Assembly: GCA_023128595.1 (NCBI GenBank)
Contig: JAGMDR010000026.1
Coordinates: 1 to 32,361, forward strand
DNA length: 32,361 nucleotides
Direction: 5' to 3'
From: Planctomycetota bacterium
GTDB taxonomy: Bacteria > Planctomycetota > Phycisphaerae > Sedimentisphaerales > Anaerobacaceae
Shown here: one piece after another, positions 1-32,361 of the stretch
Layout of the letters: the number at the start of each line of letters is the position of its first letter
Numbering within the stretch: the stretch's first letter is position 1
Translations under genes and position numbers: made by a program
Notes under the pieces: model-generated
Databases searched by the model: none
Told to the model about the DNA's origin: nothing
Seen by the model: the letters and a program-made list of their open reading frames with translations, nothing else

Positions 1-91
1 CGACATACGAAATACGAAATACGAAATACGACATACGCGATACGCAATACGACATACGAAATACGCGATACGACATACGACATACGCAATA
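1..91. repeat. Heptamer tandem array (CGNNATA)x13, open at left edge
   Basis: Thirteen back-to-back 7-bp units of the form CGNNATA fill the first 91 bases: CGACATA five times, CGAAATA four times, CGCGATA twice and CGCAATA twice. There is no spacer. The array begins at base 1, so it probably continues outside the window. It ends 10 bp beyond the stop codon of the aldo/keto reductase-like gene. The variation is confined to positions 3 and 4 of the unit, while CG and ATA are invariant. A 7-bp period is translatable in all frames, so arrays of this kind can be mis-called as genes. Confidence 0.93.
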
Positions 92-101
92 TGCCTCAGT
101 C

Positions 102-1271
102 CTAAACGCGTTCCCAGTCGTGCAGCCAGGAGTATTGCCGGGGCAGGTTGGCCCAGCGTTCGTTGGTCAAGTGTTCGAGCCAATCCTTCTCCGCAGCGGT
201 TTGTCCGAGGGGGCGCGTGTACGAGGCTCGGGCGGCGTTATCGACTTCATAGACAGTCGAGAGGCCGGGTATGACACTTGTAACTGCATCGTTCATATTG
301 AGGATGCACTGAATCGTGAGTCTTGCCAGGTCGTTGTCTTGCTTGCTGCCGACTCCCAGTTTTGGCTTGCCGTGGTTTTTGAAGAGGCTGCCGCCGAAGA
401 AGGGCTTTATCGTTATCAATCCGACGTCGTGGTCGCGCAGCGACTGGAAGACGCTCTTGTTGTCGGGTCCGTAGCCGGTTTTGACCTCCTCGATATTGTC
501 TGTTGTCGGCGGCTTGGCCTTTTCCCTGGTCTTGGCCGTGCAGGGGAAGATGAACATCTCGACCTCGGGGTACTTCTCGATAACGTGCTGTGCCCAGGGC
601 CGGCTGTGAGAAGAAATGCCCAAGTGGCGGGCCTTGCCTTGTTTGTGCAGCTTTTGGAAGGCCTCGATCATAACCTCGATGTCGGCATCCGTATTGGTTC
701 CGTCCATCTTGGCCTGGACGCGCCAGATGTCGAGGTGGTCGGTCCCGAAGTGACGCAGGCATTCTTCGACGTTGTGAAGCTGGGCCTTGACGTTGCAGTA
801 TTCATCGCGCCGGGGGCAGAGCTTGGAATCATCGGCGCCGACTATCATTTTTTCTCGTCTGCCCTTCAGGGCGGCGCCGTAGCAGAGGCATTCCTCGGCG
901 CCCGTGATGTCAACGTAATTCATCCCGCAGTCTATGGCCCCGGAGACCACCTCTGTCCGGTTCTTGGCGACGTCCTGCGGGACTTCTTCCTTTGCGAATT
1001 TTCCCCACCACCATCCTCCGCTTCGGTCCCTCCAGGGCGCCCTCCAGTGTCCGCCGAGACTGACTTCGGATATTATGAGGTTTGTCTTGCCCAGCCGGCG
1101 ATAGCCCATCTTGGGGTTGTAGTTAAGTATCTTCGATGTATTTAGCTTTCTTTGGCCGCTCCGTTTGTCGGAAGACTGTGCTTTGGCTGCCAATGCACCG
1201 GTAAGTGTCGCTGCGGCTGCGATGGAAGTATCGCGGATAAAAGTACGTCTGGAAAGTTTCTTGCCGTTCAT
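102..1271 (-). CDS. Tat-exported aldo/keto reductase-like protein with degenerate catalytic tetrad
   Basis: 389-aa protein of the aldo/keto reductase (TIM-barrel) superfamily. The N-terminus has a twin-arginine signal (SRRTFIR, residues 7-13), a hydrophobic stretch and a likely AKA|QS cleavage site near residue 31, so export by Tat is predicted. The barrel starts with the family signature YRRLGKTNL (57-65). Family alignment by eye places the catalytic Asp at D121, but the usual Tyr is E126, the Lys is D147 and the His is Q186. Only one of the four D-Y-K-H residues therefore survives. This argues against ordinary NADPH-dependent carbonyl reduction, and the cofactor and activity are unknown. 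The start is supported by AAAGGAG at 1285-1279, seven bases before the ATG. The gene appears monocistronic, with the STAS gene 325 bp upstream. It could be a non-catalytic or repurposed barrel. Confidence 0.86.
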   Translation of the reverse strand: MNGKKLSRRTFIRDTSIAAAATLTGALAAKAQSSDKRSGQRKLNTSKILNYNPKMGYRRLGKTNLIISEVSLGGHWRAPWRDRSGGWWWGKFAKEEVPQDVAKNRTEVVSGAIDCGMNYVDITGAEECLCYGAALKGRREKMIVGADDSKLCPRRDEYCNVKAQLHNVEECLRHFGTDHLDIWRVQAKMDGTNTDADIEVMIEAFQKLHKQGKARHLGISSHSRPWAQHVIEKYPEVEMFIFPCTAKTREKAKPPTTDNIEEVKTGYGPDNKSVFQSLRDHDVGLITIKPFFGGSLFKNHGKPKLGVGSKQDNDLARLTIQCILNMNDAVTSVIPGLSTVYEVDNAARASYTRPLGQTAAEKDWLEHLTNERWANLPRQYSWLHDWERV

Positions 1272-1285
1272 AGGTTTTCTCCTTT

Positions 1286-1358
1286 CCGGACAGACCTATA
1301 CTGGCCGGGTACTCAGCGAGACTGCTGAGCTTTTCGCAAAGACACTCGGTCTGTCCGG
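1286..1358 (-). promoter_or_regulatory. Structured 5' leader of the aldo/keto reductase-like gene
   Basis: A perfect 11-bp inverted repeat, CCGGACAGACC at 1286-1296 and GGTCTGTCCGG at 1348-1358, encloses a second hairpin (CTCAGC at 1312-1317, GCTGAG at 1324-1329). On the transcript the 3' arm of the outer stem directly abuts the Shine-Dalgarno AAAGGAG (1285-1279). A weak -10-like element, TATCAT on the minus strand at 1369-1364, would put the RNA start close to the 5' arm, so the leader would fold from its first bases. It may be a translational control structure or a protein operator; the sequence alone does not decide. The rest of the gap, 1359-1596, shows nothing I can support. Confidence 0.55.
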
Positions 1359-1596
1359 TAGTTATGATACGCTAATTGGCCGAGCAAATCCAGATGGCTT
1401 TTCGCGTGTTTTCAACTTGGAGCCGGCTTGCTATTCTCAACGGCGTATCACGACAAACAAGTGCGTCCGCAGAGCGGCGAGAAGGGGGCTGTCCTTGGTG
1501 CGGGGCCACGATGCCGGCTGCGCGGCGCAGAAGTGCATTTGATGCGCATTTGGCGGGCAGCGGCGTAAATCGAGGAGATAATGACTGAGTTGTCGG

Positions 1597-1935
1597 TTAA
1601 TCAGCGCTGTGGACGGCAGCTACGGCGGTGGGCTTATCGTCAGCAAACTCAAAGACCTCATCCAGGCCGGCAACCCTGAAAACGCACTTGGTTAGAACCG
1701 AGACATTGCAGAGGATGAGGCGGCGTCTGTGCTCGATCAGCAGGTTTCGCAGTATCAGGAGATTGCTGAGGCTCGAAGAGGTTATTACCTCAACCATTGA
1801 GAAGTCAATTATTATGTCGCAATCGGGATTATCACCTATGGTTTCATTGACGGCTTTGAGGTCCTCGGCGATCTGCAGCTCTCTGGACGGCAAATCAACG
1901 ACTACAAAGTCTTCCGGTGGATTTTGAATACTCAT
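1597..1935 (-). CDS. STAS-domain protein (anti-sigma factor antagonist-like)
   Basis: Small single-domain protein of 112 aa, the normal length for SpoIIAA/RsbV-type STAS proteins. The central signature runs from about residue 40: an IIIDFS beta-strand, then the segment where the family has DSSG, here TSSS (52-55), then a LSNLLILRNLL helix. Either of the central serines could be the phosphorylation site. The C-terminal half (LILCNVS, then VFRVAGLDEVFEF) fits the last strand and helix of the fold. I chose the ATG at 1935, which has AAGGTG about six bases upstream; a GTG at 1944 (115 aa) is in frame but has no good ribosome site. No anti-sigma kinase, phosphatase or sigma factor gene is nearby, so the partner is unknown. 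It may also belong to a stressosome-like or localisation system. Confidence 0.85.
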   Translation of the reverse strand: MSIQNPPEDFVVVDLPSRELQIAEDLKAVNETIGDNPDCDIIIDFSMVEVITSSSLSNLLILRNLLIEHRRRLILCNVSVLTKCVFRVAGLDEVFEFADDKPTAVAAVHSAD

Positions 1936-2323
1936 CTCTGACACCTTATTTGAACCGGTTTAATTTCTGTAAGGTTGATTATTGTATCGGAATACGTTCA
2001 GGCCAAGTTAAATAGAAAATCAAGGTCCCAAAACATTTCTGTCGAACCGGGATGGTCGGAATGTCCACCGTCATGAAATGATACGATGCTGTACGGGAAC
2101 CATCGGAACAGAACACGGGAGAATATCTGTGCATAAAGTCTGTTGGGGAATTCGAAATGAGCGAAAGCGCGTGAAGTATTATCGGTACAAGAAATGACGC
2201 CCGGCAAAGGGCAAGGATGCGTCGGTTGTGCACGAGTGACAGCAGCATAGCCCAAGAAGTGTCTTGATTTTGGGCGTTGTGCCGATAACCTCGAGAATCA
2301 CGGCCTCAGTACTGACTGAACTT
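1936..2323. other. Intergenic region upstream of the STAS gene, no gene seen
   Basis: This stretch separates the STAS gene from the nested inverted-repeat element. Short open frames occur on the minus strand (for example 1979-2248 and 1998-2255), but they overlap each other, lack ribosome sites and show no recognisable domain. It should contain the STAS promoter. A -10-like TACAAT lies on the minus strand at 1986-1981, but I see no convincing -35 partner. Confidence 0.5.
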
Positions 2324-2589
2324 TTGCAAAATTGCAGGTTAGGCGGGTGTGGCTAATTTTTCTGGCTATATAACCATATTCTTGACAAGAAGTTACTTGC
2401 TCTTGTCATTGCGAGCGAAGCGAAGCAATCTCTGTCATTCGCAAACGGGAGATTGCCACGGCCACATTCTGCGGCCTCGCAATGACAATAGCGGCCTTGT
2501 TACGCTTGTGAATGGGATTTTGACAAGGCTGAAATCCTTTGCCAGAAAATCCGGCCACACCCGGTTAGGCCTAACCTGCAATTTTGCAA
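2324..2589. repeat. 266-bp element bounded by about 43-49-bp inverted repeats
   Basis: The left arm (2324-2366) and right arm (2541-2589) are inverted copies. TTGCAAAATTGCAGGTTAGG at 2324-2343 matches 2570-2589 perfectly over 20 bp. CGGGTGTGGC at 2344-2353 matches 2554-2563, and TTTTCTGGC matches after four mismatches. The right arm has an extra 6 bp that creates a GGTTAGGCCTAACC palindrome at 2563-2576. The element encloses an 82-bp palindromic repeat (2405-2486) and has no credible gene. The layout suggests a non-autonomous MITE-like element. It starts 44 bp past the stop codon of the 2592-aa gene, so in RNA it would form a long hairpin that could also stop transcription. Confidence 0.75.
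2405..2486. repeat. Inner palindromic repeat of the GTCATTGCGAG...CTCGCAATGAC type
   Basis: The ends GTCATTGCGAG (2405-2415) and CTCGCAATGAC (2476-2486) are exact inverted copies. Internal arms GCAATCTC (2425-2432) and GAGATTGC (2449-2456) pair as well, giving a nested hairpin. Sequences of this form are interspersed repeats that I have seen in many unrelated bacterial genomes and metagenome bins, and their translation (RAKRSNL...RPRND) is a common false protein. Here it sits inside the larger inverted-repeat element at 2324-2589. Confidence 0.8.
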
Positions 2590-2632
2590 GACTCTTGTTC
2601 TTAGTGAGCGCATATACTTTTTGTGGTCCGTA

Positions 2633-5600
2633 TTAGTTCGGTGCCGGGGCGATCTTCCTTCGTAAGGATGCAGCCCGGAGCGTCTCGGCGGCGAAGATGA
2701 TTGCAAGACTGATAATCAGGCCCAATAGTCCCGCTGCCACTGTCAGGACCAGGAACACGAGGAAATAGACAATCGCGCGCTTGACCGAGATCGACGGTCT
2801 GTTGTTAGGCCATACTTTTACGATTCCAAGTGCGACGAGCAGCGCGACGACGATGGTCGCTGTCGCGTAGAGATTGTGTATAGTGGTCAGTGGGACGGCC
2901 CAGATACTCAACTGGGCCTGGCCGGCGGGGCGGGCAAAATCAAGCCTAACTTCACCTTCAGGCAGCGTCACCGGCAGCGAATAGGTGCCTTTGGCAACAT
3001 ACGGTTGTATGCCTTCGGCGGCTGTTGACGGCTTGGCACCGGGACCGGCCACAGCATCGTAGTAAACTTGCGGTTCTGCAGGCTTGGATTCACCGCCGGC
3101 TGTTACCCCCAGGGCCCTGGACCCTCTGGCCCCGGCTTCATCCCGCCCGCCGTGCATGACAACACCACCGTGTCTGCTGCTGCTCGCACGCCCACGAGCT
3201 TCCATGGTGTACTGATCTTGACTTGTGATGCCCGAGCTTGGTTGAATCGTCGCCGGCGCTTTGGCCTTGGCCTGGGGCTGACGAGCCTGACCCATTTGCT
3301 CTGGCGCCTGGAAATGCCGGCGCAATCGGTTGTCCGCCAGCTCTTCCAACTGATGTCTGAGCTGCGCCTGTTTGCGGTCGATCTGAGTGGCACTTTGTTC
3401 TGAAAGCTTATTCAATATCTCGCTCACATCGGCATTTTTGTCGAAACCGGCGACTATCAAGTCTTTCGCGCCTTTGCCGAGACCCTTAATCAGATGCTGT
3501 GTGTCCACCATCACTGCATCGGCATCAACGACCACTCCCTCAGCCGACCTCTCGAAGTCAGTGAATTCCTGCCGGAGCACCTTTAGCTGCTTTTGTGAGA
3601 CTTCGAGCTCTTTGGTCAGGCGGGCAATCTGCCGCTTTTCACCCTCGCTGATGAAGCCTGGCTTTTGCTGGAGGGCATTATTGCGGGCCACCTCGGCCAG
3701 GCCGGGGTTCGTCGCAGTCGCATTTATAAAGAAGTTCAAATCGTTACGGGTCTGCTCCTGCTGTTCCTGGATATACGCGGTATTACCCGTGATGAGTGTA
3801 ACCTGCTTTAGCCCTTGTCCGCGCAATTGTGAGCTTAGGCGCTCGTAGTCCTCATCGCTGACCCGGCGTCGGTTAGCTTCAAGGAAAGATTGTGCCTGTT
3901 CGATGTCGGTGTTGAGCTTTTCGTTGAATACGTCCCAGTTCCTTCGTGCGATAGTCTGGCCCCGGCCGGCGGAGACGGAGACCTCGCGGTAGGTTTTGTC
4001 CAGGCGTTTGAGCTGGTCGAGCTTGGCCTCGATATTGAGACTGAGCACCTCCACCGTGCCGGCCACCGGCGACATATTTCCTCCGGGACGCATATAACGG
4101 TAACCGGCGGGCAATCGCAGGGACCAGGTGGTGCGCATAACGGGGATTCCCACAATCGAAATACCGGGGGGCCTTAGTTTGGTGATGCCATTCAACGGCT
4201 CAAGCAGCGGCCCGGCCTGCTCGTCGGCAAAATAGAGGTAAACATCATACGGCAGGCCGCCCGGAGAAGTCTTGACCAGCGGTATCAGTATCTGCCCGCG
4301 GGCCGAGGCTGCGGTTGTGACGGGCTTTACCGGCTGGAAGGCGACCGTGGCGCTCCAGAGACGCAGCCCCTGCGGAACTTCGACCTGGAGGAATTGCTCA
4401 CTGCGATTCTGCAGGGCCAGTCTTGCCTGGTAACGGCACCGGCCATTGCGGTCGATGACGGTGGTCAGCGCCAGCAGGTCGACCACGGCCCGGATTCGGG
4501 CGGCCGTCTTGGCCGGGGCAAAGTCAAGGCTAAGCGACCAATCGTCCTCAAACGACTCAAAGACGTACTGGAGAGATTCGGTCATCCGGCGGGACATCAT
4601 CAGCTTTCGCTGTTCGCTCACGGCAAGATCGGCCAGCTTCGTCTTGTCCTTAACGCTTATGTCGTGGCGCGACATATTCTGCACCGCGATGATTGCCCGG
4701 TAGCCCGCCGGGGCGTCGGTCTTGAGCCGCGGAACCCGCAGCAGTTTCGTAGATGCATCGATAGGCAAAGCGAAGTTGACGGCGATATCCACTTCGCCCG
4801 TGACTTCGTTGACCAGTGCAACCTTCCAGGTCGTCCGGCCGGCGCCGGAATCGGACTTCGTTACGGTTCGCAGGGCAGGTGAATTCACCGCCACCAGCGG
4901 CGCATATTCATTAGGCAGGCTGAAACTCAGATTGTCCACCGGCGAGCCGCTGATATTGTAACGCAGCCGATAAGTGTAAACGGCGGCGGTCGGCTTGACC
5001 GCCAACCCGACGAAAGTCTCGACGCGAACGCGGGTGGGCTGCGGGCGGATGTCCAACTGCAGCGACGGATTGGGCGCCTCGTAGCGGTAGGCGAACTGCA
5101 CCGAATTGATTTGCGCCGAATCAAGCCAGTCTCTGAGCGTCCCAGGCACAACGGCCTTGAGGTTAATGCCGGCGATGGTCTTGGCCTCCAGCGAAGCGGC
5201 CACCTGCACGGCGACGCGGCCCTGCTGGTCCGGCGCAGGACCGGCGGAATCGATGTACGTGATTAGCGGCACATCAAAGGCCTCCAACGGGGCGTCTCTG
5301 CGGACAAGCACTAAGGCCACTGTCGTTTCTTGCCGGCCGCGATGAAATTTGACGTGCAGGAACCGGCGGTTATCGCTCGAGCGTTCGTAGAAGTTGTCAA
5401 CGGCAGGCCCGACGGCGCTGAGAAGCTCATAGCCGGCGGGCAGGATGAAACTCGCGCCGAAGAGCTTGCCCTGCTCGGTTGCCAACTTTGCCTGGACGAG
5501 CAGCTCGGTCCGGTCGGTATTGACGCGAACAAGCTGATCGAGATGGACTTTGGGACTGATGACGGCCCGTGAGAGTTGTACGAACAATGCGAAGGGTCTG

Positions 5601-8600
5601 TAAGGCCAGTAGTACCTGGCGACCGGGCTGGCCCTGTCGGCGGTCAAGCCCGTGCCGCGCGAATTTCCGGCGGTTCCAATAGCCGTCCTGCGACCGCCGG
5701 CAATCCGGGCCACCTTCACAGTCATACTGCCGGCGGAATGTAATGTCACCGTCCCGCTTTCGCGGGTAACATCGGCGGCCCGCACCAGAAGCAGTTGGAC
5801 GGATTTATCCGACGCCGGCAGCTCGCCCAGCCAGCGAACGGTAAGGACATATTGCTTTTCCGCCGGCCGGTGCAGACGCACTTCCACCAGATTGAACGAC
5901 TTGCCCTCGACGGTCCTTTCGCCGAGATTGCGATAATCGCGAATATTGGCGCCTTTGACTTCGGTCAGCGCGGCGCCCTTTGGCGCCAACAGGGTAAATC
6001 GGTCGTGCTCGCCCCCGGAGAAACTGTATGTAATCTTGCTTACGCCCACAATGGCCCAGTGAAAGGCGTACACATCGTGTGCCGAGGCGGCGGACAGCGT
6101 GCGGTCGGCGGCGCCGCCCCCGGCTTTGGGGAGCCAGCGCAACGTAAGGTCCCTGGTCATTCCCAGCGGAACCGTCCATTTGGTTGTACCGTTTGTTTTT
6201 TGTCGCGACGGCGCACTTTCGATTTGGTCAACCTCGAGCTCCAGGTCTTCCTGCGGCAGAACGACGTCCATCACGGCGCCGGGCAGGGGCGGCAGCGAGA
6301 ATTTCACACTGCCCCTTCGGCCGAAGTACTTGGGTTTTGCCACTGCCTTCAACTGCAACCGGCCGGATGTCCGGCCCGGCAGCATCAAAACCATGCCTTT
6401 GGCGCCGGCCTGCTTACTCTGTGTCTGTGGGAGGCTGTGCAATCGGGCAGGCTTGCCGTCGATGGTCGCCTCGGTCACCGCCAGGCCGGATATCGGCATA
6501 GGAAGAACCACCCAATCCCTGCCGTAAGTTTTGATATCGGCGGTCAGAACCACGTTCAGCCGCTCAGCTTCGACTGTCACGCTGTATTGAACAGCAGCCA
6601 GGGAGACATCGGTCCCCGGTCGCGGCCCGTCAATAGTATCTTCCGGATGCGCCTGGTTCCATAACTTGACAAAACGCGTGTATGGAATAAGGACCTTGTT
6701 GGAGTCTTCAGCCGCTGTGGGGTCTCCATCGTAGGGAATAATAAGAGGCTCTGATGCACTGTCGGCCAATTGAGCCATCGGTTTGGCCTGTGGTTGTGCA
6801 ACAGGCTGCTGGTTTTTCGCCGGCGCGGTTTCGGTCCGGGCGAGTTGCGCAGGCTCGGCCGCCTGGGCCGAGCAGCCAAAGCACAGTATAGAGACAAGCA
6901 GCACAGCAACCACTGCAGAAACGGGACTTACCGTGCCGGCCGGATGCAGCCTGGAGCATAACCACCGGATAAGAGCAACCAGCACATAAAGGGGGATGAG
7001 GCAAACGCCCGCTGTGAAGGCGCCGTTGGCGAAGTACGTCATCTCGGGCCGCCAGAGGGCCAGCAGAGACGCAACCGCCAAGACGGCGATAATCAGGATT
7101 GCCTTTGTTTTGCCCGGCTGCCGGACCAGTGCGATCCCGATAGCCGCTATCAGGACGAGTCCCACGGCCCAGCAGGAGGACATCCAGGCCGTTCTTGTCA
7201 GGCCGATGGTCAATTCTCCCGTGCCCAGGCCGGCAAACATGGCCCGCCGCCCGGCACCGGCGGTGGGCACCAAATCCACCGGCAATGTGAAACGCCCCCG
7301 CGCAACGAGCCTGACTCCCAAATCCCCCAGTACGGGCGGCTTAGCCACCTCGCGTTTGGCCGACCGACGACGCAGGTATGATTCCATCGGTTCGGCCGTC
7401 TTGGCCTCTTCCTTTTCAGCCGGCATTTCTGCCTTCGTGCGTATATCTTCTCCAAGGTCATACTCATACGAGACCGCGCCACCACCGGCAAAGTCCACCT
7501 TCTTGCCAAGGCGAGCTTCGGTGAACACAGGGACGAACAACAGGCCTGGAAATACGTTTTCGTGCAGATAGCGATAGAGTTGTAGATAGGCCGGGGCCGG
7601 TTGTCGCAAGTCGTGCGTCTGCATTTTTGTTTGCTGTGTCGTTATGCGATAGCCCGGCGGCGGGACGACAGTCCAGCTCATCTGGTTGATTTCCACGCCG
7701 GGAAGCTCAATGCCGCCCAGGTCCAGGCGTTCAAGATCGACCTGCGCCTCCCGGCAAGCATAAACGACCTTTACCGGGACCGGCTTTCCCAACTGCCCGA
7801 GGGTCACCTGGTAATCGCCGCCGGCGCTGCGCTGGGGCTTGACCGGCCTGCCGCTGACGCTCAGGGACCAAAGCTCTGCGCCGTCGGGCAGGCGGATAGT
7901 TAGAAACTGCCGACCGGCATTTGCAACCCGAAACGCCGCTTCGGTTCGCTGACCGCCCTTGACGTCGAGATATGTCGTCAACCGCACCGAAACCGCCAAT
8001 GCCGACGGAATCTCGTAGCTCTCGTGAACGTCGGTCTCGAGCATCAACGCCGTCGCCGAGCCGGTCGGCGTTGTGGCGGCATCCAGGCGGAACGCCCACA
8101 AGATGCGAGCGGCCTGGGCCGGAAGCGGCGGAAGGTCCACCGCATCAATCTCTTTGGCCCCGTCGGCTTTAATCTTAAGCGCCAGCTCCTCGCTGGCCTG
8201 GACCGCCAATTGCTCACTTATCTCGCCCCCGCATACCGGTCGCACCAGCGGTACATCGAAGCTCTTGTCAACGACGGGACGCTCATAATGTATATCGATT
8301 ACGACATTACCCAGACTGGAGTGATCGAGGTTCAACAGCCAGAGATTATAGCGCTGTGCCAATTCCTCCGAGAGGGGAATGGTTTTCTCATCCGGCTGTA
8401 CTATACTTTTCGAGTTGATGGGCACTGTTGTCGAAGCGATCTTGAATTCCTGTCCGAGTGACTTATCGGCGAGCAAATAGAGCCTTTTTGCAGAGGCCCT
8501 GGAGATAGCGTAGGTGATTCGCCAATCGGCAGAGAACTCGCGGGGCCGCACGGTAATCAGGGCGACGGCGTCGGCGGATTTTCGGGGTCGGCGCCGGGAG

Positions 8601-10411
8601 ACAAGCAGCTCAATGTTACCCTCTACAGCCGCGTTGTGACTGTAGGCATGCTGAACGTTTCCCGCCATGCCCAGTGACGCCATCCGGCCGACGGGCACCG
8701 GTTCGAGCTGGTCCGGCACCTTGTTCGGCTCTACGTCCAGGTCGCCCTCGGCCCAGAGAGAGACGTGGCCTGAAACAGTTTCGCCCTGTGATTGAATAAG
8801 CGGCACCGTGATGCTGCGTTGGGCGGCATCGCTGGGCCAGCGCCAGTCGGAGGGCACGTGCTGGGTTACGATAGTAACGTTCGCCGTTTTCTCCGGCTGG
8901 ATCGGTCGGGGCAATTCGATTTTCAGCAGGCGGCGGTCCGGCTGCTCTTCGATACGATATTCGAAGCCCGTTTGTTTTTTGTCAACCAGCACGGTCTTGA
9001 CCTGCCATTGACGGGCCGAGCCGCGGAGCACAAAAGACAGCTCGAAAAGCTCACGCTCAACAGCGGTTACCTCGAAATCGCCGGTCAAGGTTACCTGCTG
9101 CGGTGAAACGACGAGCTTTTGCTGCTCCTTAATGCTTCGCCTCAGCTCGACATCCACGAGCTCCAGATTCACCGACCAGTTATCGCCCCAGTGAAAATAC
9201 AAAGGCCCCGTCGAGCCGCTGACCAGACCGGGCACGGAGACCGCCGACAAAGCATCTTCTCGCCGGGCGCCGACGACCTTCTGGCCGCGGACACCAAGGG
9301 CCTCGTCCGTATTTACCATCAGGTAGCCTCGCTGGAAAGCAGCATCAACGAGGAGTATGCGCGGCGCGTCCCAGCTCTGGCCGGTGCGAACGGCGGTAGC
9401 CTTGATATGCAACGCCGTCGTGCCGACCTTGCCCGAGCGCAGACGCACGCTGAGCTTTTTGAGTCCTTTGGGCTCCTCTGCCGCATCAACAGACCATCTG
9501 ACGAGGCTCGGAGAGGTGACCTCGGTTACGGTCCAAGCCTGCGGGAGCTCGAATTGGAGCTGCCTTACGCCGCGGCGCAACACCTGCACGGTATAAAGAC
9601 AGCTCAATACCTGGTGCGACCTGGTCAAATTCACGGTGGCAGCCGACTCGCCCAGCAGAATCACGCGATCGTCTTCCTGACGACCGTTTCCGAGCATAAC
9701 CACCGTCAACTTGTCCTTTCCGCCGATGGTAAGCTCAACGCTGGTAAGGTCGGCCTGCTTGTCGTAAGAGGTCGCAGAAGCGGGCACGGTCGCGTGAATT
9801 TCCAGGTCGCCGGCGGCAGCGAGCTTTACTCGCCCGGCCACGGCCTGCGGCAGGGATATGCTGAACTGCGTGCCCCCGCTGGCAAGCTCGTTGACCTTCG
9901 TTGTGCCCGCGATTTCGAGCTGGTGCGTGCCTTTGGCCTGTACAATCAGCGTCAACCTTCCCTTTTTGTCGTAGCCCAACGGCGCGGGCGTACCGTCCAG
10001 AATCACGCGGCTCAGCCCTATCCCGGCAAAACCCAGCGGGACCGCCACCGGGCCTTTGCCGATGGATACCACCTCCAGTTTGCCGGTCAAAGTCAGCTCT
10101 TCGCCTGAGACTTTTCCGGTGTACTCGGCCCGCTTGACCTGCCCGAGCTCGAGGGTGTCGGCCTCTCGCTCGTTCTGCTCTGCTGCGGCAAGCAGCTTTT
10201 CGAATTCGGCTCGGTCCATCAGGACCGCTTTATCGGCCGGCTCAATCAAATGGACCAGGTCTTGATAGGGAACATACAGATTAGGTTTGAACTCATCGGC
10301 CCGGGCCGTGGAAATCAAGTACCCCGCCGCGACCACCGCAATCATCAACGTCGCTATCCTGCGGTATCCGGCAAAACGCGGTTCTCTCAGCCATTGTACT
10401 AAGTATCTCAT
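2633..10411 (-). CDS. Giant (2592 aa) secreted, membrane-anchored protein of unknown function, two fused modules
   Basis: Function not recognised. An N-terminal signal or anchor (about 18-38) is followed by a VPY motif (47-49) and a long beta-rich region with a TEVT motif (about 297) and a W-x4-PPGY motif (about 910). Then come three to four membrane spans (about 1075-1180), the last ending like a second signal peptide (SAQAAE). A second module follows: IPY (about 1243), TEVKGANI (about 1481), an LWS-PVKP motif (about 2013) and W-x4-PAGY (about 2095). It ends in a charged coiled-coil-like region (about 2150-2380), a Gly/Ala/Arg-rich linker and two or three C-terminal spans (about 2515-2580). 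The motif order and spacing match the 1112-aa protein encoded just upstream, so I read it as a fusion of two paralogous units. The gap to that gene is four bases, and AGGAG immediately before its TAG stop serves this start. Probably an envelope or surface-structure protein. Confidence 0.85.
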   Translation of the reverse strand: MRYLVQWLREPRFAGYRRIATLMIAVVAAGYLISTARADEFKPNLYVPYQDLVHLIEPADKAVLMDRAEFEKLLAAAEQNEREADTLELGQVKRAEYTGKVSGEELTLTGKLEVVSIGKGPVAVPLGFAGIGLSRVILDGTPAPLGYDKKGRLTLIVQAKGTHQLEIAGTTKVNELASGGTQFSISLPQAVAGRVKLAAAGDLEIHATVPASATSYDKQADLTSVELTIGGKDKLTVVMLGNGRQEDDRVILLGESAATVNLTRSHQVLSCLYTVQVLRRGVRQLQFELPQAWTVTEVTSPSLVRWSVDAAEEPKGLKKLSVRLRSGKVGTTALHIKATAVRTGQSWDAPRILLVDAAFQRGYLMVNTDEALGVRGQKVVGARREDALSAVSVPGLVSGSTGPLYFHWGDNWSVNLELVDVELRRSIKEQQKLVVSPQQVTLTGDFEVTAVERELFELSFVLRGSARQWQVKTVLVDKKQTGFEYRIEEQPDRRLLKIELPRPIQPEKTANVTIVTQHVPSDWRWPSDAAQRSITVPLIQSQGETVSGHVSLWAEGDLDVEPNKVPDQLEPVPVGRMASLGMAGNVQHAYSHNAAVEGNIELLVSRRRPRKSADAVALITVRPREFSADWRITYAISRASAKRLYLLADKSLGQEFKIASTTVPINSKSIVQPDEKTIPLSEELAQRYNLWLLNLDHSSLGNVVIDIHYERPVVDKSFDVPLVRPVCGGEISEQLAVQASEELALKIKADGAKEIDAVDLPPLPAQAARILWAFRLDAATTPTGSATALMLETDVHESYEIPSALAVSVRLTTYLDVKGGQRTEAAFRVANAGRQFLTIRLPDGAELWSLSVSGRPVKPQRSAGGDYQVTLGQLGKPVPVKVVYACREAQVDLERLDLGGIELPGVEINQMSWTVVPPPGYRITTQQTKMQTHDLRQPAPAYLQLYRYLHENVFPGLLFVPVFTEARLGKKVDFAGGGAVSYEYDLGEDIRTKAEMPAEKEEAKTAEPMESYLRRRSAKREVAKPPVLGDLGVRLVARGRFTLPVDLVPTAGAGRRAMFAGLGTGELTIGLTRTAWMSSCWAVGLVLIAAIGIALVRQPGKTKAILIIAVLAVASLLALWRPEMTYFANGAFTAGVCLIPLYVLVALIRWLCSRLHPAGTVSPVSAVVAVLLVSILCFGCSAQAAEPAQLARTETAPAKNQQPVAQPQAKPMAQLADSASEPLIIPYDGDPTAAEDSNKVLIPYTRFVKLWNQAHPEDTIDGPRPGTDVSLAAVQYSVTVEAERLNVVLTADIKTYGRDWVVLPMPISGLAVTEATIDGKPARLHSLPQTQSKQAGAKGMVLMLPGRTSGRLQLKAVAKPKYFGRRGSVKFSLPPLPGAVMDVVLPQEDLELEVDQIESAPSRQKTNGTTKWTVPLGMTRDLTLRWLPKAGGGAADRTLSAASAHDVYAFHWAIVGVSKITYSFSGGEHDRFTLLAPKGAALTEVKGANIRDYRNLGERTVEGKSFNLVEVRLHRPAEKQYVLTVRWLGELPASDKSVQLLLVRAADVTRESGTVTLHSAGSMTVKVARIAGGRRTAIGTAGNSRGTGLTADRASPVARYYWPYRPFALFVQLSRAVISPKVHLDQLVRVNTDRTELLVQAKLATEQGKLFGASFILPAGYELLSAVGPAVDNFYERSSDNRRFLHVKFHRGRQETTVALVLVRRDAPLEAFDVPLITYIDSAGPAPDQQGRVAVQVAASLEAKTIAGINLKAVVPGTLRDWLDSAQINSVQFAYRYEAPNPSLQLDIRPQPTRVRVETFVGLAVKPTAAVYTYRLRYNISGSPVDNLSFSLPNEYAPLVAVNSPALRTVTKSDSGAGRTTWKVALVNEVTGEVDIAVNFALPIDASTKLLRVPRLKTDAPAGYRAIIAVQNMSRHDISVKDKTKLADLAVSEQRKLMMSRRMTESLQYVFESFEDDWSLSLDFAPAKTAARIRAVVDLLALTTVIDRNGRCRYQARLALQNRSEQFLQVEVPQGLRLWSATVAFQPVKPVTTAASARGQILIPLVKTSPGGLPYDVYLYFADEQAGPLLEPLNGITKLRPPGISIVGIPVMRTTWSLRLPAGYRYMRPGGNMSPVAGTVEVLSLNIEAKLDQLKRLDKTYREVSVSAGRGQTIARRNWDVFNEKLNTDIEQAQSFLEANRRRVSDEDYERLSSQLRGQGLKQVTLITGNTAYIQEQQEQTRNDLNFFINATATNPGLAEVARNNALQQKPGFISEGEKRQIARLTKELEVSQKQLKVLRQEFTDFERSAEGVVVDADAVMVDTQHLIKGLGKGAKDLIVAGFDKNADVSEILNKLSEQSATQIDRKQAQLRHQLEELADNRLRRHFQAPEQMGQARQPQAKAKAPATIQPSSGITSQDQYTMEARGRASSSRHGGVVMHGGRDEAGARGSRALGVTAGGESKPAEPQVYYDAVAGPGAKPSTAAEGIQPYVAKGTYSLPVTLPEGEVRLDFARPAGQAQLSIWAVPLTTIHNLYATATIVVALLVALGIVKVWPNNRPSISVKRAIVYFLVFLVLTVAAGLLGLIISLAIIFAAETLRAASLRRKIAPAPN

Positions 10412-10415
10412 AGCG

Positions 10416-13400
10416 CTACTCCTGGTCCTGTTTTGACTGCTCCTGCTGCTTTTGGTCAGGAGGCTGCGGTTTTTGAGCGGTTTTGTTCTTGGGCTGCCGT
10501 TCTTTGGCCTTTTTGGCTTTCTGCGAAGCGGCCTGTCGCCGAGCAGCTAAACCCTCGCGCAATTGCGGAAGCGTCTTAAATGCCCATTGCCCCATCCATA
10601 ACAACAGCACAAGAATCCCGGCAAATAGGCCCACCTGCATCACTTTATCGACTAACAGCGGCAAATACAGGTGAATGATGCCGGCGATCAGTCCCGCCGC
10701 CAATATCACGAGAACACGATGGAAGCCGCCTAACTTGAGCATCAGGGCCCCGGCCCCAATGATCAGCACCCAGATAACTACGCTGAAAACCTCCTTGCCA
10801 ACCAGCAGAACCGACAATTCGCCCGGCGCGCCCTGCCGGACAAAATGAAGCTCTTTGCCCTGACCGGAGAGCTTGAAGTCAACCGAAGCGCCCTGTGCTT
10901 GCCGTAAGGTTCTCAACATCTCCAAGCCTTGGCCGGGCTCGAGCCGGGCAAAGACGCGGTCGTACCCGAGGAAACTGTAGTCCTCCGGAATCCACAGACG
11001 CCAGAGCGTCTGCTGGACCGGGATATCCCTGGGCAAAGCGGGTGCAACCAAATTGCGGGCCGAGACATCCTTGAGACCATAGGAAATTTCCAGGACAAAC
11101 TTCGAGACCTGTCCGGCCGAGGGGGGCAGGCGAACGATGCGCTCGTCCGGCTTGATGCCTATCTCTGTCGCAGCCTCATTACCATTCAAGAGCACCGCGG
11201 TAAGTTCGGCGTTCTCAGGCAGCGTGATGGACAGCCTGTCGCCCTGGCTGGTCGCCAGCAAGTAGGTGGCGTGCGTGTTGAGCATCCCGTCGCGGGCCAA
11301 GACCTGCTCGATAATCGCGCCGCTGACAATAGTGGTAAAGACGGTCGCTTCGGTTTGTGCAACCACCGGCAGTGACAGCGCAAAGACAGGTCCATCATAT
11401 TTGAAAGCCAGTGTAGCAAGCCTGCGATGAGGCTCATAAGGCAGGTCGGCGGGGCTGCCGGGGTCGGCGTCTTTCAGGTTCTTGCTGACCGGCCGGCCGA
11501 TGGCCAGGGTCTCGGCTTTTGCTATGGCGATGTGGCCGTTCTGGTCGGAAAGCCGTCCGGCTGCAAGGATCGGCTCGGCCTCGACAATCGCGGGCTCTCC
11601 CACACTGCCGGCCTGGAAGGGCCGACGCGTCCGGACCTTGAGCTGATAGCTGTCGGTTACCTTCGATTGCAGAACGATCTTGTAATATGCCCAATCGATG
11701 TCATCTGCTCCGGGGTCGTTGGGCTCGCCCCGCTGATCGGCGGGCAGCTCATCTATGCGCGGCTTTTCCTTGATGTTCGCGCCGTCTATATCTACACCGG
11801 CGTAAGCCAATTCAGCCGGCATCTTCAAATAGAATGTATCGATCGGGGCGTAGCGAATCCGGTATTGTATTACCGCTTCCTGCTCAATCGAGCCGGACTG
11901 AATATTCAGCAGCCGATGTACCGTAGCGGAGATCTGCACAGGCTTGGAATCGATCTCAAACTTTCCACCTGCCGGTTTGTCACGGTCGATAGCCCGAAAC
12001 TCGAACGCCATCGCCGGTGACAGCCCGGCTATCTTGGCCCACTTCTGGGCCTGTTTTAGTGGAATGGCCTGCAGTTGCTGCAAATCCTCGACCTGGGCCT
12101 GCAGCTCGTTGGGCAAAAGCAGCATTAATTGGCCCTGGTACAACTGTAAATCGTTGGCATCGGCCAACGGCAGCGCAAAATCAACCGGGTCCTCGGGATC
12201 CGCTCTCTCGGCGCGGGCAACCAATGTCAGGTCGAACTCGCCGGCCTTTTCTCTTTTAAGGAGTATGTGGAGTATGCGGGTGCGGCCGCTGCCTTTTAGC
12301 TGATAATCATCCACCAGGTCGCGCGGCTCAACCGATTCGAGCTTCCACGGTTCGGGCAGGTTCATGTTCAGCTCGAAAATACCGGTACGCTCAACCTTGT
12401 AATGAATTTTGCCGCGCAGCTCAAGCCGATCAATGTCGGCGCCCAACATCCAAAGCTGATTGACCGTGATGCGGGGCGAGGTGGTTTCAATCGCGATTGT
12501 ACCGCTGTAATCAGACGTAATAAACCGGTAGGCCGTTACGCCCGGCCGGCTCTGAAGGTTCTTCGGCAATTGGCCCGTGTCCACGCGCGCGAGGTTCTTG
12601 ACGTCCTCAAGGTGGACCGAGCGCCGCGGGGAGTACGTAATTCCGATCAGCCCGCTTCGCCTGAGCACCTGCTCGGTAGTTATCGGCGACAATGGAATCT
12701 TTGCCTGCGCCTCCTGGAGAAAACGCTCGGTTTTGATTGTGAGCGTATATTTGCCTTTCGCAGGCGAGAAAAGTCCTACTTTCAGCAGTTGTCCTTTTTT
12801 GTCGCCGGCCGTCTTCTCTGCCCGTATTATCTCCCATTTGGCAATGTTCGCGCCGGTAACATCGGTTATGCGAAACTCGCCGGGCAATTTTACGGTGAAC
12901 TCATCAACGCCTCCGCGATGAATACTGTAGTCGAGCCTGGTTTCATAACTGATGAGGGCTTCGCCAATGTTAATATGCTGGAATTGTTCACAGATAATGA
13001 CCGCCTCAAGCTCCGCGGCGGCCTCGGTTTTTGGCTTCCAGCTCAAGCGCACCTGCTGGGCCGAGCCGAGAAAAGCCTGAAGTTTAGTGGCCTTGGCCCC
13101 CTCAACTTCCACCTGTGATGTCGTCGCCGCCAGCATCGGTTGTACGTCCACCTTGAGATTCTCTTCGGGGATCAGCAGATCGAGGGTAGTTATTGCAGCC
13201 GAGGGTATGCGGAAACTCAGGATGGCCAATCCGGGCTGGGTTTCGAGCTGGCGAACAAAGTCCAGCGCGAGCACGTAGCGCCCCTTGCCCTTGGTCACAA
13301 AGATGTACTGACCTTTCTCCACCCGCAGCAGTGGCACAACATTGGCATCTTCGGTTGCGGCATGAGCGACTGCGACCTCGCCCAGGCCGATGGGCACCTG

Positions 13401-13754
13401 GACCCAGCCGTCGCTTAGGATGTCAATCGTAAGCTCCAGCCGCAAGGTGGCGAGCTCACCCTCGACTTTGCCGTCGAACCTCGCCGTGCTTACGAGATAT
13501 TCAAACGGGGCTTCGGACACACCGGCCGGCTTGCCCTGGGCGGCCCGCCAGAGCTTCTGGAACTCCTTGTAGGGTAGAAACACACCCTGATCGGCCTTCT
13601 CAAAAACCCCCTTGAGCTCCTCATAAGGCACATACACCTTGGTTGGTGTGTTAGTTTCTTTCTTCTGGTCACCCTCGGCGGCGATGCCTGCAGAGACATG
13701 AGCGAAACTAAGACCGCACAAAACGGCAATAATGGTAAAACGTACACTGTTCAT
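10416..13754 (-). CDS. Large (1112 aa) secreted beta-rich protein with C-terminal membrane bundle, paralogue of the giant protein
   Basis: Function not recognised. It has an N-terminal signal peptide (about 5-26), then the motif KVYVPYEEL (VPY at 42-44) followed by a second LPY and an EFQKLW helix. A long region of predicted beta-sandwich character contains TDVTGANI (about 295) and W-x4-PEDY (about 915). Three hydrophobic spans follow (about 985-1058), and the tail is rich in K, Q and P and presumably cytoplasmic. The same landmarks recur at nearly the same residue numbers in the first half of the downstream 2592-aa protein. AAGGAGA at 13768-13762, seven bases before the ATG, fixes the start. 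It is first of a two-gene unit with a 287-bp leader region upstream. The topology suggests an envelope-spanning or surface-scaffold role, but this is inferred from architecture only. Confidence 0.85.
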   Translation of the reverse strand: MNSVRFTIIAVLCGLSFAHVSAGIAAEGDQKKETNTPTKVYVPYEELKGVFEKADQGVFLPYKEFQKLWRAAQGKPAGVSEAPFEYLVSTARFDGKVEGELATLRLELTIDILSDGWVQVPIGLGEVAVAHAATEDANVVPLLRVEKGQYIFVTKGKGRYVLALDFVRQLETQPGLAILSFRIPSAAITTLDLLIPEENLKVDVQPMLAATTSQVEVEGAKATKLQAFLGSAQQVRLSWKPKTEAAAELEAVIICEQFQHINIGEALISYETRLDYSIHRGGVDEFTVKLPGEFRITDVTGANIAKWEIIRAEKTAGDKKGQLLKVGLFSPAKGKYTLTIKTERFLQEAQAKIPLSPITTEQVLRRSGLIGITYSPRRSVHLEDVKNLARVDTGQLPKNLQSRPGVTAYRFITSDYSGTIAIETTSPRITVNQLWMLGADIDRLELRGKIHYKVERTGIFELNMNLPEPWKLESVEPRDLVDDYQLKGSGRTRILHILLKREKAGEFDLTLVARAERADPEDPVDFALPLADANDLQLYQGQLMLLLPNELQAQVEDLQQLQAIPLKQAQKWAKIAGLSPAMAFEFRAIDRDKPAGGKFEIDSKPVQISATVHRLLNIQSGSIEQEAVIQYRIRYAPIDTFYLKMPAELAYAGVDIDGANIKEKPRIDELPADQRGEPNDPGADDIDWAYYKIVLQSKVTDSYQLKVRTRRPFQAGSVGEPAIVEAEPILAAGRLSDQNGHIAIAKAETLAIGRPVSKNLKDADPGSPADLPYEPHRRLATLAFKYDGPVFALSLPVVAQTEATVFTTIVSGAIIEQVLARDGMLNTHATYLLATSQGDRLSITLPENAELTAVLLNGNEAATEIGIKPDERIVRLPPSAGQVSKFVLEISYGLKDVSARNLVAPALPRDIPVQQTLWRLWIPEDYSFLGYDRVFARLEPGQGLEMLRTLRQAQGASVDFKLSGQGKELHFVRQGAPGELSVLLVGKEVFSVVIWVLIIGAGALMLKLGGFHRVLVILAAGLIAGIIHLYLPLLVDKVMQVGLFAGILVLLLWMGQWAFKTLPQLREGLAARRQAASQKAKKAKERQPKNKTAQKPQPPDQKQQEQSKQDQE

Positions 13755-14041
13755 AAGATGTTCTCCTTGAAGAGAAGAGATTGTGATGACGCCCGCAACA
13801 CGCCTGTCGGAAGCCCGCCAGTGGCGGATTACCGCATTGTAGTTGGTATGCTGACAATAGTCCGGCTCCAGGTAAACAAGTTATCCAATCCCAGAGAGGC
13901 TGCGGTTCAATAGCCCTATTATGCGGCAATCGCAGGGAATAAGAAAGTAAAAGATACGTAAAAAATCAGGCAGGCAAACCAACCGACACAGATCTTATGC
14001 TGCTCTCCAGTATCTCTCCGGCCCGCTCAATGGCAGAGGCT
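13755..14041. other. Intergenic region between the redox operon and the giant-protein genes
   Basis: This 287-bp gap must end the twelve-gene run and start the two giant-protein genes. It carries the Shine-Dalgarno at 13762-13768. A small hairpin, CCGCC/GGCGG with an AGT loop, lies at 13815-13827. I see no strong terminator with a T-tract and no convincing -35/-10 pair; a minus-strand TTGAAC...GATAAC pair has a 19-base spacer and is weak. Confidence 0.4.
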
Positions 14042-15601
14042 TTAGTCTTTGAATGCCAGCGCTCCGGTCGGGCACGCTTCTACGCACCGGCTCGCGGCGT
14101 TTTGGAGACCTTCGGCTATTGAACGGTCGAACGGCACGGCCACTCTGACATCGAAGCCCCGGCCGATAAAGGTCAGCCCGAGTTTTTCACCGGCTTCGGC
14201 GGCAATCTGAATGCAAAGGCCGCAGTCAATACACTTGCCCGATTCATAAATCAGCTCCGGGTGTTGCAGTTGCTGAGCAAACAAGCGTCTCGGTCCCTGG
14301 TATCGGGTGGCTCGGGCGTCATATTCCTTTGCATACCGCCTCAATTTGCAGCTTTGAGGCTTACGGCAGTCACAGTGCAGACAACGGGCCGCTTCGTCGC
14401 GCGCCTGCTCGTCGGAAAAGCCGCCGTCTTGGGCTGTCGGCGTTACACGATGTGAGTGGCCGGCGTTGGCAAGAAAGACTTCGATCTCGCCGTCTTTTAG
14501 CCTGCCGATGCGAGTGTTGAAGGGCCTGGCCGGCCCGGTTACCGGCTGGCCGGACAGATATTGGCCTATCGAGGCAGCGGCTTCTTTGCCGTCAGCGACG
14601 GCTCGAACCGTGAGCTTGCGCCTGCGTACAGCGTCACCGCCGGCGAACACGCCGGGCAGATTCGTTTGGTAAGTTCCCGCATCCACAGCAATTCCCTTCT
14701 GGCCCGTCTCGAGGCCCATTGCCTCGGCGTCACCGGGCTTTAGTCCTCCAACCGCCAGAAAAACCGCATCGAAATCCTTTCGCAAATCGGCCATCGACAG
14801 CGCTGCACCAATTGTCGTTTGCCCCCGGAATTCAACGCCCAATTTTATAATCAAAGCTATTTCTTTGTCGAGCACCTCGCGGGGCAGCTCATCGGCGGGA
14901 ACTGCATACCGCAGCATTCCGCCGGGCTCTTCGTGGTCGTCGAAGAGCGTGCAATCGAAGCCATTCTGCTGCAAATAATAAGCAGCCGCTAATCCTGCCG
15001 GACCGGCCCCGACAATAGCGACGCGCTTGCCTCGCTTCGGCTTGCACTGCGGCGAATAGGGCAATGCAGATTCCAGGTCAACATCGGCAACGTAACGCTT
15101 CAACAAACAGATTGAAACAGCATCGTCGAATGCCGCCCGCCTGCAGGACCGCTCGCAGGGTTTCGGACAAATCCGCCCCAACACCGCGGGCAGCGCAATA
15201 TCCTTCTTGACCGTGGCAATCGCATCACGGAGCTTCCCGGCTGCAATCTGCCGAATCATCAGGGGAATGTTCATCCGGGCCGGGCACGTCGTCTGACACG
15301 GCCCCATACAGTCGCCCAGGTGGTCGCTCAAGAGCAGCTCCAAAGCCGCCTTTCTTGCCTCGCGGACCTGGTCCGAATTAGTCCGGACCCGCATACCATC
15401 TCCGGCAATAGTCCCGCAAGCCGGCACGAGCGCGCTTTGACCCTCGACCTTGACCGCACAAACCATACAACTCGTTGATGGCTTATGCCCTTTTAGAAAA
15501 CACATCGCGGGTATCTCGATCCCCAGTTTCCCGGCGGCATCAAGGATGGTTGCGTTATCCGCCACCTCAACTTCACGATTGTCGATTGTCAGTCTTGGCA
15601 T
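14042..15601 (-). CDS. [2Fe-2S]-GltD-like flavoprotein oxidoreductase lacking the NAD(P)H domain, with C-terminal ferredoxin domain
   Basis: 519-aa cytoplasmic Fe-S flavoprotein. Residues 1-80 are a NuoG/HydA-type [2Fe-2S] domain with perfect spacing, C34-x10-C45-x2-C48-x13-C62. A His and Cys cluster (H94, C98, C102, C106) leads into the GltD/dihydropyrimidine-dehydrogenase-type Fe-S helical domain with CPKPCERSC. The FAD motif GAGPAGLAAAYYL starts near 195 and the closing FAGGD is near 314. Canonical GltD proteins have a second Rossmann fold, for NADPH, between these; here only about 120 residues separate them and no second GxGxxG/A is present. The C-terminus adds CIDCGLC (about 454) and CVEACP (about 507). 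It is encoded 24 bp after the NuoEF fusion and so probably takes electrons from it. A GTG at 15613 is an alternative start. It resembles the third subunit of electron-bifurcating (Stn/Bfu-type) complexes but should not itself bind NADPH. Confidence 0.85.
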   Translation of the reverse strand: MPRLTIDNREVEVADNATILDAAGKLGIEIPAMCFLKGHKPSTSCMVCAVKVEGQSALVPACGTIAGDGMRVRTNSDQVREARKAALELLLSDHLGDCMGPCQTTCPARMNIPLMIRQIAAGKLRDAIATVKKDIALPAVLGRICPKPCERSCRRAAFDDAVSICLLKRYVADVDLESALPYSPQCKPKRGKRVAIVGAGPAGLAAAYYLQQNGFDCTLFDDHEEPGGMLRYAVPADELPREVLDKEIALIIKLGVEFRGQTTIGAALSMADLRKDFDAVFLAVGGLKPGDAEAMGLETGQKGIAVDAGTYQTNLPGVFAGGDAVRRRKLTVRAVADGKEAAASIGQYLSGQPVTGPARPFNTRIGRLKDGEIEVFLANAGHSHRVTPTAQDGGFSDEQARDEAARCLHCDCRKPQSCKLRRYAKEYDARATRYQGPRRLFAQQLQHPELIYESGKCIDCGLCIQIAAEAGEKLGLTFIGRGFDVRVAVPFDRSIAEGLQNAASRCVEACPTGALAFKD

Positions 15602-15625
15602 ATTAGGTTTCACTTTGGCGCATTG

Positions 15626-17977
15626 TCACTCAACTTTAATTGCCTCTGACGGACATAGGCTCTTGCAGGTCCCGCAGCGAATACATTTCTCGGTGTCGAT
15701 TTCGTGCTTTTGATACGGCTTGCTCTCGATGGCATCAGCGGGGCAGTGCTGAGCGCAGAGAGTGCAGCCGATGCAGTCGTCCGTCACCGAATATGTAATA
15801 AGAGCTTTGCATCTGCCGGCGGGACAGCGTTTGTCAAGATGAGCTTCGTACTCGCTGCGGAAGTACTCGATGGTGGAAAGGACCGGATTTGGCGCTGTTT
15901 TGCCCAGCCCACAGAGACTCGAATCGCGAATCATTTGAGCCAAGTGCTCGAGCTCGTCAATATCCGTCTTCTTGCCTTCGCCGGCGCACAGCCTTTCAAG
16001 AATATCGAGCATGCGCCGGGTCCCTATGCGACAGAAGGTGCATTTTCCGCAGGACTGATTTTGCGTAAATTCGATGAAGTACCTTGCGATATCGACCATA
16101 CAATCCGACTCATCGAGCACGACCATACCGCCGGAGCCCATCATCGCTCCGACATCTTTTAGAGACTCGTAGTCAACAGGCGTATGCGCCAGCGTGGCCG
16201 GGACGCATCCGCCGGAAGGCCCTCCTATCTGCACGGCTTTGAAGCGCAGCCCCCCTGCAATCCCCCCGCCGATGTCCTCCACGATCTGGTGCATTGAAAT
16301 ACCCATCGGCACCTCGATAAGTCCTCCTCGTGCGACCTTTCCGGCCAGGGCAAAAACCTTTGTCCCCTTGCTGGTGTCGGTTCCAAGGCGTGCGAATGCC
16401 TCTGCACCGTTTCGGATAATCCAAGGAACGATGGAGTATGTCTCGACGTTGCCGATAAGCGTTGGCTTTGCCCAGAGTCCTTTTTGGGCCGGGTACGGAG
16501 GCCGCAGCCGGGGCATACCCCGGCGTCCTTCAATGCTGGCGATGAGCGCGGTTTCTTCGCCGCATACGAACGCCCCGGCGCCGGCCACGATCCTCAGGTT
16601 CAGCGAAAAGCCGCCGGCCAAAATATTGTCGCCAAGGAACCCGCGTTCGCGACAACTGCTAATCGCTTGTCTGACGCGCTTGATTGCCAGGGGGTATTCT
16701 GCGCGAATATAGAGGTATCCTTCATCGGCGCCGACGGCATAAGCCGCTATGGCCATGCCTTCAAGAATCCGATATGGATAAGACTCCATCAGCATGCGGT
16801 CCATAAATGCCCCCGGGTCGCCCTCGTCTCCGTTGCAAATCAAGTATTTCTTTTCGGACTTGCTGCTGCTGACGGCGGACCATTTTCGATGTGTCTGGTA
16901 GCCGGCGCCTCCCCTGCCTCGCAGTCCGCTCTTTTCAATCTCTGCAATGATTTGCTCGGGCGCCAGCTCCTTGGCGCACTTCCGCAGGGCCTCAAATCCA
17001 TCGTTGCTCAAATACTCATCAAGGTCAACCGGGTCAATGCATCCGCAGTGCTCGGTAGCGATATGTACTTGTCTGTCCAGAAAGCCCGCGACCGGCCGAT
17101 CCCGCGCACCTACCGAATAACGTGTGACGGGCTCCCAGGCTTTGTCGGTAAGTATCTTATCCAGCATTGTGGATATGGCATTCTTGATTTTCGGCGTAAT
17201 TTTTTTCGGCTTGAAATGCCTAAGTACAATAGCTCTGGCATGCTCGGGGTGGATCCTTGCGTAACGAAACGAGGTCCCGCCGGCCATAGTCACTTCTACA
17301 ATGGGGGCCAGGAAGGACATCCCCGGACAGCCGACACTTTTGACCACGACCTGAGCAGAAGTTTCTTTAACAGCCTTTTTTAGTGCCTCATATACTTTGG
17401 CGCTGCCGCCGGCGACACAACTGGAACAGAGGCATATACGGATTTCGCCGAGTTGCTTGCCGGCTTCTATATGCTCCGGCGCCTCCTTTCGCTCAGTGCG
17501 AGCTTTTTCCTGCTCGATAAAATCCCTCAATACCGCCGGAACCCGCTCGCTGCTCAGGTACCCGTAAGTAATATCAGCAATCTGTATGGCAGGGGCAAGC
17601 ATACAGCATCCCAGACACGCCACTTTCTCAACGGTAAACATCTTCTCCGGGTCAGTATCGTCTCCGGCCGGGATATGGAGGTAGCGCTGAAAGGCGTCGT
17701 AAACCTGTTCGCCGCCCCTAACGTGGCAGGCCGTCCCGATGCAGACTCGAACCATATAACGCCCGGCCGGGTGATGTCTGAACTGGCTGTAAAAAGTCGA
17801 GACGCCGGCAATCGCCCCGGGAGTAATCTCGCTCACCTCGCAGACCCGCTCGAGGGCCTCTTTGGGCAGATACCCAAACTCGCCCTGAACGGCCTGGAGT
17901 ATCTCAAGCACCCTCTCGGCTCCGGTGCCGATTCTCTCAACGGCCCTGTCAACAGATGTCAAATCCAAGTCACTCAT
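15626..17977 (-). CDS. Fused NuoE-NuoF diaphorase (HydC-HydB/Bfu-type NADH-oxidising Fe-S flavoprotein)
   Basis: 783-aa fusion. Residues about 10-155 are NuoE, a thioredoxin-like [2Fe-2S] domain with CIGTAC and CLGCC. Residues about 172-255 are a second thioredoxin-like domain with CLCSSC, but the second half reads C-x3-S (GCPGMS), so one usual ligand is Ser. The NuoF core has the FMN/NADH loops GLRGRGGAGYQ (about 350), NGDEGDPGAFMDR and GAGAFVCGEETALIASIEG (about 461), then the N3-type [4Fe-4S] site SCGKCTFC...CGLG (about 640-690). The C-terminus has two ferredoxin motifs, CIGCTLCAQHCP and CIRCGTCKSLCP. This layout matches HydB/BfuB of bifurcating hydrogenases and transhydrogenases with the NuoE-like subunit fused on. 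No hydrogenase or formate dehydrogenase subunit is nearby. No clear Shine-Dalgarno is seen, and the gap from the upstream gene is 16 bp. Confidence 0.92.
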   Translation of the reverse strand: MSDLDLTSVDRAVERIGTGAERVLEILQAVQGEFGYLPKEALERVCEVSEITPGAIAGVSTFYSQFRHHPAGRYMVRVCIGTACHVRGGEQVYDAFQRYLHIPAGDDTDPEKMFTVEKVACLGCCMLAPAIQIADITYGYLSSERVPAVLRDFIEQEKARTERKEAPEHIEAGKQLGEIRICLCSSCVAGGSAKVYEALKKAVKETSAQVVVKSVGCPGMSFLAPIVEVTMAGGTSFRYARIHPEHARAIVLRHFKPKKITPKIKNAISTMLDKILTDKAWEPVTRYSVGARDRPVAGFLDRQVHIATEHCGCIDPVDLDEYLSNDGFEALRKCAKELAPEQIIAEIEKSGLRGRGGAGYQTHRKWSAVSSSKSEKKYLICNGDEGDPGAFMDRMLMESYPYRILEGMAIAAYAVGADEGYLYIRAEYPLAIKRVRQAISSCRERGFLGDNILAGGFSLNLRIVAGAGAFVCGEETALIASIEGRRGMPRLRPPYPAQKGLWAKPTLIGNVETYSIVPWIIRNGAEAFARLGTDTSKGTKVFALAGKVARGGLIEVPMGISMHQIVEDIGGGIAGGLRFKAVQIGGPSGGCVPATLAHTPVDYESLKDVGAMMGSGGMVVLDESDCMVDIARYFIEFTQNQSCGKCTFCRIGTRRMLDILERLCAGEGKKTDIDELEHLAQMIRDSSLCGLGKTAPNPVLSTIEYFRSEYEAHLDKRCPAGRCKALITYSVTDDCIGCTLCAQHCPADAIESKPYQKHEIDTEKCIRCGTCKSLCPSEAIKVE

Positions 17978-17993
17978 AAGAGATTAAGCGTTA

Positions 17994-19763
17994 TCAAGGC
18001 TCCTGTGTTGTCTCTTCTTTACCTATGCAATAGAGATTCTCTACTCCTCGTATGTAGATGCGGCCATCCACAAAGGCCGGCGAGGCGCAGCATTCCTCGC
18101 CCAGCTCACACCTGGCCAGCTCGTTATATTTTGGCAAGACCTCGGCAATTATCATAATGCCCTTCTCGGTAAGCAGATACAGCTTATCACCAACAAGACT
18201 TGGCGAAGCGAGAAAGCTGTCTCTGCCCTCACCTATATCCTCCTCCCAGAGTTTCTCACCGTCGGCAGCCTTAAAGCAGAGCGCCAATCCGTCGGAGTTC
18301 AGTATGAAGACAAACTCACCGTTGCCAATCGGACTGCAAATATCGGGAGCGGGCTCATCGAGGCTCCAGGCGATGTGCGTCTTAGTGACGTCACCCTTGC
18401 CGTCGGTCCGTATCGCAACTGTTTTGCTGTATGGCTCTATGACAAATGTCAGTCCGTTGGCATAGATTGGAGTCGGTGCGACGTCGCCTGCCAGGCATTC
18501 GGCCCGCCAGATTTCGGCACCGCTGTTAGGTTCGTATGCTATTACCCAGGGGTCGGCGGCGGTGATTATCTGGGGCCCGCTGTCGGTCCGGGCCACTATC
18601 GGCGTACTCCAGGAATTCGCAACCGGGCGTTTGGCCTGCCACACGACCCGGCCGGAGAATCCATCCAAGGCTATCAGCTTGGACTTTTCGGACTCGGTGT
18701 CTCCCTGGTCATACTGAATTAAAAGCAGGTTACGATACATCTCGAGCGAAGAGGCATAGCCATAGACATTGTCCGGCGTGCCCAGATTCTTAGACCAGAA
18801 ACTTCGTCCGGAAAAGTCGAAACAGGCCAGATCACCGGTTACAAAGATTGCAAAAACTCGTTTGCCGTCCGTTGTGACGGTGGGGGCGGCCCAGCCTGTG
18901 TCCTCCATCACTTCAACCGGCTCTTCGTTGGGCTTGAGCGGGGCCCTCTTGACGTCGCCGGTCCACAAAAGCTCGCCCGAAAGCGCATCAAAGCAAAATA
19001 CGTTGAGCCGGTTTGGGTCACCGCCTGAGAGGAAAAGGCGGTCGCCCCAGACAACAGGTGAATTATGCCCGGCGACCGGCACCTTAGTTTTCCAGAGAAT
19101 CCCTTTTCCCGATTTGCCGTCCCAGCTCTCGGGCATGTTTACATCAGCGCTAATCCCAGCCCCTTCGGGCCCGCGGAAGCGATGCCAGTTCCGACTAATC
19201 TTCTCCGGCGTCGGATATGAATCGGCTGCTGCATCGGTCGCGCGAAAGTCAATGCGGGGGCCTATTGCAAGAAACAGCATCACCGCCCCGGCCAGCCCCA
19301 AAGCAGCAGCCACGGACCACCGGGCCAGCATGGCCTGGCGGATTTGCTCGGAAGCCGCGCCCTGCTGGGGCTGCGGCGCCGGCATTTTCTCCTTGAAGGT
19401 ACCCGCCCACTTGATGCCAATGACGAATACCGACAGAGAAGCCAGGAGCAGGTAGCTGCCTGTGCGGGAAAAATCCAGCACTCGAAACATCGCCCGCCTG
19501 AACTCCAGGTCCAAACGGCGAATCTCCTCTAACAAGGCCTGCTCATCGTCAGGCTGGTTGCTAATTTCTATCCTCAGATTCTCCAGTTTCTTTTCCCATC
19601 TCGTCTCGTGCACGCGGCCCCGAATGTAATTTCCAACGATAAGTGCAAGTACAATGACGGAGAACACCGCGCCGACTAAGGCCGTGGCGACCGCGCTTCG
19701 GTGCCACGCGCTCACAGCCTGAACGTCCCCGGAAGTGTTGTTATCAGGAGATTTCATCTTCAA
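17994..19763 (-). CDS. Membrane-anchored PQQ-like (BamB-like) beta-propeller protein with three N-terminal spans
   Basis: 589-aa protein. Hydrophobic spans lie at about 23-46, 102-120 and 148-168, with a charged, helical segment (about 52-92) between the first two. From about 195 a beta-propeller begins with WHRFRGPEGAG and contains repeated blades of the type L-x-C/A-x-D-x2-SGELLW and WQAKRPV. The blades are of the PQQ-enzyme/BamB family. I see none of the paired cysteines or the heme CxxCH motif of PQQ alcohol dehydrogenases, so a structural or binding role is as likely as catalysis. The propeller should face the periplasm. The start is TTG at 19763, overlapping the TGA of the polyferredoxin gene as TTGA, with AAGG seven bases upstream; an ATG two codons later (19757) is the alternative. 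Its position between a polyferredoxin and the diaphorase suggests a part in the same complex. Confidence 0.85.
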   Translation of the reverse strand: MKMKSPDNNTSGDVQAVSAWHRSAVATALVGAVFSVIVLALIVGNYIRGRVHETRWEKKLENLRIEISNQPDDEQALLEEIRRLDLEFRRAMFRVLDFSRTGSYLLLASLSVFVIGIKWAGTFKEKMPAPQPQQGAASEQIRQAMLARWSVAAALGLAGAVMLFLAIGPRIDFRATDAAADSYPTPEKISRNWHRFRGPEGAGISADVNMPESWDGKSGKGILWKTKVPVAGHNSPVVWGDRLFLSGGDPNRLNVFCFDALSGELLWTGDVKRAPLKPNEEPVEVMEDTGWAAPTVTTDGKRVFAIFVTGDLACFDFSGRSFWSKNLGTPDNVYGYASSLEMYRNLLLIQYDQGDTESEKSKLIALDGFSGRVVWQAKRPVANSWSTPIVARTDSGPQIITAADPWVIAYEPNSGAEIWRAECLAGDVAPTPIYANGLTFVIEPYSKTVAIRTDGKGDVTKTHIAWSLDEPAPDICSPIGNGEFVFILNSDGLALCFKAADGEKLWEEDIGEGRDSFLASPSLVGDKLYLLTEKGIMIIAEVLPKYNELARCELGEECCASPAFVDGRIYIRGVENLYCIGKEETTQEP

Positions 19764-21106
19764 CTGATTGCCTTGTCTTTCTTGCTAAGCCTCAGGCGTT
19801 CCCTGGGGCAGTGCTTGAAACATCGGCCGCAGGCCAGGCAGCCGGCCCTATCGGCCTCGTAATCCGTCCTTTGACGCCAGACGGAGACGGCGGTGAGCTT
19901 GACGCCGATCACGAGTCCCATAAATCCGCCGAGAAGCCAGCCGCCAATAGCGAACTGCCCGCGGACGCCTGAAGCCTCTTCGTAAAGGTCTTTGACTTCT
20001 CGGCCTGTTGCTCTAAAAGCTAAGCTGGCATCCGTAGTCCCTTCAACTTCGCCCGCTTCTTCCAGGTAGATGCGCTCGGCCAATCGGACCGTCGAATGCA
20101 TCCGGGACGTTACGTTTTTGAACCGGGCGCCGGCCCACCCACAAAAAAGTATCAGAACAGGCAGCAGAAGAATCAACAACGCCAGTGTCTTTTTGCCTCT
20201 AACATACTCGGTGGCAGACCATTCGTCCGCGGGCTTTCTGATAGCGCCAAAAGGACAGGCATCCTCACACAGCCTGCACCCAATGCACTCATCGGGCGTG
20301 ATAGTTACGCGCCATCTCGAGAGGCGTGAAAGCTGCCTGAGAATCACACCATAGGGACAGAAGAACCGGCAGTAAGGGCGCCCTATGAACAGGCCCACCA
20401 CGAGGAAGCAGGCCCCGATTATCAGGATGTTCAGATTACCACTCAGGCGGAAAAATGAAACAAACGGGTCATATCTGCATATCAAAAACGCGCTGCCCGT
20501 GGCAGCAAAGAGGACCGCCAGGCCCAGGTAGAGGTAGGCAAAGACCCGCAGACCGCTCGCCAGCCAGTCGGGCACCGAGACCGGACGCAGCAGAACCAAA
20601 TCCTGGATCGCGCCGAGGGGACAAACGGCCGAACAAAAGACCCTACCGAAGAAAAGCGTAAATATAAGCGGCAGCAGGAAAAAGGCCGAAACCGTAATCG
20701 GCACCGCATAGTCGCGGTCAAAAATCGACAGAACAATGTTCTGAATCGCGCCTATGGGACAGACGCAGCCTTTCCGCCAGAAGCCGAAATAGACCAGCGA
20801 GAACACCATCAGAACAAATATCGCCCGCCGGCTGCGCATCTTCAAAACCAGGTATGAGGCCAGGATGAGCGCTGCCAGAAGGACCGCAACATCTATATAT
20901 TCGTAGATACTCTGGCGTGGATGAGGGGCAGCAGGGCTGGGCGGCAGATCATAGCCGCTTTCAAATTCGGGCGGCGGAAAGCGTTGCGGCGCGGCTATCT
21001 TGGCCGTGTTTTCACGGGCTGGAAGCCCGTGCCGACCTGATACAACCGCGCACAGGTTCACAACGACGGCTGTGGCGATTATGATATGGCCGAAGCGTAT
21101 CATCAA
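19760..21106 (-). CDS. NapH/NosR-like membrane polyferredoxin
   Basis: 448-aa integral membrane protein with about eight hydrophobic spans. It carries the paired membrane-edge motifs typical of the NapH/NosR/CcoG group: CVCPIGAIQN, CSAVCPLGAIQD and CRFFCPYGVI. A soluble-type ferredoxin motif CIGCRLCEDACPFGAI follows, and a final CLACGRCFKHCP is near the C-terminus. Such proteins pass electrons between a quinol or cytoplasmic donor and periplasmic Fe-S partners. It overlaps the preceding Tat ferredoxin gene by 4 bp (ATGA) and the next propeller gene at its stop, indicating translational coupling. Longer than NapH (about 290 aa) because of a central extension with a Glu-rich loop and an extra last span. 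An interspersed hairpin repeat (21013-21031) is translated inside residues 26-31, in the loop after the first span. Confidence 0.9.
   Translation of the reverse strand: MMIRFGHIIIATAVVVNLCAVVSGRHGLPARENTAKIAAPQRFPPPEFESGYDLPPSPAAPHPRQSIYEYIDVAVLLAALILASYLVLKMRSRRAIFVLMVFSLVYFGFWRKGCVCPIGAIQNIVLSIFDRDYAVPITVSAFFLLPLIFTLFFGRVFCSAVCPLGAIQDLVLLRPVSVPDWLASGLRVFAYLYLGLAVLFAATGSAFLICRYDPFVSFFRLSGNLNILIIGACFLVVGLFIGRPYCRFFCPYGVILRQLSRLSRWRVTITPDECIGCRLCEDACPFGAIRKPADEWSATEYVRGKKTLALLILLLPVLILFCGWAGARFKNVTSRMHSTVRLAERIYLEEAGEVEGTTDASLAFRATGREVKDLYEEASGVRGQFAIGGWLLGGFMGLVIGVKLTAVSVWRQRTDYEADRAGCLACGRCFKHCPRERLRLSKKDKAIS
21013..21031. repeat. 19-nt hairpin repeat (8-bp stem, GGA loop), inside the polyferredoxin gene
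   Basis: CACGGGCT/GGA/AGCCCGTG is a perfect 8-bp stem with a 3-base loop. It belongs to the same family as the repeats at 21881-21935, 22985-23055, 23111-23129 and 24560-24578. It is translated in frame as HGLPAR shortly after the first membrane span of the polyferredoxin. Bases 21003-21012 on its left (GCCGTGTTTT) resemble the linker and arm of a second hairpin, as if this were a decayed twin copy. Confidence 0.75.
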
Positions 21107-21669
21107 GCGTGGCCCACCTTCTTAAGTATGTAAGGCCTCTCTGCGGGAACACGCTTGAATGCCCCTGAAGGACAAGCTGCAGCAATGGAACATTCATTGC
21201 AATTCAAGCAGCGATCGTGACGTACCTGAAGAAACAGCGCGCCGTTGCCGAAAGTCATGCAGCCTTTGACGCATTTGCCGCAGCCGATACATAATGATTC
21301 GTCAATCGTGTACTCGTAATAGGGGTCCTCGATATACTTTCGCTTTATCGCGCCGGTAGGACAGCTTTGATTCTCCGCTCCCTCGGTGATGTCATAGGGT
21401 TCGGGCTCGAAGAAGCCGAAACATATCTCGCAGTATCCGCAGATTTCAAAATCGTGCGTACACTTAACCGCGGACTCTTCCAGCACACACCGTGTCGCAC
21501 AGTTGCCGCAGGCAATGCATATATTCGGATCAATCTGCCAGAGAGTACGGGTCTTTCCAAGCCTGCCTGCCAATAAGCCTGCCAATCCACCGAGGCCGGC
21601 CAAACAGGTCCCAAAAAAACCATTTCTTAGCAAATTACGTCTGGAAATATCGTTCTTATTCTCAGCCAT
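21103..21669 (-). CDS. Tat-exported ferredoxin with four [4Fe-4S] sites (NapG/DmsB-like)
   Basis: 188-aa electron-transfer protein. The N-terminus has a twin-arginine motif (SRRNLLRNG, 9-17) and a Gly/Leu-rich hydrophobic segment up to about residue 35, so it should be exported folded and may stay anchored. Four cysteine sets follow: C51-x2-C-x2-C-x3-C; C77/C80/C83 with C103 (CPTG); C127-x2-C-x2-C-x3-C; and C154-x2-C-x2-C-x5-C166. That gives about sixteen ligands for four clusters, as in NapG and DmsB-type subunits. The second set has a long insert, with an FGFFEPEP stretch between C83 and C103. It overlaps the polyferredoxin gene by four bases, the usual NapG-NapH pairing, so the two most likely form one electron-transfer unit. 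Confidence 0.9.
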   Translation of the reverse strand: MAENKNDISRRNLLRNGFFGTCLAGLGGLAGLLAGRLGKTRTLWQIDPNICIACGNCATRCVLEESAVKCTHDFEICGYCEICFGFFEPEPYDITEGAENQSCPTGAIKRKYIEDPYYEYTIDESLCIGCGKCVKGCMTFGNGALFLQVRHDRCLNCNECSIAAACPSGAFKRVPAERPYILKKVGHA

Positions 21670-21672
21670 CGT

Positions 21673-21957
21673 TTATTCTTTCAAATTCTCCTTTGCAGAC
21701 GAAGCCCGTGGCAGACGGCACGTCTCGAAAAGCTCGCAGCCCTTACAGAGTCCGTCATTGATGCAAATACCTTCTCGCATTAACCTGTATCTTTTGGCAA
21801 GAAGTGAGCCTGCCCCCGCACACAAGAGCGCCAAAGAGGCGTACCTCAGCGCGCCAATAAACAACTGCCGACGGCTCGCTGTGGCATCGGCATCCTGCCG
21901 ATGATTTCGAAAACACGGGCAGGATGCCCGTGCTACATTTTCAAAACGGCTGCCCAT
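21673..21957 (-). CDS. Small Tat-type membrane-anchored four-cysteine protein
   Basis: 94-aa protein, family not recognised. A twin-arginine motif SRRQLF (28-33) precedes a hydrophobic segment (about 34-53). The mature part is short and contains C65-x5-C71-x2-C74-x5-C80, followed by RLPRAS, a compact pattern that could bind an Fe-S cluster or another metal. Residues about 8-26 are translated from the twin-hairpin repeat at 21881-21935, so the n-region before the Tat motif is unusually long. Its ATG overlaps the TAA stop of the NHL gene (TAATG), and the Tat ferredoxin gene starts three bases after its own stop. The operon position and export signal suggest that it serves the periplasmic side of the ferredoxin/polyferredoxin unit. 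Confidence 0.75.
   Translation of the reverse strand: MGSRFENVARASCPCFRNHRQDADATASRRQLFIGALRYASLALLCAGAGSLLAKRYRLMREGICINDGLCKGCELFETCRLPRASSAKENLKE
21881..21935. repeat. Twin-hairpin (REPIN-like) repeat, copy 1, inside a coding region
   Basis: Two 19-nt hairpins, CATCGGCA/TCC/TGCCGATG (21885-21903) and CACGGGCA/GGA/TGCCCGTG (21914-21932), are separated by 10 bp and flanked by GTGG and CTAC. The two hairpins are near reverse complements of one another (15 of 19 positions) and their loops are complementary. The whole element is translated in the N-terminal part of the 94-aa Tat-type protein. Confidence 0.85.
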
Positions 21958-23078
21958 TATCCTGCCTTTTTCCTGCTATAGACTCTGACAAGGTTCTTAA
22001 CGGTGTCCAGCACGAAAACACGCCCTTTGGCATCGACGGCAATGTCGAAACCTACGGCCTGACCCTGGGCGGGGAATTCGCAAACGGCGGCGGCACCGCC
22101 TTCGATTAATTGCTCGGGCCCGGCCACGACACCGGCGAAAACACCCTCCACATCGTAAATCTTGACCCTTATCAGGCCCTTTTCACAGGTGACAAAACTT
22201 TCATCTTCAAGTATGGCGAAATTCACCGGATTGCAGCACCCGCAGAAGCCTTCCACACTCCGCGAGAACTGGCCCCAGTAAAACTCAAGATCACCATCGA
22301 ACGTGTAGGCTTCAATACGATGCCGTCCGGGATTGACCACTCGCAGCAGTCCGTCACGGGCAACTGCAAGGTCGAAATAAGGACTCCGTATCACGAAACC
22401 CGGAATATTCCTGTCCTCATCTCTGGCGCCGATGCGGTTGATTAACTTGCCCGCGGTATCATAGTGCAGGACAATGCGATTGCCGGCATCGGCGACAAAC
22501 ACATCATTTTTCGAGACGGCTATACTTGTCAAAACAGCCTTTTCACCAAGACTGTCCCAGGTTGCCAGTTGATTGCCTTGTCTTTCATAGACTTCGACGT
22601 GGTTTCTCATCCCAATGTATATCTCGCCGGCCTGCGAGACCGCCAGAGATCTCGGCTTATCTGTCAGTTGCACCTTACCGACCAGATTGCCGGTTTCGCC
22701 GAACATGTGAACGGCCTTGTCTCCGGCCACGTAAAGGGACCCCTCCGGGCCCACTACAATAGCGCTTGAACCGGCAAAGCCGGTACTGATTGGCCGGCCC
22801 GATTCTTCGTACAGAATCAGGTTCGGGTCAATCTTCGCCATGTCTTTAATATCATAGGTGAACTGTTTTCCAAGACCGCTGCCGCTTTCGCCCGTCACGT
22901 CAAGCCGCCACACGGCCACAACGCAAATAATAATAGCCACTCCAACGAGCAGCCCCACCAATACGTTTTCCGTTGTCGCTCCCGGTGGCACGGCCTTCGT
23001 AGCATCGGCATCCTGCCGATGATTTGGAAAAACACGGCCAGGATGGCCGTGCCACAAATCGATCTCATTTCTTACCAT
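21957..23078 (-). CDS. Membrane-anchored NHL-repeat beta-propeller protein
   Basis: 373-aa protein. A single hydrophobic span (about 39-57) anchors a periplasmic domain made of NHL-type blades, with repeated patterns such as GPEGSLYVA, SKNDVFVADAGNRIVLHYD, ARDGLLRVVNPGRHRIEAYTF and DAKGRVFVLDTVKNLVRVYS. A cysteine cluster FCGCCNP sits in the loop of one blade (about residues 275-281), with further single cysteines nearby (VTCEKG and VCEFP). No heme-binding CxxCH is present. The twin-hairpin repeat at 22985-23055 is translated across residues about 9-31, before the span. I chose the ATG at 23078; a GTG at 23096 is in frame, and both have poor ribosome sites. A start downstream of the repeat (TTG near residue 40) cannot be excluded. 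Encoded directly before the exported Fe-S proteins. Confidence 0.85.
   Translation of the reverse strand: MVRNEIDLWHGHPGRVFPNHRQDADATKAVPPGATTENVLVGLLVGVAIIICVVAVWRLDVTGESGSGLGKQFTYDIKDMAKIDPNLILYEESGRPISTGFAGSSAIVVGPEGSLYVAGDKAVHMFGETGNLVGKVQLTDKPRSLAVSQAGEIYIGMRNHVEVYERQGNQLATWDSLGEKAVLTSIAVSKNDVFVADAGNRIVLHYDTAGKLINRIGARDEDRNIPGFVIRSPYFDLAVARDGLLRVVNPGRHRIEAYTFDGDLEFYWGQFSRSVEGFCGCCNPVNFAILEDESFVTCEKGLIRVKIYDVEGVFAGVVAGPEQLIEGGAAAVCEFPAQGQAVGFDIAVDAKGRVFVLDTVKNLVRVYSRKKAG
22985..23055. repeat. Twin-hairpin (REPIN-like) repeat, copy 2, with extra outer stem
   Basis: The hairpin CATCGGCA/TCC/TGCCGATG (23003-23021) is identical to that of copy 1, and CACGGCCA/GGA/TGGCCGTG (23033-23051) is its partner, 11 bp apart. 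An additional arm, GTGGCACGGCC at 22985-22995, pairs perfectly with GGCCGTGCCAC at 23045-23055, giving an alternative long stem. The spacer is one base longer than in copy 1, so the partner hairpin is read in a different frame while HRQDADAT is shared. It lies inside the NHL gene. Confidence 0.85.
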
Positions 23079-23110
23079 TTCTGCACTCAAAATCACACAA
23101 AATCCAATTA

Positions 23111-23129
23111 CATCGCGTGGAAGGCGATG
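23111..23129. repeat. 19-nt hairpin repeat, diverged copy, intergenic
   Basis: CATCGCGT/GGA/AGGCGATG has the family's 19-nt length, GGA loop and CAT...ATG ends, followed by CCAC, with one mismatch in the 8-bp stem. It lies in the short gap between the NHL gene and the upstream propeller gene. Confidence 0.6.
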
Positions 23130-23159
23130 CCACAGCTCACATTCAACCCGACGAGGCTG

Positions 23160-24548
23160 TCACTGCGCAATATCAAGACATATCATCCGCTTTAGATCGC
23201 GCACAATCAGTCTGCCGGCGGCGATTGCCATAGGTCCCCAGGAATCCGGCCCTTCGAGGACTTTGGCCTGAGCAAGCTGCACATAACCCGAAGGGTCGGC
23301 CTGCGCCAAAGTCAGCAGTCCGGAGTCATTCATAACATAGATTAGTCCGTTGACGATAGTATATGGTCCGAGTCCAAATCTGTGCGCGCTTGTGCTGGTC
23401 CACACAGCGTTTCCGTCCAAATCGAGACAGGTCAACTGCCCGTCCGGGCGGACCCCGTAAATATGGCCGTTATAGAAGATAGGGGTATGCTGAGCGGAGC
23501 CGAATACTTCCGGCTCAAGCCGAAAGGCCGCCTGCGCGATTATCTTGTCGCCCTGCTCGGTTAATCGCAGCATCATACTTCCGGCATTGTATCCGCCGGA
23601 GAGAAAAATCAGGCCATCACCCACCACTACTGGTGTCGGAGCGTTTGCGATGCGGATTTTCCATTCGGTGGTCTCCCACAAGATGCTCCCGTCGCTTGCC
23701 GAGATGCCGGCCACCCCTCCGCTGCCGCAGCAAACGTACATACGCCTGCCTGCGAATTCGATCGGTATCACCGACGAATGCGTCATCGTCCAGCGACGGG
23801 GATTGGGGCTCTGCCAGACGATCTCGCCGCTCTCGCAATCGACAGCCATCATCAACGGGTCGCCGCCGACGGCAATTATCGCCTTGCCGTCCTCAATGAG
23901 CGGGCACTGTCCGGCGTACCAGGGGGGAACTTTGGCCTTGAATTGCCCGACCAAATTCAGCATCCAGCGAAACTCGCCCGTTGCCGAATCCAGGCACGTA
24001 AGGTGACACTTCGGCCCAAGTGCCACGAGATATTTTTCTGTGACCGCCGGTACGGTCCGGCTCATGCCGTGATTACGTTTGATCTTGACCGGATAAGAAT
24101 ACCGCCAGATTTCTTTGCCGTCCGCAAGCGAGAGACATCGAATGGCATCGGCCAGGTTCTCCTGGTCATAATCGACGACATACACCCGCCCCGCCAAGAC
24201 TGCGGCCCCGGCGTAACCTTCCCCTAACTCAACCGACCACAGGACCTTCGGGCCCTGGTCCGGCCAGCTCCTCTCAACGGTGAACTCTTCGCTGCTTATT
24301 GCGTCGAAGTTCGCGCCCCTGAAACGCGGCCAGGCGCCGGGCAAATCAGCCGGCACACCATCGAACCGAACCAGTTGCCCCTCAACTTCCCCGGCGGCAT
24401 TGGCATCAGAAGATATTTGTGGAATATTCTCGGCGACAGGCCAACGCTCCTCAAAGTCCGTCGCTGCCCCGGCACTGAGCCACACGTACATAGATATTAT
24501 TCCAACAACCGCTAATGTTGCTGGTATTGTCCCGGCAATAAGCTTCAT
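23160..24548 (-). CDS. Membrane-anchored PQQ-like (BamB-like) beta-propeller protein
   Basis: 462-aa protein with one N-terminal hydrophobic span (about 4-26) that could be an anchor or signal peptide. The propeller begins with WPRFRGANFDAI (about 73) and shows repeated blades ending in patterns like SLADGKEIWRY, DSATGEFRWML, DCESGEIVWQS, SASDGSILWET and DLDGNAVWTS. The A-x-D-x2-TG-x2-W core is that of the PQQ-like/BamB family. It resembles the propellers at 17994-19763 and 29913-31124 in its first blade (W-x2-FRG), so the operon holds three paralogous types. No clear Shine-Dalgarno precedes the ATG, because a hairpin repeat (24560-24578) occupies the 32-bp gap after the ABC permease gene. 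Likely periplasmic; ligand unknown. Confidence 0.87.
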   Translation of the reverse strand: MKLIAGTIPATLAVVGIISMYVWLSAGAATDFEERWPVAENIPQISSDANAAGEVEGQLVRFDGVPADLPGAWPRFRGANFDAISSEEFTVERSWPDQGPKVLWSVELGEGYAGAAVLAGRVYVVDYDQENLADAIRCLSLADGKEIWRYSYPVKIKRNHGMSRTVPAVTEKYLVALGPKCHLTCLDSATGEFRWMLNLVGQFKAKVPPWYAGQCPLIEDGKAIIAVGGDPLMMAVDCESGEIVWQSPNPRRWTMTHSSVIPIEFAGRRMYVCCGSGGVAGISASDGSILWETTEWKIRIANAPTPVVVGDGLIFLSGGYNAGSMMLRLTEQGDKIIAQAAFRLEPEVFGSAQHTPIFYNGHIYGVRPDGQLTCLDLDGNAVWTSTSAHRFGLGPYTIVNGLIYVMNDSGLLTLAQADPSGYVQLAQAKVLEGPDSWGPMAIAAGRLIVRDLKRMICLDIAQ

Positions 24549-24559
24549 ACCGTCAGTGG

Positions 24560-24578
24560 CACGGCCTTCCAGGCCGTG
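24560..24578. repeat. 19-nt hairpin repeat (8-bp stem, TCC loop), intergenic
   Basis: CACGGCCT/TCC/AGGCCGTG is a perfect stem flanked by GTGG and TCCTAC. It fills most of the 32-bp gap between the stop of the permease gene and the start of the propeller gene, where it would sit just upstream of the start codon on the operon mRNA. It may affect translation initiation or transcript stability there. Confidence 0.75.
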
Positions 24579-24580
24579 TC

Positions 24581-27500
24581 CTACTCATTTCTTAAGGCCT
24601 CTAACATCTTTCCTCTAAGCGCAAATACCGTCGCAATCCGTATCCACACCACGCCGCTCAAAGCTATACCGGCGACTGTCAGCGCCAGTGAAAGATACGG
24701 AACCACCGCCCCGGGTGATTTTAGAGCAGGCCCGGCCGCCACCAGCGCAGCGGCAGTCCCACATACCAGACCGCCTGCCATAAGCCCGGAGTGCTCGTAA
24801 AAGACCATCCGTTTTAACGCCGCCTTATTAAACCCTACTGCTCGCAGCATTGCAAGCTCGTTTCGCCTCTCGAGCATATTGCGAAGCACAACAAGTCCCA
24901 GACCGACACTACCAAGAACAAGCCCCAGACCTCCCAATATCTGAAATATCGAAAGATAGGTGCTCTCAACCTCACTAAAGGCCGCCAGCCGCTGCCTGGC
25001 CGATGTAAGTCCCAATCCAAAATCCGTCAATCGCGCAGAAAGGTGGTCGGCCACCGCCTCGACCTTCTCGGCCGGAGCATCGATAAGCAGCACGCGGTAT
25101 CCATCCTCCGACGGGAAACGCTTTACGAATTGATCCTCCGCAATAATTAGACTGCCCTGGAGGATTGAGCTCTCTAACATTCCAACCAGGCGAAGCCGAA
25201 ACTTTCGCCCTTTCTCGTCACTGTACTCGATCTCGTCCCCCAGAGACTTGCCCAGCGCCCACTTAACTGTTGGGTAATCACCAACGGCGGGCACGACGTC
25301 TTCGTCCTCGTGGTCATTAAGCAAGTCCCAGGCTGTTTCCTTATCGGCACCGGCCCTTGTGCCGGCGAAACTAAAAGAGCCGCGTTTGAGCAGTTGCTCC
25401 GGCTGAACGCCCAACAAGCGCGGCGTCTGGGCCCGGTTCAAGTTGAAACAGCTCGCATCGTCCCCATCGCGAACGCGCAACTGAACTATCTCAACGTCTT
25501 CAAGGACATTGCTATCGACAACCATTGATTCGCGACCGGAATCAGTATTCAAATCATGCAGAATTCCTATGGCCGATTCACCATATAATGCAAATCCCCC
25601 CGTACCCGAGTCGCGCCTCTCGGCGCCGGCCAGAGGATCGTGCCTGAAGACCTCCACCGCTATAATCAGGAAGATACCGCAAGCCAGCAGCGCCACAACC
25701 GCCAGGCTTCTCCCGCTTCGTCTCGTGGAATTGCGCAGCCCCAGGCCGGCCAGTGATGACATTGGCGTTTTCCAACTGCCCGCCACCATTTTAAGTAACG
25801 CCCCGGTCAATCCAAGCCCGGCAGTCAAGAGCAAGGCCCCGGCCCCGAAAAACGCCCCGGCAACCGCACCGCTGTCACCGCCGGCCACCACGGCAAGCAG
25901 CACCAGCGCCCCCACCGTCGCGACCGCCGCAACCGCCAGCCCAATCCGCCCGCGGGAGAAGCGCTTAGCAGAGAGAAATTGCCACTGGGCCGCACCGGCA
26001 AGAAGCTCGCGGGCGGGCCTCGAGACCTGTTTGCGCAAAGTCAGCCATATCGCAACTAAGGAAATAACAACCGTGGCCAACGCCCCGGCAATCAGGGTGA
26101 AGGCTTTCGCGTGGAAATACATTGCCGAGCCGCTTATCGCCGCCGAAAGTGCGTATATCATAACTTTCGTATAAAGCAGTGCCGCTGCCGTTCCTGCAAT
26201 CGCGCCGGCCAGCGCCACCAGCCCGCCTTCGATAAACAGCAGCCGCCTCACCTGCTTCGGCAAGAACCCCACCGCTAACAGCATTCCAACCTGCTCGCTG
26301 CGGCTTTCGACGCCGAATACAAACAAAAGGCCCGTCAAGACTACCGCCGCGACGATAAGAAACATACTCATCCAGAGAAAAAGCCAGCCGAAATAACTCG
26401 ATCCGCCTCCGGCCTTTGCGCCGCGCTGACGTACCGGCTGGAAGAACAATCCCACCGAACCAGGATCAACCGCGCTTAGGAGCTTGCGTCCAATATCTTC
26501 CCCTGGTCCGCTGCCGGGCGGGTAGCGTATCGCCGTCATATTTCCATACCTGTTGGCCCACATACCCTGCCCGGACCCTAATGTAACGAACGCCTTGGGC
26601 GTACCGCGATACCGGTCCCAGTAGGCCTCGTCTTTGTCGCGTATCTTATCGAGATCGATAGGAATACCAGGCTCCCAATCCCTGCAATTATTCACATCCG
26701 CCAGGCCCGGAAAACCCGGCATCAATTCACGGTCCGCAGCGGGCCCGCCCATAGGCAGAACTTTCCGAACCTTGAAACCGGATTTTTGCTCGTGGAGTTT
26801 CCGCATCGGCCCAACAACGAAATACGCAAGCTCTATCGAATCTCCCACTTCGGCCCCGAGGTCGTCCGCAAGCCACTGGTTAATCAGGATTTCGTCATCC
26901 TGCATATCCGGCGGAATAAGGCTGCTTGCGTCCACCGCCGATGCCATAGCGGCCACCATAGAATACGGAGCGGCCTTCTCGCCCAGACGCAATTCGTTGA
27001 CGAAATATGTCAGGATTCCAACGGCGTGGTCGCCCGCTCCGGTCGCGGCCTCAGCGAGGGGGCGGTCAATGAATATCCGCCTGCTGCGTATTTCAAGTGC
27101 CCCCTGCCTGTCCAGCGTGCGAAGCTCAAGGGCGGCGTCGGCCAGCCGCCAGCGCTTGCCGATTACCGCATTGGCCTTTTCAACAGTTATGCTGTCCTTG
27201 TGACCGGCTGCTGCCAAAAGCATGTTGGCCTGGGCACTGTGACCGAGATTTTCCTGCAGCCATTGAATCGGCACAAAAACGTTCAACGGGGCAGCTTGAT
27301 TGGCCTGCAGGCTGAACCGCCCAAATTGTGATTTGCCGGCAACCGCCTTTACTGTGGGCCGAAGAAGGACCGACAAATCCGAAGCCGGCGTCAGAGGTAC
27401 TTCGCGCGGCATCAGTCCCGGTTTCTCTATCCGCAGTTTAACTTCATCGCCTGGTTCGACGCCCAGCCTCTCGGCCAGCGGCTCGTTCAGAACAACGCCC

Positions 27501-27898
27501 CCGCGACAATCGGCGCCAAACGGCTCGCCATCGGCATTTGCTCCAATCTCGAAGAAACGCTCGTCAACACCGAGCACCTCGACTCTGTTCGCCAGCCTCG
27601 TGCCGTCGCTGTTGGCTATCAGGCCGCGCAACTGCAGCACCGGCGCGACTTTTGTCTTCAGCTCCGCCGCCAGCTCATCGGCCAATTCAGCCCTGAAGAA
27701 TCTGTTCTGTGAAACAAGGGCAAGCTGCGTCGCGCCCAATCGAGCCTCGGCCATCATCATTAGACTGTGACGCACCGAATCGCCCACAACCAAAGCACCC
27801 GTCAGCACGGCCGTACTGACCATAACGGCAAGCAGGACTCCCAGGTTCGTCCTCCAATAGAAGCGAAGACTTCTTTTGACAAGTCCCCACAAGCTCAT
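24581..27898 (-). CDS. ABC transporter permease, FtsX/MacB type (two FtsX domains)
   Basis: 1105-aa integral membrane protein. The N-terminus (RSLRFYWRTNLGVLLAVMVSTAVLTGALVVGDSVRHSL, about 9-46 overall) is the first span of the MacB-like architecture and leads into a large periplasmic domain (about 50-490). The first FtsX domain (about 500-640) contains SEQVGMLLAVGFLPKQV. A second periplasmic region and the second FtsX domain (about 980-1100) with RNELAMLRAVGFNKAAL follow. Around ten spans in total suggest that the two permease halves are fused. This family works with a LolD/MacB-type ATPase to extrude or extract lipids, lipoproteins or peptides by a mechanical stroke. The ATPase gene precedes it with a 4-bp ATGA overlap, and AGGAG lies six bases before the ATG. 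Substrate unknown. Confidence 0.92.
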   Translation of the reverse strand: MSLWGLVKRSLRFYWRTNLGVLLAVMVSTAVLTGALVVGDSVRHSLMMMAEARLGATQLALVSQNRFFRAELADELAAELKTKVAPVLQLRGLIANSDGTRLANRVEVLGVDERFFEIGANADGEPFGADCRGGVVLNEPLAERLGVEPGDEVKLRIEKPGLMPREVPLTPASDLSVLLRPTVKAVAGKSQFGRFSLQANQAAPLNVFVPIQWLQENLGHSAQANMLLAAAGHKDSITVEKANAVIGKRWRLADAALELRTLDRQGALEIRSRRIFIDRPLAEAATGAGDHAVGILTYFVNELRLGEKAAPYSMVAAMASAVDASSLIPPDMQDDEILINQWLADDLGAEVGDSIELAYFVVGPMRKLHEQKSGFKVRKVLPMGGPAADRELMPGFPGLADVNNCRDWEPGIPIDLDKIRDKDEAYWDRYRGTPKAFVTLGSGQGMWANRYGNMTAIRYPPGSGPGEDIGRKLLSAVDPGSVGLFFQPVRQRGAKAGGGSSYFGWLFLWMSMFLIVAAVVLTGLLFVFGVESRSEQVGMLLAVGFLPKQVRRLLFIEGGLVALAGAIAGTAAALLYTKVMIYALSAAISGSAMYFHAKAFTLIAGALATVVISLVAIWLTLRKQVSRPARELLAGAAQWQFLSAKRFSRGRIGLAVAAVATVGALVLLAVVAGGDSGAVAGAFFGAGALLLTAGLGLTGALLKMVAGSWKTPMSSLAGLGLRNSTRRSGRSLAVVALLACGIFLIIAVEVFRHDPLAGAERRDSGTGGFALYGESAIGILHDLNTDSGRESMVVDSNVLEDVEIVQLRVRDGDDASCFNLNRAQTPRLLGVQPEQLLKRGSFSFAGTRAGADKETAWDLLNDHEDEDVVPAVGDYPTVKWALGKSLGDEIEYSDEKGRKFRLRLVGMLESSILQGSLIIAEDQFVKRFPSEDGYRVLLIDAPAEKVEAVADHLSARLTDFGLGLTSARQRLAAFSEVESTYLSIFQILGGLGLVLGSVGLGLVVLRNMLERRNELAMLRAVGFNKAALKRMVFYEHSGLMAGGLVCGTAAALVAAGPALKSPGAVVPYLSLALTVAGIALSGVVWIRIATVFALRGKMLEALRNE

Positions 27899-28584
27899 GT
27901 CCCGCTCCTATTTTTCAACAGGCCATTGCTCAATTCCATAACCCGCCCGATGCGCTCGGCGAGGCCCGGCGAATGTGTTACCACAATCAACGTAACCTGC
28001 TCGCTGCGGTTGAGCTCGACCAGCAGCTCGGCTATATTCCGCGAAGAATCCTCATCCAGCGAGCCGGTCGGCTCATCGGCAAGCAGCAGCCTGGGCTTAT
28101 TTATCAAGGCCCTCACAACCGCCACCCGCTGGCGTTCTCCTCCGGAAAGCTCGCCCGGACGATGCAGCAGATGCCCGCCAAGCCCCACACGCTCCAGCAG
28201 GTCAACCGCTCTTTGGTGAACTTCTTTTTTTGAAACCCGGCCCTTACCGACAAGCGTCGGCACTAAAACATTTTCGAGCACCGTGCACTGGCCCAGCAGA
28301 TGATGCAACTGAAAAACGAAGCCGATATCCCGGTTGCGAATCCGGGCAAGCTCCATATCGTCCAGCTCAGCAAGATCCCTGCCGTCAAACAATACCCGCC
28401 CCGCCGACGGACGGTCAAGCGTCCCAACAATATTGAGCAGTGTGCTCTTGCCGCTGCCCGACGGCCCGACTATCACCAGGGCTTGGCCCTGTTCGAGCTT
28501 TATGGTGATATCCTTAAGGACAGAAAGGCCCTCTCTGTCACCGAGGGACTCATAACTTTTCGCCACGCTAACAAGTTCCAGCAT
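27895..28584 (-). CDS. ABC transporter ATP-binding protein (LolD/MacB type)
   Basis: 229-aa ATPase, the usual length for LolD-type subunits. The motifs are complete: Walker A GPSGSGKST (about 40-48), Q-loop FQLHHLL, signature LSGGERQRVAVVRAL, Walker B LLLADEPTGSLD and H-loop THS. The FQ-x-H-x-LL stretch and the EPTGSLD D-loop are typical of the MacB/LolD/FtsE group, which works with FtsX-type permeases. It overlaps the permease gene by four bases and starts two bases after the glycosyltransferase stop, with GAGG six bases before its ATG. The pair is thus a complete transporter core. A periplasmic adaptor or outer-membrane partner is not seen here. Confidence 0.95.
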   Translation of the reverse strand: MLELVSVAKSYESLGDREGLSVLKDITIKLEQGQALVIVGPSGSGKSTLLNIVGTLDRPSAGRVLFDGRDLAELDDMELARIRNRDIGFVFQLHHLLGQCTVLENVLVPTLVGKGRVSKKEVHQRAVDLLERVGLGGHLLHRPGELSGGERQRVAVVRALINKPRLLLADEPTGSLDEDSSRNIAELLVELNRSEQVTLIVVTHSPGLAERIGRVMELSNGLLKNRSGT

Positions 28585-28586
28585 AA

Positions 28587-29894
28587 TTAACCTCGCCGAA
28601 ATTGCTCTACGATTCCTTCGTATATACGCACCATCTCCCCGGCAGTTTGCTCAATGTTGAGTTTTTCAAATACCGTCTTTCGGCCTTTTTGGCCCAGTTC
28701 CCTCGCGTAATCCGGATGAAGCAGCAGTCGCTCCATCGCAGAGGCCAGGGCAGCCGCATTGTTGGGCTCACAGAGCACGCCGCCGCCGGTCATCTTTAGC
28801 AGCTCGACAAAGGCGCCGCTCTGCGGCTGCACCACCGGTACGCCCGCCGCAAGGGCCTCAAGCACATACAACCCGTAAGCAGCAGGCCGCTTCTCCGGCA
28901 CGGTCAGCACCGAAAGGCTGCTCAAGAATGCGAGCTTGGCATTGCGGTCGAAATCCGCTAAGAACTCAACGTCATCAGTCAGCCCACAAGAGCTTAACTG
29001 CCGTCGAATCCGGCTCAAGAACGCCCTGTCATTTGCGCTGTGACCGCCGGCAATTCGCAGCCTTGCATTTTTCAATTTATCATTCTTCTTGAGTATGACG
29101 AACGCATCAACCAGAGTGTCCAGGCCCTTGTCGGAACACATCCGCGAAAGAAAACCGATGGTGGGCACGTCAGGCCCGCTTTCCCGCGGTTTGTACCCAT
29201 CCAATGAAATGCCCACATACCCAACGCGCACGCGGGCCGCGTCAAGCCCCAGCCTTTGCTGCATAAAACCGGCGTAGTATCTGCTCACCGCAATAAACGC
29301 ATCCACGTCCCTCGACCGCTGGGCAAGTATTTCCCACGCCTGTTTCGCGTAGGGCGATGCCAATCCGTCAAGAAACCCGTGCTCGTCCTGAAGCAGGCAC
29401 ACAATCGGCACGCCGAGCTTATCTTTGATACGCCTTGCCAGCCCCACCAGAAGAATGTTGGACAAGCAGACTACATCAGCTCTGTTTCCTTCAGCGCCCA
29501 ACCATTGCACGAGCCTTTCCAGCTCTTTTATCTGTCGGCCCTGTTCGCCCTGCAGCATCGATATTGTGGTCCGGCCAAGGTCTCGCGCACTGGTCATTTC
29601 CGCCTTGCGGGCGACCCAGCCCAAGAGCCTGGGCGAATCGAACAGGCGGTCGATCCAGCGAGGGGTCTTTCTAAAAAGAGCGGACTTCTGCTGCAGGTAC
29701 ACGTTGATGCCGCCGAAAAAAATCGGCGCACAACGGACGGCCTCGCTCTTGTCAACCTGCAACGGCAGATACAACGGGACCATAAGAACATCGTGCCCCA
29801 ACTTGCGCATCGCAGTTACCAGGGCCGCATCGCGCAGACAGTTCTCACAATAGAAGCTGTCACCCAAGCCAGGCGTTATCTGCACGATTCTCAT
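28587..29894 (-). CDS. Glycosyltransferase family 4 (GT-B fold)
   Basis: 435-aa GT-B glycosyltransferase. The N-terminal acceptor domain starts with IVQITPGLGDSFYCENCLRD, and the phrase RKLGHDVLMVPLYLP is typical of GT4. The donor domain has the strand GFLSRMCSDKGLDTLVDAF (about 245-265) and GVPVVQPQSGAFVELL near the nucleotide-sugar site. In the usual E-x7-E motif the first Glu is Ala (PAAYGLYVLE), while the second is kept. The enzyme is predicted to be cytoplasmic or membrane-peripheral and to transfer a sugar from an activated nucleotide to an unknown acceptor. It is the second gene of the long operon, 18 bp after the first propeller gene and two bases before the ABC ATPase, so a link between the glycan it makes and the transporter is possible but not shown. 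Confidence 0.88.
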   Translation of the reverse strand: MRIVQITPGLGDSFYCENCLRDAALVTAMRKLGHDVLMVPLYLPLQVDKSEAVRCAPIFFGGINVYLQQKSALFRKTPRWIDRLFDSPRLLGWVARKAEMTSARDLGRTTISMLQGEQGRQIKELERLVQWLGAEGNRADVVCLSNILLVGLARRIKDKLGVPIVCLLQDEHGFLDGLASPYAKQAWEILAQRSRDVDAFIAVSRYYAGFMQQRLGLDAARVRVGYVGISLDGYKPRESGPDVPTIGFLSRMCSDKGLDTLVDAFVILKKNDKLKNARLRIAGGHSANDRAFLSRIRRQLSSCGLTDDVEFLADFDRNAKLAFLSSLSVLTVPEKRPAAYGLYVLEALAAGVPVVQPQSGAFVELLKMTGGGVLCEPNNAAALASAMERLLLHPDYARELGQKGRKTVFEKLNIEQTAGEMVRIYEGIVEQFRRG

Positions 29895-29912
29895 AGGCCC
29901 GCGGCTCCGACT

Positions 29913-31124
29913 CTACTGCTTTGCCTTAAAAGCATACAAATAACCATCGTCGCTGCCGACAACAATCATCCCCTTGGCCACCGCGGGCGAAGAGGTAACA
30001 GCGCGGCCGATCTCGTATGACCAAACCTTGCTCCCGTCCGAAAGTCTTATCATATAAAGCCGCCCGTCTTCGGAGCCGACAACCACCTTATCTCCACAAA
30101 TGACCGGTGAGCTGTCAACTTCGCCTAATGTCTGAAATGTCCAGACCACCTTGCCGTTGTCACGGCCGATACAGTGCACCAGCTTGTCTCTTGCCCCAAA
30201 CACAACAACGTCATCCCCGACTGCAGGCGAAGAGAAAATCGCATCTTCGCAGGCATACTTCCAGAGGATCTCGCCGGCGGCGATGTCGGCCTTGATGAAC
30301 TCGTTGTCGTAATTTCCGACGTACACCTGCCCTTCGAGAATAGCCGCCGAGGCCGCGATATACGAGCCGGTATCGATTTGCTTGACCTCGCTGCCGTCGG
30401 CCATAGAGACAACGTGAATCAGAGCATCACAGCCCCCGAAGACCGCCCTGCCGGCACCGACGGCGGGCGAGCCGTTCACATAGTTACCCGTTTCATAGGT
30501 CCATACAACCTTACCATCGGCCGAATTGAGGCAATATACTACGTTGTCGTAGCTGCCCACCAGTACCCAAATGCTCCCCCCGTCCGGTGAGCGCGTCCAA
30601 TTGGCGGCGCCCGATATCTGCGAATCGCTTCTGTGCTTCCATTTGAAAGAGCCGCTGTTGGCGTCAAGGGCGTATAGATAACCGTCCAACGTCCCTATGA
30701 AAACCGAACCGTCAACCACGCAAGGCGCGGCCTCGATCTCGTCGCTCGTATGGTATTCCCAAACCTGGTCTCCCGTTTCCAAATCGACCGCATAGACATT
30801 TGCATCGGCCGAGCCTATAAAGACAAGGCCATCGGCGATTGCCGGTGACGACTTGATCCGGCGGGCCGTCTTGAATCTCCACGCAAGTGACATAGAATCA
30901 GGCAAAGTCCCCGACGCCCTGCCCAATAGCTTCTGCCCGCCGCGAAACATAGGCCAGCTATCCTGGCTTTGAACCACCACTTTCGGCTGCACAGGGCCTG
31001 TGGTCCCTTCGGTGTCGGTGACTTCAGGTCGACGAACTATCAGTACCACAAAGACTATGCAGACTCCAACCAGAGCAGTAACCACCAGAATTGTCCTAAT
31101 CGCCGCACCCATAGTAATTCCCAT
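29913..31124 (-). CDS. Membrane-anchored PQQ-like (BamB-like) beta-propeller protein, first gene of the long operon
   Basis: 403-aa protein. A hydrophobic segment (about 7-31) anchors or exports it. The rest is a regular propeller starting at WPMFRGG (about 57), with at least seven blades of the form SSPAIADGLVFIGSADANVYAVD-x2-TG-x2-VW. This regularity is closest to BamB-like and PQQ-like repeat proteins. No PQQ dehydrogenase active-site cluster or heme motif is apparent. The start is uncertain: TTG at 31133, ATG at 31124 and ATG at 31112 are all in frame without a strong Shine-Dalgarno; I chose 31124. A promoter-like sequence (31162-31190) would give a leader of about 30 bases. Likely periplasmic, role unknown. 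Confidence 0.85.
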   Translation of the reverse strand: MGITMGAAIRTILVVTALVGVCIVFVVLIVRRPEVTDTEGTTGPVQPKVVVQSQDSWPMFRGGQKLLGRASGTLPDSMSLAWRFKTARRIKSSPAIADGLVFIGSADANVYAVDLETGDQVWEYHTSDEIEAAPCVVDGSVFIGTLDGYLYALDANSGSFKWKHRSDSQISGAANWTRSPDGGSIWVLVGSYDNVVYCLNSADGKVVWTYETGNYVNGSPAVGAGRAVFGGCDALIHVVSMADGSEVKQIDTGSYIAASAAILEGQVYVGNYDNEFIKADIAAGEILWKYACEDAIFSSPAVGDDVVVFGARDKLVHCIGRDNGKVVWTFQTLGEVDSSPVICGDKVVVGSEDGRLYMIRLSDGSKVWSYEIGRAVTSSPAVAKGMIVVGSDDGYLYAFKAKQ

Positions 31125-31161
31125 CGTAACCAATCATAACATTGCAATAAGGCCGACACCA

Positions 31162-31190
31162 ATAATAACGCATTGACGCACCGCAGGCAA
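31162..31190 (-). promoter_or_regulatory. Candidate promoter of the twelve-gene operon
   Basis: On the minus strand, TTGCCT (31190-31185) and TATTAT (31167-31162) are separated by exactly 17 bases, a good match to a housekeeping promoter (4/6 and 5/6). Transcription would start near 31155, about 30 bases before the first propeller gene. It lies in the only clear gap upstream of the operon. Nothing else notable is in 31134-31352. Confidence 0.45.
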
Positions 31191-31352
31191 TAACTGTCCT
31201 GTTGTCGAATACCGGGAGAAATGGCGCGTCAAGTCAGGCAGTGGATAGCAGCTTCTATCAAAGCAGACTCATTGTGCCGTACCGCACGAGGCGCCTGGGT
31301 GCGGACAGGCCGAAGCGCGTCATCGGGTTTTTCATCCGCTGCTGCAATTTCG

Positions 31353-32361
31353 TTATGGCGTGCCGGGGCTGGGGGCTGCTGCGCGCCAGCTCTCGGCATC
31401 GTTCCAGGTGGCCGGATGGGCGGTCGGGTCGATTATCTCCAGTGATTGGCCGCCGCCGTCGGTGCTCGGATACCACCTGTCACTGTAGTCAAACCTCATT
31501 ATCGCCGCCTCCAGCGGCCAGGCAAGCTGGAGGACAATGTCCTCACCACCGTTGCTCAAGTCGTTAATGTACACACCTGCAACGTTGGCACTATAGCCGT
31601 AGGCGGACCGAAAAGCAGCCAGATTGCGGACGACCACCACGTACTGGCCCGGATCAAGCTGCATATTCGGGAATACAAACTCAATACCGTCGGTAAACCC
31701 GACTCCGTCAAGCTTGAGCGGTACGTCACTGATGTTCTGCAGCTCAATGTAGTCAAAGTTGCTGCCAAACTGCGCGTGGTACATCATCTCAGTGATACGC
31801 AGACCGGCCAGAACATCCAGGTCGTCAATAAAAAGAAAGTCCTCGTCCAACGCCGAGGTGGTAACGTCCAGCTCAGCCGAGATGACGAAGTCTGAGCTGC
31901 CCAGTCCATCATTCAGGCCGTGGATGGCCAGCACGTTATTGCCGGACCTCAAAGCGCTGATGTAGTCGGAGGCGGAAACGTCAATAAACTCGAAGTCAAC
32001 TGCCTGCGAATCGGAGTGACCGCCGCTGGCCCCTGAGTCCCATTCAGGCGTGCCGCTGAAGTTACGTTTGGCTGTATCAAGCTCCACACCGTTTATGTAC
32101 GGTACAAATCCGTCATCATACCGTATCTTCAGCGTCATACCCGTGTAATCGGCCAACTCGCCGCCGTCAACAGTGAAGGGGATGCGGATATAGCAGGTTT
32201 CATTCTCGTTGTCCATCTGTGACTCAACGTCAAGGGTGATAAGATCTACATAGTTCACAGCGTCGCCCGGGTGTGTTTCAAAGCCCACACCGCCGGGAGC
32301 ACCCACACAGGATAACCAGGCCGAGTGGTCAAAATCAGGGTCGGATTTCCAGGTATCGCCG
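31353..32361 (-). CDS. Lamin-tail-domain (LTD) surface protein, 5' end beyond the window
   Basis: Partial gene: the frame is open through the right edge (…GDTWKSDPDFDHSAWLS before the first in-window GTG at 32306), so the true start lies outside. The visible 335 residues show a W-x-DP-x-FD-x-SAW module of a carbohydrate-binding-like beta-sandwich, then an acidic YINGVELD/GNNVLAIHGLN stretch. A lamin-tail domain follows, beginning at RITEMMYHAQFGSNFDYIELQNIS and ending with DRWYPSTDGGGQSLEIIDP and SWRAAAPSPGTP. This combination is common in secreted planctomycete proteins, often next to CotH or other surface domains. Secretion is expected but the signal is not visible. The stop follows directly after SPGTP, where such domains normally continue by a few residues or into a sorting or dockerin module; this may be natural. 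Confidence 0.8.
   Translation of the reverse strand, partial: GDTWKSDPDFDHSAWLSCVGAPGGVGFETHPGDAVNYVDLITLDVESQMDNENETCYIRIPFTVDGGELADYTGMTLKIRYDDGFVPYINGVELDTAKRNFSGTPEWDSGASGGHSDSQAVDFEFIDVSASDYISALRSGNNVLAIHGLNDGLGSSDFVISAELDVTTSALDEDFLFIDDLDVLAGLRITEMMYHAQFGSNFDYIELQNISDVPLKLDGVGFTDGIEFVFPNMQLDPGQYVVVVRNLAAFRSAYGYSANVAGVYINDLSNGGEDIVLQLAWPLEAAIMRFDYSDRWYPSTDGGGQSLEIIDPTAHPATWNDAESWRAAAPSPGTP

Follow-up and report, generated by a model that had tools for sequence, protein, structure and literature searches.

Two adjacent genes in a 32,361-nucleotide stretch of a planctomycete genome (hereafter the window; contig C179 of a 4.3-Mb assembly that is 80% complete) encode three large homologous modules, designated S, H1, and H2. 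The S gene (10416..13754) encodes a single-module protein of 1112 aa that is homologous to both halves of a 2592-aa giant, the product of a fused H1-H2 gene (2633..10411). Both genes, and all features given below for them, are on the minus strand, and the gap between the genes is 4 nt. When S was used as a tblastn query against its own genome, H2 was matched at an E-value of 1.4e-22 and H1 at 4e-16. Profile-profile comparison of the modules by hhalign, a check proposed in the first-pass annotation, was significant for every pair (S-H1, E = 5e-17 over 831 columns; S-H2, 2.7e-24 over 838; H1-H2, 1.3e-22 over 816), and deeper profiles of 25–30 diverse sequences gave an E-value of 8.7e-87 for S-H2. 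The three modules are homologous and can be aligned colinearly along about 830 columns, with similarity far above chance. The three-fold architecture described in that annotation is thus confirmed, with its landmark motifs found 1–3 residues from where it had placed them: VPY at 42, TDVTGANI at 297, and W-x4-PEDY at 918 in S; VPY at 47, TEVTSPSL at 296, and W-x4-PPGY at 913 in H1; and IPY at 1242, TEVKGANI at 1483, and W-x4-PAGY at 2096 in H2.

S begins with a hydrophobic signal peptide (about residues 1–26, 13677..13754), followed by a doublet of PY motifs (residues 40–70, 13545..13637) that reads IYVPYxxLxxVFEKEGxGVFLPYxEFxKLW in an alignment of 30 sequences and is a hallmark of the family. 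A predicted periplasmic array of about five beta-saddle domains (residues 86–940, 10935..13499), recognized from the AlphaFold2 (AF2) model, Foldseek, and self-profile repeats, is followed by a bundle of three membrane helices (residues 987–1059, 10578..10796; hydrophobic segments and AF2 model) and a Lys-rich tail. The giant has an N-terminal hydrophobic signal segment (residues 18–38, 10298..10360); module H1 (residues 38–950, 7562..10300), delimited by profile comparison and the tree; the H1 membrane bundle (residues 1075–1152, 6956..7189), seen as hydrophobic segments; a fourth, signal-like hydrophobic segment (residues 1157–1186, 6854..6943), assigned from hydrophobicity and a survey of junctions; and module H2 (residues 1215–2130, 4022..6769), delimited by profile comparison and the model. 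After H2, the AF2 model contains a predicted helical, coiled-coil-like region (residues 2119–2373, 3293..4057), partly of low confidence, and C-terminal membrane helices (residues 2508–2587, 2651..2890), which also appear as hydrophobic segments. By hydrophobicity, the segments run from 988 to 1059 in S and, in the giant, from 1078 to 1148, 1164 to 1182, and 2510 to 2583. An N-terminal PY doublet, a five-saddle module, and a C-terminal transmembrane bundle were found as family traits by alignment, models, and self-profile comparison.

The AF2 model of S, built from 30 sequences (pLDDT 79.5, pTM 0.44), consists entirely of beta structure between about residues 86 and 940 and then continues into membrane helices. 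Comparison of the S profile with itself revealed repeats offset by about 165, 342, and 523 residues (E = 3e-35, 1e-23, and 2e-4), indicating about five units of approximately 175 residues; H2 repeats at offsets of about 181 and 356. The H2 model (pLDDT 74.9) contains the same kind of beta array as that of S, together with a long stretch of helix and, at the C-terminus, membrane helices, and by homology to S and H2 the saddle fold should also be shared by H1. The modules proposed as the repeat in the first-pass annotation are therefore real, but the models, Foldseek, and self-profiles predict a smaller true repeat unit, a beta-saddle domain of about 175 residues, about five per module and about 15 in all. 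Invariant columns are Tyr, Pro, Gly, Phe, and one Asp in S, and two Pro and one Arg in H2. Because they are mainly Gly, Pro, and aromatic residues, a structural role is favored over catalysis. No HExxH motif is present in S or the giant, and none of the modules had a Pfam, NCBIfam, or sequence-level PDB match. One relative of H2 matches the C-terminal domain of squalene-hopene cyclase (1.4e-8), which suggests an inserted domain in that protein.

Foldseek matched the models to ribophorin I, integrin alpha legs, ITIH1, LTA4H and other N-terminal domains of M1 peptidases (M1-N), and PIG-T. Since whole-chain TM-scores are low (0.06–0.14 by query), only likeness at the level of domain folds is secure. 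In ribophorin I/Ost1, too, tandem M1-N-like beta-saddles are attached to a membrane anchor and face the lumen (E = 1e-9 and 1e-8), but the match covers only about 430–500 columns with a low TM-score, and the S/H1/H2 array is far longer and comes with several membrane helices. Among 30 S proteins, no match to the ribophorin I Pfam family was found at E<=0.01, nor was there a PDB sequence match. Integrin alpha legs and ITIH1 are likewise chains of beta-sandwiches (E = 2e-9 and 4e-5), and a protein with a VWA domain and its MIDAS motif adjoins the cassette in some lineages; unlike integrins, S/H1/H2 lack a beta-propeller head, the VWA domain is on a separate protein, and the resemblance is of fold only. 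The N-terminal saddle of LTA4H and the M1 aminopeptidases has the same domain fold over about 200–230 residues, whereas the catalytic domain and any Pfam M1 match are missing from S/H1/H2. Domains of ECF sigma/zf-HC2 anti-sigma pairs and of the YfbK family occur in proteins neighboring the cassette in two groups; S, H1, and H2 themselves contain none of them, and the window lacks the pair. The modules belong to none of the families tested and would at most work like the luminal or ectodomain arrays of ribophorin I or integrin legs.

The layout of S, which runs from a signal peptide through the beta array to three hydrophobic segments and ends in a Lys-rich tail, is consistent with an array outside and a tail inside. 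The first-pass annotation had regarded these as surface proteins that might span the envelope. An envelope-spanning structure is plausible, but surface placement gained no support, because the C-terminal membrane helices and Lys-rich tail suggest an inner-membrane anchor with a periplasmic array. An extra hydrophobic segment is present right before H2 in most fused junctions. On average it is preceded by 2.4 Lys/Arg and followed by 1.0, compared with 1.9 and 2.1 for the preceding transmembrane segments, and an [AVS]xA motif is found close to its end in 38 of 52 junctions, compared with 74 of 158 preceding segments. The internal signal-like segment that had been suspected at the junction is upheld by this hydrophobicity and charge polarity; it is real and would act as a fourth membrane pass. 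Placing H2 in the periplasm requires such a pass.

In an IQ-TREE phylogeny of 43 modules, S, H1, H2, and two further types, D1 and D2, each formed one clade with 100% support, and the S, H1, and H2 clades each span Planctomycetota and Verrucomicrobiota. A tree of 187 modules required 8 label changes, compared with a minimum possible of 5 and a shuffled mean of 96; the misplaced rows were modules of locus L101, which are labelled by position and whose order according to the tree is rearranged to H2-S-H1. S, H1, and H2 thus represent three paralogues of ancient origin; H1 and H2 are not closer to each other than to S, the H1-H2 pair being no closer than S-H2. The giant is therefore not a private tandem duplicate, although duplication and fusion, also put forward in the first-pass annotation, did occur. 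The tree is unrooted and does not give the order of duplication. D1 and D2 are the halves of a divergent protein of about 2200 aa (D type) and are sisters of each other (support 100/99), indicating a second duplication plus fusion, independent of H1-H2.

Among 73 non-redundant loci compared, all three modules are present in 49, and the remaining loci of the three-module type are apparently truncated where a contig ends or the assembly has a gap. The commonest arrangement is S followed by fused H1-H2. Real split versions were found in L069 (1128/1237/1138 aa), L113 (Verrucomicrobiales), and L101, and L072 is a probable fourth. In the H2 tree the four split loci are scattered, two of them next to fused sisters, and four changes are required, at least three of which are forced by well-supported branches. 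In the simplest reading, the H1-H2 fusion is probably ancestral, so that the split orthologues, which the first-pass annotation had proposed to look for, look like secondary fissions rather than the unfused ancestor; as the H2 tree is a FastTree phylogeny with long branches, ancestral fusion is likely rather than proven. The internal signal already in place would make fission easy. Two further candidate splits (L125 and L137) were rejected because their membrane segments go on in another frame, and they are probably frameshifted fused genes; the frame break in L125 also adjoins an unread base. An apparent 3688-aa triple fusion in L100 was an artefact of overlapping frames. Separately, L102 carries a fourth module (1597-5457), an extra copy that is 69% identical to that locus's own H1, arose recently, and is specific to its lineage. 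In genome G016 the S gene is split between two widely separated sites (L034 and L035) with runs of N, which probably reflects an error in scaffolding.

A profile of all modules matched 115 of 392 genomes drawn evenly from Planctomycetota (about 30%); single S or giant queries matched only 6 of 41 close genomes, including that of the window. A scan of named genomes yielded 45 loci, mostly from Planctomycetota, including Sedimentisphaerales and the complete genome CP036272; by the titles of their metagenome bins, two others are from Verrucomicrobia/Verrucomicrobiales and one from Victivallales. The S protein of L129 (Sedimentisphaerales) is 83% identical to that of the window. S and H1 modules of the window's clade group with those of L086 (a Thermoguttaceae bin) and L087 with 98–100% bootstrap, while genomes sampled from the remaining families of the order to which the window belongs gave no match. 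The cassette of this clade may have been transferred horizontally as a whole.

Only two neighbor families recur broadly across the 73 loci: an ECF sigma factor and a VWA/YfbK anti-sigma-like protein composed of zf-HC2 (in most copies), one transmembrane segment, VWA, and YfbK_C. The VWA protein is present in 14 of the 73 loci; where at least 4 kb of upstream sequence is available, it occurs in 11 of 52 loci and is missing from 41. The two genes lie directly upstream of the cassette and are tightly spaced (e.g., L083). VWA-linked loci form two groups, the D type and three-module loci whose S proteins cluster among those listed. The MIDAS motif is intact in all 14 proteins, and a transmembrane segment precedes VWA in 11, the other three having no readable N-terminus or transmembrane segment. 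In the window, ECF sigma and zf-HC2 anti-sigma genes are not adjacent to the cassette, and YfbK_C was found neither in its genome (80% complete) nor in the close relatives G009, G016, and G017; the regulator is thus not needed everywhere. In L036, whose genome belongs to the window's own family, a VWA/YfbK protein with Secretin_N and GspD N0 domains (1-3888) lies upstream of a D-type giant.

Other genes of the window were also noted. A redox block (14042-21669), which the cassette follows, encodes a GltD-like/ferredoxin fusion, a NuoE-NuoF-ferredoxin fusion, a PQQ propeller, and NapH-like and ferredoxin proteins, and is possibly an NADH-dependent or bifurcating redox unit; its order is kept in L127 and L129, but the block was not recovered from the other close relatives examined. 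A STAS-domain (anti-sigma-antagonist-like) protein is encoded downstream of the giant (1597-1944), and was rejected as a regulatory partner because it has no match in the Sedimentisphaerales locus L127. A LolD-like ABC ATPase gene adjoins that of a 1105-aa FtsX/LolC-type permease (24581-28584). Across the loci, ABC ATPases shared by a few of them were rejected as partners, being scattered and non-adjacent.

Based on these observations, we propose that S and H1-H2 form an inner-membrane-anchored periplasmic scaffold, linked in some lineages to an ECF sigma factor, a reading to which we give about an even chance of being right. The two genes would be a self-contained unit whose three paralogous products, two of which are joined in one chain, lie in the periplasm and are anchored to the inner membrane. 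Each module would extend about five M1-N/ribophorin-like saddles into the periplasm from an anchor of about three helices, and the signal sequence retained in the giant, as a fourth pass, would return the H2 chain across the membrane. The fusion would set H1 and H2 at 1:1, and the three modules probably come together as a single scaffold or tether of the planctomycete envelope, without enzymatic activity. In two groups the unit apparently shares an operon with genes for the ECF sigma factor and for a transmembrane anti-sigma-like protein whose VWA domain is predicted to be periplasmic; given this linkage, transcription in those groups may respond to the integrity or load of the scaffold. The homology, the three old paralogues, the pattern of fusion and fission, the predicted saddle-array fold, and the gene linkage come directly from computation; the topology, assembly as a single complex, scaffold role, and signalling we infer from them.

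It is doubtful, though conceivable, that the giant is instead a precursor polyprotein from which signal peptidase releases H1 and H2 by cutting the internal signal, the fusion serving co-expression only. The signal-like polarity, the [AVS]xA motif, and the split genes that work with ordinary signal peptides would fit such cleavage, which would part H1 from H2; yet the motif excess is modest and an uncut signal anchor yields the identical topology. Less probable is that S/H1/H2 are the sensor arm of an envelope-stress pathway, a periplasmic receptor controlling the VWA anti-sigma and ECF sigma factors. The tight upstream spacing and broad recurrence of these genes, and the intact MIDAS of a VWA domain predicted to be periplasmic, are consistent with this idea, but with most cassettes lacking the pair and YfbK_C missing from four genomes, sensing would not be general. 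Ribophorin I is an oligosaccharyltransferase subunit and PIG-T serves GPI transamidase. As the former is the best or near-best fold match, the latter was also matched, and the C-termini carry membrane helices, the modules could be luminal-type scaffold subunits of a membrane-embedded enzyme, such as one that modifies envelope glycans or lipoproteins; this we consider improbable, because the proteins have no sequence relationship and no recurrent enzyme gene, including glycosyltransferases, was found beside the cassette in the 73 loci. More speculative still, and very improbable in our view, is a bacterial integrin-like machine in which the mechanical or ligand state of saddle legs is read by the MIDAS-containing VWA anti-sigma protein, switching the ECF regulon, with the window's lineage having retained the legs without the VWA reader.

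Neither the S/H1/H2 family nor planctomycete VWA anti-sigma factors turned up in our literature search. These very large, ancient proteins of Planctomycetota and Verrucomicrobiota have no family model in the libraries searched. They have repeatedly been duplicated, fused, and split around an internal signal, a clear case of how a giant membrane protein grows. The planctomycete envelope has been the subject of long debate, and a conserved predicted periplasmic array, together with an ECF switch in some lineages, would provide a concrete genetic way into it.

Follow-up and report, generated by a model that had tools for sequence, protein, structure and literature searches.

A StnC/BfuA-like iron-sulfur flavoprotein without an NADPH domain is encoded with NuoEF and NapGH-like proteins in Planctomycetota and other phyla

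Results

Gene content of the locus

The window, by which we mean the whole 32,361-nucleotide stretch of Planctomycetota DNA analysed here, carries on its minus strand a run of genes that, from 24548 down to 14042, encode PQQ23, NHL, NapG, NapH, PQQ17, a NuoE-NuoF-ferredoxin fusion and a 523-aa protein that lacks an NADPH domain (Table 1). In this last protein Pfam places Fer2_4, Fer4_20 and a split Pyr_redox_2, in that order, ahead of the C-terminal Fe-S region. The cysteines C38, C49, C52 and C66 of the [2Fe-2S] domain are invariant in the alignment of homologues, and K172 aligns with the cluster-ligating lysine of StnC, which can ligate the FAD-proximal cluster (PMC10482914). A GltD-type FAD domain with GxGxxG and FAGGD is present, as are, as in BfuA, predicted Fe-S clusters leading to BfuBC. 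The closest PDB relatives are 9bov_A, 8oh5_C (StnC) and 9n5u_A, all of them NADPH subunits of electron-bifurcating transhydrogenases. The initial annotation had described a GltD-like protein that gained a NuoG-type [2Fe-2S] domain and a ferredoxin domain; we rejected this description because StnC/PRK12814 proteins already possess both Fe-S domains. Judged by its sequence, the 523-aa protein is a BfuA/StnC homologue from which the catalytic domain has been deleted.

Table 1. Features of the operon and of the 523-aa protein (window coordinates)
Feature	Position	Strand	Remarks
PQQ_2/BamB-like propeller (PQQ23), N-terminal hydrophobic segment	23160..24548	-	
Membrane-anchored NHL-repeat protein, invariant CCNP	21957..23096	-	
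NapG-like multi-cluster ferredoxin, RR (Tat-type) N-terminus	21103..21669	-	
NapH-like polytopic membrane Fe-S protein, hydrophobic insertion between two ferredoxin motifs	19760..21106	-	
Membrane-anchored PQQ_2/BamB-like propeller (PQQ17), three hydrophobic segments	17994..19763	-	
Fused NuoE-NuoF with C-terminal 2x[4Fe-4S] (BfuC-BfuB), 783 aa	15626..17977	-	
NADPH-less StnC/BfuA-like Fe-S flavoprotein, 523 aa	14042..15613	-	Conserved ATG at 15601
NuoG-type [2Fe-2S] domain, Fer2_4, residues 7-80	15374..15595	-	Pfam
Two-cluster GltD/DPD domain, Fer4_20, residues 104-181	15071..15304	-	Pfam, PDB alignment
FAD domain, first half, residues 193-293, GxGPAG at 202	14735..15037	-	
Junction lacking ~130 residues of NADPH Rossmann domain, residues 294-304	14702..14734	-	
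FAD domain, second half, residues 305-356, FAGGD at 323	14546..14701	-	
C-terminal Fe-S region, two cluster motifs, residues 411-514	14072..14383	-	

The NADPH domain has been excised

The 523-aa protein can be aligned end to end with StnC except for about 130 residues, which make up the NADPH Rossmann domain: with phmmer, residues 8-293 correspond to StnC 6-290 and residues 298-520 to StnC 441-672, and against 9bov_A the phmmer alignment leaps from 291 to 424. Only one GxGxx[GA] occurs, the FAD motif, at residue 202, and FAGGD follows at 323 (198 and 319 if numbering begins at the conserved ATG at 15601, the start that the initial annotation also used); the spacing of 121 residues agrees with the roughly 120 given in that annotation. 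A motif search of the protein found no second GxGxx[GA], Pyr_redox_2 was matched by Pfam as split ends only (residues 261-342 on model positions 208-291), and neither Pfam nor the AlphaFold model contained another Rossmann domain. The model (alignment of 9 rows) has a mean pLDDT of 74; confidence is high for residues 1-350, and most of the chain past residue 360 is of low confidence. When the model is fitted to NfnB (5jfc_L), its two-cluster and FAD domains (residues 100-355) match chain positions 44-472, with 255 residues aligned at 1.8 A (Z 30.1) and some 170 residues of the NfnB chain bypassed. As a within-genome control, the GltD-like ORFs L002, L004, L005 and L006 space the two FAD motifs by 272-296 residues; a second GGGxxA lies between the motifs in L002, L005 and L006, the search pattern did not match one in L004, and L003 has the second motif and no FAGGD within the part read.

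We conclude from the alignment jump, the skipped chain residues and the single GxGxx[GA] that the NADPH domain has been excised and that the FAD fold has closed over the gap. Motif search, Pfam, phmmer and the model thus all bear out the domain loss that the initial annotation had proposed. Assembly error or chance can be rejected, because 117 loci share the deletion.

The FAD domain is under purifying selection in the window lineage

In the window protein GxGPAG, GG and FAGGD are intact. Of 17 pairs from the window lineage, 16 gave a dN/dS of 0.07-0.18 for the FAD domain, similar to the values of the Fe-S domains, and one was saturated; several dS values exceeded 1 and are rough estimates. 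We conclude that the FAD domain of this lineage is not decaying and is held by purifying selection. Across the wider family the arginine equivalent to StnC R239, which contacts FAD (PMC10482914), is kept in 5/5 Stn rows, in 3/4 full-length rows linked to NapGH or PQQ17 and in 14/99 NADPH-less rows, and the final FAD motif retains its Asp in 39 of the 99 NADPH-less rows; both the arginine contact and this last motif have relaxed. Because the NADPH domain is gone and the arginine is mostly lost, a GltD-type transhydrogenase role for the 523-aa protein would hardly be possible, as the initial annotation had also suggested.

The NuoEF core

Cluster cysteines of BfuBC are largely retained across the family, and outside the B2 site the window fusion has all of them, in the BfuC [2Fe-2S], core [4Fe-4S] and two C-terminal [4Fe-4S] motifs. 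Three cysteine positions within fusion residues 182-221 match the B2 [2Fe-2S] site of StnB, and two of them hold Ser in the window protein; the three cysteines are kept in 86%, 100% and 80% of 50 NADPH-less rows. A ligand switch at the bifurcation site is possible, and bifurcation by the window complex is uncertain because its NuoF deviates at two of these positions. Other cysteines (182, 184 and 187) lie near the window B2 site, and that at 187 is an extra Cys found in nearly all NapGH-linked rows.

Distribution of the NADPH-less form

Among the fetched loci, counted after removal of second copies and whether or not NuoF adjoined, 117 were NADPH-less; they belong to Planctomycetota, Bacteroidota and Verrucomicrobiota. 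At E<=1e-60, 83 of 148 related genomes were matched; class- and phylum-level searches matched 123/397 and 53/392 genomes, counts that include other GltD proteins. An order-level search around a Prolixibacteraceae genome (103/247 genomes) and a phylum-level search around a Verrucomicrobia genome (73/240) matched mostly full-length forms, and the gap point was crossed in one piece by about 30 and 14, respectively, among the matches listed.

NuoE-NuoF lies directly upstream, at a median distance of about 10 bases, in 100 of the 110 loci (of 117) that could be evaluated by having at least 1.2 kb of upstream sequence. The deletion is conserved, and its association with NuoEF has 10 exceptions (L060, L146, L153, L168, L181, L188, L203, L206, L213 and L214). 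NADPH-less genes with no NuoEF nearby are seen, for example, at L153:7904-9397, L168:4231-5940 and L060:10001-11539.

A conserved operon with a NapGH-like membrane module

The initial annotation had not considered the NapG/NapH membrane module and the upstream propeller genes, which we regard as the likely partner. The gene order of the window is identical in other families (for example L038, L044, L050, L052 and L057) and at a Prolixibacteraceae locus (L061), and from NapG onward also at a Verrucomicrobia locus (L078). Among the NADPH-less loci that could be evaluated, the membrane propeller was present in 50/64, NapH in 49/61, NapG in 47/59 and NHL in 40/50. Since 12 of 61 have no NapH upstream, NapGH may not be the sole partner; L054, L211 and L216, for example, consist of NuoEF and the NADPH-less gene alone.

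NapG is a multi-cluster ferredoxin with a Tat-type RR pair and predicted export; over 52 rows the two arginines are kept at 0.98 and 0.94 and the cysteines of its four cluster motifs at 0.96-1.00. NapH is polytopic, with CxxxCP pairs and two ferredoxin motifs, and its cysteines are invariant in 48 rows. Because matches to the NCBIfam napH models fall below the curated cut-offs, the window protein is best described as a divergent NapH member. At the thresholds used, NapG, NapH and the membrane propeller had no PDB sequence match, and the NHL protein matched a few NHL/propeller entries. Across 43 rows the NHL protein keeps an invariant CCNP with EK and K behind it, possibly a cofactor or vicinal-disulphide site. 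No FMN-binding domain or ApbE was detected by Pfam in the window operon.

In L150 (3258-5018) and L151 (11018-12754) NapH and NuoE form one open frame, both parts of which are seen by Pfam and NCBIfam. The two genomes share one family code (f15) and perhaps represent one event, and the carriers are full-length relatives that retain the NADPH domain, not NADPH-less forms. Among the hints of a joint function of NapH and the NuoEF core, this fusion is the strongest. By eye, the interval from NapH to NuoE in L152 resembles the N-terminal TM-coil-TM part of the propeller gene without the propeller.

In window-type NapH the two ferredoxin motifs are separated by an insertion (residues ~300-420) that contains two hydrophobic segments; in L150, L151, L152 and L157 the motifs adjoin. 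A strict coupling of NADPH-domain loss with a gained membrane propeller and NapH insertion was rejected, since in L157, which lacks the NADPH domain, the membrane propeller is absent and NapH is short.

Directly downstream of the operon are ORFs 2633-10411 (2592 aa) and 10416-13754 (1112 aa), neither of which Pfam matches at E<=0.01. Upstream, 24581-28584 encodes an FtsX/MacB-like permease and an ABC ATPase; the Bacteroidales locus L060 has homologues of both, placed a few kilobases downstream of its NADPH-less gene.

A reduction series among relatives

Of the 118 aligned rows, 99 lack the NADPH domain alone, 10 lack both the NADPH and the FAD domain, and 9 retain the NADPH domain; of these 9, 5 are Stn-like and have no NapGH, and 4 are linked to NapGH or the membrane propeller. 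Without the requirement for an adjoining NuoF, 13 FAD-less loci were counted, and Pfam found no flavin domain in L143 and L145. It can be seen that the NADPH-site motifs are GGGNTA and YRR in L152, that GDGQEA (L150) and GAGQEA (L151) stand without YRR, and that L175 has an NADPH domain with neither motif. At the position of the StnC lysine, 98/99 NADPH-less rows have K, H or E and the 10 FAD-less rows all have M, L or I; 6 of these 10 are also without cysteines of the two GltD-type clusters; the [2Fe-2S] motif and both C-terminal cluster motifs are retained in the FAD-less rows. In L149, L202, L217, L218 and L219 the FAD domain is eroded, being shortened with motifs lost, and not deleted. The stages thus seem to run from an intact NADPH domain, through degenerate motifs, to loss of that domain and then also of the FAD domain. 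Because outer ligand and cluster residues are lost while the [2Fe-2S] and C-terminal motifs are kept, we conclude that the arm for NADPH electrons has been trimmed from its outer end and the wire to FMN retained. FAD is probably dispensable to the operon system, because most neighbouring operon genes remain at the 13 loci where the FAD domain is gone.

In the NuoF tree the NapGH-linked rows form one clade (100/100), from which L152 branches off first, followed by L150/L151. A single origin of the NADPH-domain deletion is not supported: L175 groups with the NADPH-less L165 and L215 (100/93), and this calls for at least two deletions or a regain. Losses of the FAD domain amounted to three to five changes in the bootstrap trees, the starred branches forcing only one, and the bootstrap is not settled on this number.

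Menaquinone and complex I markers in carriers

Among 25 near-complete carrier genomes (at least 95% complete), 17 had neither MqnA/MqnD nor MenD over the cut-off and 8 had a menaquinone-pathway marker. In 11 of these 25 genomes the NapGH operon itself was observed, and 7 of the 11 had neither marker. UbiA was dropped as a quinone marker, as it was present in 28/28 genomes and 14/14 controls. Full-length matches to the complex I 49-kDa subunit occurred only in G608, G775, G155, G428, G168, G360, G182 and G239. Because 17 of the 25 lack both menaquinone markers, quinone is unlikely to be a general partner; alternative pathway genes or a scavenged quinone are possible.

Discussion

In Bfu enzymes, NAD(H) and ferredoxin are coupled to a third substrate, for which BfuA is the entry point (PMC9304861). 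We consider it reasonably probable that the window encodes a Bfu-family (NADH/ferredoxin) complex in which NADP(H) has been replaced, most likely by the membrane module of the same operon as third partner; NapGH is the candidate because NADP(H) is excluded and the operon offers NapGH. The 523-aa protein would be the BfuA of a complex that has abandoned NADP(H), with the BfuC-BfuB fusion as its FMN-based NADH/ferredoxin core; the NADPH domain of the protein has been removed, and the chain of clusters leading to the FMN core is preserved. The third partner would most likely be NapH in the membrane and NapG outside it, together with the propeller and NHL proteins, and electrons would pass from NADH (perhaps with reduced ferredoxin) to FMN, the BfuA clusters, NapH, NapG and a periplasmic acceptor, or possibly in reverse. 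The window lineage may keep FAD as an exposed relay or docking site, and another Planctomycetota family has dropped it. While the deletion and its conservation, the operon, the core cluster residues, selection on the FAD domain and the NapH-NuoE fusion of relatives are observed, we infer the existence of a physical complex in the window organism, the electron direction, the acceptor and the FAD occupancy. The initial annotation had suggested an electron-relay FAD subunit fed by NuoF; the NuoF part agrees with the adjacency in 100 of 110 loci, and a general relay function of FAD fits poorly with its loss in 13. More hesitantly, we raise the idea that these operons form an undescribed, quinone-independent and membrane-linked 'Nap-Bfu' class that exports NADH/ferredoxin electrons across the inner membrane to a periplasmic acceptor, having passed stepwise from an NADPH enzyme to a bare Fe-S wire. 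Equally tentatively, the class would span Planctomycetota, Bacteroidota and Verrucomicrobiota, its propeller and NHL proteins would handle the acceptor, and a NuoG-like outcome would have been reached independently.

Other explanations must be weighed. By analogy with the proposed Nuo-Bfu, NapH could be a quinone site and the complex a small NADH(/ferredoxin):menaquinone oxidoreductase: E. coli NapH is regarded as the quinone-binding subunit (PMC8238504), Nuo-Bfu is a proposed menaquinone user (PMC9304861) and 8 of 25 near-complete carriers have a menaquinone marker. The 17 carriers with no marker, and the 7 of 11 with the NapGH operon that have none, make this unlikely. It is just as doubtful that the enzyme is soluble, NapGH being a mere neighbour and the exposed FAD serving another small substrate or protein such as ferredoxin, flavodoxin or a thiol protein. 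Purifying selection on the window-lineage FAD domain and the loci with NuoEF and the NADPH-less gene without NapGH would fit; against it stand the 13 FAD-less loci, most of them with the operon, the NapH-NuoE fusion and a gene order retained across three phyla.

Those FAD-less loci, the eroded domains of L149, L202 and L217-L219 and the Asp kept in just 39 of 99 final motifs could instead mean that the FAD domain is vestigial, without a ligand and in the course of being lost, the protein serving only as an Fe-S wire; given the intact GxGPAG, GG and FAGGD and the low dN/dS of the window lineage, we think this improbable. That the protein is still an NADP(H) enzyme, binding NADPH elsewhere in its chain or owing its gap to misassembly, is scarcely credible in the face of no second GxGxx[GA], no other Rossmann domain and 117 loci with the deletion.

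Stn/Nfn-Bfu (StnABC, 8oh5; Caldicellulosiruptor NfnABC, 9bov; Thermococcus sibiricus NfnABC, 9n5u) shares with the window system the NuoE/NuoF partners and the cluster-ligating lysine, and the N-terminal 675 residues of its large subunit have the domain order and cluster motifs of the 523-aa protein. The window system differs in having no NADPH domain and no FdhF-like C-terminal half, in the FAD-contact Arg, which is mostly replaced, in the fusion of BfuC to BfuB and in its NapGH/propeller operon. The membrane-bound Nuo-Bfu and Mbh-Bfu (PMC9304861) likewise join a BfuABC core to a membrane module as third partner; their membrane arms are complex I-like or hydrogenase-like, whereas the window has NapGH and propeller proteins, and the words NapH and PQQ are absent from the main text of that paper. 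In the NapGH and NapH-like systems (PMC8238504), a NapH-type Fe-S protein moves electrons across the membrane with modular partners; in the window the cytosolic partner would instead be a Bfu core, and the FMN-binding domain and ApbE have no Pfam match.

We found neither a NapGH-linked Bfu operon nor a GltD-like protein with a deleted NADPH domain in the open-access literature; the conserved operon, the reduction series, the NapH-NuoE fusion and the 17 of 25 carriers without both menaquinone markers are new. As the catalytic arm in this one operon is found intact, decayed, deleted and doubly deleted in different living relatives, the minimal subunit that wires a bifurcating core to the membrane becomes directly testable. 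The system also offers a possible route by which organisms that lack menaquinone and complex I markers could exchange NADH/ferredoxin electrons with the membrane or periplasm, a gap for these mostly uncultured groups. DvTRi (PMC5627308) and FFTR (6gnd) are two-domain flavoproteins that no longer use NADPH, with a motif decay like that of L150, L151 and L175; they keep a pseudo NADPH domain without the binding residues, whereas in the window protein the domain is deleted.
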